From positions 64,770 through 128,769 of the forward strand of contig JAUJOY010000001.1 in the NCBI GenBank assembly GCA_030447385.1: a stretch of DNA of 64,000 bases, given 5' to 3'. The DNA is from Mycobacteriales bacterium. Lineage in GTDB: Bacteria > Actinomycetota > Actinomycetes > Mycobacteriales > SCTD01. Of this stretch, positions 1 to 64,000 are shown piece by piece (the first letter of the stretch is position 1; the number at the start of each line of letters is the position of its first letter). The translations under genes and the position numbers were made by a program. The notes beneath the pieces were generated by a model. That model was not told the origin of the DNA and ran no database searches. It worked only from the letters and a program-made list of their open reading frames with translations.

Positions 1-1
1 A

Positions 2-3000
2 CCCCTCCCGTCAGGCCTCTACGAGCAGTTGCTGACCGAGGCGCTGACTCATGAGGCGGCGGATCTCAAGAAGATCGTCACTTCCGTGTCGGGGGCGGAA
101 TCTGCTGACCTGCTTGGAGAGTACGTCGGGCGGGCCGTTGCCCGAGTGCTTGCTGCTCTACCGGCCGAGACTCGGGTGGACCGGGCAAACGATGTCTTGT
201 CAGCCCTGGCCGAAGGACTCGTCGCCCAGGGGCCTCAGCAGCTGCTCGCGTTGGCCCGGGAGGAGGAGCCGGGCGTCTGGCGCCTGCTGCAGACCCGACC
301 TGCGGTGCCACTGTCGCGGCCGGCATTGCTCACGAATGCGGCAGCGGACCCCAAGCTCGGCTCTGAGCTGCGGGCCGAGCTGACGACCGCCGACCGAGTG
401 GATCTGCTCTGCGCGTTCGTGAAGTGGTACGGCCTACGGGTGCTCGAAGACGAGTTGAAGCAGCTCCGCGCGCGAGGTGTACCCCTCCGGGTTCTGACCA
501 CGACGTACATGGGAGCGACAGACCGCACGGCGCTCGACCGCTTGGTCAGGGACTTCGGCGCCCGGGTCAAGGTCAACTACGAGACGCAGTCGACGCGCTT
601 GCACGCCAAGGCGTGGCTGTTTCGACGTAGCACCGGCCTCGATACTGCCTACGTAGGTTCGTCCAATCTCAGCCGCGCAGCCCTGCTTGACGGTCTTGAG
701 TGGAACGTCAAGCTGGCGGGCTCGCACACTCCCGAGCTGTTGGCCAAGTTCGAAGCGACCTTTGACTCCTATTGGGAGGATCCCAGCTTCGTCGAGTACG
801 ACCCGGACAGCGATCGCGAGCGGCTGGACGAGGCGCTCGCCGTCGCCGGGGGCGCCCACAGCCGGGACTCCATCAGCCTCAGCGGCTTGCAGGTTCGGCC
901 CTACCCTCACCAGCAGCAGATCCTCGACCGGCTTTCTGTCGAGCGACTCGTGCACGACAAGCACCGCAACCTGGTGGTGGCTGCCACGGGCACGGGCAAG
1001 ACCGTCATCGCGGCCCTCGACTACGCCCGGATGCCCGACCGCCCGAGCCTGCTGTTCGTCGCACATCGCAAGGAGATCCTCGAGCAGTCGCTGCGCACCT
1101 ATCGGGAGGTGCTTGCCGACGGCGCCTTCGGCGAGCTGTACGTCGACGGGGCCAAGCCTGAGCGTTGGCGGCACGTGTTCGCCAGCGTGCAGTCACTGAC
1201 CCGCTACGGCGTCAAGAATCTCGCCGGCGACCACTTCGCAGTCGTGGTCGTAGATGAGTTCCACCATGCCGAAGCTGCCACCTACCAGGGCCTGCTCGCC
1301 CACCTTCGACCCCTGGAACTGCTGGGCCTGACCGCTACCCCTGAGCGTCCCGACGGCGTCGACGTCCGGTCTTTCTTCGACGGACGGACCGCCGCCGAGC
1401 TGCGCCTCTGGGACGCGCTCGAAGCCGATCTACTGTGCCCGTTCCACTACTTCGGCGTCAGTGACGCTACCAACTTGTCCGAGCTGGAGTGGCGACGCGG
1501 CGAGTACGACGTGGCTGCCCTGGAACGGGTCTACACGGCGAACGACGCCCGCGTCCGCATCGTCCTGCGGGAACTCCGAGACAAGGTGCTGAACCTCTCG
1601 AGAATGCGCGGGCTCGGCTTCTGTGTCTCGGTGAAGCATGCCGAGTACATGGCGCAGCGCTTCGTCGACGCCGGGATTCCAGCGATGGCCGTCTCCGGCA
1701 AGACCAGCCGCGATGAACGGGCCCGCGCCCTTCGCGCGCTTCGGGACCGCGAGGTCAATGTGCTCTTCACCGTCGACCTGTTCAACGAGGGGCTCGACGT
1801 GCCGGACGTTGACACGCTGCTGCTGCTGCGCCCGACGCAGAGCGCCACCGTCTTCTTGCAGCAGCTCGGCCGTGGCCTGCGTCGTACGCCCGACAAGCCT
1901 GTCCTGACGGTGCTGGACTTCATCGGCCAGCAGCGCAGAGAGTTCCGCTTCGACCTGAAGTACCGCGCGCTGACCGGCACGACCCGGACCGGTCTGGAGC
2001 GACAGCTCGAGCGTGGATTCGCCTTTCTGCCTTCAGGTTCCGAGCTTGTCCTCGATTCTGTCGCTCGTGAGGTCGTGCTCGCAAACGTCCGACGCCAACT
2101 GAAGCTCAACAGCAAAGAACTGGTCCGGGAGGTGAAGAGCCACGGGGACCTGCCTCTCGCCGAGTGGCTGCACGAGAGCGGGCATGAGATTGCGGATGTG
2201 TTCAAGGCGGGGTCGTGGACAGGCCTACGGAGGGCGGCGGAGTTACCCACCGGAGCAGCCGGGCCGGCAGAGGATCATCTGCTCAAGCGCACCGCCTCGC
2301 TGGTGCACGTCGACGACCCAGAGCGGGCGGTGATCTACACCCGGCTATTGTCCGGGCCTGTTGCGTACGACGAGCTCTCGGAGCGCGAACAGCGCTACGC
2401 GCGGATGCTGTTCTTTTCGCTCTGGCCGAACCGTGGCGGGCTTGTCAGCTACCAGGATGGCTTCGACCTGCTCCGCCAGCACCCGGCTGTCCGGGACGAG
2501 CTCCGCCAGATGGTCGACCTCGGCCTGTCGAATGCAGCGCACGTCAGTGCACCGCTCGAAGCCGGGATCCAGCACGTCACCATGCGCACGGGTGCCCACT
2601 ACAGCAGGGAGGAGTCGTTGGCCGCTCTGGACTGGGCGAACCTGTCCCGCAAGCCTTCCGCCTTTGTGGCTGGCGTCGTCTGGTCTGAAGCTGTCGCCAC
2701 CGACGCCTTCTTCGTCACGCTCCGCAAGACCGAGAGCGACTACTCCCCGACGACGATGTACCGCGACTACGCGATCTCCCCCGAGCTGTTCCACTGGGAG
2801 TCCCAAAACGCCACGGCAGTGGCCTCTCCGACGGGACAGCGCTACCTGAGCCACGCGGCCAACGGATCCCACGTCCTGCTCCTTGCGCGGGAGTACCGCT
2901 CGAATGAATGGGGCGGTCCGCGGCCCTTCTTGTGCCTGGGACCGGCGACCTACGTCAGCCATGTTGGTGAGCGACCGATCGCCATCACCTGGCGGCTGCG

Positions 3001-3049
3001 TCATCCCCTCCCGATCGACTTCTTCCGCCGGGCATCGGTGACGGGCTGA
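2..3049 (+). CDS. PLD-nuclease / SF2 helicase / DUF3427 protein (5' end off window)
   Basis: A large protein with an N-terminal phospholipase-D-like nuclease domain and a superfamily 2 helicase core. Counting from the in-frame TTG at 29, the PLD motif RLHAKAWLF is near residue 192, followed by YVGSSNLSRAAL. The Walker A motif AATGTGKT is near 317, the DEFHH box near 407, LGLTATPER near 431 and a C-terminal helicase motif LGRGLRRTP near 615. The last 350 residues fit DUF3427. The reading frame is open to base 2 and encodes LPSGLYEQLLTEAL, typical of this family's N-terminus, so the true start lies left of the window. Proteins of this architecture are probably ATP-dependent DNA-processing enzymes. 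From memory they occur in restriction or defence neighbourhoods, but no biochemical role is established. It lies next to a tRNA att scar, which suits carriage on a genomic island. Confidence 0.85.
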   Translation, partial: PLPSGLYEQLLTEALTHEAADLKKIVTSVSGAESADLLGEYVGRAVARVLAALPAETRVDRANDVLSALAEGLVAQGPQQLLALAREEEPGVWRLLQTRPAVPLSRPALLTNAAADPKLGSELRAELTTADRVDLLCAFVKWYGLRVLEDELKQLRARGVPLRVLTTTYMGATDRTALDRLVRDFGARVKVNYETQSTRLHAKAWLFRRSTGLDTAYVGSSNLSRAALLDGLEWNVKLAGSHTPELLAKFEATFDSYWEDPSFVEYDPDSDRERLDEALAVAGGAHSRDSISLSGLQVRPYPHQQQILDRLSVERLVHDKHRNLVVAATGTGKTVIAALDYARMPDRPSLLFVAHRKEILEQSLRTYREVLADGAFGELYVDGAKPERWRHVFASVQSLTRYGVKNLAGDHFAVVVVDEFHHAEAATYQGLLAHLRPLELLGLTATPERPDGVDVRSFFDGRTAAELRLWDALEADLLCPFHYFGVSDATNLSELEWRRGEYDVAALERVYTANDARVRIVLRELRDKVLNLSRMRGLGFCVSVKHAEYMAQRFVDAGIPAMAVSGKTSRDERARALRALRDREVNVLFTVDLFNEGLDVPDVDTLLLLRPTQSATVFLQQLGRGLRRTPDKPVLTVLDFIGQQRREFRFDLKYRALTGTTRTGLERQLERGFAFLPSGSELVLDSVAREVVLANVRRQLKLNSKELVREVKSHGDLPLAEWLHESGHEIADVFKAGSWTGLRRAAELPTGAAGPAEDHLLKRTASLVHVDDPERAVIYTRLLSGPVAYDELSEREQRYARMLFFSLWPNRGGLVSYQDGFDLLRQHPAVRDELRQMVDLGLSNAAHVSAPLEAGIQHVTMRTGAHYSREESLAALDWANLSRKPSAFVAGVVWSEAVATDAFFVTLRKTESDYSPTTMYRDYAISPELFHWESQNATAVASPTGQRYLSHAANGSHVLLLAREYRSNEWGGPRPFLCLGPATYVSHVGERPIAITWRLRHPLPIDFFRRASVTG

Positions 3050-3236
3050 CCCCGGTCAGGCGGATGAGGGCGGGATCGAGCCGGCCTGCGTCGTGCCCTT
3101 GGTCGCGGCCAGGGTCGCACGTCCCGATACAGCCACGATACAGCCACGGGATCGGACGACGGCGAACCCGGGCACACACGAGCAAGCCCCTGACCTGCAT
3201 AAACAGACGCAGGCGCACCGCCGCGGACGCCTCGCA

Positions 3237-3283
3237 CTTGACTACGGATCAAGAGGTTGGGGGTTCGAATCCCTCCGAGCGCA
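3237..3283 (+). other. 3' half of tRNA-Arg(ACG); att-site scar
   Basis: The 47 bases form an anticodon arm (CTTGA / loop CTACGGA with anticodon ACG / TCAAG), a five-base variable loop, a perfectly shaped T arm with loop TTCGAAT, and the 3' acceptor strand CGAGCGC followed by A. No D arm or 5' acceptor strand complementary to CGAGCGC is present upstream, so this is not a functional tRNA. Integrative elements that use tRNA genes leave exactly such a duplicated 3' segment at one end. With the tRNA on the plus strand, the element bounded by this copy would lie to its left, with the intact tRNA beyond the window. An integrase relic follows on the right, so tandem insertions are also possible. Confidence 0.85.
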
Positions 3284-3441
3284 CACAAAGGCGCAGGTCA
3301 GGAGGGGTGCGACACCTCTTGCCCCCAGCTCCCAGCGGGCCGTGGTCACAGGGTGGTCACAGGGCTTCGTGAGGGGGCGCCTGATCTGGCCCACGTCCGA
3401 TCTAGCCTGCCCACCCCGTGCGGTGCGGACAGGAGATCCAC

Positions 3442-4185
3442 ATGTCCGGTTCGGTCAGCAGGTCAGGCAACGGCTGGCAGTACGTCATCGACGCCGGCCT
3501 GGACGCCCACGGCCGGCGCCGCCAGCACCGCTGCCGCGGCTTCGCGACCAAGAGGCTCGCCGAGGCGGCCATGGTCGAGGCGCAGAACGCCGCCCTGCAC
3601 GGCGAGCTCGTCAGCGGTGGCCGGCGCACGGTCGCCGAGTACCTCGAGCAGTGGCTCGCCGCGGTGAAGGCCAGCCTCGAGCCGGCGGGGTACACCAACT
3701 ACCGCAACTGCCTGACGCTGTACGTCGTGCCGCGGCTGGGGCACGTGCAGCTTCTGGCTCTCGCGCCGCTCACCCTGTCCACCCTGTACGCCGATGTTGC
3801 TCCGTGTCGGCGGGCGGGGCGGACGGCCGCTGTCGAGCACTACGGTCCGCCTGGTCCACGGCGTGATCCGCAAGGCGCTCAACGACGCGGTGCTGTGGGG
3901 GCTGCTCGCCAAGAACCTTGCCGTACGTGCGGTTGTCCCGAAGCGGCGCAGACCAGTTCTGAGGGTCTGGACCCCGGAGCAGGCCTCAGCCTTCCTCTCA
4001 GCGACGCAGGTGACCGGATGCAGGTGTGCTGGCTGCTCGCCCTGTCGACCGGGATGCGCCGCGGTGAACTTGGCCGGCCTGTCGTGGGCGGACCTGGACC
4101 TCGAGCGTGGGCGACTGCAGGTCACCACCCAGCGCACCACCGACTCGGACTACCAGGTCGTGACGAAGGAGCCAAACGCGGCTGA
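3442..4185 (+). pseudogene. tyrosine recombinase / integrase, frameshifted and truncated
   Basis: The start ATG at 3442 is preceded by AGGAG at 3431-3435. The first 115 residues match the SAM-like N-terminal domain of phage and ICE integrases (TVAEYLEQWLAAVKASL, YVVPRLGHVQLLAL). The homology then jumps frame near 3795 into LSSTTVRLVHGVIRKALNDAV, jumps again near 4015 to WLLALSTGMRRGEL, which carries the first catalytic Arg region, and again near 4065 to GLSWADLDLERGRL. It ends near VVTKEPN at about 4180, where sequence of an IS1380 transposase begins. The C-terminal catalytic His/Arg/Tyr region is missing. The integrase therefore cannot be functional. Its position directly after the tRNA-Arg scar shows it once drove integration at that tRNA. 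Confidence 0.8.
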
Positions 4186-5278
4186 TCACCATGCTCGCCG
4201 CGGACGTGGACGCCTCGCTGGCCGCGATCCGCAGCGCCCGAGCGCAGGCCAGAGCGCAGGTCTGGCAGCTGCAGCCGGTGACCGAGCCGGACGGGTGGCT
4301 GGTCATCGACCTGGACGCGACGCTGGTCGATGCGCACTCGGAGAAGGAAGGTGCGCAGCCCACGTTCAAGCGGGGCTTCGGGTTCTGCCCGCTGCTGGTG
4401 TTCGCCGACCACGGCCTGGGTGGCACCGGGGAGTGCCTGGCCGCGATGCTGCGGCCGGGCAAGGCGAACGCCAACAACGCCGCCGACCACATCACCGTGC
4501 TGACCGACGCGCTCGCCCAGCTGCCCGAGGACCTGCGCGGCCGGGTCGTGGTGCGTGGCGACAGCGGCGCCGGCACGCACCGCTTCGTCGAGCACCTGGA
4601 CCAGCTCGGGCTGGGCTACTCGGTCGGCCTGGCCGGCTGGCCGACGATCCTGGACGCGCTGGAGAACGTGCCGCGCCAAGCGTGGAAGGCCGATCGCCCG
4701 CCGGGAACGGCCGCACCCGGGAGCGCAGCTGCGCATCACCGACCGCGACGGCTGGCGCATCACCGTCTTCGCCACCAACCTGCCCGGCCGCATCGCCGAT
4801 CTGGAAGTCCAACACCGGCTCCGGGCCCGAGCCGAGGACCGCATCCGGTGCCTGAAAGACACCGGACTGCGGAACCTGCCGTTGCACGACTTCGCCGCCA
4901 ACCAGATCTGGCTCGAACTCATCGCCCTGGCCAGCGACCTGCTCGCCTGGACCCAGCACCTGGCCCTGACCGACACACAGGCGCGCACCTGGAAACCCAA
5001 ACGCCTGCGGTTCCGTCTACTGCACGTCGCCGGACGATGGACCCGAACGAGCCGACGCGAGTGGCTTCGGCTGCCCCGCGGCTGGCCCTGGAACCCGATC
5101 CTGCTCGCCGGCCACGACCGGCTCACCGCCCTCAGCACCTGACACTCAAGCCCAGCCCCGCCGACCAGGAACCCGGAAGCCGCGACAGACGCGGAACACA
5201 CCCACGTCCACGAAACAGCGACCGACCGCCAGGCCACACCCCTCAACGTCCACCAAGATCACGAAAGATCGAGGCTAG
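4186..5278 (+). mobile_element. IS1380-family remnant (5' end deleted)
   Basis: An IS1380-family transposase without its N-terminal third. The plus-strand reading covers the catalytic core: VIDLDATLVDAHSEKEGA and FKRGFGFCPLLVFADHG near 4300-4410, and VVVRGDSGAGTHRFVEHL near 4545-4600. Near 4695 about 30 expected codons are missing and the frame changes. The C-terminal part follows from ERPHPGAQLRITD to the stop at 5142, including RAEDRIRCLKDTGLRNLPLH. The right end is tentatively set at the sequence AAGATCGAGGCTAG ending at 5278, because IS1380-like ends often look this way. The left end was lost where the element joined the integrase gene. It is a dead fragment, of a different subgroup from the IS1380 copy at 15.7-17.3 kb. 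Confidence 0.8.
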
Positions 5279-5736
5279 CAGGCCGAGCATCCCCGCCGGC
5301 CGCTCCTGTCGCCCGTGCCGTTGATCGTCGCCTGCGCCGGGCGACGAGGCGGCGCAAAACTGGTCGCGCGGTTCGATGACGCTGCTGACGTCGGCCTTGC
5401 CGTAACGACCAGCACGTCTCGCTCGGCCACCCGCAGCGGCAGCACCATCAACCACGACCGGGCGGGGCCTGCGACCAGGGCCGCCTTGGATCCGAGGGCT
5501 GCCGTGGCGGTGCCGCCGTACATCACTGGCTCTCCTGACACGCGCACAGAGCTACCTGCGCTGCCGGAGTCCAGAGCAACGAGTCAGGAATACCCGTCGG
5601 GATCGTGGGGTAATCATGCGGTCGACATGGCTACTCTCGGGTACACGGGGCAGGTCTTCTCAGCGCAGTGGCCAGGGCGCGGTTCGGACCTGCCGGCTCT
5701 GGAACTCGATCCGTCAGCCGCAGGCGGACAGCGGGC
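5279..5736. other. no convincing gene
   Basis: Between the IS1380 remnant and the first GAF-ANTAR gene I see no gene I can support. A minus-strand reading from 5547 to 5275 (90 codons) has a hydrophobic middle but no recognisable domain and runs into the IS end. I leave it uncalled. Confidence 0.5.
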
Positions 5737-6738
5737 ATGATCAGCGACCAGCAGCTGCGTGCCGAGCTGGGGGCGGTCGTGTCGGGCGCCGGCACCGCGC
5801 TGGCGGTTGCCGACCGGCTGTGCCAGGCGTGCGTCGGGCTCCTGGACGTCGACGGGGCGTCGATCTCCCTGACCTTGGACGGGACGAACCGAGGGACGTT
5901 CGGGTCCAGTGGGGACCTGAGCCGGCGGCTGGACGCCTTGCAGTTCACCTTCGGGGAGGGCCCCTGCCTGGATGCCGTCCGCCAGGGCGGCCCGGTGCTG
6001 GTGGCTGACCTGGACGACTCGGCGGAGACGCGCTGGCCGGCGTTCACCCAGGCGGTCCTGAAGGCCGGGATCTCGGCGGTGTTCGCGCTGCCGGTGTCCT
6101 TGTCCGCCCAGCGGGTCGGAGCCCTGGACATGTACCGCAGACGTCCAGGGGCGCTCAGCGGCCAGGCACTGACCGGCGGGCTGCTGGCCGCCAAGCTCGC
6201 GGCGTTGCCGCTGCTGGACATGCTCGCCGCACACCGTGCGACCGTCAGTCGCGGCGAGGAGGACGGCTGGACTCAGCTGAGCTCGCTGGACCGCGTCGAG
6301 GTCTACCAGGCCACCGGCATGATCGTCGCAGCGCTCGACGTCGACGCGACAGAGGCGCTGGTCCGCCTGCGGGCGCACGCCTACTCGCGCGATCTGACCG
6401 CCGCCGAGGTCGCCTGGCAGATCGTGGAGCGCCGGTTGTCGCTGAACTCGCCCGACTGGCAGGAAACCCTCACCGGCAGGACCCTGCGGGTCCGGACCGG
6501 CGCGTCCCGTGAGCCGGACCGAGCGGGACGTGACCGGGGCGTTCGTGTCGCTGGCGAGCGCCCTCGCCGCCGGCGACGACGTCGTGGATCTGCTGACGAT
6601 CCTGACCGCGCAGTGCGCGAGGCTGCTCGATGTTGCCTCCGCGGGGCTGCTGCTGGCCGACGAGCGGGGCGTGCTGCACGTGCTGGCCGCGTCCTCGGAG
6701 CGAACCCGCGAGCTGCAGCTCTTCCAGGTCCAGCGTGA
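5737..6738 (+). CDS. GAF-ANTAR RNA-binding antiterminator, probably frameshifted at its 3' end
   Basis: A cytosolic sensor-regulator. Residues about 5-170 form a GAF domain (ASISLTLDG, FTFGEGPCLDAV, GALDMYRRRPG). Residues about 185-245 form an ANTAR domain (EVYQATGMIVAALDVD, ALVRLRAHAYSRDLT, WQIVERRL). ANTAR domains bind paired hexanucleotide hairpins in nascent RNA and prevent termination. The ATG at 5737 is chosen because the GAF homology starts there and AGGCGG lies upstream. The open frame runs 230 bases into the next gene in another frame, producing an Arg-rich tail with no homology. One extra base before 6508 would instead end it at the TGA of a GTGA overlap at 6509-6512 with the next gene. 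That is the usual arrangement, so the true end is probably 6512. Confidence 0.8.
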   Translation: MISDQQLRAELGAVVSGAGTALAVADRLCQACVGLLDVDGASISLTLDGTNRGTFGSSGDLSRRLDALQFTFGEGPCLDAVRQGGPVLVADLDDSAETRWPAFTQAVLKAGISAVFALPVSLSAQRVGALDMYRRRPGALSGQALTGGLLAAKLAALPLLDMLAAHRATVSRGEEDGWTQLSSLDRVEVYQATGMIVAALDVDATEALVRLRAHAYSRDLTAAEVAWQIVERRLSLNSPDWQETLTGRTLRVRTGASREPDRAGRDRGVRVAGERPRRRRRRRGSADDPDRAVREAARCCLRGAAAGRRAGRAARAGRVLGANPRAAALPGPA

Positions 6739-7258
6739 GGACGGCCCTTGCCGGGACAGCTACCGGGACGGCGCGCCGATCAGCGTGCCGGACCTGGCTG
6801 CTGAGATCGGCCGGTGGCCGCAGTTCGCTCCGCACGCCCTCGCCGCCGGGTTCGCCAGCGTGCACGCCCTACCGATGCGGCTGCGTCAAAGCAAGCTCGG
6901 CACCCTCGGGCTGTTCGGCACCGCCATCGGCAAGCTCAACGCCGAGGACCTGAGCCTGGGCCAAGCGCTCGCCGACGTCGCGAGCGTCGCGCTCGTGCAG
7001 GACCGCACCGCCAACGACCGGGCGGCGATCAACGTGCAGCTGCAGACCGCGCTGACCAGCCGGGTCGTGCTCGAGCAGGCCAAGGGCGTGCTGGCGCAAC
7101 AGGGCCAGCTGGAGATGCACGACGCCTTCGTCGTCCTGCGAGGGTACGCACGCGACCACAACCTGCGCCTCACCGACCTCGCCACCGCCGTCGCCGGGCG
7201 ACAGGTCTCGGGCCTACTGCTGCTCGAGCACGCCCAGCGCAGGACCAGCCGCACCTGA
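6509..7258 (+). CDS. GAF-ANTAR RNA-binding antiterminator
   Basis: Second GAF-ANTAR protein, 249 residues, starting with GTG at 6509. The GAF domain covers about residues 5-165, with VASAGLLLADERG, VQREDGPCRDSYRDG and LRQSKLGTLGLFG. The ANTAR domain covers about 175-240, with LTSRVVLEQAKGVLAQQG, DAFVVLRGYARDHNLRL and DLATAVAGRQV. It probably reads an unknown ligand or redox signal through GAF and acts on a target leader RNA through ANTAR. It follows and overlaps its paralogue, and a STAS protein follows 160 bp later, so the three likely form one signalling unit. Codon use is as in its neighbours, and no DNA-binding domain is present. Confidence 0.88.
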   Translation: MSRTERDVTGAFVSLASALAAGDDVVDLLTILTAQCARLLDVASAGLLLADERGVLHVLAASSERTRELQLFQVQREDGPCRDSYRDGAPISVPDLAAEIGRWPQFAPHALAAGFASVHALPMRLRQSKLGTLGLFGTAIGKLNAEDLSLGQALADVASVALVQDRTANDRAAINVQLQTALTSRVVLEQAKGVLAQQGQLEMHDAFVVLRGYARDHNLRLTDLATAVAGRQVSGLLLLEHAQRRTSRT

Positions 7259-7420
7259 CCCCCGTCCCGCCACCGGCCGAGTCGGCAGCGGGTGCCACAC
7301 CAGATCAGGAACCACCTGGGCAGGGTCGTGCGACGCGACGACGAGATGTGGCGTACGTTGGCCCCCGGTTGCTCTGGACCTCCGGCGGCGCCCACATCCG
7401 CGTGCGCGTCAGGAGCGACC

Positions 7421-8242
7421 ATGGCTCAGCCCCTCAGCGCCACCTGCACCAGGGATTCCGTCGCCCCTGCCGCTGCGGGCAAGCCTTCCGGGCTGATGGT
7501 CATGGCGCTGCGGGCAGCCGAACAACACGTCCTGGTCGTTCTCGGCGAGGCCGACCTGCACACCGCCGGGCAACTACGCGCTGAGCTCATCGACAGGCTG
7601 CCAGTGCAACCGCCGTCCGTGGTCGTCGAGCTCGGCGCCTTGGAGTTCTGCGACCTGAGCGGGCTGGACGCGCTGCACGCCGCGGCTCGCGCGGCCCACG
7701 AGGTCGGTGTCACCCTGAGCTTCCGCGGGATGTCACCCCTGCTCGCCTGGCTGCACCACAGGTTCCCACCGCCTCCGCTGCCGCCACGGCCGGAGCGCGT
7801 CCGCTCCGGTCCCGGACTGGCGATCGGGGTCCTGCCCTCGCCGCAGACAAGTCCGGCTCCTCCGGCCCCGCCCAGCACCCCGACAACGTCAGCTTCGGCG
7901 CGTCGCACACCGGCCGACCGGCCCCTACCCGTTGCACCTACCTCCGGCCGCGCTGGGCCGGGGCAAGGTCCTGATCTCTCGCGTCCATACCAGACGGGGT
8001 ACGGCGGCAGGCGCCGCGGCGCCCCCGACGGGTTCGTGCACGCAGTCCCCACCCAGGACGCCACCCGGAGCGCCATGTGCGGGGCGCGCGTCTGGGCCGC
8101 CGCCGGGTCCTGGACCGGGGCAGCTCCTGCCAGCTGCCCGGAATGCCTGCTCGAGGTGGCCCGGGAGTCCCTCGCCGACGTCCGGGTCTGCTGCGCACCG
8201 CAGGCCGCGAGCGCCCGCCCCCGGACGCAGCAGCACCCATGA
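7421..8242 (+). CDS. STAS-domain protein with cysteine-rich C-terminal tail
   Basis: The ATG at 7421 follows AGGAG at 7411-7415. Residues about 25-120 form a STAS (anti-sigma-factor antagonist-like) domain: VLVVLGEADLHTAGQLR, then VVVELGALEFCDLSGLDAL, where the Ser of DLSG sits at the usual phosphorylation site. A Pro/Ala-rich segment of about 90 residues follows. The last 60 residues carry MCGARV and CPECL, a possible zinc ribbon seen in small actinobacterial proteins. The join between the STAS part and the Cys-rich part is low complexity, so it may be a real linker or two genes merged by a frameshift. STAS proteins act in partner-switching control of sigma factors; no anti-sigma kinase gene is visible nearby. 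Confidence 0.75.
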   Translation: MAQPLSATCTRDSVAPAAAGKPSGLMVMALRAAEQHVLVVLGEADLHTAGQLRAELIDRLPVQPPSVVVELGALEFCDLSGLDALHAAARAAHEVGVTLSFRGMSPLLAWLHHRFPPPPLPPRPERVRSGPGLAIGVLPSPQTSPAPPAPPSTPTTSASARRTPADRPLPVAPTSGRAGPGQGPDLSRPYQTGYGGRRRGAPDGFVHAVPTQDATRSAMCGARVWAAAGSWTGAAPASCPECLLEVARESLADVRVCCAPQAASARPRTQQHP

Positions 8243-8423
8243 CCTGTCCCGGACGGCCTTCGGGCCTGGTCTCCTCCGCGCAGCACGGCGATCCGGATGC
8301 CAAGGCGACACTGAGGAACAGGCTCGCCGTCAGCGCCGACAACGCCCGCCGCCCCCGACCTGGGGGACTGTCGACAGGGCCTGCCGCAGTGGCCGGCCCG
8401 CCTACTGCACCCGAGAGGTGTTC

Positions 8424-8534
8424 ATGCCATCCTGGATCCGCAACATCGACTGGCCCGACGCCGGGAGGTCGGTCGCCCTGATCGCGTTGATCTACGCCGT
8501 CTTCTGGCTGATGGCCCGCCTGCTCGGCGGTTGA
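8424..8534 (+). CDS. 36-residue single-span membrane protein
   Basis: A very short gene: ATG at 8424 with the purine-rich GAGAGG at 8413-8418 as ribosome site. It encodes MPSWIRNIDWPDAGRS followed by a hydrophobic helix VALIALIYAVFWLMARLLGG that runs to the stop. Predicted as an inner-membrane micropeptide with a short cytosolic or amphipathic N-terminus. I do not recognise its family. A strong GC hairpin follows the stop by 38 bases, which supports an independent transcript end. Size and composition alone could arise by chance, but the RBS, hydrophobic helix and downstream hairpin together make it credible. Confidence 0.6.
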   Translation: MPSWIRNIDWPDAGRSVALIALIYAVFWLMARLLGG

Positions 8535-8572
8535 CCCGCCGGACCAGGAGCGCGGCCGGCTCCGGCGCAACC

Positions 8573-8595
8573 GCCGCCTGCAGCCCGCAGGCGGC
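8573..8595. terminator. GC hairpin between convergent genes
   Basis: A perfect 9-bp stem (GCCGCCTGC / GCAGGCGGC) with a 5-base loop lies between the micropeptide gene and the convergent HAD phosphatase gene. Only a short TCT follows, so it would be a factor-assisted or hairpin-only terminator, which is common in high-GC actinomycetes. Confidence 0.5.
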
Positions 8596-8637
8596 TCTAC
8601 GCAGGCGCGGCTTGCGCATGGGCTTCCTGCAGCCGCG

Positions 8638-9429
8638 TCACGCCCGCCGGCGGCGCTTCTGCCATAGCAGGCCGGAACCCAGTGCGGCAAGACCCACCAC
8701 GGCGTAGGCCGCGGCCTTGCCGGGATGGGGGCGATGCCACGGCCGCACCCGGACCTTTCGCTGGAAGTTGCGCACCGGCCAGCCGTACTCGTCGGCCAGC
8801 TGGCGCAGCTGCTTGTCGGGATTGACGGCCATCGGGTGGCCGACCGCCTGGAGCATCGCCAGGTCGGTCGCCGAGTCGCCGTAGGCCCAGCACTGCTCGA
8901 GGTCGTAGCCGCGCTCCGCGGCGAATTCCCGCATCGCCACGGCCTTGCTCTCGCCGTGGGCGTAGAAGTCGATCTCCCCGGTGTACTTGCCGTCCACGAC
9001 GGCCATGCGGGTCGCGATGACGTGGTCGACGTCGAGCAGCTCGCCGATGGGTCGCACCACGTGCTCGCTGCTGCTGCTGACGATCACCACTTCACGACTC
9101 GCAGCGCGGTGCTCGTCGAACAGCTCAAGAGCTTCGCCGTAGACGAGGGACCCGATGAGCAGGTGCATCCTCTCGACGACGATCGCGTTCACCTGCTCCA
9201 CTGGCCAGCCGGCGCACAGCTCCCGCAGCTGGTCGCGGACCCGATCCATCGTGTCGGCGTCCGCTCCGCGCAACCGGTACACGAGCTGCGCCACGACGCT
9301 CTTGTACACCGCCCGACGGTTGACCAGACCGCCCTTGTAGAAGGGCCGGCCGAAGGCCAGGGTGCTGCTCTTGGCGATGACCGTCTTGTCGAGGTCGAAG
9401 AACGCTGCTTCACGTGCAGGAGTGCTCAC
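8638..9429 (-). CDS. HAD-IB family phosphatase with C-terminal membrane anchor
   Basis: A 263-residue haloacid-dehalogenase-superfamily hydrolase of the SerB-like IB subfamily. Motif I, FFDLDKTVIAKSS, is at residues 10-22, with the nucleophile Asp in DLDKT. Motif II is VIVSSSSEHVV near 115. Motif III is the Lys in HGESKAVAM near 160. The metal-binding motif IV is YGDSATDLAML near 183. A hydrophobic segment AAYAVVGLAALGSGLLW and basic RRRR end the protein, suggesting tail anchoring in the membrane. Relatives act on phosphorylated small molecules or lipids; the substrate cannot be read from the sequence. It is convergent with the micropeptide gene. Confidence 0.85.
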   Translation of the reverse strand: MSTPAREAAFFDLDKTVIAKSSTLAFGRPFYKGGLVNRRAVYKSVVAQLVYRLRGADADTMDRVRDQLRELCAGWPVEQVNAIVVERMHLLIGSLVYGEALELFDEHRAASREVVIVSSSSEHVVRPIGELLDVDHVIATRMAVVDGKYTGEIDFYAHGESKAVAMREFAAERGYDLEQCWAYGDSATDLAMLQAVGHPMAVNPDKQLRQLADEYGWPVRNFQRKVRVRPWHRPHPGKAAAYAVVGLAALGSGLLWQKRRRRA

Positions 9430-9634
9430 AGAGAGGCAGAATAGGCTGCGGAGCGAGTTGGTGGGTTCCTGCTTGCGCAGCGGGTAGCACCAACACCTGC
9501 GGGAGCGCCACGACAGCCAAGATGTGCGCGCAAGCTCGGCTCCATGTCACCCCCGGAGCCGGGGTCTCTACTGGGCGCGGCGGGGCTGCTGCCGCTGGGC
9601 CTCGGCCTCCCCTTCGGCTCAGCGCTGCATGGCG

Positions 9635-10201
9635 TCACCAGCGGTGAGCGACGTCGACCACGAGTCGCTGGTTGCCCGAACCTGGCCCCGGCAGGACGAA
9701 GACCCGGAAGGGCAGCCGGGCCCTGACCCCCACCCCGATGATGGTGTAGCCCTCGAAGCTGCCGCCATGGGCGACCTGGCGGAAAGTGCGAAACCCGGTG
9801 ACGTTGATCAGCTCATCTGGATCTTGATACCGGTAGGTGATGGCACCTGTCCACGAATCGTAACCAGGCGCGTTCACCTCCACCGCCAGAGCCGCCCCTC
9901 CCCGCAGCGGCACGACGATGCCGGAACCCTCCGCCACCACCGCCGGCACGTAACGCACGTTGTAGGCGTCGGTCACGCGGCCCGCGACGTCGATCACGAG
10001 CCGGTCGAAGCACGTGTGCCGCCCCGCCCGCACGTCGAAGATCGGGGCTGGCGTCGTCGTGGCCCCCGTCTTCGGCAGCGACCCCCACCGCACCGAACAG
10101 CTGGAATGCGCCTGCGCCTGAGCCGGCTGGACCAACCCCATCACGGTCGTGAGCAAGAGCGCGGCTGAGGTGGCCACCAGCGTCCGCACGATGTTTCTCA
10201 T
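9635..10201 (-). CDS. secreted AMIN-like domain protein
   Basis: A 188-residue exported protein. The N-terminus MRNIVRTLVATSAALLLTT continues to PAQAQA, a clear Sec signal peptide with cleavage near residue 30. The mature part resembles the AMIN-like beta-sandwich of actinobacteria: a conserved pair of cysteines (SCSVRWGS and HTCFDRLVIDV), the segment YVPAVVAEGSGIVVPLRGG, and a C-terminal FRVFVLPGPGSGNQRLVVDVAHRW. These proteins sit at the cell surface and their function is unknown. It starts with ATG at 10201 next to GGAACC-type sequence, and its neighbours give no functional link. Confidence 0.75.
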   Translation of the reverse strand: MRNIVRTLVATSAALLLTTVMGLVQPAQAQAHSSCSVRWGSLPKTGATTTPAPIFDVRAGRHTCFDRLVIDVAGRVTDAYNVRYVPAVVAEGSGIVVPLRGGAALAVEVNAPGYDSWTGAITYRYQDPDELINVTGFRTFRQVAHGGSFEGYTIIGVGVRARLPFRVFVLPGPGSGNQRLVVDVAHRW

Positions 10202-10465
10202 GGTTCCTCCCTTGGACCGAGCCGGCCGTAGAGCCGGGCTCCTGCCAGGGAGACGCTCGCGGGCGGACGGAGGTTGCCTCGGCTCTGTCTCATCGAGGCA
10301 CGCCGGGGTTCTGCTGCTCGCCGACGTCGGTCAGAGCACAGGTCAGGCGTGGCCTCGCGCACGTCCGGATCGGGCAGGCCCGGCGACGTCTTCGGCAGGG
10401 CCGCTGAGGCGACAGCGGAGGCCGGCGACGGGTCTGCACGCGGCCGTCGGCGCGGTTCCCCGAGC

Positions 10466-11458
10466 TCAGGTTCGCAGGTGGCGCACTGAGTCCCAGGCTG
10501 GGTCGACGGTGACGTCGACCCGCGGCTGACTCTGGGTCCATCCACCGAGCGCGCCCTTGATCTGGTCGACCGCGGGCGTCGTGGTGTCGGTGTAGAGGTG
10601 CAGCACGCGGACGCCGTTCGTCGTCTCGTGCGCTACTACTCGGCCGCTGTCACCCACCCGCCCCGTGAGGTGGTCCTCGAGTTCGCGTAGAGCGGTGAGT
10701 GCGCTATCGCCTGGCAGCCCGGACTCATGAGCGTCGGCGAGGGCCAGAGTGATGCCCACGTGTGTGTCCAGGTGCGGCGCCGTCATCGGCCGCAGCGGTA
10801 CTTGGGCCATTGTCAGCACCGCGCGGCCTCGCCGGTCGCTTGCTTCGAGGATGGCCCAGCTCGGCTCGCCATGTTCGTCGGTGTGGTCCGCCTCGTGGGT
10901 AGCGACGATGCGCCGCAGCTGTGACAACTCGACACCCGATGCGATCGAAGAAGCGGACGGCTCGATTGCGCCGATCCAGGTCTCGACCGCGGCTTCACCG
11001 AGGGTGTTGTCAAGCAGGATGAATGCCGCCTGCTCCTGCATGCGCTTCGGCATCTGAAGCATCGCAGGATGGTGAATCACGACGTCGAGTGCCGAGCCCG
11101 CTGGTGTCACCAGGACCCGCACCGCCTCGCCCTCGAGCGCGTGGCCGTGCAGCGTGAGCGTCCAGTCCGTGGTGGGCGCCGGCAGCCGGACGTCGGAGTA
11201 CGCCCAGACAGCATCCGCCGCCGGGGCCGCACGTCGCCACCTGCGTGCGGCCGGCCGCAGCGCTGGGTCGCCCTCCGCTGAGACAACGAGTACGTGGCGG
11301 CCTACTTCACCCGGGCTGAGCTCCCAAGCAAGACCCGAGTCGATCGAATCCACCCGCGCGCTCAGCACGTCGGCCCACACCTCCAACGTACCCTCTTCGA
11401 TGCCCGGCGCGGTGCCTACTGCACCCTTTGCGACCCACCAACGCCAGAAGTCGTCCAC
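10466..11458 (-). CDS. DUF695-domain protein
   Basis: A 330-residue cytosolic protein without signal peptide or membrane span. It begins MDDFWRWWVAKG, and its middle (LDVVIHHPAMLQMPKRMQEQA, AFILLDNTLGEAAVETWIGAIEP) matches the pattern I associate with DUF695/DUF6348-type proteins that measure or process unknown substrates. The C-terminal half contains SWAILEASDRRGRAVLTMAQ and a run predicted as beta-alpha fold (VRVLHLYTDTTTPAVDQIKGAL). No catalytic motif is evident. It stands alone on the minus strand with 264 bp of empty sequence to the AMIN-like gene. The family call is moderate; the gene itself is clear from length and codon use. Confidence 0.65.
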   Translation of the reverse strand: MDDFWRWWVAKGAVGTAPGIEEGTLEVWADVLSARVDSIDSGLAWELSPGEVGRHVLVVSAEGDPALRPAARRWRRAAPAADAVWAYSDVRLPAPTTDWTLTLHGHALEGEAVRVLVTPAGSALDVVIHHPAMLQMPKRMQEQAAFILLDNTLGEAAVETWIGAIEPSASSIASGVELSQLRRIVATHEADHTDEHGEPSWAILEASDRRGRAVLTMAQVPLRPMTAPHLDTHVGITLALADAHESGLPGDSALTALRELEDHLTGRVGDSGRVVAHETTNGVRVLHLYTDTTTPAVDQIKGALGGWTQSQPRVDVTVDPAWDSVRHLRT

Positions 11459-12043
11459 GACCTGACGGGAAGTTCATCGCAGGCGCCCGACGAAACAGCT
11501 TCATCCGAACATCATGCCTGAGCGGAAGCCGCGCCACTCCGGCTGATCGAGACAGGCGCGGTAACCCCTGACAGCCCTCCCAGCCGTATCTCCCGTGCCC
11601 GAAGGCAGCCGGCCCTATCGTCGCGGCGTGTCACCGCAGGGCCAGCCGCATCACCGTGACCGCGTCGATCGGCCCCAGCGCGGGCTTGCTGCTCGTCCTG
11701 GCGTCGGCTGCGCTGAGCGTCGCAGCAGGCTCGCTCCGGGCTGCCAACTACCAGCCGAGTAACCCAGCAATCACTGTCGTCGACGCGTGTCCGAGCCACC
11801 CTGCTTCGGTGGCGGGGGCCATCGCTGGCTGACATCCCCGGCGCCCTGCCGATCTTCGGTCTGCTCCTTGCCGCTTTGCGGTCTGCCGGGATTGCTCTAC
11901 GCGGCACGCCGCTTCCTGCGCAGGACCGGCTCCCGATCCCGCCGTGTCCCGCCCTTCGCAGGTCCGTTGCTCGTGCTGGCCGTAGCCTGGCGCGAACGCC
12001 CAGACCGCTGGTGAGGGAAGACCGGGGCTCCGGAGCGAGCGGG
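11459..12043. other. mostly non-coding; one possible 58-residue membrane ORF
   Basis: No strong gene in this 585-bp stretch. On the plus strand a GTG at 11656 opens a frame to a stop at 11832 encoding a hydrophobic helix (SAGLLLVLASAALSVAAGSL) and a polar tail. It has no clear ribosome site and I give it about one chance in four. Confidence 0.4.
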
Positions 12044-14272
<2,229 letters not shown>

Positions 14273-14323
14273 GTTTCCCTCTCTCCTCCCGCCGCAGCCG
14301 CGGCGGACGTCTGGTGGTGCGTG

Positions 14324-14737
14324 TCAGGCGGCGGTGCAGGCGGGGCACTGGCCCCAGTAGACGACCTCGGCCTCGTCGATTGCGAAACCGTTGTCATCGG
14401 CGGCGGTCAGGCAGGGAACCTCGCCGGTCGCGCAGTCGACGTCGGCGATGGCGCCGCACGATCGGCAGACGACGTGATGGTGGTTGTCGCCGACCCGCGC
14501 CTCGTACCGCGCCACCGAGCCGGCCGGCTGGATCCGCCGCACCAGTCCGGCGTCGGTCAGGGCCCGCAGCACGTCGTACACGGCCTGATGCGAGACGGCA
14601 CCGAGACCCGCGCGCACCGCGTCGACCAGCGAGTCGGTGTCAGCGTGCGGGTGCTCGCTCACGGCGGCCAGCACGGCCAGGCGGGGCCGGGTCACGCGGA
14701 GGCCCACTGCTCGAAGCAAGCTCTCGGGTTCGGGCAC
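14324..14737 (-). CDS. furA: FurA-type peroxide-responsive repressor
   Basis: A 137-residue Fur-family regulator. The winged helix covers residues 10-80 ([32 protein letters not shown]). The dimerisation and metal domain has the regulatory [10 protein letters not shown] motif near 93 and a second Cys pair GQCPACTAA at the C-terminus, giving a structural zinc site. In mycobacteria and streptomycetes FurA represses its own operon with katG and is relieved by peroxide. Here katG follows directly. The GTG at 14737 is the start; a promoter lies so close upstream that the mRNA is probably leaderless, as reported for mycobacterial furA. Confidence 0.95.
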
Positions 14738-14773
14738 GCCCGTGATTCAATCGCATAAACTGGAACCGTTCAA
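14738..14773 (-). promoter_or_regulatory. furA promoter and candidate FurA box
   Basis: On the minus strand TTGAAC (14773-14768) and TTGAAT (14750-14745) are separated by 17 bases, fitting a -35/-10 pair. The region is AT-rich compared with its surroundings and holds the small palindrome GAACGGTTC. The -10 ends only 7 bases from the GTG at 14737. Confidence 0.6.
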
Positions 14774-15240
14774 GTCCAGCCCTCCAGCATGTCGCTGGAG
14801 CGGCCGCCGACGGCCAGCCCGGCTGGACGGCCGTACGCGAATGATCAAGCCCGAACCCTCCTCGGATGAGCGCGCCGCTCCGTGGTCACGTGTTTCGGTG
14901 GCCTGGCCGACGGCGCGTTCGTCGCTATCCCGCTGCTCGAGCGGGGCAGCCGGGCCGACTGGCCGGTCCGAGCACGTCGCCTCCCTCGCTCCGGGCGGGG
15001 GAGGCGGCGTCTCGAGCGATGTGCGTCGCTTTGAAGCCTCCAGGCGCACCATCCACACGAACACCTCACGAAGGAGGTCCCACGCCGGTGACGAAGGTCG
15101 CACCCACGCTGCCGTCCTTGACCTTGCTGGTGCCGTTCCAGTGATGCGTGCCCTTCGGGTCCACGACGCCCGCCAGTTCATCGGGCACGGCCCTGCCGAC
15201 GACCCAGCCCGCATCAAGCGCCGCGGGCGGGAAGGGCATC
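14774..15240. other. non-coding or undefined
   Basis: No gene with supporting motif or ribosome site. Short frames on both strands here have Arg/Pro/Ser-rich composition typical of antisense or non-coding GC-rich DNA. Confidence 0.45.
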
Positions 15241-15642
15241 GTGGCGGTCACCGAGCTGGGCGACCTCCCCGTTCCCACGACGGTCGTCGCGCTACACAGG
15301 CGTGCAGCTGCCCTGCCCGACACGCTCGACGGCGCCGGCCGCGCCGCAGGGCCGCCCGAGCAGATCCGCTACGTCGGCAACGCCGGGGAGTTCGGCATCG
15401 AGGCATCGGACGCCGTGGACATCGCTCCGGGGGTCACCACCACCGCGCAGGCGTTCGACCGCCTGCGGGCGTTGCTGCGGGCGCCGGAGGCGTGTGCGCA
15501 ACCGCCGTCTTGGTGCCTGCGCGGGGTGAGTGAGGGCGGCACAACCGTCATCTGGGGCCACGACGAGTCGCCCCTGCTGTTCGCCGCGACGGCCGCCGAC
15601 GCGGCGCGGCTGCGGGTGCTGCTACAGGCTTGGGCCGGCTGA
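15241..15642 (+). CDS. hypothetical protein
   Basis: A 133-residue frame starting with GTG at 15241, five bases after GGGAAGGG, a reasonable ribosome site. The frame is open further upstream (to 15148), but the segment before 15241 is low-complexity Ser/Thr/Ala. The protein has a regular alternation of hydrophobic and charged residues, for example IRYVGNAGEFGIEASDAVDI, FDRLRALLRAPEACAQ and LLFAATAADAARLRVLLQAW. It has no signal peptide or membrane segment and I do not recognise a family. It ends 36 bp before an IS1380 inverted repeat, so the insertion probably sits just behind it. Confidence 0.5.
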   Translation: MAVTELGDLPVPTTVVALHRRAAALPDTLDGAGRAAGPPEQIRYVGNAGEFGIEASDAVDIAPGVTTTAQAFDRLRALLRAPEACAQPPSWCLRGVSEGGTTVIWGHDESPLLFAATAADAARLRVLLQAWAG

Positions 15643-15678
15643 CGCGGGCCGGCTGGGTCAGCGCACACGGCTTCGAAA

Positions 15679-17313
15679 CTTAGCCCGGATCCACCGTCGG
15701 ACCTTCAGTGATCATGCTGATGGTGTGATCTTGCTGCTGGCGGGGTGAGGGCGAGCCGAAGTGGCCGGGCGGGCCGGCTGATCTCCACTGGTGTCTCCGG
15801 TCGGGTCCTGTCGGACTGCTGGGTGGGGTCAGGCCGGGGCTGGTGGGCTGTTGGCCGTGGTGGCCAGGTGCTCCCATGCTGTGCGCCAGGGCCAGCCGGT
15901 CGGCAGGTGCAGGGTGAGCCGGCGGGCGGAGCGAGCCAGGCGGGCGGGGACGCTGATGAGCTGCGCGCGGATCGTGCCGGTGGTGGCCTTGGCGTGCATG
16001 GCTGAGGCGAGGGTGCCGGCAGCGCGGGTGAGGTTGAAGGCCATAGCGGCGCAGACCAGCCACGCGCTGTTGGCCCAGAACTGACCGGAGGGCAGGTGCG
16101 CCAGCGGCCCGTTCTTCAGGTCGGCGATGACCTGCTCGACGATCGCGTGCGCCCGGTGCGCCTTCTCGGCCTCGAGCATCGGCAGTGGGCTGTTGGTGAA
16201 CACCGCGTGGTAGCGGTAGGCGGTGAACAGCTCGCTCTGGTTGTTCGGGTTCATGTCCTTGACCCGGCGGACGATGAGCTTGGCCCGGATGTGCTTGGCC
16301 TGCGGCCGTGAGGTGAAGGCGGTGTAGTCGATCTCGGCGACCTCGGCATCACTGATCCACTGCTGCGAATCCTCGTCGAAGATCGCGTCGGTGTACTTGA
16401 TCGCAGTCCACGCGTTGTCGCTGATTGTCGAGATGGCCTTGCGCACGGCCGTGTCCTGCCGCGCGGTGAGCGAGAAGCACGCGTCCTGCCGGAGGGCGGC
16501 GGCGATGACGTCGTGGCCGTAGTAGGCCGAGTCCGCTCGCAGCACCAGCACTCCGCTCGCGCCCGCGTTCCTGGCCGTGACAAGCGCGTCGGTGACGAAC
16601 CGGTGTGCGCCGCGGGCCGAATTCGACGTTCCCTTGCGTAGCCGGGCGGCGGCGATGATCGGCGCCGCCGAAGGTGTCGACACGACCGCGAGCAGCGCGT
16701 TCAGGCCCTTCACACCGGTGTAGCCGCGGCCGGCGCCTTGCTTGGCGTAGCCGTAGGTCTGGCGCAGCGTGTCATCGACGTCGACGTAGGCCAGCTTCTC
16801 GGCTCCGGGCAGCAGCGGCGCCTGCCCGGCCAGGTTGATCAGCAGCCGGGACGCGACAGCGTCGAGCTGCCGGACGTGACCGAAGGTGAACGAGCGCAGG
16901 AACGTGCCCAGCGTGGACGGCGCCCGCACTCCGCTGAACAGGCTGCGCACCGCGCCGTGCCGCAGCAGCGCCATGTCATCAATCGAGTCGGCGCCGGCGA
17001 CCATCCCGCGACCAGCGCCGGGATCTTCAGGTGCGGGTTGACACCGCCGGGCTTGCCCAGGTGCAGATGCTCGCCGACCAGCTCTTGCAACCCCGCCCGC
17101 TCCGCCAGCTGCAGAACCGGGGCAAGGCCGGCGCACGACACGAGGTTCGGGTCATCAAAGACGGCAGTGAAGCCGTGACAGACTCGCATCCAGCGGATGC
17201 CCTTCTACGCGGTCGAACCGGTCCCTAGACAAGATCGATTCTCTCGCAGTGGAAGGGCATTCCGTCGTCACGACCCGCTACCACCTCAGGTGCAACGGTG
17301 GATCCGGGCTTAG
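15679..17313 (-). mobile_element. IS1380-family insertion sequence with both inverted repeats
   Basis: A 1.63-kb element bounded by 26-bp terminal inverted repeats at 15679-15704 and 17288-17313 that match at 23 of 26 positions; the shared core is AGCCCGGATCCACCGT. The flanks show no obvious 4-bp target duplication. The length and the single transposase gene fit the IS1380 family. Confidence 0.85.
15829..17189 (-). pseudogene. IS1380-family transposase with one frameshift
   Basis: A DDE transposase read from about 17189 (FTAVFDDPNLVSCAGL, AERAGLQELVGEHL) in one frame and from about 17000 onwards (MVAGADSIDDMALLRHGA) in the next. The family sequence is continuous as ALVAG-MVAGADSID, and adding one G in the run GCGGGATGG near 17000 restores it. 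The catalytic region is complete after that: YVDVDDTLRQTYGYAKQGAG, VLVLRADSAYYGHDVI, and IVEQVIADLKNGPLAHLPSG with the C-terminal Glu-type motif. Either the copy is inactive by one base or, more likely given the pattern elsewhere in this sequence, the base is missing only from the assembly. Confidence 0.85.
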
Positions 17314-17977
17314 TGCCATCCCGGACCGGGCGAGGACGTTGATGGCACCTCGTCCACGCCATCCACGCCTGCTCACTGATCTGCAGCCCAGTCACCGGAG
17401 CCGCCTCGGCAGGCGACATGATCGACCTCCTGGCCGGAGCGGCGGGGCGAGGGGTTGCCTCGAACAGGTCGGAGGCGATCGAGAACAGGAATGGCGACAG
17501 GCGGGTCCCGCTCGGGGCAACCGCGACCCTCGGCAGCAATGCGCGGACGCTCGGGGTGCTGCAGGGCTGGCTGAATGGGGGCCGCACGCAGCCCGGGGCC
17601 CCAGGCGGCCTCGTCGGCTCGTCGAGGTGTTCGGAAGGCAACCGAACGTCTACAGCGACCCTGTCACCCAGACCCACCGCCAGCGCGACGGGAGGCGTAC
17701 GCACTTCTTCGGCGCGCGGCCTTTCTTGCGGCGCTCCTGGAGCAGGCCGCCGAGCACGATGACGAGCTGCTCGAAGTGCGGCTCTTCGAGAAGTACGCAC
17801 TCCCGTCGCGGTTGTTCTCACCGGACGCTCCGGACTTCGTCGGAGGACGCGCTCATCCCGTTGTGGGGTTCTTGCGCGAGCTACACCGCGGAGCCGGCGG
17901 TGGTGAACAGGCCAGTGCGGTGAGCCTCACGTGCAGCTTCCAACCCTGTCCGGCCGGCTCCGGGGGTGACCCAGGGG
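17314..17977. other. no convincing gene
   Basis: This 664-bp stretch between the IS1380 right end and the end of yceH has several medium frames on both strands, all Arg/Pro/Ser-rich and without known domain or ribosome site. I see no gene to call; it may be debris beside the IS. Confidence 0.5.
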
Positions 17978-18664
17978 TCAGTGGTCCTCGCCTGCGTCCC
18001 CGTCCGTCAGCCGCCGGACCTGCTCGCGCAGGTCAGCGACCTCGGCCCGCAGATCGGCCAGGTCCGCGGCCAGCGCAGCCAGGGAGTGGACCTGCAGCGG
18101 CCTCTCGCGCAGTGCCTGCGCGAGGTCGGGCCCCTCCTGCACGACCGGCACCGTGGCCGGCTCCTGCGCCGTGAGCGGCGCGCTCAGCCGTTGGGCGTAG
18201 CGCGTCTCCTTGCGCCCGGGCTGCCGCTCCAGCTGGACCACCAGCGGCTCGGTACGGGCGGCCAGCGCAGCCAGCTCGGCGTCCACCGCCTCTGCCGTGC
18301 TGAACGGGTGCAGGCGCTCGGTGCGGGCGCGCAGCTCGGCCACTGTCTGCGGTCCGCGCAGCAGGAGCACCGCCATCAGGGCGGCCTGCGCCGGTGACAG
18401 GCCAAGCGCCGTCCCCAGCTCGTGCCGGTGCTTGTCACTGCGCTCGCCGCTCCGGTGGACCGTGCGCAGCAGCCCCCGCTCGCGCAGACCGCGCACCGCC
18501 AGACGGACGGTAGCCACGTCGTACTGCACGACGGGGTCGCGGCTGGTCGCCTGGTTGCAGGCGACCAGCAAGGCATTGTCGGTCAGGGGGTAGCCCTGCG
18601 GCGTGGTCCGCTCCTTCTCAACCAGCACGCCGAGCACCCGGCCCTCCGGCGCGCTCAGCTCCAC
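17978..18664 (-). CDS. yceH: YceH family (DUF480) protein
   Basis: A 228-residue cytosolic protein of the YceH/DUF480 family, made of two tandem winged-helix domains. Hallmarks are the start ELSAPEGRVLGVLVEKERTT-type segment, YPLTDNALLVACNQATSRDP (residues 25-44), RLAVRGLRERGLLR, and in the second domain LGLSPAQAALMAVLLLRGP and AELRARTERLHPF. A C-terminal coiled coil (LAADLADLRAEVADLREQV) may dimerise it. The function is unknown, and a nucleic-acid role is only inferred from the fold. Its ATG at 18664 overlaps the stop of the amidohydrolase gene by 10 bases, so the two are co-translated. Confidence 0.9.
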   Translation of the reverse strand: MELSAPEGRVLGVLVEKERTTPQGYPLTDNALLVACNQATSRDPVVQYDVATVRLAVRGLRERGLLRTVHRSGERSDKHRHELGTALGLSPAQAALMAVLLLRGPQTVAELRARTERLHPFSTAEAVDAELAALAARTEPLVVQLERQPGRKETRYAQRLSAPLTAQEPATVPVVQEGPDLAQALRERPLQVHSLAALAADLADLRAEVADLREQVRRLTDGDAGEDH

Positions 18665-19752
18665 GTACCCGCCCGGACCACTCCGCGCAGCACCACCGCA
18701 CGCGGCGCCTGCAACAGCCGCAGGTCGAGGCGCGGGTCGGCGTCCAGGACGAGCAGGTCGGCCTGCGCACCCTCGGTCAGGCCGTCGCGTCCCAGCCAGG
18801 CCCGGGCCGCCCAGGTCGCCGCGGACAGCGCTTCGATCGGCGGCAGCCCGGCTGCGGCCAGCGCCAGCACCTCCTCCGCGAGGCGGCCGTGGGCGAGCGA
18901 GCCCCCCGCATCGGTGCCCGCGTAGACCGGGATACCGGCCTCGTAGGCCGTCGCGACGGTCCGGTGGCGCCGCTCGTGCAGGGCGCGCAGGTGCGCGGCG
19001 TACACCGGGAACTTGCCCTCAGCGGCGGACGCGATGCCCGGGAAGGTCTCGATGTTGATCAGCGTCGGGACGATCGCGACGCCACGTCCGGCCAGCAGCG
19101 GCAGCGTCGTGTCGTCCAGCCCGGTCGCGTGCTCGATGCAGTCGATCCCCGCGTCGACGAGATCCGCCAGCGAGCTCTCCGCGAAGCAGTGGGCCGTCAC
19201 CCGGGCCCCGGCCTCGTGCGCCGCCGCTATCGCCGGCCGCAGCGCCCAGAGCGGCCAGCACGCCGCCAGGTCGCCGATGTCACGGTCGATCCAGTCGCCC
19301 ACGAGCTTGACCCAGCCATCGCTGCGCGCCGCCTGCCGTCGCACCGCGTCCACCAGCTGCTCGGGCTCCACCTCCTCGGCGAAGCCGCGCAGGTAACGCC
19401 TGGGCCGTGCGATGTGCCGCCCCGCACGCACCAGAACGGGCAGGTCCTCGCGCTCATCGACCCAGCGGGTGTCAGCCGGAGAGCCGGCGTCCCGCAGCAG
19501 CAGCGCTCCCGCGTCCCGGTCGGTGCTGGCCTGCTCCTCCGAGGTGGCGTCGTCGACGGCGCCGTGCGCGTCCAGCCCCACGTGGCAGTGCGCGTCGACC
19601 ATCCCCGGCACCACCCACCCCTCCAGCGACCGGCCCTCGTACGAGCCGCTCGGCCGGGTGAAGGTCAGCCGGCCGGCGACGACCCAGGCCTGGCTGACGA
19701 CTTCCTGGGGCCCGACGAGCACAGGTCCACGCAGGTGCAGCACCTCGGTCAT
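18655..19752 (-). CDS. metal-dependent amidohydrolase
   Basis: A 365-residue amidohydrolase-superfamily enzyme with a TIM-barrel metal site. The first ligands are in VPGMVDAHCHVGLD (HxH near residue 55), further ligands in GARVTAHCF near 185 and DCIEHATGLDD near 208, and the Asp in YAGTDAGGS near 278. The C-terminal beta domain returns (GLTEGAQADLLVLDADPRLD). Relatives hydrolyse cyclic imides, N-acyl or peptide-like amides (imidazolonepropionase/prolidase-like group); the substrate is not defined. ATG start at 19752. It is the first gene of a two-gene unit with yceH. Confidence 0.88.
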   Translation of the reverse strand: MTEVLHLRGPVLVGPQEVVSQAWVVAGRLTFTRPSGSYEGRSLEGWVVPGMVDAHCHVGLDAHGAVDDATSEEQASTDRDAGALLLRDAGSPADTRWVDEREDLPVLVRAGRHIARPRRYLRGFAEEVEPEQLVDAVRRQAARSDGWVKLVGDWIDRDIGDLAACWPLWALRPAIAAAHEAGARVTAHCFAESSLADLVDAGIDCIEHATGLDDTTLPLLAGRGVAIVPTLINIETFPGIASAAEGKFPVYAAHLRALHERRHRTVATAYEAGIPVYAGTDAGGSLAHGRLAEEVLALAAAGLPPIEALSAATWAARAWLGRDGLTEGAQADLLVLDADPRLDLRLLQAPRAVVLRGVVRAGTWS

Positions 19753-20658
19753 GTGCGCAGGCTACGAGGGCCACCGGGTGGGCGGCTTGTTCCCCGGCCG
19801 TCGACATACCGGACGGTCGCTACCGAGCGCCAGCTGTGCTGCGCCCACGCGCAGCAGGGCCAGACCTTGCGCCGGACCGGCGGCGGTGCCGGAGTGCCGA
19901 TGAGTTGCCTTGAGCCGGCCCTGCCGGGTGGCGGGTCCGCGGTCACCGGGCTCGGTCCGGAAGAACCGGTCGCGCTCCGGGGCTGAAGCCGGCGTGGGTC
20001 CTGATCAGGGTGATCAACCCCGGGCGCGGTCCTGTCCGTCGAGATCGTCGGACCGGCAGCGACCGCGTGCGTCGAGGGTTCGCGTTCCCAGCGCTCCGGT
20101 GCGGCGCAGGACTTGTACGCGCGCCTGCCTCTCGCGGTCACGGTCGAGGCCAGCCGAGGGCATCGCGTCCATCCGGTCGGCGAGAGTCGTCACGAGCGCG
20201 ACGAGGGTCGCGATTCTCTCGGCGCTGGCCTCCATGTTGCACTGAGCCTGCTCGCGGGCGGCCTCGGACCTTCGCAAGAGGAAGCGTCCGGCCATCTGGG
20301 GCCTCCCGGCTGCGGCTGCGGGTGCGGGTGCGGGTGCGGGTGCGGCAAGCGTCGTCACGGAAGCTACTCCGGCGGGCGCGGCGGCGACAGCGGTGCGTCG
20401 TAATCGACAAGCCGTGAGCAACAAGGGGCGAGCGGGCAGCCGGCGCCTGCCTGGCACGCTCACCGTCCAGGCGGCAAGGCTGGGCGGTCATCGAAAGCCT
20501 CTGGTTGCTTTGCAGATCCGGCTATTTCAGGGCCGGCAGTGAGGCTGAAGCCAACGCCTGTCAACGAGCTGCAGGTCCGTCAGCCGGGAGCGAGTCCAGT
20601 GAGGCGCCGAACAGGGTGACCGGCGTCCAGCTCCAGGTGGCCGCGCGACCGGCCTCCT
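19753..20658. other. mostly empty; possible 93-residue coiled-coil ORF
   Basis: A 906-bp region without a recognised gene. On the minus strand an ATG at 20295 opens a frame to 20014 encoding MAGRFLLRRSEAAREQAQ and an amphipathic helix AERIATLVALVTTLADRM. It lacks a clear ribosome site and is only weakly supported. A GC hexamer repeat lies beside it. Confidence 0.35.
20311..20346 (+). repeat. hexanucleotide tandem repeat
   Basis: Six consecutive TGCGGN hexamers: TGCGGC, four TGCGGG and TGCGGC. Simple-sequence repeat without coding context that I can support. Confidence 0.9.
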
Positions 20659-21027
20659 TCACACCGCGCGCCGCTCGGCGCCTCCTTCGCTGAGGGCGGC
20701 ACGCTCACGCTCGGTGAGTCCTCCCCAGACGCCGTGGACCTCACCGGCACGCACGGCGTGGTCTCGGCAGGTGAAAAGGACCGGGCAGGAGGCGCAGATC
20801 CGCTTGGCCCGCCGCTCCCGGGAGGCGCGTGCCGAGCCGCGATCGGTGACAGGAACGAAGAAGATCTCGGGGTCGTGCGGACGGCAGGCACCGCGGAGCT
20901 GCCACTCCCAGTCGTCGCTGTGCGGGCGCGGTGTGCGGCTAGCGCTGGACAAGCGGCCCGTCCGTTCTGGCGACATCGGGACGTGGATACGGTCCTGCGG
21001 CCCGATTCGCCCTGACCAGGTCCGCAC
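20659..21027 (-). CDS. WhiB-family iron-sulfur transcription factor
   Basis: A 122-residue WhiB-like protein. The four cluster cysteines are visible in RGACRP (near residue 48), ICASCPVLFTC (a CxxC plus CxxxxxC spacing) and the family motif GVWGGLTERER follows, with a basic C-terminal tail. These proteins bind a 4Fe-4S cluster and the main sigma factor and act as redox- or development-linked regulators, found only in actinobacteria and their phages. GTG at 21027 gives the longest frame with GGGAG 12 bases upstream; an internal ATG at 20976 is an alternative start. It stands alone. The exact WhiB class cannot be set from this sequence. Confidence 0.92.
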   Translation of the reverse strand: MRTWSGRIGPQDRIHVPMSPERTGRLSSASRTPRPHSDDWEWQLRGACRPHDPEIFFVPVTDRGSARASRERRAKRICASCPVLFTCRDHAVRAGEVHGVWGGLTERERAALSEGGAERRAV

Positions 21028-21795
21028 CTGTCACAACTCCCGGGTCCACGCCGTCGTGCCGTCGTTGCCCGACCGCGTACAGAGACGGCCCCCGGCACGG
21101 CAGGTCGCCGTACCGAGGGCCGGCGGCCACGGCGGTCGGCGGCTCCTGGCCGCCGGTGACGGCGCGCTCTCCTGGCCGCCGATGCGATCGCCCTGCCTGC
21201 GGTCAGCCTCCACCGTGCGGCGCGGCGCCCTCTCTCGGCATCTGGATCTACGGCTGGCACGCCGCCGGCGGCCGCGGCGCGAATGACCAGAACGTCGTCC
21301 GCCGATCTGTTTGCTGCCGGCGCCCAAGCCGGCGCCCGGATTCATCGTGATCGCTGAATGCTCTTGTCTTCTACGTGCTCGGTGCGATGCTCGCCGCCGT
21401 GGCCGGAGCAGCCGGGGTGGCGAGCACCGGCCGCACGAACCCAGCCGGTCAGCGCCGTTGTGATGCCTGCCGGCGGGGGGCAAAGGAGCCATCGGCATCC
21501 GGGCCGCGGCCCACGTACAACCGGGAGGTCTCAGCACCGACGCTTCGCACGACAATCCGGCGCCGGGGGCGCCAGGTCACACCGGCGCGCCTGCAGACGG
21601 AGCGCCGCTGCCCCACGGCGGGGGCGGGCAGAAGGGGCTCCCTTCGCGCGGGCGTCCGTTCTGCCTACTCGCTGTCGTCGCCGCTGCCAGGCACGGTGAT
21701 CAGCCTCTTCTACTACCTGTGCTGGCTGGTGCGGGTCTCCGCGCCGGCGAGCAGCCGCCGCAGGTGCAGCCAGAGCACAGCGGTACCCCATGCTT
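21028..21795. other. no convincing gene
   Basis: A 768-bp gap upstream of whiB and downstream of the CcdA-like gene. A few frames are open but Arg/Pro-rich and without motif. The AT-richer stretch near 21340-21380 could hold the whiB promoter, but no clear -35/-10 pair is visible. Confidence 0.5.
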
Positions 21796-22538
21796 CTACG
21801 GGAGCAGCTCGCCCTCACCTGGCAGCGTCGTGAAGACCTGACCGTCGTAGAGCCGGTAGGCGTAGTAGGCCGCCGACACCAGCAGCACGACCGCCAGCGC
21901 CACGTCGACCCGGCGGGCCTTGCGCGGGTCGCCCGGGATGAGCCAGCGTCCGCCGGCCGCGGCTGCGGCGTACAGCGTCGCGGCGCGGCCGAGGACGAAC
22001 CCGGCGATGACCACCATGGAGACCAGAGGGCCAGCAGCCGCCGCTGCGGTCCCGACCGCGGCCGCGATGGGAGCGCAGCCCGGACAGCCGCTGACGGAGA
22101 AGGCGACGCCGGCGCTGACCGCGCGTAGCGGATCGGGCGGCAGGGCGTCCAGCCGCCGGCAGACCGCCGGACTCCTGGCAAGCAGGAGCCGCACCGCCGC
22201 GTACGTCAGCACCACGATCGCCACGACGGTGAGTACGACAGCGGCCCGGGTGAGCAGCACCAGAACGCCGAGGAACGCCGCCGAAAGCGCCGCGATGACG
22301 CCGTCCATGCCGATGACGAACCCCAGCACGACCGCACACCCCCGGAGCCGGCTGATCGCCGCTGCCGGTCCTCACGCGCCGCCGCGCGCGCCGACCCGAC
22401 GAGGGCGACCACAGCCGGCACGCTGGGCCAGGAGATCGGGGTGAGCGTCAGCGCGACGCCCACGAGCAGCCCCACGAGCGGAGCGAGCAGGCCGGCCTGC
22501 TCGATCCGCAAGGTCAGGAACTCCACGGCCGTCAGCAC
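21796..22538 (-). CDS. CcdA/DsbD-like membrane protein, frameshifted in this sequence
   Basis: A polytopic membrane protein. It starts with GTG at 22538 (MLTAVEFLTLRIEQAGLL, then VGLLVGVALTLTPISWPSVP) and continues in another frame from about 22335 (LGFVIGMDGVIAALSAAFLG). One added G in TGCGGTCGTG near 22340 joins the frames. Five or six hydrophobic helices follow, including SVSGCPGCAPIAAAVG, whose paired cysteines and Gly/Pro context recall the redox-active helices of CcdA/DsbD electron carriers. A role in passing reducing power across the membrane is inferred. It lies last in a minus-strand series after the regulator, redoxin and hydrolase genes, with a 169-bp gap to the hydrolase gene. Confidence 0.65.
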
Positions 22539-22707
22539 GCGGTGACCCTTCGCACGATGCGCCCGCCGGTGCGAGCGCCGTGCCGGTCAAACAGCCGGCC
22601 GCAGGCGTGCGAGGCCTCTGCGGTGCACGAGAGGAAGGAGTGGAGCGTTGCGGAGCTCTGACGCCCAGGTGTCCTTCCTTCTGCCCGGTACTCCCTCACA
22701 GCACCCG

Positions 22708-24053
22708 CTACAACGTCCGGCGAGCCGTTGCGTTCCGCTCTTGCGTGATCAGGGCGGCCAGCTCCGGCACGCGTTCCACCGGAAGGCCGTACGTCCCGGA
22801 TAGGTGCATGACCTCGACGTCCGGGCCCAGCAGGGACACCAGCGGGTCGGGGAGCACGGTCTGGTCCTGGTCCGCCACGACCACGGTCGTGGGCAGAGGC
22901 GGCTCGTCCAGCCACTGCACCAGGCCTCGGTCGTCGAGCACGCTGACGAGGGCGTCGCGGTAGGCGGGCCAGACGTACGCCACAGCGTCACGAGCGACGT
23001 CGGGCGGGATGTCGGGCGACACGCGGCTCGCCATGCGCGGCGCAAGGGTCGTCAGGGGTCGCCGCAGCAGGCACATCAGCCCGCAGAGCAGCCCGGCGAC
23101 GGGCGACCCGCTCATGGTCTTGCGGGCCAACCACGAACGTCCACCGACCTGGCGGCGAGCCTGCGCAGCATCGCTGAACGCCGCGGGCGCGACCAGCACC
23201 AGCCTCCGGACGAGGTCGGGTCGCTCCTGCGCGACGGCGACGGCCACAGCAGCGCCGCAGGAGTGCCCGACCATGACGGCGGGGCCGCTGGCCTTCCGCT
23301 CCAGCAGGCGCACCACGGCGGCAGCCTGATCGTCGAGGTGGAAGTGCGTGCCGAGCCCCATCGACCCGGCGAAGCCGAGCAGGTCCGGGACGACGCAGCG
23401 GACCCCGCGGCGACCGAGCTCGAGGCCGACGGGACGCCAGAACGCGGCCGAGGCGCCCAGACCGTGCAGCAGCACGACGTGGGGCCTGGACGCCTCCTGT
23501 GGTCCGTGCTCCTCGTGCATCAGCACGACGATGCGAGGGTCGGCCTGCGCACGCAGCACGGCCATCCCGGTGACTCCCACCCCTGGCGGAAGTCCCGCCG
23601 CTGCCTCCGCCCGGCGAGCGCGCAGCCACAGCGTCAGAGCGGTGACGTAGAGCGTGAGCGCGGCCAGCGCTGTCGCCAGCCATGAGCCGTCACCTCCAGG
23701 CAGGTAGTGCGCGGCGACATGCCCGAGGAACAGGTCCATCCAGCGGTAGTGCGGGACGCCGCCGGCGGAACAGCAGATCGGGCGCCATGGCGTAGAGATG
23801 GAACCCGAGCACGGTCACCAGCAGCAGGCGGGGACCGGGCGCACCGGTGATGAGCAGACGGGCGAGCAGCACCAGGGACCCGAACGCGAGCGCGACGAGG
23901 AAGTGCGTGGCCCAGTGGAAGCGCGCATCGTGCACGTCGTAGCTGGCGTAGAGCGCGATCTCGGCCACGACAAGCAGTGCAAAGCTGAAGGACGAGGGAC
24001 CGGGGGCGCAACGGCTGGTACGCCTTGCTCCAGGCCTGTGGGGCGACGCTCAC
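22708..24053 (-). CDS. membrane protein fused to alpha/beta hydrolase, frameshifted
   Basis: The N-terminal part begins with GTG at 24053 (MSVAPQAWSKAYQPLRP), overlapping the redoxin stop by four bases. It continues in the next frame as several membrane helices (FALLVVAEIALYASYDVHD, FLVALAFGSLVLLARLL). A second frame change near 23765 leads from LYAMAPDLLFR to GVPHYRWMDLFLGHVAAHYL and on through another helix. The C-terminal 290 residues are an alpha/beta hydrolase: HVVLLHGLGASAAFW (oxyanion), VMVGHSCGAAVAVA (nucleophile Ser in GHSCG), and the late Asp region VVVADQDQTVLPD. Both frame changes need one base removed. The conserved run across each break argues for one gene of about 450 codons. 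Substrate unknown. Confidence 0.6.
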
Positions 24054-24618
24054 GACCGGCCGTCCGCAACCGCGCCCGTGATCACGTCGACCTCGAAGGC
24101 GTTCTTGAGGTAGTTCGGGTCGAGCGTGGCGTACCGAACACGGCGGCTCGGATCGATGACCGCGTAGCCGATCGGGCGGCCGCCGTCGACCGGGGTTGGC
24201 ATCCCGATCAGCTCGGCGAGCGCGTCGCCCTCGGCCCCCACCTTGACGACCAGGTCGACACCCTCGTCCGACACCTGTGTGCGCCAGTCCTCGAACGCCA
24301 CACCAGAGGGTTCCCCGCGCTCGAAGAGGACGACGACCGGCCGGCCGCCGAGGTCCACGTCGGCCCTGGTCGGGGGGAGGCGCGCCCCGTCGAGAAGCAG
24401 GCCGTCACGCTGGTCCGCCAGGTCCGGGTCGTCGAGGGGCCCGGGCGGGCGGACGAGCAGGACGACGACGGCGGTGAGCAGCAGCGCGGCCACGAGCGCG
24501 GTCGCCGCCGGCACCCACCAGCGCAGCGGCGGTGTGCCGCCCGGGACACGCCCCCACGCGGCATCCTCGGCGCTGTCGCAGCATGCCCCTGCTCGGCCTT
24601 GTGCAGGGCTGTCGCCAT
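24050..24618 (-). CDS. membrane-anchored redoxin-like protein, one frameshift
   Basis: The well-supported part runs from a GTG at 24514: a membrane anchor (ATALVAALLLTAVVVLLV), then a thioredoxin-like fold with DLADQRDGLLLDGARLPP, RPVVVLFERGEPSGV and GYAVIDPSRRVRYATLDPNYL. No CxxC pair is present, so it resembles AhpC-TSA/redoxin scaffolds more than an active thioredoxin. Better evidence places the start at ATG 24618, nine bases after the csoR stop and behind GGTAGGA; adding one G near 24561 joins MATALHKAEQGHAATAP to EDAAWGRVPGG and the anchor. It sits between csoR and the membrane hydrolase with overlaps at both ends, so it belongs to that operon. Confidence 0.6.
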
Positions 24619-24627
24619 GCGCGTGTC

Positions 24628-24975
24628 CTACCGGTATCGGGTCAGAACAGTCATCAGCTCGTCGTAGATCAGCGGGTCCCCGCCCTCGATCGCCGTGGTG
24701 ACGCAGCGCTCGAGGTAGTTGCGCAGCACGATGTTGCCGACCACGTCCAGCGCCTTCTGTACTGCGGCGATCTGCTGCAGCACCTCGGTGCAGTGCCGGC
24801 CGTCGTCGATCATGCGGCTGATGCCGGCGACCTGGCCCGCGGCGCGCGCCAGGCGCTTCAGGGCCTCGTCGCGCTTCTCCGCCGACATCATCTCCCGGCT
24901 GTCGAGGCAGTCTGCGATGGCGGCAGCCTCGTCCGCAGGTGCAGCGGCCGCGCTCGCCTTGGACTTCGTCGCCAT
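24628..24975 (-). CDS. CsoR-family (DUF156) metal/persulfide-type repressor
   Basis: A 115-residue all-helical repressor. The family core is LKRLARAAGQVAGISRMIDD, GRHCTEVLQQIAAVQKAL and NYLERCVTTAIEGGD. The two conserved cysteines are C62 and C91. In Cu(I)-sensing CsoR a His lies four residues before the second Cys; here that residue is Tyr87 (NYLERC). The Cu(I) triad is thus incomplete, and a two-cysteine persulfide-type (CstR-like) sensor or another ligand is possible. An Ala-rich 35-residue N-terminal extension is present. It is first in the operon and an operator-like palindrome lies 24 bases upstream of its start. Confidence 0.88.
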   Translation of the reverse strand: MATKSKASAAAAPADEAAAIADCLDSREMMSAEKRDEALKRLARAAGQVAGISRMIDDGRHCTEVLQQIAAVQKALDVVGNIVLRNYLERCVTTAIEGGDPLIYDELMTVLTRYR

Positions 24976-24998
24976 GAGTCCTCCGGTCTCGCCGCGTC

Positions 24999-25013
24999 TA
25001 CTCCCCCAGGGTA
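24999..25013. promoter_or_regulatory. candidate CsoR-type operator before csoR
   Basis: TACTCCCCCAGGGTA, an imperfect palindrome with a C-tract/G-tract centre flanked by TAC/GTA. CsoR and CstR operators are typically short palindromes of this build. It lies just upstream of csoR and shares its outer bases and length with the palindrome at 26095-26109. Confidence 0.5.
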
Positions 25014-25089
25014 CCCCCGTGATGCTGGCGCTACCGCCGAGGGGTGCAGGACCAGGACGCCCAGGCCACGCGCAGCGGCGACCGGTGGG

Positions 25090-26073
25090 CTACTCGGCGT
25101 AGCGGGTGGTGAACGTACGACCCTCGTCGGCGCTCGCCAGGATTCCGCGCTCGGACGCCGCCACGTAGAGCATCTCCACGCCGTCGCGCACGTCGACCGT
25201 CATGGCCTCTGGCTCACCGCCGACTCTTCCCCGCTCGCTCCACGACGCTCCGCCGTCCGCCGACCGGCGCACCGCCCCGTCCGGCGTGACCCCGTACACG
25301 TGGCCCTGCGGCGCCCAGGACAGCACGACCAGCAAAGGCGCCCCCTCCACTGCCGCCCACGTACGGCCACCGTCCCGACTGCGGACCAGGCCCTGCTGCG
25401 TCGTCGCCAGCACGACGTCGGCATCGACGGGGTCGACCTCGAAGTCGGCCATCGGCAGCCGCGACCGGCGGTCCCAGTTCTCCCGGTCCCTCGTGACCAT
25501 GAACGACTGAGATGTCGAGTCGTAGCCGTAGACCTGACCGTGGGCGGCATGCAGCGCGTGGAAGTCGGCCTTGCCGTGCAGGCTGACCCGGTCCCAGGTT
25601 TCGCCGCGATCGCCGGACTCGATGAGCCCGAGAAGCGGCGGCCGGACGTCGTCCTCCCGAGGGTCCGGGTGGCCTGAGCCGATGAACTGGCCGGGGCCGA
25701 CGATCGAGAAACCCATCGTGTCCTGCGAGCGATTCGCGACCCTCGAGGCCCGGCCTTCCTCCGGCACCCGGAAGAGCCCGGAGTGCGTAGCGGCGTACAG
25801 CACTCCGTCGCCGGGGTCGACACCGAGGCCGTGGACGTGAACCACTCCGGTCTCGACACCCAGCGGAGGCAGACCCCCGTTCTGCGGAGCCGCTGACCCA
25901 CCGGTCTGGGTGAGAAACACCGCAGCCGTTCCCGCCGCGACCGCCGCGACCGTCGCGGACACGACCAGACGACGGCGCTGCGTACCCTTGCGCGCGACTG
26001 AAGCCGCCGTCCGACCGCGACCCGCTCGCGAAGGGCGCTGCTGTCCTGGCGGACCAGAACTGCGCTGCTGCAT
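25090..26073 (-). CDS. exported BNR/F510_1955-type beta-propeller protein
   Basis: A 327-residue membrane-anchored or secreted propeller. The ATG at 26073 has GTGGAG five bases upstream. A basic N-terminus leads into the helix RRLVVSATVAAVAAGTAAVFL, then a Gly/Pro linker. The rest has repeated sialidase/VPS10-like turns: GVVHVHGLGVDPGDGVLYA, SGDRGETWDRV, SRDGGRTWAAVE, SADGGASWSERG and SADEGRTFTTR. Such proteins (annotated elsewhere as F510_1955 family) are often found, as I recall, with copper-response genes; no glycosidase activity has been shown here. The upstream palindrome resembling the csoR operator suggests control by the neighbouring repressor. Confidence 0.8.
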   Translation of the reverse strand: MQQRSSGPPGQQRPSRAGRGRTAASVARKGTQRRRLVVSATVAAVAAGTAAVFLTQTGGSAAPQNGGLPPLGVETGVVHVHGLGVDPGDGVLYAATHSGLFRVPEEGRASRVANRSQDTMGFSIVGPGQFIGSGHPDPREDDVRPPLLGLIESGDRGETWDRVSLHGKADFHALHAAHGQVYGYDSTSQSFMVTRDRENWDRRSRLPMADFEVDPVDADVVLATTQQGLVRSRDGGRTWAAVEGAPLLVVLSWAPQGHVYGVTPDGAVRRSADGGASWSERGRVGGEPEAMTVDVRDGVEMLYVAASERGILASADEGRTFTTRYAE

Positions 26074-26094
26074 GCTGACTCCACAGGATCTGCG

Positions 26095-26109
26095 TACTCC
26101 GGGGGAGTA
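26095..26109. promoter_or_regulatory. candidate CsoR-type operator before the propeller gene
   Basis: TACTCCGGGGGAGTA is a palindrome with 6-bp arms (TACTCC/GGAGTA) and a 3-base centre, 22 bases upstream of the propeller gene's ATG. It matches the csoR-upstream palindrome in length and outer bases, so both may bind the same repressor. Confidence 0.5.
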
Positions 26110-26110
26110 G

Positions 26111-26581
26111 CCTACAGCACGGACCTGGTGGTTCCCCCGGCGGGCTCTGCCCTGAACGCGCGGGTCACGATGGATGACGCGGCAGATCCTGTCGTCGCCG
26201 CACGCGGCGGGGTCGAGCGTCCTTGCGCGGCCTGCAGCCGCTGGACCTCGTCGCCCAGGGCGGTCCGACGCAGGCTGGGTCGCGTTCCGCTGTGACAACC
26301 AGCGCCAGGACGCAGATAATGGGCGCCGCCGTTTCGCCCTGGCCAGCTCGTGACCGTAGCGATCGGCCGACGGGGGCCGTTGTGCGTGGCAATACCAGGC
26401 TCACGAAGGTGGGCGCACCTGCGAGTGCTCAGCGGCGAGCAGGTGCGCTTCTGGGTGCGCCGGGGCCGCCGCGGAACGGCGACCACCCGCGCCTCTCCCC
26501 GTACGCCCTCCGGCCGTAGCCGGGCCCGCGCGACGCGAATCCCGACCAGTCACCTGCACATCCGGATCACCAGGAGGAGAG
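26111..26581. other. no convincing gene
   Basis: Intergenic stretch between two divergently read genes. Nothing with a domain is visible. GGAGGAGAG at 26571-26579 is the strong ribosome site of the CHAP gene that follows. Confidence 0.5.
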
Positions 26582-27535
26582 ATGACCGAGAACCCGACAA
26601 GTCCGGTCGACGTGCCCGAGCTCGGGGAGGAGGTGCTGGTCGAAACCGACAACTCCGAGCGCCCTGAGGACGGCGAGCAGGACGTCTCCCAGGACCCGGC
26701 GCCGGACCCACAAGGTGGAGCGCCCAGGGAGCGCCAGGTGGGTGGGCCAGTGGCCAGCTCCGCCGACGTGCTCCACCACGCAGCCACCGAGATCGGCACG
26801 GTCGAGGGCCCTAACAACGCCACCGAGTACGCCGCCGAGGCCGGGCACGCCCCGCACCAGCCGTGGTGCGCCACCTTCATCGTCGCCATGTTCCGGAGGC
26901 CGGCCTGCGGCTGCCGATCGAGAGCGCCTACACCCCGACGATGTACCAGGGGCTCCACCGCGAGGGCCGCGGCATCGGCGGCCCCGAGCAGGGCGCGCTC
27001 GCCTTCCTGCACTTCCCCAGCTTGGGCCGGATCGCCCACGTGGGGATCGTTGAGTCCGTCCGCAGCGACGGGCGCTTCGTGACCATCGAGGGCAACACCG
27101 ATGTCGCCGGCGGGCGCACCGGCGGCCAGGTGATGCGGCAAGGTGCGCTCCCGATCAGGCTGGACCTTCGCCATGCCGACGTACGGGCGCACTCCCCCGC
27201 CGCAGCCGCTCCCCACCCCTGCTCGGCCGCTCGCGGAGGACGGCGACCTTGGTCCACTCACGGTTCAGGCCCTGCAGCGCTCGCTCAACGCCACCGGGGC
27301 CGATCCCCGGCTGTTGGTGGACGGGAACTTCGGGCGGGCCTCCAGGCGCGCGCTGCAGGCCCGGCTGAACCACGTTCAGAGCCCGGTTGGCGTCGACGGG
27401 GACTTCGGGCCGAGGAGCACACGCGCGCTCCAGCACTACCTCCACCGCATCGCCGGGCCTTGTGCGGTGGACGGCGAGTGGGGGTCGCGCACCACCATGT
27501 GCCTGCAGCGGGCGCTGAACACCGGGGCCTTCTGA
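26582..27535 (+). CDS. CHAP-like and peptidoglycan-binding protein, two frameshifts
   Basis: The start ATG at 26582 has a strong GGAGGAGAG ribosome site. An acidic, Pro-rich 55-residue lead is followed by a CHAP/TIGR02594-like amidase fold: EIGTVEGPNNATEYAAEAG and HQPWCATFIVAMF with the catalytic Cys. The frame then shifts near 26893 (one G added in CCGGAGG restores it) to GLRLPIESAYTPTMYQ, GALAFLHFPSLGRIAHVGIVE with the catalytic His, and IEGNTD. A second shift near 27133 leads to SGWTFAMPTYGRTPPP and two peptidoglycan-binding_1 repeats (GPLTVQALQRSLNATG, GPRSTRALQHYLHR). It probably cleaves or remodels cell-wall peptides. No signal peptide is seen, so export would need another route. Likely intact in the organism. 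Confidence 0.7.
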
Positions 27536-27545
27536 GTCCCGCGAG

Positions 27546-29165
27546 CTACGCCTTCACGCTGGCAGGTCGCCGCTCGACTGCGATGGTGCTGGGGCCGGCC
27601 TTCGCGCGCCGGCTCAGAAGCCAGGAGATGGCGGTTCCGAGGCCAAGACCCAGAAGGAGGACCGCGCTGAGCGCCCACCAGCGGGGCAACGACGAGGAGC
27701 TGGCAGCGCTCGTGAGGCCGTTCAGCGCGAGCGAGGCGGAGTAGACGTCCTCCGGCTGCAGCTCGCGATCAGCGTTGCGGGAGTCCTGCCAGGCGAAGTA
27801 GACCTGGTCGTCAGTCGACGTGATCCCGACGTTGGTCTTGCTGTCCACGTTGTTCGAGTAGACACCGATCGAGCGGTCGATGCTCCGGTCGGTGATCCGC
27901 CGGTTGGGGCCGAACGTGGCGCCCTTGTCGCTGGAGGAGGTGTAGAAGACGTCCTGGAAGCCGGACTCGTCATCACCTGCAGCCGGAGGCTCCTTGGGGC
28001 TGAGCCGCCCGTCGTACCAGGCGACGTCCACCCGCCCGTTCGGAGCGACGGACACGTTGGGGTGGAACTGGCCGGCCGGCATGGCCGCGCCCTTGTCGTC
28101 GTTGAGGACCTTGCGCTCCCCCCAGGTCCCGCCACCATCTGTCGAGGCGCGGAAGAAGATCTCGTAGTCGCCCTTGAAGTCCTCGGCAGCATTTCTCTGC
28201 TCCTCATTGGCATGCCAAGCCAGGTACACGGCGTCAGACTCGGGATCTGCCACGAGTACGCCGGGGCGCGGCGCCACCTGGTTGCCGGGGTCGATGTCCC
28301 TGCCTGGGGAGAACGTCTTGCCCTGATCCGTGGACTTCGCGTAGCGGATAGGCCGGACGGGTCCGTCCTGGCCGTTCGGGTTGTCCCCCGGGGGATACTG
28401 ACGCGTCCAGTACACCGCGTGCACGACCCCCTTGCCATCGACCGCCACCACCGGGTAATCCCCGCCCCGGTCGTCGGTGAGGTCCACGGGCGGGCCGAAG
28501 GACTTGCCCCCGTCCGCCGTGCTGGCGATGTTGCTCTTGAGCTTCTCCTTGGCGCCGCGGAACACCCCTTGGCGCCAGCCCACGTAGACCCGGTCAGAGT
28601 CTGTCGGGTCCACAGCCAGGGTCGGGCCCTTGTTCAGACCCCTGTCCTTGTTGTTCTCCGGCGCGTCGAAGACCACGGTCTTCGTGAAGCTGCGCCCGCT
28701 GTCCGTGGAGCGAGCGAGGTAGAGGGTCCGGGGCGTGTTGTCGCGCCCCAGCCCGAGCTCGGGCCCAGCAACGTAGGAGACGTACAAGACCCCGTCCTTG
28801 CCGAACGCCAGAGAGGCCAGCGGGCGGTACTCGGCGCCGGGCGCGCAGACGGGATCGGCCTTGGTCATCAGGTCGCCGCCGCGGAACCAGCTCCGACCCT
28901 CATCTGCGGAGATGTGGATGTTGCACCCCAGATCTCCGCGCACATCCGCCTCCACGATGACGAGGTCGCCGTTCTCAGGATTGCGGGCCACCCGGGGAGA
29001 GGAATGAGCGCGGGTGGGGGCTGGGTTGGTGGTCACCTGCACAGCGGCGGTCACCACGGCCTTCCCCTGGCGATCCTGCGCCCCCGCAGCCCCAGCGAGC
29101 GGGATGAGCGCAAGGGTGCAGATGACGACACCGGTCAAGCAGGCTGGGGTCTTCGAGCGGTACAC
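27546..29165 (-). CDS. surface-anchored sialidase-like beta-propeller
   Basis: A 539-residue exported protein. The GTG at 29165 lies five bases after AAGGAG and opens a good signal peptide (VYRSKTPACLTGVVICTLAL to AGAAGAQ); upstream in-frame starts give no signal. The mature part has Asp-box/BNR turns of the sialidase superfamily: SADEGRSWFRGG, STDSGRSFTKT, TADGGKSFGPP, STDQGKTFSPG, STDGGGTWGER and SSDKGATFGPN. Near the end a membrane helix (WWALSAVLLLGLGLGTAISWLL) and basic tail anchor it. True sialidase catalytic residues (Arg triad, Tyr/Glu) cannot be assigned, so ligand binding or another glycosidase function is equally likely. A perfect AT-rich palindrome lies 172 bp upstream. Confidence 0.85.
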   Translation of the reverse strand: MYRSKTPACLTGVVICTLALIPLAGAAGAQDRQGKAVVTAAVQVTTNPAPTRAHSSPRVARNPENGDLVIVEADVRGDLGCNIHISADEGRSWFRGGDLMTKADPVCAPGAEYRPLASLAFGKDGVLYVSYVAGPELGLGRDNTPRTLYLARSTDSGRSFTKTVVFDAPENNKDRGLNKGPTLAVDPTDSDRVYVGWRQGVFRGAKEKLKSNIASTADGGKSFGPPVDLTDDRGGDYPVVAVDGKGVVHAVYWTRQYPPGDNPNGQDGPVRPIRYAKSTDQGKTFSPGRDIDPGNQVAPRPGVLVADPESDAVYLAWHANEEQRNAAEDFKGDYEIFFRASTDGGGTWGERKVLNDDKGAAMPAGQFHPNVSVAPNGRVDVAWYDGRLSPKEPPAAGDDESGFQDVFYTSSSDKGATFGPNRRITDRSIDRSIGVYSNNVDSKTNVGITSTDDQVYFAWQDSRNADRELQPEDVYSASLALNGLTSAASSSSLPRWWALSAVLLLGLGLGTAISWLLSRRAKAGPSTIAVERRPASVKA

Positions 29166-29336
29166 ATTGCTCCTTCGGGATCGAGCCCATGAGGGCAAGC
29201 GCGCCGCGCTGTGGCCGCAGCGCAGCGCAGTCAACTGCATGTTTCGCCGCCAGTAAAGGCGGCTGGAGTGGCAGCGCTGCGGGCAGTTCCCACGAGCTTC
29301 CGGCGGCTGCATGCGGCGCTAGACGTGCCGGTCACA

Positions 29337-29355
29337 TAAATGTTGAGAACATTTA
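29337..29355. promoter_or_regulatory. 19-bp AT-rich perfect palindrome (operator candidate)
   Basis: TAAATGTTGAGAACATTTA: 8-bp perfect arms around a 3-base centre. It is the most AT-rich perfect palindrome I found in the window and lies upstream of the sialidase-like gene. Its build suits a dimeric helix-turn-helix repressor. No such regulator is encoded next to it. Confidence 0.55.
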
Positions 29356-29593
29356 CCGCCGCGGCTGAGGGCCGCTCACGTCGCTGTTCTCCGACCGCCC
29401 TCGCGTTCACGGAGGGAATGTTGGTGACGCGGTGCGCCCGTCCTCTTGGTACTTGCGGCGGGTGTTGACGTCGCGGTGCGGCTCAGCGAAACAGCGAGAG
29501 CAGCGGGTGGTCGAGGGCCTCCGTTCGGGGCGGCTGGCCACTCCGTCGGGTCGTCGTCACCCCGGATCCTGACGACCGAGGAGCCGGATGCCG

Positions 29594-29830
29594 TCAGTGG
29601 GCTCCGCGCAGGACGAACACGCCGGCCGTGAAGACGACGGCACCGGCCCACAGCTGCAGCAGCCCGCTGCGGCGGGCGCGCCGGTACAGCAGACCGAACA
29701 CGACGGTCAGCACGAGGGCCTGCGCGGCAACCCCGGCGTCGGTCCTCGGCAGCAGCAGGTCGACGAACCAGCCTCCTTCGCTGACCCACCGCTCCAGCTC
29801 GGTCGGCGAGGTGTATGCGACCAGGTCCAT
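29594..29830 (-). CDS. small two-span membrane protein
   Basis: A 78-residue protein from ATG at 29830. The N-terminal part MDLVAYTSPTELERWVSEGG is amphipathic. Two hydrophobic helices follow: AALALVLTVVFGLLY-like (AAQALVLTVVFGLLYRRAR) and GLLQLWAGAVVFTAGVFVL. No known domain. An in-frame ATG at 29878 exists but would begin inside the IS630 terminal repeat, so 29830 is preferred. It is the last gene before the IS630 pair. Confidence 0.5.
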   Translation of the reverse strand: MDLVAYTSPTELERWVSEGGWFVDLLLPRTDAGVAAQALVLTVVFGLLYRRARRSGLLQLWAGAVVFTAGVFVLRGAH

Positions 29831-29867
29831 CAGGGTGATGGTACGAGCTGCGGCCGGCCGGCAAGCG

Positions 29868-30209
29868 CTAGTGGTCACGCCCGTTAGTTCGTCGGGGGTT
29901 GGTCCAGGCGCTGGGGTCGTTGAGGTAAAGCCCGCAGGCGCAGTCGAGGGCTTGTTCTGGGGACCCGCTCATGTTGCCGCGTCGGGCAGGAAGGCTGGGT
30001 TCGTAGTCGTCGTGGCTGGCGCGGTAGATCGCGAAGCGCGTGCGCCTTTGGCGCACAGGAGGTCCTCGTTGTCGCGGGTGGACGTAGGCGAACCCGGCGC
30101 GGTGCCGGACGCGACACCTGCCAGCGCGGGCCAGGTCGCGGGCTCGGTCGTTCAGGCGCTGCTGAAGCGAGGACTTGGTGGACTCGGGGACCTTCGCCAT
30201 GTCCGACAT
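29868..30209 (-). pseudogene. IS630-A passenger ORF, conserved hypothetical
   Basis: A 113-codon minus-strand frame whose segments are typical of a small actinobacterial protein I have seen repeatedly as a hypothetical: AKVPESTKSSLQQRLNDRAR, RFAIYRASHDDYE, and SPEQALDCACGLYLNDPSAW. The middle (RQRGPPVRQRRT) is out of frame relative to the expected sequence, so indels have probably damaged it. Its C-terminus NPRRTNGRDH is encoded by the IS terminal repeat itself, so the gene travels with the element rather than belonging to the chromosome. Function unknown. Confidence 0.6.
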
Positions 30210-31304
30210 TGACGTGACTGAGGCTGAGTGTCAACCCGGCTGCTCGATGGGCTGACGACCTTGTGAGCGCAGTTCCGGTGGTGGTGCCACGCTGGCAGAT
30301 CCTGACCGCCCGGATCCGCCGGGCTCGTGGGGAGCAGCGTGATGCGCTGCGGGCCAGGATCGTGCTTGGCCGCCGGCGGCGCCTCAAACGCTCAGATCGC
30401 GAAGCGGCTGAACATCACCCCGGACACAGTCCGCAAGTGGCGTGGGCGCTTCGCGGCGCAGGGCCTGGCCGGACTTGATGATGAGCGGCCGGCCCCGCAC
30501 CTTCACGGCGGTCGTCGCGGCTGAGGTGACGGCGCTGGCGTGTGGTCGGCCGGTGGAGCAGCGCCGAACTGGCGCAGGAGGCCGTCACCCGTGGCGTGGT
30601 GCCTTGCGTATCGGCCTCCACCGTGCGGCGCTGGCTGTGTCAAGCCGTGGCAGTGCCGCTCCTGGATCTTCCCCCGCGATCCGGACTTCGCCGCCAAAGC
30701 CGGCCGGGTCCTGGACCTGTATGACCGGCGCTGGAACGGTCGGCGCCTGCGGGAGGACGAGTACGTCATCAGCGCCGATGAGAAGTCCCAGCTGCAAGCG
30801 CTACGCCGACGTGTGGATCTGCCACCGGCACCAGGGCGGATCCGCAGGCAGGAGTTCGAGTACCGGCGCAGCGGGACGCTGGCCTACCTCGCGGCCTACG
30901 ACGTGCACCGCGCTCAGGTCCTGGGCCGCTGCGCCCCGACCACCGGCATCGAGCCGTTCACCGCCCTGGTCGAGCAGGTCATGACCAGCGAGCCCTACAC
31001 CAGCGTCTTCTGGATCGTCGACAACGGGTCAGGGTGGTGCACCAGGCATGGCCGAGCGCGAAGAGGTCCGTGGGCTCAACCAGGTCGAGGTGTACTTCTC
31101 CATCGTGCAACGCAAGATCGTCAAGCCGCAGCTTCACCGACCTCATCGGAACAACGACTACTCGCCTTCCAACAGCGCTACAACACCACCGCAGAGCCCT
31201 TCGACTGGCGCTACACCCGCAAGTCCCTCAACCGGCTCCTGGAACGTCTCGCCGCTCACGAGCAAGCGGCATGACCCCCGACGGACTTACGGGCGGGACC
31301 ACTA
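29869..31304 (+). mobile_element. IS630-family element A
   Basis: A 1.43-kb element flanked by TA dinucleotides (29869-29870 and 31303-31304), the usual IS630 target duplication. Terminal inverted repeats start GTGGTC and share CGCCCGT.AGT.CGTCGGGGG; the left copy is 29871-29902 and the right copy 31271-31302. It contains a frameshifted transposase on the plus strand and a small passenger gene on the minus strand. Confidence 0.85.
30263..31274 (+). pseudogene. IS630-family transposase A, multiply frameshifted
   Basis: Transposase pieces occur in order but in three frames. From GTG 30263: VVVPRWQILTARIRRARG. From about 30360: NAQIAKRLNITPDTVRKWRG, the N-terminal helix-turn-helix. Near 30570: AELAQEAVTRGVVP. 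From 30690: VLDLYDRRWNGRRLREDEYV, ISADEKSQLQALRRR with the first catalytic Asp, and FWIVDNGS with the second. Later GLNQVEVYFSIVQRKIV with the Glu, then LAFQQRYNTTAEPFDWRYTR to the stop at 31274. At least four frame changes and a short deletion near 31030 make it inactive as read. Confidence 0.8.
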
Positions 31305-32445
31305 GTGGTGCGTCGCTTTATTGGCTGACTACTTGCTGGAGGCTGCTGCGTGCGCGTGCGACTTTGGCGAGGATGGATTCGGCGGTAGCGGTCCAGATGT
31401 AGGGCTTCGGGTTGTCGTTGGTGACTTCGAGGAACTCCTCGATGCTGACGATGAGTTCGTTGACGCTGCCGAACACCCCGCGGCGCAATTCTTGTCGGTG
31501 AGGGTGCCAAACCAGTTCTCGACCTGGTTCGTTGCTGGTCGGGGTGAAGTGCAGGTGGAACCGCTTGTGTCTGCTCAGCCAGCGTTGCACCTCGGCGTGC
31601 TTGTGGGTGCTGTAGTTGTCCAGGATGACGTGGACCTGCAGGCCCTTGGGGACCTCGGAGTCAATGGTCTTGAGGAACGCCAGGAACTCCTGGTGCCGGT
31701 GCAGGCACTGACCGATGACCCGGCCGGTGAGCACGTCCAGCGCGGCGAACAGGGTGGTGGTCCCGTTGCGCTTGTAGTCGTGGGTCATGGTGCCGGCCCG
31801 GCCCTTGGTCATCGGCAGGGTGGCCTGGGTCCGGTCCAGGGCCTGGATCTGGCTCTTCTCGTCCATGCACAGCACGACCGCGCGTTCCGGCGGGTCGAGG
31901 TAGAGCCCGACGATGTCGATGAGCTTGTCGGTGAAGTGCGGGTCGTTGCTGACCTTGAACGTGGTCACCCGGTGCGGTTGCAGACCGAGCTCGGACCACA
32001 CCCGCTGCACCGTGTCCTTGCTGACCCCGACCTGCTCGGCCATCCTTCGGCTCGACCAGTGCGTGTGCCCCGCCGGTCTGGTGGTCGTGGTCAGCTCCAC
32101 GATCCGCGCGATCGTCTCCGCCGGGATCGAGGGCTTGCGGCCGCGTCCGGGGGCGACCTTGCCCCAGTCCGTCAGTCCCTGCTGCTGGAACTGCGCGCGC
32201 CACTTGCGCACCGAGACAGCCGTGACCTGATGGCGCGACGCGATCGCGGTGTTCGGCACTCCCGCGGCGGCATCGAGCAGCACCGATGCCCGCACGACCT
32301 CACGAATGCGCCGCCGTCTTGCCACGACTTCGCCACCCGCTCGAGCACGCGGCGCTGAGTGGTCGACATCATCAAGGGCGCTGCTCCTGCGGTCACACAT
32401 GAGGATACCGCCTAACCCAACACTCATTTGCGCGACACACCACTA
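31303..32445 (-). mobile_element. IS630-family element B
   Basis: A 1.14-kb element bounded by TA at 31303-31304 and 32444-32445. Its ends start GTGGTG(C/T)GTCGC as inverted repeats. The left TA is the same dinucleotide that closes element A, so the two copies abut with one shared target site. Confidence 0.82.
31318..32427 (-). pseudogene. IS630-family transposase B, probably catalytically dead
   Basis: A 369-codon open frame with helix-turn-helix (NTAIASRHQVTAVSVRKWRA), winged HTH_29/32 region (SSRRMAEQVGVSKDTVQRVW), and DDE domain: VVLCMDEKSQIQALDRTQ (first Asp), VHVILDNYSTHKHAEV (second Asp). The expected SWLNQVE(R/N)WF block carrying the catalytic Glu is absent. Between about 31510 and 31550 the DNA encodes NQVENWFGTLTDKN in a different frame, while the open frame reads NEPGRELVWHPHRQ and returns to register at RRGVFGSVNELI. 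Two compensating indels therefore keep the frame open but remove the Glu. It would be inactive if the sequence is correct. An ATG further in may be the real start. Confidence 0.8.
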
Positions 32446-32664
32446 GCTGCACCTCGCGGCGAGTGCAGTCGGACCCTGGCCCGCTCCGCTGCAGCCCCTT
32501 CCGCTACAGGTCCTGGCGCTGGCTGGCCGGGCGCATCGACGGGAGGCAGCGGCGGACGGGGTTGCCGGGTGCCTCATGATCAAGGCGGTGGGGGACGCGG
32601 ATGATACTGCAGGTCAGCACATCCGGCTGAAACAGCGCGTCGTCCTCCCGGACGGCTTACCGTC

Positions 32665-33543
32665 GTGCGCGTGCGCCTCACCTCCTCGCTGGCAGCCGGC
32701 ATCGGGGCTGTCCTCGCCCTGGGTGCGCTGGCGGCCGCGAGCGTCGGCCCCGCACGTCCGGCGGAGCTCGCCCGGGCGGAACGCGGCGCCCCAGAACCCG
32801 CGGTGACGCAGGGGGTCGGTGTACCGGCCGCGCCGTCGATCCCCGCAGACGGCGCCACAGCGACCCCGGCAGCGGTCCCGGCGCCCCCGGCCCTGGTCCT
32901 GCCAGCTCCCCCCGACGCAGCCCCCTCCGCAGCCCCGCCGCAAGCTGCTCAGGGGCCGGCGCGGGCTCCCGCCGCGCAGCGTCCTGCTCCCATGGACCGC
33001 GTGGTCGCGAGAACCGGCTGGGGTGCGTACGCCACCGTGGGGCCGGTGACGCTGCACTTCCCGGGACAGGTCGTCGAGCTCGTCGGCCAGCACCAGTCGT
33101 CCCACGACGGGGCCCAGCCGCAGCGGCTGGTGGAAGGTCCGGTACGGGTGCGGCTGCTGGACTCGCGCGCCCGCGACACCGACCGTCGGGGCGCGGGGGA
33201 CATCGTCGTCGACCCGACCCGGGAGATCCGCGCTCCGGTGACGGGCACCGTCGTTCGCGCCGGCACGTACACGCTCTACTGCGACTACGTCGACAACGTC
33301 CTGGTCGTCGAACCCGACGCGCGACCCGGCTGGCAGGTCAAGATGCTGCACTTCCAGGGGCTCAGAGTCCGCGAAGGCGATCGCGTGAAGGCGGGCGTGA
33401 CGGTGATCGGCTCAGGTGCGCGTCTGCTTCCGTTCGCCTCCCAGATCGACAAGTACACGGCCGCGCCGCACTGGCCGCACGTGCATGTCGAGGTCGTGGA
33501 CCCCAGCGTGCCGGATCGTCCGTCCGGCGGCAGCTGCCCCTGA
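32665..33543 (+). CDS. secreted M23/LytM-like protein
   Basis: A 292-residue exported protein from GTG 32665. The signal MRVRLTSSLAAGIGAVLALG ends near residue 30. A long Ala/Pro-rich linker (to about 110) suggests a wall-spanning stalk. The C-terminal domain looks like a lysostaphin/LytM fold: VDPTREIRAPVTGTVVRAGTY, DNVLVVEPDARPGWQVKMLH, GLRVREGDRVKAGVTVIG and the HxH-like end HWPHVHVEVVDPS. The usual first metal motif HxxxD is not seen in standard form; only SSHDGAQ is present at the right place. It may be a degenerate, activator-type LytM protein rather than an active endopeptidase. Confidence 0.75.
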   Translation: MRVRLTSSLAAGIGAVLALGALAAASVGPARPAELARAERGAPEPAVTQGVGVPAAPSIPADGATATPAAVPAPPALVLPAPPDAAPSAAPPQAAQGPARAPAAQRPAPMDRVVARTGWGAYATVGPVTLHFPGQVVELVGQHQSSHDGAQPQRLVEGPVRVRLLDSRARDTDRRGAGDIVVDPTREIRAPVTGTVVRAGTYTLYCDYVDNVLVVEPDARPGWQVKMLHFQGLRVREGDRVKAGVTVIGSGARLLPFASQIDKYTAAPHWPHVHVEVVDPSVPDRPSGGSCP

Positions 33544-33705
33544 GAGGACTCCGGCCCGAGAACGGCCGGTCAGGCCGTACGCGGTGCAGAACAGGCGCAG
33601 GAGCGCAGCGCGATCGGGGGCTCCGAGAAGCCGGCGGCCCGGCACGAACTTCCCGGTCGCCCAGAAACCTGGTGTCGCACGATGGCGTCTCGGCGACACT
33701 GTGGC

Positions 33706-35198
33706 GTGCTCCTGACGCTGTCCACGACTTCCCGTCCCGCGACAGACCTTGGCTTCCTGCTGCACAAGAACCCTGCGCGGCCGCAGAGCACCAGCGTCTC
33801 CACCGGTACCGCCCACGTCTTCTACCCGGAGGCGAGTGAGGACCGCTGCACCGCAGCACTGCTGCTCGAGGTCGACCCGATCGCGCTGGTGCCTGGGAGC
33901 AGGGGGCCGAGCAGCGAGGCCTTCAGCCTCGGGCAGTACGTCAACGACCGCCCGTACGCAGCATCCAGCCTGCTTGCGGTGGCGCTCGGCAAGGTGTTCG
34001 CGAGCGCACGCCGGGGCGTCAGCAAGGAGCGGCCTGAGCTCGTCGGGCAGGCCCTCCCGCTGGAGATCCACCTTCCGGCGCTGTCGTGCCGCGGTGGCCC
34101 GGACATGGCACGGCGCTTCTTCACGCCGCTCGGCTGGGAGGTCGAGGCGACGCCTGTCCCGCTCGACGGGACGATGCCGGAATGGGGCGACTCGCGCTAC
34201 GTCGACCTGCGGCTGACCGGAATGCAGCGCGTGGCCGACGCGATCAACCACCTGTACGTCGGGCTGCCCGTGCTCGACGACGCCAAGCACTACTGGGTCA
34301 GCGACGAGGAGATCGACAAGCTGCTGCGCGCCGGGGCGGGTTGGCTTGCCGACCACCCGGACCGTGAGCTGATCACCCGGCGCTACCTTGCCCATCAGGG
34401 CTACCTGTCCCGTCAGGCGATCGCCCGGCTGGCCGAGGTCGACGACACCGAGCCCGACGCGCTGGATGACGCGACAGCGGCGAGCACGTCCGGGACGAGC
34501 CCGGGCGGTCACCACGAGCTGGACGCGACAGCGGCCGTGGGGCCGGTGCCGCTGGTCGTGCAGCGCCACCACGCCGTGCTGACGGCTCTCCGCGCCTGCG
34601 GCGCCTCCCGGGTGATCGACCTGGGGTGCGGGAGCGGGGCGCTGCTCCCGGCACTGCTCGCCGAGCCTGCGTTCACCGACATCGTCGGCGTCGACGTCTC
34701 CCACCGGGCCCTGGAGGAGGCGGCGCGCCGGCTCCGGCTGGAGCGGATGCCCGACCGCCAGCGCACCCGGCTCACGCTGCTGCAGGCGCCCTGACCTACA
34801 TCGACAGTCGGCTCGCCGGTTACGACGCGGCGGTGCTGATGGAGGTCATCGAGCACCTCGATCCGGATCGGCTGCCGGCTCTGGAGCAGGCCGTCTTCGC
34901 CGCCGCCGCACCCGCGACGGTGATCGTGACGACGCCCAACATCGAGCACAACGTCCGCTACGAGCACCTGCCGGCGGGGACGTTCCGCCACCGGGACCAC
35001 CGCTTCGAGTGGACCCGCAGGCAGTTCGAGAAGTGGGCGCAGGGCCTTGCCGAGCGACACGGCTACGCGGTGCGACTCCTGCCAGTGGGTGCTGATGACC
35101 CTGAGGTGGGACCGCCGACGCAGATGGCGGTGTTCCGCCGGAACGCCGACCAGGCGGAGACACACGTGGGCCTGCCACCCGCCGGTGCCGGCGCATGA
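33706..35198 (+). CDS. hen1: Hen1 RNA-3' 2'-O-methyltransferase (one frameshift)
   Basis: Bacterial Hen1, which methylates the 2'-OH at the 3' end of cleaved RNA before Pnkp religates it. The N-terminal bacterial domain starts LLTLSTTSRPATDLGFLLHK, giving GTG 33706 as best start (ATG 33682 is possible), and continues with YVNDRPYAASSLLAVALGK and RYVDLRLTG. The methyltransferase begins near residue 303 (VIDLGCGSGALLPALL). At about 34788 the frame breaks; one extra G in CAGGCGCC restores LTLLQ-GALTYIDSRL. The C-terminal part has the Mn-binding MEVIEHLDPDRLPALE and TPNIEHNVRYEHL and ends in the HRFEWTRRQFEKWA motif. The stop overlaps the pnkp start by four bases, the standard RNA-repair operon. 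Confidence 0.92.
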
Positions 35199-36658
35199 CC
35201 GGTGCCGACGAGGACACGGGCCAGGACGGGCCACTCGAGATCTGCATCCCGGACCTCTCGCTGGTCGTGCTGATCGGGATCTCGGGTGCGGGCAAGAGCA
35301 CCTTCGCGCGTACGCACTTCCGCCCGGCTCAGGTGCTCTCGAGCGACGTGTGCCGCGCTCTGGTCGCCGACGACGAGAACGAACAGGCCGCAACACCGGA
35401 TGCGTTCGAGGTCCTCCACTACATCGCCGCAAAGCGCCTTCGCCGCGGACACCTCGCCGTCGTCGATGCGACCAACGTCAAGCGCGAGGACCGCGCAGAG
35501 CTCGTGCAGATGGCGCGGGACCACGACGTCCTGCCGGTGGCCGTCGTCCTCGACGTGCCCGAGTCCGTAGCCCTCGAGCGCAACGCCTCCCGCCCGGACC
35601 GTGACATGCCATCGAGCGTCATCCGCCGTCAGCGCGCGGAGCTGCGCCGGGGCCTTCGCGGCTTGAGCCGGGAGGGCTTTCGAAAGGTCCACGTCCTGTC
35701 CGGCTCGCAGCAGATCGAGTCGGTGCGCATCCGCTACGAGAAGCAGTACAACGACCGGCGCGAGGACAGCGGCCCGTTCGACGTCGTCGGCGACGTGCAC
35801 GGCTGCCTTTTCGAGCTGGAGCTGCTGCTCACCCGGCTCGGCTACCAGCTGCGGCGGGACGACCAGGGGCGGGCGGTGGACGCCGAGCATCCGCAGGGCC
35901 GGCGCGCGGTCTTCGTCGGCGACCTCGTCGACCGGGGGCCTGACAGCCCTGGCGTGCTGCGCCTGGTGATGGGGATGGTCGAGTCGGCGCACGCGCTGTG
36001 CGTACCTGGAAACCATGAGAACAAGCTGGTGAAGGCGCTGCGCGGGCGCAACGTCAGGATCAGCCACGGATTGGAGTTCACCCTCGCGCAGCTGCAGGCC
36101 GAGGACGAGGGCTTCCGCAAGCAGGTGGAGGAGTTCTGCTACGGCCTGGTCAGCCACTACGTGCTCGACGGCGGCAGCCTCGTGGTGGCCCACGCCGGGC
36201 TCAAGGAGTCCTTGCAGGGCCGATCCAGCGGACGGGTGCGCGACTTCGCGCTGTACGGCGAGACGACCGGTGAGACCGACGAGTTCGGTCTGCCGGTCCG
36301 CTACCCGTGGGCGCGGGAGTACCGAGGTCGGGCGACCGTGCTGTACGGGCACACCCCCGTGCCCGCGCCGGAGTGGGTCAACAACACGCTGTGCCTGGAC
36401 ACCGGCTGCGTGTTCGGGGGCCACCTGACGGCGTTGCGCTATCCCGAGCGCGAGCTCGTCAGCGTCCCCGCCGCTCGGACCCACTACGAGCCGGCCCGGC
36501 CGTTCCTGCCGGCGGAAGCCGCGCCACTACAGGCCCCTGACCAGCGGGAGCCCGAGCTGCTCGACGTGAACGACGTGCTCGGCAAGCGGGGAATCGAGAC
36601 CCGGCTCGCCGGGCGCGTGACGGTGCGCGCGGAGAACGCCGCGGCGGCGATCGAGTGA
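35195..36658 (+). CDS. pnkp: Pnkp RNA-repair enzyme: kinase and phosphatase domains
   Basis: First two domains of polynucleotide kinase-phosphatase. The 5'-kinase P-loop GISGAGKSTFA is near residue 28, followed by SSDVCRALVADDENEQAA and VDATNVKREDR. The calcineurin-type 2',3'-phosphatase has FDVVGDVHGC near 197, VFVGDLVDRGPDSPG near 240, VPGNHENKLVKAL near 272 and VLYGHTPVP near 383. ATG 35195 overlaps the hen1 stop. The enzyme repairs RNA cut by ribotoxins. The frame ends at 36658 with ENAAAAIE, exactly where single-chain Pnkp proteins continue into the ligase domain (VMSRFA). One extra G in GAGTGATG would fuse the two reading frames to about 863 residues, the usual Pnkp length (the Clostridium thermocellum enzyme is about 870). 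Confidence 0.93.
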   Translation: MTGADEDTGQDGPLEICIPDLSLVVLIGISGAGKSTFARTHFRPAQVLSSDVCRALVADDENEQAATPDAFEVLHYIAAKRLRRGHLAVVDATNVKREDRAELVQMARDHDVLPVAVVLDVPESVALERNASRPDRDMPSSVIRRQRAELRRGLRGLSREGFRKVHVLSGSQQIESVRIRYEKQYNDRREDSGPFDVVGDVHGCLFELELLLTRLGYQLRRDDQGRAVDAEHPQGRRAVFVGDLVDRGPDSPGVLRLVMGMVESAHALCVPGNHENKLVKALRGRNVRISHGLEFTLAQLQAEDEGFRKQVEEFCYGLVSHYVLDGGSLVVAHAGLKESLQGRSSGRVRDFALYGETTGETDEFGLPVRYPWAREYRGRATVLYGHTPVPAPEWVNNTLCLDTGCVFGGHLTALRYPERELVSVPAARTHYEPARPFLPAEAAPLQAPDQREPELLDVNDVLGKRGIETRLAGRVTVRAENAAAAIE

Positions 36659-37788
36659 TGAGCCGGTTCGCGATCCCGCCGCAGCAGCTGCTGTACCTGC
36701 CGCCGACCATGAGCCCGTCGGCGACGTCGGCGCTGCCCGGCCTTCTCGAGCACCCCGCCGAGGCGTTCGCCTACTACCGCAGCGAGGGCATCTCCCATCT
36801 CGTGTGTCAGGAGAAGCACATGGGGTCCCGGGCTGTCGCGCTGGTGCGTCGCAGCGACATCACCGGCGGGCCGGAGCGGCCCGCGTCCGAGCGGGGCGCG
36901 TTCTACACGCGTACCGGACGGGCGTTCTTCAGCGACCTCACGGTCACGACCGCCTTCCTCAGCCGGCTGGCCTCCGCCGCGAGCGACGCAGGCCTGTTCG
37001 AAGACCTGTCGAGCGACTGGTTGCTGCTCGACGCGGAACTGCTGCCGTGGTCGGCGAAGGCGGGTGACCTGATCCGCAACCAGTACGCCGCGGTCGGCGC
37101 GGCTGCGCGCGCCGCACTCCCGGCAGCCGTCGCAGCCCTGGAGCGCGCGGTGGACCGCGGGCTGGATGTCGGGGAGCTGCTGAGCGTGCAGCGGAAGCGC
37201 GAAAGAAGGGCCCGCGCGTTCACCGACGCCTACCGCCGCTACTGCTGGCCCACGGCGGGCATGGACGGTGTCGCGTTGGCCCCCTTCCAGCTCCTGGCCG
37301 CTGCCGGCGCGACGTTCCACGACCGGGAGCACGCCTGGCACCTGTCGATCGTCGACCGGCTCGCCGCCGCCGCGCCCGAGCTGATCCGGTGCACGGAGCA
37401 CCGATACGTCGACGTGAGCGACCCGGCCAGCGAGGCAGCGGCCACCGAGTGGTGGACGGCGAGCACGCAGGCCGGCGGCGAGGGAATGGTGGTCAAGCCT
37501 GCCGGCAACCTCAGCCGGACCCGGCGCGGCCTGGTGCAGCCCGGGCTCAAGGTGCGCGGCCGGGAGTACCTGCGCATCATCTACGGCCCCGACTACACCA
37601 GCACCGAGAACCTCGAGCGGCTGCGCTCGCGCAACCTCGGGCGCAAGCGCGGCCTGGCTCAGCGCGAGTACGCCCTCGGGCTCGAGGGACTGGAGCGCGC
37701 GGCCGCGGGTGAGCCGCTGTGGCGGGTGCACGAGTGCGTGTTCGCGGTGCTCGCGCTGGAATCCGAGCCGGTGGATCCGCGCCTGTGA
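36658..37788 (+). CDS. pnkp: Pnkp RNA-repair enzyme: ligase domain
   Basis: The adenylyltransferase (ligase) domain of Pnkp. It starts MSRFAIPPQQLLYLPPTMSP, a sequence normally internal to Pnkp. Motif I EKHMGSRAVALV near residue 52 contains the AMP-accepting Lys. Further ligase motifs are FFSDLTVTTAF, WLLLDAELLPWSAKA, GGEGMVVKP near 274 and the Lys-containing VQPGLKVRGREYLRIIYGP. The C-terminal helical cap RSRNLGRKRGLAQREYALGL is also present. The ATG at 36658 overlaps the preceding stop (TGATG); GTG 36655 is an alternative. Either the ligase is a separate subunit here or a one-base deletion in the sequence has split a single gene. The second is favoured because similar deletions recur across the window. 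Confidence 0.92.
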   Translation: MSRFAIPPQQLLYLPPTMSPSATSALPGLLEHPAEAFAYYRSEGISHLVCQEKHMGSRAVALVRRSDITGGPERPASERGAFYTRTGRAFFSDLTVTTAFLSRLASAASDAGLFEDLSSDWLLLDAELLPWSAKAGDLIRNQYAAVGAAARAALPAAVAALERAVDRGLDVGELLSVQRKRERRARAFTDAYRRYCWPTAGMDGVALAPFQLLAAAGATFHDREHAWHLSIVDRLAAAAPELIRCTEHRYVDVSDPASEAAATEWWTASTQAGGEGMVVKPAGNLSRTRRGLVQPGLKVRGREYLRIIYGPDYTSTENLERLRSRNLGRKRGLAQREYALGLEGLERAAAGEPLWRVHECVFAVLALESEPVDPRL

Positions 37789-37849
37789 GGCGGCAGCACG
37801 GTCCCGTGCCTGCCGGTCGGCCAGGGTTGTTCGTGATTGCCTTCCCGTC

Positions 37850-38578
37850 ATGGCCGTGCACATCGGCACCTCCGGGTGGAGCTATGCGCACTGGGAGAAC
37901 GTGCTCTACCCGCCCGGCACACCACCGGCCGGACGCCTGGAGCTCTACACCAGCCGCTTCGCGACCGCTGAGCTGAACGCCAGCTTCTACCGGTGGCCCG
38001 CGGACCGCACGTTCACGAGCTGGCGACGCCGCCTCCCCGACGGCTTCCAGCTGTCGGTCAAGGCCTCCCGCGGGCTCACCCACGCGAAGCGGTTGTACGC
38101 GCCGGAGGCCTGGATCGAGCGGATGACCTCGGCGTGGCACGAGCTGGGCCCCCGGCGAGGTGTGCTGCTCGTTCAGCTCGCCCCCGGCCACGTGCGGGAC
38201 GACGCGCGGCTGGACTACTTCCTGGGTCGGCTGCCGCACTGGATGAGGGTCGCGGTCGAGTTCCGGCACCCGAGCTGGCACGACGACGACGTCTTCGCCC
38301 TCCTGGAGCGACATGCGGCCGCCTACTGCGTGATGAGCGGAGCCGGCCTGCCGTGTGTGCTGCGGGCGACGGCGCCGTTCGTCTACGTGCGCCTGCATGG
38401 CCCGGACCGGCACCATCTCTACGGCGGCTCGTACTCCTGCGGCGACCTGCGCTGGTGGGCCCTCCGCATCGCGGAGTGGCGGGACAGCGGGCGCGACGTC
38501 TACGCCTACTTCAACAACGACGGAGACGGCAACGCCGTACGCGACGCGGCGTCGCTGCGCGAGCTGCTCGCCACCTGA
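37850..38578 (+). CDS. DUF72 family protein
   Basis: A 242-residue TIM-barrel protein of the DUF72/YecE family. Motifs are VHIGTSGWSYAHWENVLYP at the N-terminus, YTSRFATAELNASFYRWP, FQLSVKASRGLTHAKRL, LGRLPHWMRVAVEFRHPSWH, FVYVRLHGPDRHHLYGGSYS and VYAYFNNDGDGNAVRDA. All family landmarks are present and the length is usual. The function is not known; the fold and conserved acidic residues suggest a metal-assisted hydrolase or nuclease. It follows pnkp by 61 bp on the same strand and may be part of the same transcript. It is convergent with the SWIM gene at a 9-bp gap. Confidence 0.9.
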   Translation: MAVHIGTSGWSYAHWENVLYPPGTPPAGRLELYTSRFATAELNASFYRWPADRTFTSWRRRLPDGFQLSVKASRGLTHAKRLYAPEAWIERMTSAWHELGPRRGVLLVQLAPGHVRDDARLDYFLGRLPHWMRVAVEFRHPSWHDDDVFALLERHAAAYCVMSGAGLPCVLRATAPFVYVRLHGPDRHHLYGGSYSCGDLRWWALRIAEWRDSGRDVYAYFNNDGDGNAVRDAASLRELLAT

Positions 38579-38587
38579 GCGGCGCCG

Positions 38588-40549
38588 TCACAGCTGCTCG
38601 GCCGTCACCACCAGACGAAGATGCACATCGGCCCAGGCATCGAGCACTCGACGCGGATCCTGCGCAGCAAGCGCCGGACCCAGCCCGGCCAGCGCCGCCG
38701 CCGCGGTGGACAGGCCCACCCGGCTCAGACCGTCGACAGCCCGCGCCGTCCGCGCGGCCCAGGACGCCGGGAGGCGCCGTGAACCGTGATGGGCCACAGC
38801 GGCACTGGACTGCAGGGCCTCGTCGACCGCCGCGCGAAGGGGGTCCCCCTCCGCGGTGACGCTCCCGACCGCGATCCCCTCCGCCGTCGGCGAGGCGAGG
38901 TCGGGGACGAGGACGCGGCCGCCGACGGCGACGGCGGTCGGTTCCAGCACCAGCCTTCCGGACTCCCGACGCAGATGACCGGCCAGGTTGCGCACCGGTC
39001 CGAGCTTCCCGCTCAGCACCTGGTGCAGAAGGTCGACGGCGCCGGGCGCGGCCGCCGAGTGACGGATGCGCACGACGAGCTGTCCCGCCGGAGCCCGGAC
39101 CGTGGCGCGCAGCTCCTGCGCGCCAGGGGACCAGAGCACGTCAGCAACGTCGCGGACGACCACGGCGCGCAGGTCGTACGCCGCCACCCGCGGCCGGACC
39201 ACCGACGGCGGCTGGGTCGTCAGCTGCGCGGAGGCCTCCTCCAGGTCCCGCAGCAGCAGTGCCGCAGGCAGCGCCTCCCAGTGGCCGCCGGACGGAGCCA
39301 CCGTCGTGCGGGCGACGCGGGATGCCGCGATGTGAAGGGTGCGGTTGGCGGCTCGCACCGCGCTCTCGGTCACGACCTCGGCGGCCGCGACGACGCTCAG
39401 CCGGTGCCCCGCCGTGCTCGTACGCAGCACGCGCTCGAGGTCGGGCAGCGTGCCCTCGTCGCCCGGCAGGAACTCCCTTCGCAGCACCAGCACCGTCGCC
39501 GACTCCGGGTGCGCCAGGTAGACCTCGAGCTGCCGCCTCTCCTCGGTGCCGCTCAGCCGCGCCCCGAGCCCGGTCAGGCGCGCGAGGCGCATCGGCGTCT
39601 TGCTGCTCTCCTCCGTGCCCAGCACGGCGGAGCGCGGCGAGGATCCCCCTTCGGAGCATCGGCCGCGGGCCACGAGCTCGGCGAGCAGGTACGCGGTCCG
39701 ACGTGTCGAGTACGCGGTCGTACGGCTCCGGTAGGCCTGCACCGACTCCACCAGGTCGTCCACCACGTCGACCGGCCAGCGCAGGTTGCGCGCGTCCATC
39801 GTCCGGCGCGCCAGAGCCAAGCCGGCCAGAGTTGCGTCGTCGGCGCAGGTGACGCCCTCCGCGAGCAGGTCTGCGACGACGTCCTGGGCCGTGGCCAGCG
39901 CCTCGGCCGGGGAGCCGGCCGCTGCGCTGCCGACCTGGACCTCCACGAGCGGTGCGTCCGGCGCGACCGAGTTGGCCACCCGCCAGGCCCACACGGCGAG
40001 CGCCACCGCGTCGGGGCGCGCGCCGCGCGCCGCATCCGCGCGCGCGTAGCCCAGCTCGCCGGCGACGAGGAACCGCACGGTCACGGAGGAGAGCTCGACA
40101 GTGGGCACCGGGTCGCCGTCGGACGGGCGCCGCACCCTCGCCGCGTAGCCCGCCCGGCGCACCTTGGCAGCGGCGGCTATGGCGCGGGTTCCGAGGTGGC
40201 TCTCGAGCTGCTCGTCGGTGAAGTCGGCCGGCGAGGCCGGCGGGGTCCCGGTGGTCGCCGCCGGGGCAGCGGCGGCAGGCGGCACCGAGCGCGCCGCGAT
40301 CGCGAGCATCACCCGGTGCCGGCACACCCCGGAGGACGGGCAGCTGCACGAGGAGTCCTCCAGCGTGGCGCGCGCGGGCAGTGAGACCACGGTGCCGTCG
40401 ACCCACGTGCCGGTGAGCGTGCCGTCGGCGCCCTCCGCGAGCGCCGGTCCGTCGCCGGCCTCCACCTCCCGGAGCGCCCGCTTGACCAGGCCCCGGTTGG
40501 CGAGCGCGGCCAACGAGTCGTCCGACAGCGCCACGAGGTCGGCGCGCAC
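38588..40549 (-). CDS. yehQ: SWIM zinc-finger protein (YehQ-like)
   Basis: A 653-residue cytosolic protein. The SWIM zinc finger CSCPSSGVCRHRV at residues 68-80 gives the CxCx5CxH ligands C68, C70, C76 and H78. The remaining 550 residues are alpha-beta, without a known catalytic motif. SWIM domains bind DNA or proteins and often accompany ATPase machines. The start GTG 40549 follows directly on the stop of the vWA gene at 40550. It is the last gene of a five-gene operon whose order matches E. coli yehI-L-M-P-Q, where the terminal gene yehQ also encodes a SWIM protein. Symbol given by this correspondence. Confidence 0.85.
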   Translation of the reverse strand: MRADLVALSDDSLAALANRGLVKRALREVEAGDGPALAEGADGTLTGTWVDGTVVSLPARATLEDSSCSCPSSGVCRHRVMLAIAARSVPPAAAAPAATTGTPPASPADFTDEQLESHLGTRAIAAAAKVRRAGYAARVRRPSDGDPVPTVELSSVTVRFLVAGELGYARADAARGARPDAVALAVWAWRVANSVAPDAPLVEVQVGSAAAGSPAEALATAQDVVADLLAEGVTCADDATLAGLALARRTMDARNLRWPVDVVDDLVESVQAYRSRTTAYSTRRTAYLLAELVARGRCSEGGSSPRSAVLGTEESSKTPMRLARLTGLGARLSGTEERRQLEVYLAHPESATVLVLRREFLPGDEGTLPDLERVLRTSTAGHRLSVVAAAEVVTESAVRAANRTLHIAASRVARTTVAPSGGHWEALPAALLLRDLEEASAQLTTQPPSVVRPRVAAYDLRAVVVRDVADVLWSPGAQELRATVRAPAGQLVVRIRHSAAAPGAVDLLHQVLSGKLGPVRNLAGHLRRESGRLVLEPTAVAVGGRVLVPDLASPTAEGIAVGSVTAEGDPLRAAVDEALQSSAAVAHHGSRRLPASWAARTARAVDGLSRVGLSTAAAALAGLGPALAAQDPRRVLDAWADVHLRLVVTAEQL

Positions 40550-41659
40550 TCAGCCGCCCACCGTCGACGCGACGAAGTCGACGAGCTCCGACGGGGTCAT
40601 CGCGCCGACCTTCACGCCGAGGTCGGCGCAGCGCTGCGCGAGCTCCCGGTCGTACGCGGGCGCAGCCTCCTCGTCGAGGGCTGCCAGGCCCAGCACCGTC
40701 GTTCCCTGCTCGACCAGACCGCGCAGGGTGCGCAGCAACCACGCCGGGTCGCCGCCCTCGAAGAAGTCCGTCACCAGGGCGAAGATCGTGCGGCGGGGCG
40801 TCTGGACGAGGTCGGCGGCATAGGCCACCGCCTTGGCGATGTCGGTGCCGCCACCGAGCTGCGTGCGCATCAGCAGCTCGACCGGGTCGTCCACGTCGGA
40901 CGTGAGGTCGACGACCTCGGTGTCGAAGACCACCAGGTGCGAGGTCACTCCCGGCAGCCCCCACAGGACCGACGCGGTGACGGCGGAGTGGATGACCGAG
41001 CCGACCATCGACCCGGACTGGTCGACCACGAGGATCACCTGCCACCTGTCGATCTCGCGGCGCTGCCGGGACACGAAGTAGGGCGTCTGGACGAGGACCC
41101 GCTGCAGCTCCGGCGAGTAGTGCTGGAGGTTGGCCGCCACCGTCCGCCGCGCGTCGAACGCCGCCGCGTGCCGCAGCATCGACCGGCGCCGCGACCTGGT
41201 CCCGCTGAACGCCTGGCGGACCTCGGTCGCGAGCGCCTCCTGCAGCCTGCGCACGACCTCAGCGACCAGGCGGCGGGCCAGAGCAAGGACCTCGGGGTTC
41301 ATGAGGTGCTTGGTGCGCAGGACCGCGCGCAGCAGCGCAGCATTGGGCTCGATGCGCTGGAGCACAGCGGGATCGGTCACGATCTCGGTGATGTCGTAGC
41401 GCTCCACCGCATCGCGCTCCAGGCGCTCGACGACGCTGCGCGGGAAGAGCGTGTGTATCTCGTCGAGCCAGTCGACCGGGTGAAGCTGTGACCCGCCCTG
41501 CCCTCCCCGCCGCTCCCCGCGCCGGGCCTGCTCCTCGTCCCGCCCGTACAGCCAGTCGAGGGCGGCGTCCTGACGCGCGGCGGCCTCACCCAGCCCGCCG
41601 AGGCTCCCCTCCGCAGCATCGCCGAGCACCAGCCGCCACCGCTCGAGGTCCGCGCTCAC
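40550..41659 (-). CDS. yehP: vWA-domain protein (YehP-like)
   Basis: A 369-residue protein. The N-terminal 180 residues are helical (PVDWLDEIHTLFPRSVVERL, LMNPEVLALARRLVAEVV). The C-terminal half is a von Willebrand factor A domain with an intact MIDAS site: VVDQSGSM with D203, S205 and S207, the Thr in QLGGGTDIAKAV, and the Asp in ALVTDFFEGGD. Such vWA proteins act as metal-dependent adaptors that link MoxR-type AAA ATPases to their clients. Its ATG overlaps the DUF5682 stop by four bases (41656-41659), so translation is coupled. The matching MoxR ATPase gene lies two genes upstream in this operon. Confidence 0.9.
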   Translation of the reverse strand: MSADLERWRLVLGDAAEGSLGGLGEAAARQDAALDWLYGRDEEQARRGERRGGQGGSQLHPVDWLDEIHTLFPRSVVERLERDAVERYDITEIVTDPAVLQRIEPNAALLRAVLRTKHLMNPEVLALARRLVAEVVRRLQEALATEVRQAFSGTRSRRRSMLRHAAAFDARRTVAANLQHYSPELQRVLVQTPYFVSRQRREIDRWQVILVVDQSGSMVGSVIHSAVTASVLWGLPGVTSHLVVFDTEVVDLTSDVDDPVELLMRTQLGGGTDIAKAVAYAADLVQTPRRTIFALVTDFFEGGDPAWLLRTLRGLVEQGTTVLGLAALDEEAAPAYDRELAQRCADLGVKVGAMTPSELVDFVASTVGG

Positions 41660-43914
41660 GACGGCTCCCCGGCGAGCAGGTGCTCCCGCACGAGCAGGTC
41701 CTCGACGCGGTGCTCCACGGCCCTGGCGGTGGCGACCAGCACCGGGTCGACGGAGGCGCGCAGCAGGGACGACGCCGAACCACGTACGCCCCTTCGGAGC
41801 AGCGCCAGGGCGGCGACCTGCTCGCGCTCACGGGGCGGGAACCAGGCGAACGCCTGACGCAGGGCGGGCAGAGCCTCGAGGAAGTCCTCGTCGAGCAGGC
41901 GGGTGAGCGTGGCGTCGACAGCCGCGAGCACCCCGTCCTCGGCGTCGTCGAGCAGGACCTCCTCGCGCGCGACCGCGAACAGCCCGGCCAGCCAGTCGCC
42001 GAGCCGGGTGGGCCTGGTCGCCGACCGGGCCGCGGCGGCTGCCTCTCCACCGGTGCCGCACTCGAGCGACCACAGCAGGCCCACACAGCCGCCGCGCAGG
42101 TCGGCGGGCCGGCTCGGGTCGTCGGCCAGGCGCCGGGCGAGGTCCACGACGGCGGTGCGGTCGATGCCCACGCCGGCGTCCAGGTGCCGCGCCGCGTCGC
42201 GCAGCCCGACGAGAGCGACCTGCCGCGCCGGCGCAGCGGGGGCCGCCTGCCCGCTCTCGCCCTCGAGGAGCCAGAGCGTACGGCTGGCGCTCGCTGCCAC
42301 CAGGGCGGGCAGCCCCTGCGCCGCGTCGGCTCGCCGCAGCAGGCGGGTGGCGGTGATCAGCAGCGAGCCCATCCCGTCGAGCACGCGCACCTGGCGCACC
42401 GCCGCGGCGACGGCATCGACCACCTGCCGCGTGGCTGCGTCCAGCCCGCAGCGGACGCTCAGCTCGAGGACCTGCCCGAGCGCTCCCGGGCTTCCGCCGG
42501 CCTCCTCGGCCAGCTCGGCCAGCCTGGCACCCGCGGCCTCGGCCAGGGTCGCGCCGTATGCACCTGCCTCGACGATCAGCGCATGCCGGTGCTCGTGCGG
42601 GTGGCACTCCCACGACTCCTGCAGACCGTCGCGGCTGGTCCCGCGCAGCGTCCATCCCGGCAGGGCCAGGACCGACAGCCGGTGCAGGACCCGGCTGCGC
42701 TCCCGCTGCCGGTCCTCGGTGAGCAGGACGGTCACCTCCCCCTGCTCGGGGATCGCGTGCCGGTCGAGCTCGGCCGCCACATCGTGCAGGAGCGGCGGTG
42801 CGGGCGTGTCCGGATGCAGCCGGCCGACCGAGTCGCCCGACAGGGCCGCCACCATCTCGACGATCACCGGATCGGTCCCGACCCGGAGCCGCCCGCGACC
42901 GGTCCACGGCAGCGGGATCTGCAGCGCGTCGCTGACCAGTGCCGAGACAAGGCCGTCGAGGACGTCGGTACGAGCGGGACTGTCGTGGCCGCGCAGCCGC
43001 GCAAGGCCCGCCGTCAGCGCGCGCGCAGCGATCAGGTCGGCGGTGGACACGAGCTGCTTGCGCCTGCGCAGGCGACCGACCACCCATCGCGTCACCCGCT
43101 CCGCGGCCTCAGCGGGACCGTGCTCCCAGAGGTCCTGGTAGTAGCCGGGCGAGGGCATCCCACTGGCGTAGCCGTCGAAGGCGTCGAGGCGGCGGAAGGA
43201 GAACGGCACGACGAAGCTGCCGCCCACCCGGTCCGGCGGCAGGACGGGCGTCTCGGGCCAGGTCGTGGGGCCCGGCTGCGCCGCCAGCCGCAGCAGGGCG
43301 GAGCGGTGGAAGCCGCCGCAGACCCCCACCACGTGCCGGTCGCCGGCGTCCGCGACGGCCGCGCGCAGCCACGACGCCATGCAGCCCTCCCGCGCGGCGT
43401 CACCCTCGCTGGTGTCGAGGTCCGCACGGACCAGGTCGAAGTAGGCCGTCAGGCGCTCCTCCAGATCGCTGTCGTCGCGCGTCTCGACCATGTGGTCCCA
43501 CAGCACATCGGTGTTGTCGACGTCGAACTCGCGGCAGAGCCGCTCCTGCACCTCGGTGTAGCGCCGCTCCGCATCGGAGTAGCGGTTCTCCCGCTCGCCG
43601 AAGGCCGGGTCCCAGGCGGGCAGGTCCATGAAGCGCACCTGCGCCCCCGAGGCCCGCCCGGCGGTCATCGCCACATACTCCGGCGAGTGCCCGCAGAACG
43701 GGCTCCAGGACCGGTGCGTGCCCTCCTCGTCCCGTGCGCTCGAGAAGACCGCGATCGGGAGCTCGTGCCCCAGCAGCAGCTCATCGAGGCGGTCGTTCAT
43801 GTCGGCGGGCCCCTCGATGAGCACGTGCACCGGCTGCAGCCTGTCGATCGTGTGCTGGACGAGCCGCGCGCAGGCCGGGCTGTGGTGCCGGACGCCGATC
43901 AGGGTCAGGGGCAC
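41656..43914 (-). CDS. yehM: DUF5682 protein (YehM-like)
   Basis: A 752-residue cytosolic protein of family DUF5682. The N-terminal part begins LTLIGVRHHSPACARLVQH, then VHVLIEGPADMNDRLDELL and later HVVGVCGGFHRSALLRL. The spacing of a GxxHxS-type motif, an xxIEGPxD motif and a GGFH motif resembles the EreA/ChaN/TraB hydrolase fold, which I infer rather than know. The C-terminal 450 residues are helical repeats (LARRLADDPSRPADLRGG, REREQVAALALLRRGVRG). It starts at ATG 43914, six bases after the MoxR gene, and overlaps the vWA gene. E. coli yehM has the same domain in the same operon position. Confidence 0.87.
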   Translation of the reverse strand: MPLTLIGVRHHSPACARLVQHTIDRLQPVHVLIEGPADMNDRLDELLLGHELPIAVFSSARDEEGTHRSWSPFCGHSPEYVAMTAGRASGAQVRFMDLPAWDPAFGERENRYSDAERRYTEVQERLCREFDVDNTDVLWDHMVETRDDSDLEERLTAYFDLVRADLDTSEGDAAREGCMASWLRAAVADAGDRHVVGVCGGFHRSALLRLAAQPGPTTWPETPVLPPDRVGGSFVVPFSFRRLDAFDGYASGMPSPGYYQDLWEHGPAEAAERVTRWVVGRLRRRKQLVSTADLIAARALTAGLARLRGHDSPARTDVLDGLVSALVSDALQIPLPWTGRGRLRVGTDPVIVEMVAALSGDSVGRLHPDTPAPPLLHDVAAELDRHAIPEQGEVTVLLTEDRQRERSRVLHRLSVLALPGWTLRGTSRDGLQESWECHPHEHRHALIVEAGAYGATLAEAAGARLAELAEEAGGSPGALGQVLELSVRCGLDAATRQVVDAVAAAVRQVRVLDGMGSLLITATRLLRRADAAQGLPALVAASASRTLWLLEGESGQAAPAAPARQVALVGLRDAARHLDAGVGIDRTAVVDLARRLADDPSRPADLRGGCVGLLWSLECGTGGEAAAAARSATRPTRLGDWLAGLFAVAREEVLLDDAEDGVLAAVDATLTRLLDEDFLEALPALRQAFAWFPPREREQVAALALLRRGVRGSASSLLRASVDPVLVATARAVEHRVEDLLVREHLLAGEPS

Positions 43915-43920
43915 AGCGGC

Positions 43921-45046
43921 TCAGCCGGGCAGCTGGTGACGTGCGTCGTGCACCGACTTCCAGTGCCTGCCGCGCTTGCGCGGCACCACCTGCTCGAGGT
44001 AGCGGCGCAGCCGGGCCAGATCCTCCGGGCTGTCCTTGGCGGCCGTGCCCGCCAGGCACTCGACGAGATCGCCTGCTGTACCAGCCTCTCCGCGTAGGAA
44101 CCACCCGCGCACGCCGATGGCGTGGGCCACCGCCACCGCCTCAGCCGTGCTCATCACCGAGCTCATGCGGTCGAGCGCGTCGCCGCTCTCGGTCACTCCG
44201 TTGCGCAGCTCGCGGAAGGTGGTGACAAGGACCTCGAGCACCTCCCGCCGCGCAGCCACCTGCACTCCCGACCGGGCGAGCAGCCGGGCCGACTCGGGTC
44301 TCGACCAGTGCCAGCTCGGTGTCGAGGTCGGCGATCGGGAAGACGGTCTCGAAGTTGAAGCGCCGTTTCAGGGCGGCGCTCATCTCGTTGACGCCGCGGT
44401 CCCGCGTGTTGGCCGTGGCGATGACGTTGAAGCCCTCCCTCGCCAGCACCATGCCGGCGGGCCCGGGCAGCTCCGGGATGGACAGCACGCGGTCGGAGAG
44501 CAGTGACAGCAGGGAGTCCTGGACCTCGGGTGCGCACCGGGTCAGCTCCTCGAAGCGCACCACCTTGCCTTCCGACATCCCACGGAGCATCGGCGCCGGC
44601 ACCAGCGAGCGGTCCGACGGCCCTTCGGCGATGAGCAGCGCGTAGTTCCAGCCGTACTTGATCTGGTCCTCGGTGGTCGCCGCGCCGCCCTGGATGGTGA
44701 GCATCGACGTACCGCTCACGGCGACAGCGATCAACTCCGACAGCAGCGACTTCGCGGTCCCCGGGTCGCCGGTCAGCAAGAGCCCCCGTCCGGTCGCCAG
44801 GGTCACCAGCGCACGGTCGACGAGGGACGGGTCGCCGACGAACTTGCGCTCGAGCCCAGCCTTGCGGTCGCCGACGACGAACCGCCGGGCCGCGGTCAGG
44901 CTGAGCGCCCAGCCCGGCGGCCGGGGGTCCCGGTCGGCCGCGCGCAGCCGCGCGAGCTCCTCGGCGTAGCGGAGCTCGGCCGGCGGCCGCTGCGCAGCGT
45001 GCGGCGAGGCATCGGGAGGTGGCGCTGCTGTCATGTCAGCCGGCAA
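43921..45046 (-). CDS. yehL: MoxR-type AAA ATPase (YehL-like), one frameshift
   Basis: An AAA+ chaperone-like ATPase. Walker A is [15 protein letters not shown] (GDPGTAKS at residues 93-100), Walker [11 protein letters not shown] near 165, sensor 1 [13 protein letters not shown] near 210 and the Arg-finger region [15 protein letters not shown] near 225. Near 44285 the frame changes; one extra G in ACCCGAGTCGG joins LVETR to [21 protein letters not shown], and the helical lid continues to the stop at 43921 ([33 protein letters not shown]). MoxR ATPases use ATP to remodel target proteins with a vWA partner. Its start overlaps the DUF4132 gene by 11 bases. Length and order match E. coli yehL. 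Confidence 0.9.
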
Positions 45047-48000
45047 CTCTCGTCAGGTCGCGCAGGATCTCGGACGCCGTGATGTCGTCGAGAACCGACA
45101 GCGGCAGCGAAGTGCCGGACCAGTGGTCGTCCTCCGCCTTCAGCACGTGCACGGCGGTCAGCTTCTGCTCCGGCCATTCGTCCGGCATGCCCACGATTAT
45201 CCCTGGATCCAGGACGACCACCGCCTTCCGGCCGCCCGGCAGCAGCTTCTCGAGCGTGCCCTGCACGCCACCGTCCTCCGCCATCCCCCGCTCCCACCCC
45301 CGGTGGGCCAGCCCGTAGATCCGCTTGGTCTCCACGGGTCTCGTGGCGAACCGGGTGAGGACGCAGGCGCTGCGCTCGGCCTCGGTCAGGTGCACGACCT
45401 CACGGCCGAGCTGCGGGAACGGCTGCAGGATCTCGTAGTCCGCGAAGACCTCCGTCCAGGTGCCGAGGTCGCCGCCGAGGTGCAACGGGTGCGCGATACC
45501 CACGAGTGCTCCCTCGGCGAGCGAGACCTCCGCATCGTCCCGGTCGGCGAGCGTGCGGTCCTCGGCGACGCGGAAGCTGAGCTGCACCCTGCCGTCCGCG
45601 TCGACGGTGACCCACACCAGCCGCCGCGCCAGGTGCCAGAGCAGCGGGTGCTCCACGAAGTGCTGCCGCTGCTCGGCTGCTGACCACCGCCGCTGCGCGG
45701 CCATGGCGTGCTCGAAGCGGCGCAGCTGGTCGGCGGCGACCGTACGCACGTCCTTCTTCAACGCGGAGAACAGCGCGTACGCCGCGGGAGCCCGCTCGGG
45801 GTCGTCCTTCGCGCTCGGCTTCGGCAGCGCGGGGCGGCGCCGGCCGTCCTCCTCGACGAAGGGCTTCAGCGACTCGTCGAAGCCGACGACGAACCGGCGC
45901 GGGCCGTAGTCGAGGACCTTGCGCCCGTCGGCGTCCAGGCCCATGTCGGGGACCAGCCGGTCGGCGAGCTGCTCGGGCGTCAGACCGAGCTCCTCGGCCA
46001 CGGTCCCGATGAGCCCGCCCGCGCGCTCGCGCAGGGGCTTGGACGCGGCGCGCAGCGAGATCCGGTGCAGATGCATCAGGGCGACGTCGGTGCCGATCGC
46101 AGCCAGCACGTCCAGACCCGCGGCAGCCTTGGCGGTGCCGTTCTCCTTCGGCCAGGCCACCACGAGCGGGGAGAGCCGCCGGGCGGTCTCGTCGTCCCCG
46201 ACCAGCCCGAGCGCGTGCAGGGCCCAGCTGTCCTTCGCCGGCTCACCGGCCAGGCGCCAGGTCTCGACGGCGGCCCACGCCATCTCCGCCACGCAGGTGC
46301 GATCGAGCGCCGGCAGGGCCTGCTCCAGCCCGGCGTAGGTCTCTCCCGGCTCGCACACCGCCAGGCACGTGAGCAGCCGGCGGACCGCGTCCACGGGCAG
46401 GCGCGCGGTCCGGTCGGCCAGCAGGACCGGCGGCAGGCCGTGCAGGTCGAGCCACGTCGGGAGCGTCGGCACCCTCGCGGGAAGCACGTCGACGGGGTCG
46501 ACCTGGAGCATCGCGGCGATGCCGGCCGAGGCCTCGGGACCGTAGGACGCGGCTGCCGCCTCCACGGGGCGACGGTGCCGGGCGGCGACGACGCGAAGCG
46601 CCCGCTCGGCGGCCCGCCGCTCCTTGCCGGGCTTGCCAGGGCCACGGGGACCAGCCCGAGAGCCGCGGCCTCAGGGTGCCGCGCGAGCCACGCCAGCGCG
46701 GTCGGGCGCACCGACTTCGCCCGCACCAGCCAGTCGGCCATGGCGACGGCGACCTCCGCCGAACGCACCGGCAGCAGGGCGGCGGCACGGGAGGGCTTGG
46801 CCCGGGCCAGGTCCAGCGCGAGCGGGACGGCGTCCAGCTCGTGCGTGGCGAGCAGGCCCTGCACGTGACTGGCGTCGCAGTAGCTGGTGCGGGCGTCCAC
46901 CTTCGACAGGTAGCGACGGCCGACGTTGCGGGGTGCGGCCGCCAGCGTCATGACGAAGCTCCAGCTCTGCTTGCTCAGCGCCTGGTCCCAGCTCTCGCGC
47001 GCGGCCATCCAGTGCTGTCGCTGCACCCGCCAGCTGTCCTGCTCGCCGGGCGCCCAGACGAGGGACGCCGTCGACGGCGCGGCCAGGCCGGGCACGACGA
47101 CCGGACGGCCCGCCGAGCGCTTCCTGTCCCACGGAGCCTCGACCAGGATCGGCGGCAGCTGGGCGGGTGTCGCCACCGGAGAGCCGTCCTCGGCAGGTAG
47201 GGCCTTCTCCAGCGCTGCTCGCGCCGCCGGGCCCAGACCGGCTGTGACGGCGCGGGTCTCGGGATGCGCGGACAGGTGTGCACGCAGCAGGCTTGCGCAG
47301 GTGCGGGCGGAGCTCCCGCTGCCGGCTGCCTGCTCGGCCAGCAGCCGGGTGGCGCGGAAGGGCTGCAGCTCCTTGGCCGAGAGCACCCGCTCGGGCACCC
47401 CCTTGCGGTCCGCCCGCGAGAGCAGGGCACGAAAAGCCCCGTCGTCCCGGAAGCCCGCGACCAGACCGATCAACCGGCGGGCGAGCTCCGCATCGGCGTC
47501 ATCCAGCAGGGCGAGCAGCAGGGGGGCGGCAGGAGGGCCCACGTGCGCGGCGAGGCTGGTGGCCGCCGCCGGCAGCTGGGAAAGCAGCCACGGGGATGCG
47601 GTCGAGAGGATCACCTCGGCGTCGTCCGCGGAGCGGCAGCTCGACAGGAGGAGGACCCAGAGCTGGTCCGCTCCGCTGCCCGAGGGAAGGCCACCGGCCA
47701 GCGCCGCGGACACCCAGTCCTGCCTGGTGGGCGCGAGCACCGCGGCCCGGAGCAGACCGAGCGGGCTGGTCGTGGTGTCCTCGAGCGCCGCCACGGCCCG
47801 CTCGTACGTGCTGTCGTCGCTCGCCGCGAGCAGCGCGCGCAGGCGCGTGAGGGCGGGCAGCGCATTGGACCCGTAGTACTGGCGAGTGGTGAGCCGCTGG
47901 ACGCCGGGTGAGGATCCGTGCGACTGGTGCTGCAGGCCGGCCAGCTCGCCGGGGATCTGGACGACGAGCTCGACGGGATGCTGCGTCCACCACAGGCTCA

Positions 48001-48736
48001 GCAGCGCGAGCCCGACCCGCTCGACGTCGCTCCAGTCGCAGTCCGCGAGCATGGCCGCCGCGACCACGGCCTCTCCCAGTGGAGTCGGCGTCACCTCGAC
48101 CGCCCGCCGCAGAAGGCGCTTCTCCTCGCCCAGCGCGAGGATCCCGGCCCGCCGGAGGTCCTCGGGGGTCGAGCGGTTGCTGATCCGGGCCCGTGCCCGC
48201 TCGCGCCGGTCCGCGAGCAGCGTCTGCGCGGCAGCGGTGTCCAGCGCAGGCGCGGACACCGGGTCCAGACCGCGAATGGGGAGGACCTCCCGGCGCCAGG
48301 AGGCCGGCGGCGTCCACTCGTCCTCGTCCGGGATCTCGACCGGCTGCGACACGGGTGGCGCCGGCTGCTGCTGCGGCTCATGGGCCGGCGCAGCTACCGG
48401 CCCGACCTCGACCCCCGCTGCCTTCGCGACCGGTGCGGGAGCCGACCCCTTCGCAGCTGCCGGTGCGGGAGCCGACTCCTTCGCGGCTGCAGGTGCGGGG
48501 GCTGACCCCGGTGCGGGTGCCGGCGGCGCGACGCCCTCCTCCGCGTACCCCTTCCGCACCTTCTCCGAGATCAGCTTCGCCGCGGACGCGCGGGCGGCGT
48601 CCTCGGTGAGCAGGTCCTTGGTCTTCGTCTGACCGTTCGTGCCGATCCGGCCGAAGTGCACGGTCACCTCGGTGCCGGACTGCTCGATCTCCCAGAACTT
48701 CGACGACGTGCCCTCTTGCAGCGTGAAGCGAGGCAT
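45036..48736 (-). CDS. yehI: WGR and DUF4132 protein (YehI-like), one frameshift
   Basis: A giant protein of about 1230 residues. It begins with a WGR domain ([37 protein letters not shown]) like that of PARP enzymes, which binds nucleic acid or protein. ATG 48736 is chosen because the domain starts there; GTG 48745 is also in frame. An Ala/Pro linker with decapeptide repeats (residues about 75-115) leads into HEAT-like helical repeats and DUF4132. Near 46600 the frame breaks; adding one G in CCCGGCAAGG joins ALASP to [15 protein letters not shown], and DUF4132 continues to the stop ([44 protein letters not shown]). In E. coli yehI (once molR) has the same architecture and heads the same gene set. 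Function unknown. Confidence 0.9.
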
Positions 48737-48878
48737 GTCGACCACAATGCCGGACTGCGCTCTCCACCGGAGCGGATTCGACGGTCATGTACGCCCGCCG
48801 CCACCTGCCGGACCACCCCTGGCAGATGGGCAAGGCGGGCCTTGCACAGGCCCGCTGCGCACGGGTCGGAAGATCGCT

Positions 48879-50567
48879 ATGGTCCGCCCCGTGGGCCTCT
48901 CGCTGCAGCCGAAGCACCTCGTGCGCTACCGGGACATCGCGCGGCTGCTCATCAAGTACGGCCGCTCCGACCTCGTGAACGACCTCGACATCGAAGGACT
49001 GGACGCCGAGGAATCCGGCTCGCCCCGGTGCGAGGACGCCGTGCAGCTCGCCGCCGACCTCGAGCGGCTCGGACCCACGTTCATCAAGCTCGGGCAGCTC
49101 CTGTCGACGCGGGTCGACCTGCTGCCTGAGCCCTACACCGACGCGCTGGCGCGACTGCAGGACGACGTCGCGCCCTTCCCGTTCGAGGACGTGCAGAGGA
49201 TCGTCGCGGACGAGCTCGGGGTGGGGGTGTCGCATGCCTTTTCGTCCTTCGACCCGGAGCCCCTCGCCGCTGCCTCGCTGGCGCAGGTGCACCGCGCCGT
49301 CCTGCACAGCGGCCGGGAGGTGGTCGTCAAGGTGCAGCGCCCCGGAATCCGCAGGCAGATCGCCGAGGACATGGCGGCGCTTCACGAGCTCGCGCAGTTC
49401 GCGGACAAGCACACCGACCTCGGGCGGCGGTTCGGCCTCAGCGAGCTGCTCGAGCACTTCCGCAAGGCACTGGTGGCCGAGCTCGACTACACCCGCGAAG
49501 CCGCCCACCTCACGACGCTCGCCGAGATCGTGCAGCCCTGGCCGCGGCTCGTGGTGCCGCGGCACGTGCCCGACTACAGCACCGGCCGGGTGCTGACCAT
49601 GGACTTCATCCCGGGGCGAAAGGTCACTGATGTGACGGCTGTCGGCCGTACCGATCTTGACGCTCGCCCGCTCGTAGACGACCTCTTCCGCGCCTACCTG
49701 CAGCAGATCCTCGGGGAGGGCTTCTTCCACGCCGATCCCCATCCGGGCAACGTCCTGCTCACCCCGGACCGCCGGCTCGCACTGATCGACCTCGGCATGG
49801 TGGGCCGGCTCTCCAACAGCGCCAGGGACTGCATCGTCAAGCTGCTGCTCGCGGTCAGCGACGGTGACGGCGAGGAGGCCGCGACGGCCCTCGCGCAGCT
49901 CGGCTCGCAGCAGGCGGACTTCGACCGCGACACCTTCCGCGCCGACATGGACGACCTCGTCCACCGCAGTGTCGAGCTGGGCAGCGCCCTGCAGGCCGGG
50001 GCGGTGGTCCTCGACATGACGCGGATCGCGAGCCGCTGCGGGCTGCGGCCGGCACCGGAGCTGGCCCTGGTCGGCAAGGCGCTGCTGAACCTGGACCAGG
50101 TGGCGAAGCACCTGGACCCGGGGTTTGCCCCCACCGAGGCCATCCGCCGCCACACCGCAGCCATCCTCCAGACGAGGATGACGACCTCGTCCGGAGGGCT
50201 GCTCGGAGCAGCCATGGAAGCCCGGGACTTCACCGTGCAGCTCCCCGGCCGGGTCAACAAGGTGATGGACGCCGTCGCGGAGGGGAAGTTCCAGGTCAAG
50301 ATCGACGCGATCGACCAGCCGCAGCTGCACGCCCTCCTGCAGCGGCTCGTCAACCGGCTGGCCACCGGCCTCGTTCTCGCCTCCCTCGTGGTGGGCGCAG
50401 CGCTGATGATGCAGATACCGACGGAGTCCCGGATCCTGGGATATCCCAGCATCGCGGTGACCTGCTTCGCGCTGGCGGCCGGCGGCGGGCTCGCCCTGCT
50501 GATCTCGGTGCTCCGATCCGACCGACGCGAGGCTGCCGAGGGGCGGCGGCCGAGGAAGCGGCGCTAG
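48879..50567 (+). CDS. UbiB/ABC1 atypical kinase-like membrane protein
   Basis: A 562-residue protein of the UbiB/ABC1/ADCK family. Hallmarks are the KxGQ motif LGPTFIKLGQLLSTR near residue 65, the Ala-rich nucleotide loop PLAAASLAQVHRA, the lysine in EVVVKVQRPGIRRQ, the catalytic HADPHPGNVLLTPDRR and the metal-binding LALIDLGMVGRL. Two C-terminal helices (GLVLASLVVGAALMM and SIAVTCFALAAGGGLALLISV) anchor it. Homologues support isoprenoid-quinone lipid metabolism through ATPase activity. In menaquinone-using actinomycetes the role is less clear. ATG 48879 has GGAAG six bases upstream. It is divergent from the WGR gene. Confidence 0.92.
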   Translation: MVRPVGLSLQPKHLVRYRDIARLLIKYGRSDLVNDLDIEGLDAEESGSPRCEDAVQLAADLERLGPTFIKLGQLLSTRVDLLPEPYTDALARLQDDVAPFPFEDVQRIVADELGVGVSHAFSSFDPEPLAAASLAQVHRAVLHSGREVVVKVQRPGIRRQIAEDMAALHELAQFADKHTDLGRRFGLSELLEHFRKALVAELDYTREAAHLTTLAEIVQPWPRLVVPRHVPDYSTGRVLTMDFIPGRKVTDVTAVGRTDLDARPLVDDLFRAYLQQILGEGFFHADPHPGNVLLTPDRRLALIDLGMVGRLSNSARDCIVKLLLAVSDGDGEEAATALAQLGSQQADFDRDTFRADMDDLVHRSVELGSALQAGAVVLDMTRIASRCGLRPAPELALVGKALLNLDQVAKHLDPGFAPTEAIRRHTAAILQTRMTTSSGGLLGAAMEARDFTVQLPGRVNKVMDAVAEGKFQVKIDAIDQPQLHALLQRLVNRLATGLVLASLVVGAALMMQIPTESRILGYPSIAVTCFALAAGGGLALLISVLRSDRREAAEGRRPRKRR

Positions 50568-50585
50568 ACCGGGCGGTGCGGCGCG

Positions 50586-51638
50586 ATGTCCGGAGCAGGG
50601 CATCATGGGCCGGTGGGCGTGCGCGAGGAACGCTGCCGCGCGCAGCTGCTCTCCGGACCCCCAGCAGCCTCCCCGGATCGGGTGGCCGAGCGACTGCTGG
50701 CCGTGCAGGCCCAGGATCCGCGCGGCGCCCGACTCGCCGTCCGCGCCCGCTCCGCCGGCCTGGTCGCGCAGGACGTCGACCGCGCCCTGACGCAGGACCG
50801 CAGCCTCGTCGTCAGCTGGCTGAACCGCGGCACGCTGCACCTGGTGCGCAGCGCGGACCTGCCGCTGCTGCACGCGCTGACCACCCCGCAGCTGCACACG
50901 GGGAACACCCGGCGACGGCGCGAGGAGGGTGTCTCACCGGAGCAGGCGGAGCGGGGTACGCGCGTGGTCGCCGATGCGCTGGCGGACGGCCCGCGTACCC
51001 GTCCCGCGCTGCGCGAGCTGCTGTGCGCCGCCGGCGTCCCGGTCGCCGGGCAGGCACTGGCCCACGTGCTGATGCGCACCTGCCTGCTCGGGCTGGCGGT
51101 CCGGGGGCCGGTGATCGGGAGCGACCACGCCTACGTGCATGTGCGGGACTGGCTGGGTGCCGCGCTCGAGGCCGTGCCGGACCGGGGCGGGGCGCTGACC
51201 GAGCTCGCCCGCCGCTACCTGGTCGGGCACCAGCCCGCGTCCGCCCGCGACCTCGCTCGGTGGGCCGGGCTCTCCCTGGGTGATGCGCGTCGCGGGCTCA
51301 GCGGGATCCGCGGCCTGCACGACCGCGGGAACGAGCTGGTGGCGCTGACTGCGGCGGAGCCGGCCGCACCGCCGCCGCCGCGGCTGCTCGGCCCGTTCGA
51401 CCCGCTGCTGCTGGGCTGGGCCGACCGCGAGCCGGTCGTCGGGGAGCACCGCGAGCTCGTCACCAGCAACGGCATCTTCCGGCCGTTCGCCCTCGTGCAC
51501 GGCCGCGCGGCCGCGACGTGGTCGTTGGGCGATCTCACCGTGGTCCCCTTCGCCCCGATCGACCCGGCGGTTGCCGCGGCACTCGAGGTGGAGGCCGCCG
51601 ACGTGCATCGCTTCCTCGGGTCGGCCAGATACCGCTGA
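50586..51638 (+). CDS. winged-helix DNA-binding protein (HTH_42 family)
   Basis: A 350-residue protein of the winged-helix HTH_42 family, related to the YcaQ/AlkX DNA glycosylases that unhook interstrand cross-links. Family features: PDRVAERLLAVQAQDPRGA near residue 30, LVVSWLNRGTLHLVRSADLP near 75, the winged-helix RPALRELLCAAGVPVAGQAL, ARRYLVGHQPASARDLARWAGLSLGDARRGL, and LLGPFDPLLLGWADRE near 265. The Gln-rich catalytic QxQ/QxD motif of YcaQ is represented by VQAQD. Glycosylase activity is inferred. It follows the UbiB-like gene by 18 bases. GTG 50613 is an alternative start because homology begins there. Confidence 0.85.
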   Translation: MSGAGHHGPVGVREERCRAQLLSGPPAASPDRVAERLLAVQAQDPRGARLAVRARSAGLVAQDVDRALTQDRSLVVSWLNRGTLHLVRSADLPLLHALTTPQLHTGNTRRRREEGVSPEQAERGTRVVADALADGPRTRPALRELLCAAGVPVAGQALAHVLMRTCLLGLAVRGPVIGSDHAYVHVRDWLGAALEAVPDRGGALTELARRYLVGHQPASARDLARWAGLSLGDARRGLSGIRGLHDRGNELVALTAAEPAAPPPPRLLGPFDPLLLGWADREPVVGEHRELVTSNGIFRPFALVHGRAAATWSLGDLTVVPFAPIDPAVAAALEVEAADVHRFLGSARYR

Positions 51639-51647
51639 CGGCGCGGA

Positions 51648-52952
51648 TCAGGGCGGGTCGATCTGCCAGCACGGCGTGGCGTTCACGACCGTCCCGAGCT
51701 CTGGCCAGCGCAGCAGCGCCGGGTCCTCGAGCAGGTGCTTGACCGCCTCGGGGCCGGACAGGCCGTCCCGCATGCAGCGGGCCAGCGCGCCCACGACGGC
51801 CGGCGCGGCGAAGGAGGTGCCGCTCCAGGAGACCCACTCCTCGTAGCTGTTCCCGCCCCCCTGCGGCGTCCAGCTGGTGAAGAAGGTGCTCACGATCCCG
51901 ACGCCGGGGGCGCAGGCCCGCACCCACTCGCCGTAGTTGGTGAACGTCGCGGGACCGTCGGGACCGAGGGCTCCGACCGACACCACGCCCGGCAGCGCCG
52001 CGGGGAAGGAGGGGCGGCAGGTCGAGTCGTTGCCCGCCGAGGCCACGACGATGGTGCCGGCGGCCTGCAGCCGGCGTACGGCCTGCGCGAGCCGCTCCAT
52101 CTCCCCGAGGGCGTAGCCGCCGAAGGACAGGTTGACCAGGTCCGGACCGGCCCCCGTGTCCGGGTCGATCAGCGCCTCGAGCGCGTCGGCGACACTGATC
52201 TCGTCGGCGTCGCCGTGGCCGCCGAGGACGCCGTTGACCGACAGCTCGCAGCCGGGGGCGATGCGCTCGATGAGCCCGGCGATGAAGGTGCCGTGCCCCG
52301 CGACCGGGTCGATGCGGCCGTCCTGGTCCTCGTCCGGGTACTCCGCGTGCACGGGGTCGTCGGCGAGGCCGCGCAAGGCGTGCGGCCGCAGACTCCCGCC
52401 GGCCAGCCCGGTGTCGAGGACGACGATCGAGGGCTTCGTACGCTCGCCGACCCGGCCGCGGAAGACGGGAAGCGCAGGCGGCGAGGCCGGACGGGCGCTG
52501 TGCTCGTTGCGGCCCGCTGCCTGCAGACCCTCTTCGGCCGGGTTGGCGCGGAAGGGGTTGGCCGTGAAGCTGTTCGCCCGGAACGGGTTGGCGCGAAACG
52601 GGTTGGCGCGAAACGGGTTGGCCCAGAACGGGTCGCCGGCGCTCGCGCCCCACACGGCAGCCGGGTGCGGACCGCAGCAGTAGCAGTGCGAGAACAGCAC
52701 GTGGTTGAGCTGCGCCGGGATCCCTTCGAGCCGAAGGTCCTGCACCGTTGCCACCGGATCGATCTCGGTCGCGAAGCGCAGGAAGGACCCGCTGCTCACG
52801 CCGCGCTCCCGCTCGAGGATCCCCTCGGTGCGCTCGGCGTCGATCGCGCGGACGAACACCTCCCCCGGCCGGTAGGCCACGCCTCCTGCCTCACGCGAGA
52901 AGGCGACGCGGTCCTGCCATGAGCCGTTGGGTCGGCCGGTGGTCTCGCTCAT
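51648..52952 (-). CDS. S8 subtilisin-like protease with NPFRA repeat array
   Basis: A 434-residue protease without a signal peptide, so it acts in the cytosol. Residues 1-90 form a fore-domain (VAYRPGEVFVRAIDAER, IPAQLNHVLF) that ends in a Cys-rich HCYCCGPHPAAVWGA. Residues about 107-138 are six NPFRA-type pentapeptides. The protease domain has the triad Asp180 (VVLDTGLAGG), His220 (AGHGTFIAGL) and Ser380 (SGTSFAAPAV), and the oxyanion Asn in VASAGNDS. All catalytic residues are intact. Its ATG overlaps the stop of the upstream cyclase-STAND gene by four bases, so the two are made together. A STAND switch with a cytosolic protease suggests a signal-triggered proteolytic effector, which is inference. 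Confidence 0.9.
   Translation of the reverse strand: MSETTGRPNGSWQDRVAFSREAGGVAYRPGEVFVRAIDAERTEGILERERGVSSGSFLRFATEIDPVATVQDLRLEGIPAQLNHVLFSHCYCCGPHPAAVWGASAGDPFWANPFRANPFRANPFRANSFTANPFRANPAEEGLQAAGRNEHSARPASPPALPVFRGRVGERTKPSIVVLDTGLAGGSLRPHALRGLADDPVHAEYPDEDQDGRIDPVAGHGTFIAGLIERIAPGCELSVNGVLGGHGDADEISVADALEALIDPDTGAGPDLVNLSFGGYALGEMERLAQAVRRLQAAGTIVVASAGNDSTCRPSFPAALPGVVSVGALGPDGPATFTNYGEWVRACAPGVGIVSTFFTSWTPQGGGNSYEEWVSWSGTSFAAPAVVGALARCMRDGLSGPEAVKHLLEDPALLRWPELGTVVNATPCWQIDPP
52539..52634 (-). repeat. 15-bp tandem repeat encoding NPFRA units
   Basis: Read on the minus strand the units are DPFWA, NPFRA, NPFRA, NPFRA, NSFTA, NPFRA and a final NP. Third-position changes between units (TTT/TTC, CGC/CGG) show that the peptide has been kept under selection rather than copied recently. 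Confidence 0.92.
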
Positions 52953-55603
52953 GTCCCGCTCCTCAGCGTCGTGCGTACGGGGTCGTGCTCCGGCGTCGCG
53001 ACCCGGTCCAGCGCCTGCCCCGCCAGCTGCGCCGCGTCGGGCAGGAGCAGCGCGCGACCGGCGGCGGATTCGGCATCGAAGGGGGCGTCCCCCAGGATCC
53101 GGCGGTTGCTCTGCGACATCTGCTCGCACGCCGCGAGGTCCTCGTCGTAGAGCTGGTGACCGTTCTCGCTCAGGACCTGCTGCGCCTTCGCGTTCAGGCG
53201 CACCGAGAGAACGGGATCTGCGGACGCCGCCAGCGCAGCCGCCGTCACCATCGAGTAGGCGATCTGGACCTCGGACCCGAGGGCCATCCCGAGGTCGAGG
53301 CAGGCCCGCTGATGCCGTGCAGCGGTCGTCAGGTCGCCGTAGCGCAGGGCCAGCTCGGCGAGGTTGCCCTCCGCGATCGCGGTGAGGTGATCGTCGTCTA
53401 GGGAGCGGGCGAGCAGCAGCTCCTGGTCGAAGGCGGCCGCGGCAGCCGCGTCGTCCCCGGCGAAGTGGGAGGAGAGCCCGAGCAGGTTGAGCATCCGGGC
53501 GCGGCCCCGGCTGGTGAGCCCGCGCTCCAGCGCGGCGCGGGCGATGGCCCCGGCCTGCTCGTAGTCCGACGAACGGAGCGCGACCTCGCCCCGGGCACGC
53601 TCGACGGCGACGTCATCCCACGGCGGCGGGCCGCCACACGCCCTCTGGACACCAGCGGCCAGCGCCGCGGCCGCACGCGCACTGGCGATGTCGCCGTGGC
53701 GTACGTGCAGGTTGGACAGGGTCGTGAGCAGCGACACCCGTGCGGCCGACGGCGCGGGCAGCATCTTCGCGTAACCCGAGAGCTCGTCGATGCTGTGCAG
53801 CGGGGTGTCCCCGGCGTAGTAGTAGCGGGCGATGGTGCAGGCCAGCTGCTGGGCCAGCTCGGGGCGCGTGCCCGCGAGCAGCGGTACGAGCCATCGGAGG
53901 TTCTCCAGCTCGTCGCTGATCTGCGCAGCGCGCAGCCGGTCCATGGGCTGCCAGGGGCCCAGACGATCCACCCACCACTGCCCGAGGCGCTCCGCCGCAC
54001 CCCCGGCCTCGCCGTGCTCCTCGAGCAGCCGCCAGGAGTAGGCCCGCACCGTCTCGAGCAGCCGGTAGCGGCTGTCGTTCCCGGTCAGGTCGACGCTGAC
54101 CAGCGACCGCTCGGCCAGCTGCCACACCAGCTCGGGGACGTCCCCGCCGACGATCTCGCTCCCGTCTGCGAGGGCGGGGGCAGCGGCCTCGAGCGAGAAG
54201 TCCTTGGCGAACACGGCCAGCCGCCGCAAGGCCGTCCGCTCCTGCGGGGCGAGCAGGCGAACGCTCCAGTCGATGGCCGCCTCCATGGTGCGCTGCCGGT
54301 CAGGCCGGCCGCGGTCCCGGCTCCGCAGGACGGCGAACCGGTCCTCGAGCCCGGCGAGGAGCCGGGCGGGCGGAAGGACCGACATCTGCGACGCCGCCAG
54401 CTCGAGTGCGAGCGGCAGGCCGTCGAGCCGCCGGCAGATGCCGACGACGGCTCCCACGGTGCCCTCGTCGAGCACGAACGACGGGCAGACGGACCTCGCT
54501 CGCTGCAGGAAGAGCTCGACCGACGGTGTCGACGCAGCATCCGCAAGCGGGGCGTTCCCGGCCGGAAGTGGCAGCGGCCGCACCGGCCAGACGCCTTCCT
54601 GAGGCATCCCGAGGCGCTCGCGGCTGGTGGCGAGCATGCCCACCCCGGGACACCTCGCCAACAGCTCCGACAGCCGTGGCACGAGCTCGTCGACGAGGTG
54701 GTCGCAGTTGTCGAGGACGACCAGCGCCCGCAGGCGGGCGAGGTGCTCCATGGCGTCCTGCCAGCGGTCGCTGCCGGCCGACACGGGCGCGCCCACGGCG
54801 GCAGCGAGGGCCGAACCCACCAGCGCCTCGTCCTGCAGTGGTGCCAGGTCGACCAGCCACACGCCGTCGTCCCACCCCCGGGCGGCGACGATGCCCACCT
54901 CCACCGCCAGCCGGGTCTTGCCCACGCCGCCAGGCCCGAGCAGCGTCTGCACCCGCCCCGGCGCAAGGCCGGCGACCACGGCCATGACGTCCTGCGCACG
55001 GCCGACCAGCGGCGTGGGCGGCGGTACGAGGTTGTGCCCGTCGACGGGCACGGCGCGGATGGCCGGGAACTCCCGGCGCAGTCCGCGGGCGGCCACGCGG
55101 TACAGCCTGGGCCCGGTGTCGAAGTCGCGGATGCGGTAGCGCCCGAGCGGCACCAGCTGGACTGCGGGAACGTCCCCGGCCTCGTCCGCGCACTGCTCGG
55201 AGATGAGGATCTCGCCGCCGTGCGCGGCCGTCATGACCCGGACCGCCTGGTGCACGGCCAGCGCGACGTAGGCACCGTCCCGGGGGACCGCGAGACCGGT
55301 GTGGGCGCCCATGCGCACCGCGGGCCGCCCGTGCTCGGGCCAGGACTCGGCGGCCAGCCGGCGCTGCCCCTCCACACACGCGGAGACGGCAGCCGCTGCG
55401 CTCTCGAAGGCCGCGAACGTGGAGTCGCCCGCGCCGGGCAGCGGATGCCCGCCGTGGCTCTGCCAGGTCTCGACCAGCACGTCGACGCTGCGGCGCAGGA
55501 CGGCGTCGTAACCGTGCCCGAGGCGGCGCAGCAGCTGCGTGGAGCCCTCGATGTCGGTGAACACGAAGGTCACGGTCCCGCTCGGGAGGGCGTCCTCGTC
55601 CAC
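52949..55603 (-). CDS. class III cyclase-like, STAND ATPase and TPR regulator
   Basis: An 884-residue multidomain protein. Residues 5-165 are a class III adenylate/guanylate cyclase homology domain (VTFVFTDIEGSTQLLRRLG with metal-binding Asp17, then GDSTFAAFESAAAAVSAC and GGEILISEQCADE). Residues about 200-480 are a STAND/NB-ARC ATPase: LLGPGGVGKTRLAVEV (Walker A near 218), ALVVLDNCDHLVDELVP (Walker B near 297), MLATSRERLGMPQEG and LPLALELAAS. The rest is winged helix and TPR repeats (AAAFDQELLLARSLDD, ALRYGDLTTAARHQRA). It lacks the LuxR HTH of the related MalT/AfsR-type proteins. GTG 55603 is chosen because the cyclase homology starts there. It is coupled to the S8 protease and lies 100 bp behind ABC genes. 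Confidence 0.9.
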   Translation of the reverse strand: MDEDALPSGTVTFVFTDIEGSTQLLRRLGHGYDAVLRRSVDVLVETWQSHGGHPLPGAGDSTFAAFESAAAAVSACVEGQRRLAAESWPEHGRPAVRMGAHTGLAVPRDGAYVALAVHQAVRVMTAAHGGEILISEQCADEAGDVPAVQLVPLGRYRIRDFDTGPRLYRVAARGLRREFPAIRAVPVDGHNLVPPPTPLVGRAQDVMAVVAGLAPGRVQTLLGPGGVGKTRLAVEVGIVAARGWDDGVWLVDLAPLQDEALVGSALAAAVGAPVSAGSDRWQDAMEHLARLRALVVLDNCDHLVDELVPRLSELLARCPGVGMLATSRERLGMPQEGVWPVRPLPLPAGNAPLADAASTPSVELFLQRARSVCPSFVLDEGTVGAVVGICRRLDGLPLALELAASQMSVLPPARLLAGLEDRFAVLRSRDRGRPDRQRTMEAAIDWSVRLLAPQERTALRRLAVFAKDFSLEAAAPALADGSEIVGGDVPELVWQLAERSLVSVDLTGNDSRYRLLETVRAYSWRLLEEHGEAGGAAERLGQWWVDRLGPWQPMDRLRAAQISDELENLRWLVPLLAGTRPELAQQLACTIARYYYAGDTPLHSIDELSGYAKMLPAPSAARVSLLTTLSNLHVRHGDIASARAAAALAAGVQRACGGPPPWDDVAVERARGEVALRSSDYEQAGAIARAALERGLTSRGRARMLNLLGLSSHFAGDDAAAAAAFDQELLLARSLDDDHLTAIAEGNLAELALRYGDLTTAARHQRACLDLGMALGSEVQIAYSMVTAAALAASADPVLSVRLNAKAQQVLSENGHQLYDEDLAACEQMSQSNRRILGDAPFDAESAAGRALLLPDAAQLAGQALDRVATPEHDPVRTTLRSGT

Positions 55604-55703
55604 GCCTGCATTCTTGCGCGTGCACGCACGATCGGGAACCCCCCGCGGCCGGTCCTCCACACGGCGGTTGCCGTCAGCCCGGGGCGGCTCCACGCGCGTT
55701 CTG

Positions 55704-56540
55704 CTACCCCCGGCGGTACAGGATCGTGGTCAGCGGCGCGAAGATGGCAGCGAGCAGCGCCGCCACGGCGAGCGCGACGAGGATCTGCCCCCCGTCGGCG
55801 TCGCCGGCCATGAGCCCCCGTGAGGCCGAGGCGAGGATCGAGATGGGGTTGACCTCAACGAAGGCCTCCAGCGCGGACGGCAGCGTCTCGGGAGCCACGA
55901 AGACGTTGGACAGGAAGGTCAGCGGGAAGATGCCCATGAAGCCGGCGTTCATGACGGCGCTGGGGGTCCGCAGCAGCAGGCCGAGGGTCGTGAAGACCCA
56001 GGAGAGCCCGAACGCGAAGACGACGACGAGCCCGAGTGCTGCTGCCACACCGAAGAAGCCGCCGTCGGGACGGAAGCCCAGCAGCACCCCGACCACCATG
56101 ATGACCGTCACCGCGAGCAGGTAGCGGACGGTGTCGCCGAGCAGCGAGCCGACCAGCGGGGCGGGACGCCAGATCGGCATCGAGCGGAAGCGGTCCACCA
56201 CCCCCTTGGTCAGGTCGGTGTTGAGCGCCACCCCGGAGTAGACGGTCGTGAAGAGCACCGACATCACGAGGATCCCGGGCAGCAGGTAGTCGCGGTACTC
56301 CCCGGTGGAGCCGGAGATCGCCCCGCCGAACAGGTAGGTGAACATCAGCACGAACATCACCGGGGTGATCGTCACGTCGAGCAGCTGCTCGGGCACGTGC
56401 TTGACCTTGAGCATGCCCCGCCACCCGAAGGTGAGGGCCGTCGACGCCGGTCCGGGCCGTGGCGGGCGGGTCGTCGAGGCGATGGCGCGCCGGACCGCGG
56501 CCGTGTCGGCGGCGGCGACGGTGTCGTGGGTGGCGCTCAT
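55704..56540 (-). CDS. ABC-2 type permease (DrrB-like)
   Basis: A 278-residue integral membrane protein with six predicted helices: [87 protein letters not shown], and [17 protein letters not shown]. The segment [20 protein letters not shown] is the coupling region of DrrB-type exporters. Together with the ATPase upstream it forms a drug or lipid efflux pump of the daunorubicin-resistance family. Its ATG overlaps the ATPase stop by four bases. Confidence 0.9.
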
Positions 56541-57510
56541 GCGGTGGCCTCGTATTCGACGGAGGAGTCGGCCGGGTGGCCGGTGAGGGCGAGGAAGACC
56601 TCATCCAGGCTCGGTCGGCCGAAGGAGAAGTCGGCGATGCCGATGCCCGCGGCCGTGAGCTCGGCGACGGCTCGCCCGGCCTCCTCGGCATCGGAGCAGG
56701 TCGCGGACAAGCGCGCAGCGTCGGGCTGGAGCGTCAGCGCGCCGAGCGCCCTGGTCAGGGCTCGCTCGGCGTCCGGCCGCTGCGCCGCGTCGGCGAGCGT
56801 GACGTGCAGGGCGCCGCGCCCGACGGAGGACTTGAGCTGGGCGGGCGTGCCCTCGGCGATGACCCGGCCGCGGTCGATGACGGCGATGCCGTCCGCCAGC
56901 TGGTCGGCCTCCTCGAGGTACTGGGTGCAGAGCAGCACCGTGGTGCCCTCCTGCACCAAGGCGCGCACGATCTCCCACACCTGGTTGCGCGACCGCGGGT
57001 CGAGCCCGGTCGTCGGCTCGTCGAGGAACATCAGCTCCGGCGTGACGACCAGGCTCGCGGCGATGTCCAGCCGCCGCCGCATGCCCCCGGAGAAGTTCTT
57101 GACGAGGCGACCCGAGGCCTCGGCGATGCCGAACGCCCCGAGCAGCTCGTCGGCGCGGAGCTTCGCGGCCGCGCGCCTGAGCCCCAGCAGGCGCCCGAGC
57201 AGCACGAGGTTCTCGCGGCCGGTGAGGTCCTCGTCGACGGAGGCCAGCTGACCGGTGAGGCTGATGCGCCCACGGACCGCGTCGGCCTCGTGCACGATGT
57301 CGTGGCCGAGGACGTGCGCGCTGCCGGCGTCCGGACGGATCAAGGTGGCCAGCATGCGGATGGTCGTCGTCTTGCCCGCGCCGTTCGGGCCGAGCACGCC
57401 GTAGACGCAGCCCGCGGCACGGCGAGGTCGACGCCGTCGACGGCGTGCACCTGCCCGTAGGCCTTGACCAGGCCGGTGGCCTCGATCGCCAGCGATGTGG
57501 ATGCGGTCAT
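56537..57510 (-). CDS. ABC transporter ATPase (DrrA-like), one frameshift
   Basis: The ATP-binding subunit of the DrrAB-type exporter. The N-terminus starts at ATG 57510 ([34 protein letters not shown]) and switches frame near 57413; one G added in GCCGCGGGCTGC restores the reading into [20 protein letters not shown] (Walker A). Next are [12 protein letters not shown], the signature [15 protein letters not shown], Walker [18 protein letters not shown] and the His switch region [16 protein letters not shown]. The C-terminal 80-residue DrrA-type regulatory tail is present. It lies directly before the permease. Confidence 0.92.
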
Positions 57511-57623
57511 GGCACTCCTCGGGTCCGGCTGTCAGCGTCTCTCGCCGGTCTGACAAAACTGCTCCCCGGAAGTCATCGGCGTCCAGCGGATTTGCTCCCG
57601 GATCCCTGGAGCTATTGCTGCCC

Positions 57624-58882
57624 GTGACGGAGCGGGCTGCCCAGGTGCTCGGGGCCGGCCACCCTCCGCTGGGGCGCGGCTACTGGCTGCTGTGGTCGTC
57701 CTCGACGCTGTCGAACGTCGCGGACGGGTCGTCAAGGTGGCCCTGCCGCTGGTGGCGGTCACGCTCGTGGACTCGCCGGCGCTCGTGGCGGGCGTGGCGT
57801 TCCTGGGGACGCTGCCGTGGCTGGTGTTCGCGCTTCCGGCCGGAGCCCTCGCGGACCGGGTGGACCGGCGCAGGTCGATGCTGGTCGCCAACCTCCTTCG
57901 CGCCGCCGTCGTCGCGATCCTCGTGCTGGTGGCGGTGCTCGGATGGACCTCTCTCGCCGCCCTCTACGCCGTCGCGCTCTGCCTCGGGATCGCCGAGGTC
58001 GTCTACGACACCTCCGCCCAGTCGATCCTGCCGCAGCTGATCGGGCGCGAGCAGCTGTCACGGGCGAACGGGCGCCTGCAGGCCGCCGAGCTCACGGCCA
58101 ACGAGTTCGTGGGGCCTCCCCTCGGGGGCGTGCTCGTCGCCACCGGCGCTGCCGTGGCCTTCGCGACGTCGTCCCTGCTCTGGGGCGGTTGCCGTGGGCG
58201 TCCTGCTGCTCGTACGCGGCCGCTTCCAGATCGTGCGCGAGCACCGCAGCAGCATGCGGGGCCGACGTCGCGGAGGGGCTGCGCTTCCTCTGGCGCTCCC
58301 GGCTGCTGCGCACCCTGGCCTTCATGACCGGGCAGTACAACCTCGCGACCAACGCCGCCTTCGCGGTCTTCGTGCTCTACGCCGTCGGACCCGGCTCCAG
58401 CCTCGACCTGTCGGAGGCGGGGTACGGGCTGCTGCTCGCCGCGCTCGCCGCGGGGGGACTGGCGGGGGCGCTGCTCGCCGAGCAGGTCGAGCGCCGGCTC
58501 GGCCGGTCGAGATCGCTGTCGCTCAGCGTCCTCGGAGGGGTCGTTCTCCTTGGCCACCCCAGCGTTGACGAGCTCGCCGCTCGTCGTCGGCGTCGGCTTC
58601 TTCGCAGGAGGGGCGGTGAGCGCGCTGTGGAACGTGATCGCGGTGTCGCTGCGTCAACGGGTCACGCCGGACGGAATGCTCGGCCGGGTCAACAGCGCCT
58701 ACCGGCTGTTCGCGTGGGGGACACGGCCGATCGGTGCCCTTGCCGGCGGCCTGCTCGGCCAGCTCCTCGGGCTGAGGGCCGTGTTCCTGATCAGCGCGGT
58801 GGTGGCGCTGTCCACGCTGCTCGGGATGATCGTCGTCAGGGAGGACACCATCCGGGCTGCTGAACGAGCGCAGCTGGGCTAG
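57624..58882 (+). pseudogene. MFS exporter, broken by several frameshifts
   Basis: A major-facilitator transporter of the enterobactin/macrolide-exporter type read in several frames. It starts at GTG 57624 ([12 protein letters not shown], then YWLLWSSSTLSNVADG). After a shift near 57727 it reads VVKVALPLVAVTLVDS, GVAFLGTLPWLVFALPAGAL and DRVDRRRSMLVANLLRAAV. Shifts near 58185 and 58250 lead to VAVGVLLLVRGRFQIV and ADVAEGLRFLWRSRLLRTL. A shift near 58545 leads to LTSSPLVVGVGFFAGGAV, NVIAVSLRQRVTPDGMLGR and SAYRLFAWGTRPIGALAGG. All twelve-helix landmarks are in order, so it was, or is, a whole gene. Several breaks are repaired by one G, suggesting sequence error. Confidence 0.8.
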
Positions 58883-58945
58883 CGAGCCCGGCCGTCGGGA
58901 AACCGGTCGGTGGGCGCCGAGGGGCCTGATCGAGCCCCTCCGGAG

Positions 58946-59009
58946 CGGTGATCTTCACCTTCTGGGGCGTCGGCACGCGTCACGAGCCCCGACAAGGGGA
59001 AGATCACCG
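58946..59009. terminator. inverted repeat between convergent genes
   Basis: CGGTGATCTTC at 58946-58956 and GAAGATCACCG at 58999-59009 are perfect 11-bp inverted copies 42 bases apart. Inside lie GGGGC/GCCCC and GTCGG/CCGAC. It separates the MFS gene from the convergent esterase gene, whose stop codon is the next triplet, so a bidirectional terminator is likely. Confidence 0.5.
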
Positions 59010-59927
59010 TCAGCTGCCGACCGGCACCGTGCGCAGGAAGTCCCAGACCACCCGGGTCGCGTCGACCGCGCCGTTGACCCGCCCGAACTCCGGCGCGAAC
59101 CAGGTGTGCCCGCCCCCGTCGATCGTGAGCAGGCGGACCGCCGTCCCTTCCGCGCAACCGGTCCAGGTCGTCGTGGTGAGCACCTCGCCGGGCTCGCGCG
59201 AGGCGGGCGAGGGGCAGGCGTTCAGCTCGGCCCAGCGCTGCACCACCTCCGGTGCGGGTGGTGAGGGCTGGGTCGCGCCGCCGGCGGTGGGTCCGCCGCC
59301 GTAGGGCACCAGGGGGTCAGCGGTGCCGTTGATCGCCAGGACCGAGACAGGATCCTTCGGCCGGCAGTCCGCCAGGACCATCGACCCGGACACCGACGCC
59401 AGCCCCGCGATCCGGTCGGACAGGTCGCAGCCCAGCTTGTGCGCCATGATGGCTCCACCGGAGAAGCCGACCGCGAAGACCCGGGCCGGGTCGACGTCCG
59501 CCGTGGCCGAGACGTCGTCGATCACGGCCTCGAGGAAGGCCACGTCGTCAGGTTGTGGCGGCCCGCCGTTCGGGCAGCAGTAGCCGCCGTTCCAGGTCCG
59601 GTTCACCCCTTCCGGGTAGGCGACGAGGAACCCCTCGGTGCCGGCGAGCCGGTCGAACTCGGTCACCCCCACCATCTGCTCCCCCGTGTTGCCCACCCCA
59701 TGCAGGACGAGGACCAGGGGGGCGGGGAGGGAGCGGTCCCGCGACGGCGGGGAGAAGAGGCGGTAGCCCCGCGAGAGCCCCTCGACGACGAGCTGCTTCT
59801 GCTGCACGGCCGGCCCGAGCGGTGCCCGCGGGCTGCTCTGCTCCGCGGATCCGCAGGCGACCACGAGGGCCACCAGGCAGAACCCCGAGATCCGGCGCGG
59901 ACCCGCTCGCCCGCGGCTTCTCGGCAT
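59010..59927 (-). CDS. LpqC-like lipoprotein esterase (PHB-depolymerase family)
   Basis: A 305-residue exported lipoprotein. The lipobox is in ISGFCLVALVVACGS, with the lipidated Cys near residue 25. The mature part is an alpha/beta hydrolase of the polyhydroxybutyrate-depolymerase/feruloyl-esterase group (Esterase_PHB): LVLVLHGVGNTGEQMVG (oxyanion), NGGYCCPNGGPPQPDDVAFL, FAVGFSGGAIMAHKLGCDL with the Ser nucleophile in GFSGG, VLAINGTADPLVPYGGG with the Asp, and DGGGHTWFAPEF with the His. The triad is complete. Mycobacterial LpqC is the closest named relative. ATG at 59927. Confidence 0.9.
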   Translation of the reverse strand: MPRSRGRAGPRRISGFCLVALVVACGSAEQSSPRAPLGPAVQQKQLVVEGLSRGYRLFSPPSRDRSLPAPLVLVLHGVGNTGEQMVGVTEFDRLAGTEGFLVAYPEGVNRTWNGGYCCPNGGPPQPDDVAFLEAVIDDVSATADVDPARVFAVGFSGGAIMAHKLGCDLSDRIAGLASVSGSMVLADCRPKDPVSVLAINGTADPLVPYGGGPTAGGATQPSPPAPEVVQRWAELNACPSPASREPGEVLTTTTWTGCAEGTAVRLLTIDGGGHTWFAPEFGRVNGAVDATRVVWDFLRTVPVGS

Positions 59928-60095
59928 GCCGAGGACAGTAACCGCGCAACAGCGCGCAGGCCGGGTCTCGCACCGGCGCCCCGGGAGGAGGCTGCTTCAG
60001 GCTGAGCGGTCGGCCGCCCCACCCCACGGCCGGATCCGCGTGGTAGGGGATGCTCACCCGCCAGCAGGACCGGCTCCCCAGCACCGGAGGACACC

Positions 60096-60605
60096 ATGCC
60101 CGGCACGATCGACGTCCTGGACGGGGGCACGCTGCTCGCGTTCTCCGTCGACGAGATGCTCAAGTACTCCGGGCCAGGCTCTCCCGGGGGTGTCGCGCAG
60201 GCCTTCAAGATCCTCGAGCTCGCCCTGCCGCTGCTCGACGACGCACCCCCGCAGCGCCGCGAGATCTCCGTGCGGACCGCCTTCGCCGGGCCGGGAGCGC
60301 GCGATGCGATCGAGCTCGTGACCCGCGCCGCGACCGGGGACCGCTACGTCGTCGACCCCGCCCTCGCCCGCTCCGAGCGAGGCCCGACCCTGGAGCGGTT
60401 CGTCTTCCGGCTCGGCTACCGCGATGCGTCGCTGACCCTCGTCGTGCGCGAGGGGATCGTGACGGAGGAGTTCTTCGAGCTCGCCAGCAGGGACGGCCGA
60501 TCCGTAAAGGAGGAGGCGCGCCTGGACCAGCTCAAGCTCGAGATGTTCGAGCAGGTGATGGGGCTGCCGGCGGCCGAGGTCTACGACGTGCTCGAGCAGG
60601 GCTGA
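60096..60605 (+). CDS. hypothetical protein
   Basis: A 169-residue cytosolic protein with a strong ribosome site (CGGAGG, ATG 60096). The sequence is well mixed and looks like a real folded protein: IDVLDGGTLLAFSVDEMLKY, GVAQAFKILELALPLLDD, REISVRTAFAGPGARDAIEL, LERFVFRLGYRDASLTLVVR and FEQVMGLPAAEVYDVLEQ. The N-terminus resembles formylmethanofuran/DUF-type FmdE-like or nucleoside-binding folds only vaguely, so I make no family claim. It stands between convergent LpqC-like and dehydrogenase genes and is co-directional with neither. Confidence 0.75.
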   Translation: MPGTIDVLDGGTLLAFSVDEMLKYSGPGSPGGVAQAFKILELALPLLDDAPPQRREISVRTAFAGPGARDAIELVTRAATGDRYVVDPALARSERGPTLERFVFRLGYRDASLTLVVREGIVTEEFFELASRDGRSVKEEARLDQLKLEMFEQVMGLPAAEVYDVLEQG

Positions 60606-60615
60606 CCGCCGGGGG

Positions 60616-61530
60616 TCAGTAGCCCGCCGACAGGTCGACGAGGCCGAGCAGCGGCTCCCCGGCGGCGAAGCGCCGCACGTTGTCGCTGATCCGACGCGAC
60701 AGCAGTGCCTGAGCGGCCTGCCAGGGATTGGCGGTGTGCGGCGTGAGCAGGCAGCGGGGGTGCTGCCAGAGCGGGTGACCCTCCGGCAGCGGTTCGGGAT
60801 CGGTCACGTCCAGGGCCGCGCCGCCGATGCTGCCGCTGTCGAGCGCCGCCACGAGAGCGTCGGTGTCCACGTGCCGGCCGCGCGCGACGTTGACCAGCCA
60901 CGCCTGCCCGTCCATGACCGCCAGCTGCCGCGCCCCGATCACCCGCTCGGTGTCCGGAGTCAGGGCCAGAGCGAGGAAGACCACCGCCGCCCCGGGAAGC
61001 ACGTCGTCGAGCCGGTCGAGGCCGACCGTCCGCGTGGCGCCGGGCACCTGCGCTGCCGGCTGCCGTCGCACGACGGTGGCCCGTACGCGGAAGGGGGCGA
61101 GCAGGTCGAGCAGCACGGCCGCGATGCCGCCGCCACCGAGCACGACGACCGGGGCGTCGTAGAGGGTCGTGCCGCCCTGCCGCCCCCACGAGGTGGCGCG
61201 CGCCCGCTCGGGCAGGTGCCGCAGGCCCGCGAGGGCCAGGGTCAGCGCGTGCTCGGCGGTCGGCTCGCTGTAGACGCCCTTGGCGCACGTCCACGTGCGG
61301 TCCGGATCGAGCACGCCGGCGTGCACGAACGCCTCGACGCCTGCGAACGGCAGCTGCACCCACCGGGCGCTGGGCGCCACCTGCAGGGCATGCTGCAGCT
61401 CGTCAGGCGCAGACGGCGCCAGCCAGACGAGCCCGTCGGGCTGGTCGGTGACCGCCACGACCGAGCCGCCGCCCGCGTGCACCGCGGCCGCGACCACCTC
61501 GGAGGGCTCAGGGGCGACCGCGATGCGCAT
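60616..61530 (-). CDS. D-isomer-specific 2-hydroxyacid dehydrogenase
   Basis: A 304-residue NAD(P)-dependent dehydrogenase. The nucleotide loop is VVVLGGGGIAAVLLDLLAPF near residue 131. The conserved Arg of the substrate site is in NVARGRHVDTDALVAAL near 221. The Glu follows in DVTDPEPLPEGHPLW and the catalytic His in LLTPHTANPWQAA near 270. Family members reduce or oxidise 2-hydroxyacids such as glyoxylate, phosphoglycerate or phosphite; the specific substrate cannot be decided. ATG at 61530 begins MRIAVAPEPSEVVAAA; upstream in-frame sequence lacks homology. It is divergent from the second S8 protease. Confidence 0.9.
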   Translation of the reverse strand: MRIAVAPEPSEVVAAAVHAGGGSVVAVTDQPDGLVWLAPSAPDELQHALQVAPSARWVQLPFAGVEAFVHAGVLDPDRTWTCAKGVYSEPTAEHALTLALAGLRHLPERARATSWGRQGGTTLYDAPVVVLGGGGIAAVLLDLLAPFRVRATVVRRQPAAQVPGATRTVGLDRLDDVLPGAAVVFLALALTPDTERVIGARQLAVMDGQAWLVNVARGRHVDTDALVAALDSGSIGGAALDVTDPEPLPEGHPLWQHPRCLLTPHTANPWQAAQALLSRRISDNVRRFAAGEPLLGLVDLSAGY

Positions 61531-61735
61531 CCGCGCACCATCGCATGCCGCGGACGGGCCGGCTGTTGACCGGGCAGGGGAGACCCGGGATCGTCCGGCC
61601 GGGGGGTGGGGATCCGTCCTCGACAGAGGTATCAGCGGGCCTGCGCGGCGCTCTGTCGGTCGGAAGTGCACGCAGACCAACGGGCTGCCGGTGTCGCCGG
61701 CGCCACCGACGGCAGACAGAGAGCGCGGGGCGACC

Positions 61736-63109
61736 ATGGCCAGGGATGCTGCGAACAGATCCACCACTCGGCTGCGAGCGTCGCGCTGGAGTGTTCCGCA
61801 CGTCGACCCGCGGGACGCGGCGCAGCGCCTCGCCGACCGCGAGAGCGTGCGGCGGCAGACCGTCGGGCTGGGGCGGGCACCGCAGCAGGACGCCTACCGC
61901 CGGGTGCTGCTCGGGGCCGTGCAGAGCCGGCGCGCCGAGCGAGACGACCTCCACGCGTTCCACCTGCTCGAGCGGCAGGGCTGCCCGGAGGTCGGGGTGG
62001 TCTGCGGCGAGCTCCTGGTGCGCTCGGAGGCCGCCCAGGACGATGCCCTGCTCGCCGCGCTCACGCCGTTCGGCTTCACCAGAATGACGCCCGTCGACGG
62101 GCTCGGCGGCCGGGTGCTGCGCCTGGCCGGCTGCGGCTCCGACATGGGCGCCCAGCGGCTGACCGACGCGGCCCGCTTCATCCGCACCGCTGGACACCAG
62201 GCGTCGGTCAACCACATCACCCCGCTCGGCCCGGTCATGAAGGGCCGCGGAGGTCCCGAGAGCACCCCCGTCACGCTGCCCTTCCCGGCACCGTCGGCGG
62301 ACGACGGCGCCGGGCAGCCGGTACGCGTGGCGGTCATCGACACCGGCATCAGCGCTCAGGAGCGTGCCGACGGCTGGCTGTCCGGACTCGCCCGCTCCGA
62401 CAACGAGGACCCGCTGGACAACCTGCCGCAGCCCAACGGCTTCCTCGACTTCGGGGCCGGGCACGGCACCTTCACCTCGGGGATCGTCCAGCAGGTCTGC
62501 CCGGACGGCGAGCTGGCCGTCTACTCCGCGGTCGACAGCGACGGCGTGGGGAGCGAGGCGGACGTCGCGTGCGAGATGGTGCGCGCCGTCCGCGAGGGCG
62601 CCAAGATCCTGAACCTCTCCCTCGGCGTGGCCACGGTCGACAACCAGCCGCTGCTCGCGATCGAGGTGGCGCTCGACCTCATCGCCGAGATGGACTCGGA
62701 GGTGCTGGTGTTCGCGGCGGCCGGCAATGACGGCACCGACGTGCCGTGCTGGCCGGCAGCCTCCAAGCGGGTCGTGGCCGTGGGCGCGCTGGCGCCCGAC
62801 CTGACCCCTGCCGCCTGGAGCAACCACGGGTTCTGGGTGGACTGCTCCACGGTCGCCGAGGGCATCGTCTCGACGTACGTCTCGGGGGACGAGTCGCCCG
62901 AGCTCGACCCGTGTCCCGACAGCTTCGGCCCCGACGCGTGGGCCGTGTGGAGCGGGACGTCCTTCGCCGCGCCGCAGGTGGCCGCAGCAGTGGCGCACGT
63001 CGCTCGGAAGGACGGGTGCCCGCCACGGGAGGCCTACCGGCGGCTGACGGCGGACTGCCGCACCCTGCCCGACTACGGCCGGGTGATCCCGCTGCTCCCC
63101 GGGACCTGA
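61736..63109 (+). CDS. S8 subtilisin-like protease
   Basis: A 457-residue protease without a signal peptide. ATG 61736 follows a purine-rich GAGAGCGCGGGG. The first 190 residues are a fore-domain with a CGELLVRSEAAQDDAL segment and an ending (GHQASVNHITPLGP) that resembles the IPAQLNHVLF end of the first S8 protein's fore-domain. The catalytic triad is Asp202 (VAVIDTGIS), His243 (AGHGTFTSGI) and Ser409 (SGTSFAAPQV), with the oxyanion Asn in FAAAGNDGTD. It lacks the NPFRA array. It is convergent with the CHAT gene 25 bp away, so a caspase-like protein and a subtilase lie side by side. Confidence 0.92.
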   Translation: MARDAANRSTTRLRASRWSVPHVDPRDAAQRLADRESVRRQTVGLGRAPQQDAYRRVLLGAVQSRRAERDDLHAFHLLERQGCPEVGVVCGELLVRSEAAQDDALLAALTPFGFTRMTPVDGLGGRVLRLAGCGSDMGAQRLTDAARFIRTAGHQASVNHITPLGPVMKGRGGPESTPVTLPFPAPSADDGAGQPVRVAVIDTGISAQERADGWLSGLARSDNEDPLDNLPQPNGFLDFGAGHGTFTSGIVQQVCPDGELAVYSAVDSDGVGSEADVACEMVRAVREGAKILNLSLGVATVDNQPLLAIEVALDLIAEMDSEVLVFAAAGNDGTDVPCWPAASKRVVAVGALAPDLTPAAWSNHGFWVDCSTVAEGIVSTYVSGDESPELDPCPDSFGPDAWAVWSGTSFAAPQVAAAVAHVARKDGCPPREAYRRLTADCRTLPDYGRVIPLLPGT

Positions 63110-63134
63110 GCCGCTCGTCGACGCCGTCGAGCTG

Positions 63135-64000
63135 TCATGCGGCCCCGAACGCGTTCCAGGCGCACCAGTTGACGAAGTCGCCCGGCTCGGCCAGGTCGAG
63201 CGTCGACCGGGCCGCGTGCAGGGCCTGCGCCAGCGTCCTGCCGGTCAGCGTGTGGTCGTGCAGGTCGCGCATGAAACCCACCGTCTCGACGTCGGGGACC
63301 ACCAGGATGCTGGCCACCAGACCGGCGGTGCCGCGCGTGAACAGCGCGCTGACGAAGCCCAGCATCTCGTCGCCCTCGTAGCCGACCTGCACGCCCGACT
63401 CGCAGGCCGCCAGCACCAGGCGGTGCGGTGCGTCGGCGCGGGCCGCGAGCTCGTGGACCGTGAGCCGGCCGCCGTGCAGCACGAGCGCGGAGAACATCGG
63501 GTTGTCCGCGCGCAGCAGGCCGTGACAGGCCAGGTGGGCCAGCGAGACGCCCTGCAGCGCAGCCGTCACCGCCTCCACCGTGCTGTGCGGCGGCAGCAGG
63601 ACCTCGGCCGCCGGATGCCGCTCGGCCAGGGCCGTGACCTCGGTGGCGGCACCTGGCAGACCGGGACCCGCGACCAGGGCGACCCGGTCGCTGGCGGCGG
63701 ACCGACGGGCGGTGCGCGCCCACAGGGCGGCCGACGGCGCGATCGTCGTCGGCGCGGTGTGCAGGCACGACCACGGCACCCCCGACAGGTCCGCGCTGGG
63801 CAGGACGACCAGCGGGACGTCCGGTCGAAGCGACAGCGGGCGCACCAGCAGCTCGACCAGGCGCAGCCGGGAGGCATCGGCGCTCGCGCGGGCGGCCGCC
63901 GCGGCCGCCGGCGAACGCGGCCGCGGCATGCGGCGAAGGGCGAACAGCAGTGCCTCGGCGGCTCGAACCGCCGCTGCCGTCGGGCCGAGCGGGACCAGCC
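63135..64000 (-). CDS. CHAT-domain caspase-like protease (5' end off window)
   Basis: The C-terminal CHAT domain (caspase HetF associated with TPRs). The frame is open to the right edge, encoding LVPLGPTAAAVRAAEALLF just before an internal ATG at 63929, so the N-terminus (probably TPR or STAND repeats) is outside. The domain has VPLVVLPSADLSGVPWSCLH, the catalytic His in LAHLACHGLLRADNP and the catalytic Cys in LVLAACESGVQVGYEGDE. It then continues with FVSALFTRGTAGLVASIL and ends in NWCAWNAFGAA. CHAT proteins are clan-CD proteases of bacterial cell-death and immune systems, including the type III-E CRISPR TPR-CHAT protein. Activation and substrate here are unknown. Confidence 0.92.
   Translation of the reverse strand, partial: LVPLGPTAAAVRAAEALLFALRRMPRPRSPAAAAAARASADASRLRLVELLVRPLSLRPDVPLVVLPSADLSGVPWSCLHTAPTTIAPSAALWARTARRSAASDRVALVAGPGLPGAATEVTALAERHPAAEVLLPPHSTVEAVTAALQGVSLAHLACHGLLRADNPMFSALVLHGGRLTVHELAARADAPHRLVLAACESGVQVGYEGDEMLGFVSALFTRGTAGLVASILVVPDVETVGFMRDLHDHTLTGRTLAQALHAARSTLDLAEPGDFVNWCAWNAFGAA

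Follow-up and report, generated by a model that had tools for sequence, protein, structure and literature searches.

Several MoxR subfamilies mature enzymes, and YehL is an already named MoxR subfamily, for which the accessible part of the same source names no client (PMC3893208). A role as thresholding switches within conflict systems has also been proposed for MoxR-vWA pairs, according to the portion of text available (PMC7159879). Regulatory clues to relatives of the genes described here are likewise in print: molR is counted among LexA-regulated genes in the accessible part of one report (PMC11039860), and in that of another mitomycin C raises the Deinococcus products DRA0166 (DUF4132) and DR2173 (WGR), but not in an irrE mutant (PMC8533742). 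The first-pass annotation stated that no function has been established for this group of genes. This remark misses the printed regulatory clues. Here we analyse a stretch of 64,000 nucleotides, called the window, in which five genes correspond to a conserved, uncharacterised gene cluster of E. coli.

Arrangement of the operon and its E. coli counterpart

Five gene families had been placed back to back on the minus strand between 38588 and 48745. Pfam profiles bear out families, place, strand and order, and none of the five products falls into an unrelated family (Table 1). The SWIM score is barely above the cut-off (19.7 bits vs 19.6); with NCBIfam all six operon ORFs remained below cut-off. 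Characteristic motifs are present in three of the products: Walker A (GDPGTAKS) at residue 93 of MoxR, the MIDAS elements DQSGS and GGGTD at residues 213 and 269 of the vWA protein, and CxCx5CxH at residue 68 of the SWIM protein.

Table 1. Position of the operon genes and the upstream region in the window.
Feature	Position	Strand	Evidence
SWIM zinc-finger protein, YehQ counterpart	38588..40549	-	Pfam SWIM E 6.2e-4
vWA CoxE-like protein, YehP counterpart	40550..41659	-	Pfam VWA_CoxE E 3.2e-49
DUF5682, YehM counterpart	41656..43914	-	Pfam E 6.8e-94
MoxR (YehL-type) AAA+ ATPase	43921..45046 (open frame 44141-45046)	-	Pfam AAA_5 E 7.9e-35
DUF4132 ORF, second part of WGR-DUF4132 gene, other frame	45036..46565	-	Pfam E 2.3e-56
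WGR ORF, first part of WGR-DUF4132 gene	46076..48745	-	Pfam WGR E 1.5e-15, residues 8-70
Intergenic region upstream of operon	48746..48881		No RecA-NDp-type motif or actinobacterial LexA box

As sequenced, the reading frame is broken in two of the genes, near 46.6 kb in WGR-DUF4132 and near 44.3 kb in MoxR, so that the window copy is not a yeh-type operon with every gene intact. WGR and DUF4132 lie on two ORFs in different frames, which overlap at 46076-46565. A frame scan places the change of the coding signal near 46636; homologous coding in the WGR ORF stops near 46.64 kb and the rest of this frame is without homology. The MoxR ORF departs from the coding signal near 44.3 kb (switch near 44296) and ends with a stop at 44141, while its homologous C-terminus is encoded in a different frame, which ends with a stop at 43921. 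The reported gaps of -11, 6, -4 and 0 bases between the genes are right if both breaks are read through, but not for the sequence as it stands. In five relatives (L034, L049, L050, L053 and L055) WGR and DUF4132 share a single open frame, and in two others (L093 and L111) MoxR is a single ORF of about 380 amino acids. Since the same scan finds four further candidate breaks within the window, both operon breaks may be sequencing errors. Programmed frameshifting was set aside as their cause because of these other candidates and the single open frames in relatives.

The same five families were found in E. coli. BLASTP identities are 69% over 230 amino acids for MoxR (YehL), 55% for vWA (YehP), 37% for DUF5682 and 26% over 575 amino acids for SWIM (YehQ, E 8e-40). 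With its profile match, its Walker A motif and its similarity to YehL, the one of the seven MoxR subfamilies used for comparison, MoxR is a putative YehL-type ATPase. The gene order given in the first-pass annotation needed correction: in MG1655 it is yehF(WGR)-yehH(pseudogene)-yehI(DUF4132)-yehK-yehL-yehM-yehP-yehQ. Nor is yehI the counterpart of the window WGR-DUF4132 gene, as had been assumed. YehI gives no Pfam WGR match and is 36% identical to the window DUF4132, against 43% for the intact other WGR-DUF4132 protein of E. coli. This counterpart is the tandem neighbour of YehI, broken in K-12 and intact elsewhere. Its start region, the only part of the cluster covered by this count, is present in 5365 of 5426 complete E. 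coli genomes and always chromosomal.

Other actinomycetes were checked for scattered genes, and the genes proved to be clustered: the order MoxR-DUF5682-vWA-SWIM is kept in 79 of 80 related loci, the remaining one being cut by its contig, and WGR-DUF4132 directly precedes MoxR in 73 of the 80. Retention of order thus holds for the window, E. coli and the actinomycete relatives, but not for rhizobial (alphaproteobacterial) plasmids (L204, L205), where it is AAA-DUF5682-DUF4132-vWA-SWIM. A sister operon has DUF5691 instead of DUF4132. No homology between DUF5691 and DUF4132 was detectable, and DUF5691 was dropped as a DUF4132 homologue. The window neighbours Hen1/Pnkp, DUF72, ABC1, AlkZ and S8 were rejected as parts of the system because they are unmatched in 140 other loci of more than 6 kb.

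Damage-response signals upstream of related operons

The RecA-NDp promoter motif was reportedly given by Gamulin et al. in 2004 as TTGTCRGTG-N8-TANNNT. Exact matches to it occurred in 11 of 12 chosen genomes, and ORFs downstream of exact matches encode RecQ, a methyladenine glycosylase, SRAP, a WGR protein, a GyrB-like protein and ribosomal S6 (six hand-picked from 30 returned loci). We scored the motif by its 12 letters with a spacer of 7-9 allowed in 60 eligible loci, using 20 shuffles per locus. At least 10 of 12 letters were found before the operon in 33 of the 60 loci, compared with a shuffle mean of 1.4 and with 1.1% of 2971 other 400-base windows; the remaining 27 relatives scored lower. 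At least 11 letters were matched in 19 loci spread over nine genera (shuffles 0.1, other windows 0.07%) and all 12 in nine loci (none in shuffles or other windows). The spacer is 8 in all 33 motif loci. In four loci without DUF4132 directly before MoxR (L119, L120, L130 and L131) a motif of 10-12 letters stands before MoxR itself. Of 28 sister-operon loci, nine have the motif 2.6-3.3 kb upstream of MoxR, the intervening stretch being occupied by DUF5691 and SWIM in those checked, and 14 more matches of at least 10 letters fall outside the slot of 2.5-3.5 kb.

The promoter signal of the RecA-NDp/PafBC-type regulon is accordingly found in relatives and not at the window operon, where the upstream region reaches 8 of 12 letters at best. 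No exact copy of the motif was found in the window genome, which carries two adjacent WYL-domain genes. Actinobacterial LexA boxes were also searched for. None precedes the window operon; in relatives, matches with at most two mismatches are scattered without a fixed place, and the exact box occurs in one locus only (L097).

Outside the actinomycetes, the E. coli WGR-DUF4132 gene is preceded by a LexA-type box, AACTGGATAAAATTACAGGG, starting 27 bases before its start. As near-matches to the LexA core in this region are at chance level (10 vs 8.0), the assignment rests on position and the published list. In D. taeanensis a DdrO-type site matching 13 of 15 positions starts 35 bases upstream of the operon. 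On the plasmids of Iodobacter, Sinorhizobium and Allorhizobium nothing convincing as a LexA box was found upstream of the operons. Three unrelated kinds of damage regulator, in three phyla, thus appear to control relatives of one machine.

The DUF5682 protein as a predicted hydrolase

The structural model of DUF5682 (pLDDT 87.9) consists of an N-terminal alpha/beta domain of about residues 1-245 and a C-terminal helical-repeat domain. Two GX2H motifs together with a conserved E and R are the hallmark of the TraB/GumN (TIKI) family. DUF5682 carries both motifs as well as the E and R, and G7, H10, E34, R175, G200 and H203 are invariant in 58 sequences. An hhalign comparison pairs the N-domain weakly with TraB/GumN, the motifs GX2H, E, R and GX2H being in register; the score is 26.7, whereas the highest of 60 column-shuffled controls reached 16.7 (probability only 6.5%, P 0.0056). 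By default the alignment spans residues 174-206 only; with the accuracy filter off it pairs residues 1-224 with residues 32-264 of YbaP, all motifs in register, whereas global mode aligned just 3 columns and a narrower TraB alignment gave P 0.06. The TraB alignment was home-made from 10 rows, among them L207, which was kept though it is without the first GX2H motif. TraB relatives were rarely found in the phylum (1 of 60 genomes and 1 of 13, in both cases L207).

Pfam at E ≤ 0.01 assigned DUF5682 to its own family only, PDB sequence searches with it returned no TraB chain, and its best VIA match over residues 1-216 was 7w5z_E (Z 9.7, rmsd 4.5, 182 aligned). For DUF5682 and DUF4132 alike, solved structures gave nothing below E 0.3 by sequence and no Foldseek match at E ≤ 0.001. 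We claim no fold for DUF4132: among the matches listed, its N-half gives helical-repeat ones only and its last 110 residues a middling one (2r5x, Z 7.9). Because the motifs align in register, we predict from sequence that DUF5682 is a metallo-hydrolase. The TraB-type motifs lend some support to the earlier proposal that DUF5682 is an enzyme; a curated profile does not.

Proposed function and comparison with known systems

Damage-response signals of three kinds before relatives' operons suggest that the five genes specify a single protein-remodelling machine induced by DNA damage, made of MoxR and vWA with a TraB-like predicted hydrolase and WGR/SWIM recognition parts. We give this reading about even chances, and the earlier idea of one machine built on MoxR and vWA survives as its core. 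The core of MoxR ATPase, vWA adaptor and DUF5682 is kept together and is joined by SWIM and by one of the two proteins WGR-DUF4132 and DUF5691. Expression would be governed by RecA-NDp/PafBC-type elements in actinomycetes, LexA-type in E. coli and DdrO-type in Deinococcus. Recognition of damaged DNA, or of a complex formed on it, might be the task of SWIM and of WGR-DUF4132, which often occurs as several copies in tandem; the vWA protein would bind a target peptide via its MIDAS site, a MoxR hexamer would remodel the target using ATP, and DUF5682, with its TraB/GumN-like residue pattern on a helical-repeat scaffold, might cleave it. Damage induction is no proof of a repair role. A more specific version, which we consider improbable, is a damage-activated chaperone-protease acting at damaged DNA, where WGR-DUF4132 and SWIM find broken or protein-blocked DNA, vWA/MoxR pulls on the protein and DUF5682 cuts it. 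If true, bacteria would have an equivalent in kind of the proteolysis of DNA-protein crosslinks or stalled complexes; it would be common in E. coli, and the LexA, PafBC and DdrO regulons would each have recruited it independently.

The operon could instead be an antiviral or suicide system, related in kind to the MoxR-vWA ternary ones: a sensor would set off the switch, an effector would be released and damage induction would report attack. The patchiness of DUF5682 (63 of 298 genomes in the order), at least two same-strand copies of WGR-DUF4132, the putative sensor, in 32 of 80 loci, 33 copies on plasmid records (several of them chromosome-sized) and type I restriction genes adjoining the Iodobacter operon are consistent with such a role. 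However, the start region of the first E. coli gene, present in nearly all genomes and always chromosomal, is unlike a mobile defence gene, PADLOC matched nothing but the WGR stretch of one model, and one viral-contig scan confirmed no case. The accessible text on ternary systems mentions neither WGR, SWIM, DUF4132 nor YehL (PMC7159879). We regard a conflict system as rather unlikely.

The two broken genes, the upstream region without a recognisable damage promoter and the presence of this operon type in none of eight congeners searched, one of which (G003) carries the sister type, might alternatively mark the window operon as a decaying pseudogene copy from which no function should be read. 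Yet the other three genes, DUF5682, vWA and SWIM, are unbroken and keep every motif residue, and the other candidate breaks together with a Hen1 ORF in the window that stops within its methyltransferase domain suggest indel errors in the sequence, which makes decay quite doubtful. A chaperone devoted to maturing a single metalloenzyme or cofactor complex, in the manner of CoxD, NorQ or RavA-ViaA, would fit the enzyme maturation by other MoxR subfamilies, the CoxE-like family of the vWA protein and the old name MolR, which hints at molybdate, but is quite improbable, as it leaves the damage-type promoters unexplained and moeA and moeB are given as not differentially expressed on DdrO depletion in the accessible part of PMC8533742.

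The E. coli cluster has stayed unexplained, although the start region of its first gene is present in nearly all complete genomes. Its otherwise uncharacterised core protein, DUF5682, looks hydrolase-like, with named candidate catalytic residues, and an orphan operon is now open to simple tests in ordinary laboratory strains. Phenotypes may have been missed in K-12 deletion libraries, because the first gene is broken in the K-12 reference.

Compared with described systems, the window MoxR resembles the YehL subfamily in sequence and in the vWA gene close by, and we found nothing separating it from that subfamily. The ternary conflict systems (Kaur et al. 2020, PMC7159879, accessible part) likewise combine a MoxR ATPase, vWA and further components; the window genes differ in that no VMAP or bpX profile of Pfam matches them at E ≤ 0.01 and their bpMoxR score is under the cut-off (21.6 vs 27 bits). 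DUF5682 shares the order and register of its motifs with TraB/GumN/PrgY proteins, but here the domain is joined to a helical-repeat scaffold and encoded within a MoxR operon, and the sequence similarity is near the detection limit. The sister SWIM-DUF5691-MoxR-DUF5682-vWA operons of actinomycetes and Deinococcus have the MoxR, DUF5682 and vWA core and SWIM in common with the window, and some of them damage-type promoters, whereas DUF5691 replaces DUF4132 and their DUF5682 is about 30% identical. Finally, the E. coli yeh cluster shares all five families, the order MoxR-DUF5682-vWA-SWIM and an upstream DUF4132, and differs in yehK, in a second DUF4132 gene without WGR (YehI) and in a LexA-type box in place of the RecA-NDp-type motif.

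Conservation of the operon and its frames in the window

Scanning genomes with a DUF5682 alignment gave at least 532 matches, of which the best 80, all from actinobacteria by record title, were kept. In 79 of these best 80, MoxR, DUF5682, vWA and SWIM genes follow each other in this order on one strand, so the clustering in other actinomycetes anticipated by the first-pass annotation holds; in the exception (L094) the sequence begins just before DUF5682. A WGR-DUF4132 gene lies immediately upstream of MoxR in 73 of the same 80 loci. Two of the other seven are cut by the contig (L094, L111) and five have no such gene there (L119, L120, L129, L130, L131); in L129 a match to DUF4132 lies 8 kb upstream.

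DUF5682 proteins sharing about 30% identity with that of the window were found in MoxR-DUF5682-vWA operons. In this sister operon DUF5691 replaces DUF4132: among five loci inspected, all carry DUF5691 upstream of MoxR and four a SWIM match, and in one sister locus, L069, DUF4132 matches weakly upstream of MoxR. L035-L038 and L088 show a third arrangement, vWA-MoxR with DUF5682; in L035 and L036 the DUF5682 stretch did not reach the BLAST limit. Of 298 genomes in the window's order, 63 gave a match to DUF5682 of one or the other type, and MoxR and vWA genes accompany DUF5682 in 54 of 54 neighbourhoods (the vWA gene of L082 lies 7 kb off on the opposite strand). The plasmid collection held copies in 33 records, several of chromosome size; gene order is kept on an Iodobacter plasmid, and Sinorhizobium and Allorhizobium plasmids carry AAA-DUF5682-DUF4132-vWA-SWIM instead. 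One scan of viral contigs confirmed no copy; a single phage record gave a weak match.

As sequenced, the window has WGR and DUF4132 in two overlapping frames and a MoxR ORF that ends early. In relatives, WGR and DUF4132 form a single open frame (L034, L049, L050, L053, L055) and MoxR a single ORF of ~380 aa (L093, L111). Because a codon-usage scan gave four more candidate breaks elsewhere in the window, sequencing error is a fair suspicion for both operon breaks. The gap figures first proposed for the five genes are right if the two breaks are read through, and wrong for the sequence as it stands. Among the neighbouring genes, the Hen1/Pnkp cassette was not found beside the operon in 140 other loci of >6 kb, and the AlkZ-like glycosylase had no match among 140 other loci.

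Coordinates of features in the window and in comparison loci from other genomes (L-numbers)
Feature	Position	Strand	Remark
Operon	38588-48745	minus	Pfam: SWIM, VWA_CoxE, DUF5682, AAA_5 (MoxR), DUF4132, WGR
WGR frame	46076-48745	minus	
DUF4132 frame	45036-46565	minus	
MoxR ORF end	44141	minus	homologous C-terminus continues to 43921 in a different frame
Frame switches in operon	near 46636 and 44296		codon-usage scan
Further candidate breaks	6517, 23767, 58189, 58578		same scan
Bacterial Hen1/Pnkp RNA-repair cassette	33544-37788	plus	Hen1_L, kinase-phosphatase, Pnkp ligase; just past SWIM end
Hen1 ORF end	34791	plus	within methyltransferase domain; possible further frame break
AlkZ-like DNA glycosylase	50586-51638	plus	two genes past operon start, after ABC1/UbiB kinase gene
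Subtilase (Peptidase_S8)	51648-53129	minus	NPFRA repeat run ahead of protease domain
Dactylosporangium fulvum, upstream of operon	L097:5758-5854		12/12 RecA-NDp-type motif and exact LexA box TCGAACATATGTTCGA
Paired sites	L072, ~12.7 kb beyond moxR start (operon orientation)		12/12 RecA-NDp-type motif, 11/12 LexA box, 11 bases between
Stand-alone WGR protein with beta-propeller	L184:1501-2986		exact RecA-NDp-type motif immediately upstream
E. coli MG1655 stretch	L002:1475-8912		broken WGR-DUF4132 gene (yehF/yehH)

Damage-type promoter motifs

The 400 bases upstream of the first recognised gene were scored for the 12 fixed letters of the RecA-NDp motif, taken here as TTGTCRGTG-N8-TANNNT, with spacers of 7-9 allowed; 60 of the 80 loci had sufficient upstream sequence. 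According to the available excerpts of PMC6789036 and PMC8223512, this motif is the promoter of a LexA/RecA-independent damage response, PafBC acting through it. At least 10/12 was reached by 33 of the 60 loci drawn from the best 80 of at least 532 (shuffles 1.4; other 400-base windows 1.1% of 2971), at least 11/12 by 19 (shuffles 0.1; 0.07% of 2971) and 12/12 by nine (shuffles 0; 0 of 2971). The spacer was 8 bases in all 33 loci scoring at least 10/12, though 7 and 9 were permitted, and the 19 best-scoring loci represent nine genera, six loci being from Streptomyces. Binomial values overstate the significance of this excess, since the loci share kinship. Where no DUF4132 adjoins MoxR (L119, L120, L130, L131), the motif lies upstream of MoxR instead. 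In the sister operon it lies 2.6-3.3 kb upstream of MoxR in 9 of 28 loci (L025, on too short a contig, was left out), and the same 28 loci hold 14 additional matches at other places.

To check the motif letters, 12 chosen genomes were searched for exact matches, and 11 contain some. Six of 30 downstream ORFs, a choice not free of bias because it was made after viewing the translations, encode RecQ, a methyladenine glycosylase, SRAP, a WGR protein, a GyrB-like protein and ribosomal S6. WGR proteins outside the operon, such as the stand-alone one of L184, may belong to the same regulon, and double damage control is possible for the D. fulvum operon. In the available excerpts, a first search is reported to have suggested a lack of conservation of the M. 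smegmatis motif in S. venezuelae (PMC9380542), and MoxR1 and MoxR2 are listed among the proteins lowered by pafBC deletion in M. smegmatis (PMC5656591). Save for that line, the available excerpts of the PafBC/RecA-NDp literature do not name MoxR, DUF4132, SWIM or the other families.

Upstream of the window operon we found neither a RecA-NDp motif (best 8/12) nor a LexA box, and the window genome holds zero exact motif copies. Four of nine genomes of its genus, the window genome counted among the nine, have one exact copy each. The window genome does carry two adjacent WYL genes, and a LexA box scoring 11/12 at recA. No clear LexA box was seen at the alpha- and betaproteobacterial plasmid operons. 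Because no such motif was found upstream of the window operon, and no exact copy in the window genome, the sequence evidence indicates damage control for the operon family and not for the window copy.

In both E. coli records AACTGGATAAAATTACAGGG begins 27 bases upstream of the WGR-DUF4132 start. We take this gene to be molR, as MolR is described as a WGR protein of the LexA regulon. This description is found in the available part of PMC8533742, and a list of LexA-regulated genes excerpted from PMC11039860 includes molR. The former excerpt also reports that mitomycin C raises D. radiodurans DRA0166 (DUF4132) and DR2173 (WGR) in wild type and not in an irrE mutant. A D. taeanensis plasmid sister operon has a DdrO-type site, 13/15 by the partly printed consensus, beginning 35 bases upstream of its first gene; the sole other one scoring 12 or above within this 17-kb stretch is 12 kb distant.

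DUF5682 and a possible mechanism

The window DUF5682 model (pLDDT 87.9) combines an alpha/beta N-domain with a C-domain of helical repeats. G7, H10, E34, R175, G200 and H203 are invariant among 58 sequences; across a broader set of 30, five of these are invariant and H203 nearly so. Alignment of 86 N-domains with 10 TraB/GumN sequences by hhalign scored 26.7 (P 0.0056, probability 6.5%), and the top score of 60 column-shuffled controls was 16.7. By default only residues 174-206 are aligned. When the accuracy filter is switched off, DUF5682 1-224 is paired with YbaP 32-264, bringing GX2H, E, R and GX2H into register; global mode left the two unaligned, and the narrow DUF5682 alignment alone was not significant against TraB/GumN (P 0.06). 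In structure, the N-domain matches 7w5z_E best (Z 9.7, rmsd 4.5, 182 aligned). We regard the N-domain as quite probably TraB-like.

If a MoxR-vWA pair is joined by a TraB-like hydrolase and a WGR protein under promoters of the damage type, the outcome would be a damage-induced remodelling or cutting machine, whose target and recognition we infer. In MoxR-vWA pairs, vWA is thought to catch a peptide and ATP hydrolysis to remodel it (PMC7159879, excerpts). The main rival is a role in conflict, which is favoured by sensor-like copies in tandem; 32 of the best 80 of at least 532 loci have two or more copies of WGR/DUF4132 on the same strand. The broad occurrence in E. coli argues against a conflict role: the first-gene start, used as query, was found in 5365 of 5426 genomes, always chromosomal, and in 5349 the match spans 80% or more of the query. 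The literature searched, which has few subscription papers, contained nothing in print on DUF5682, and functional bearing on DUF4132 only in the available part of PMC8533742; nor did the listings and excerpts on the yeh genes and on MoxR proteins, PMC10910872 included, yield an account of the proposed machine.

Comparison with the E. coli yeh cluster

The five families and yeh-like gene order originally claimed agree with Pfam on the window and on the E. coli products, which are assigned to the same families and encoded in equal order. Identity to the E. coli counterpart by BLASTP is 69% for MoxR (230 aa), 55% for vWA, 37% for DUF5682 and 26% for SWIM. Walker A, vWA MIDAS and SWIM CxCx5CxH motif residues are all present in the window. 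A 2006 paper by Snider and Houry is reported to describe the YehL group together with its neighbours. The pairing of YehI with the WGR gene has to be given up, as YehI gave no WGR match and the E. coli WGR protein is encoded by the preceding gene, which is annotated in MG1655 as yehF plus pseudogene yehH and in a different E. coli record as a single WGR-DUF4132 protein of 1262 residues. The window DUF4132 is nearer to this E. coli WGR-DUF4132 protein (43% identity) than to YehI (36% by BLASTP).
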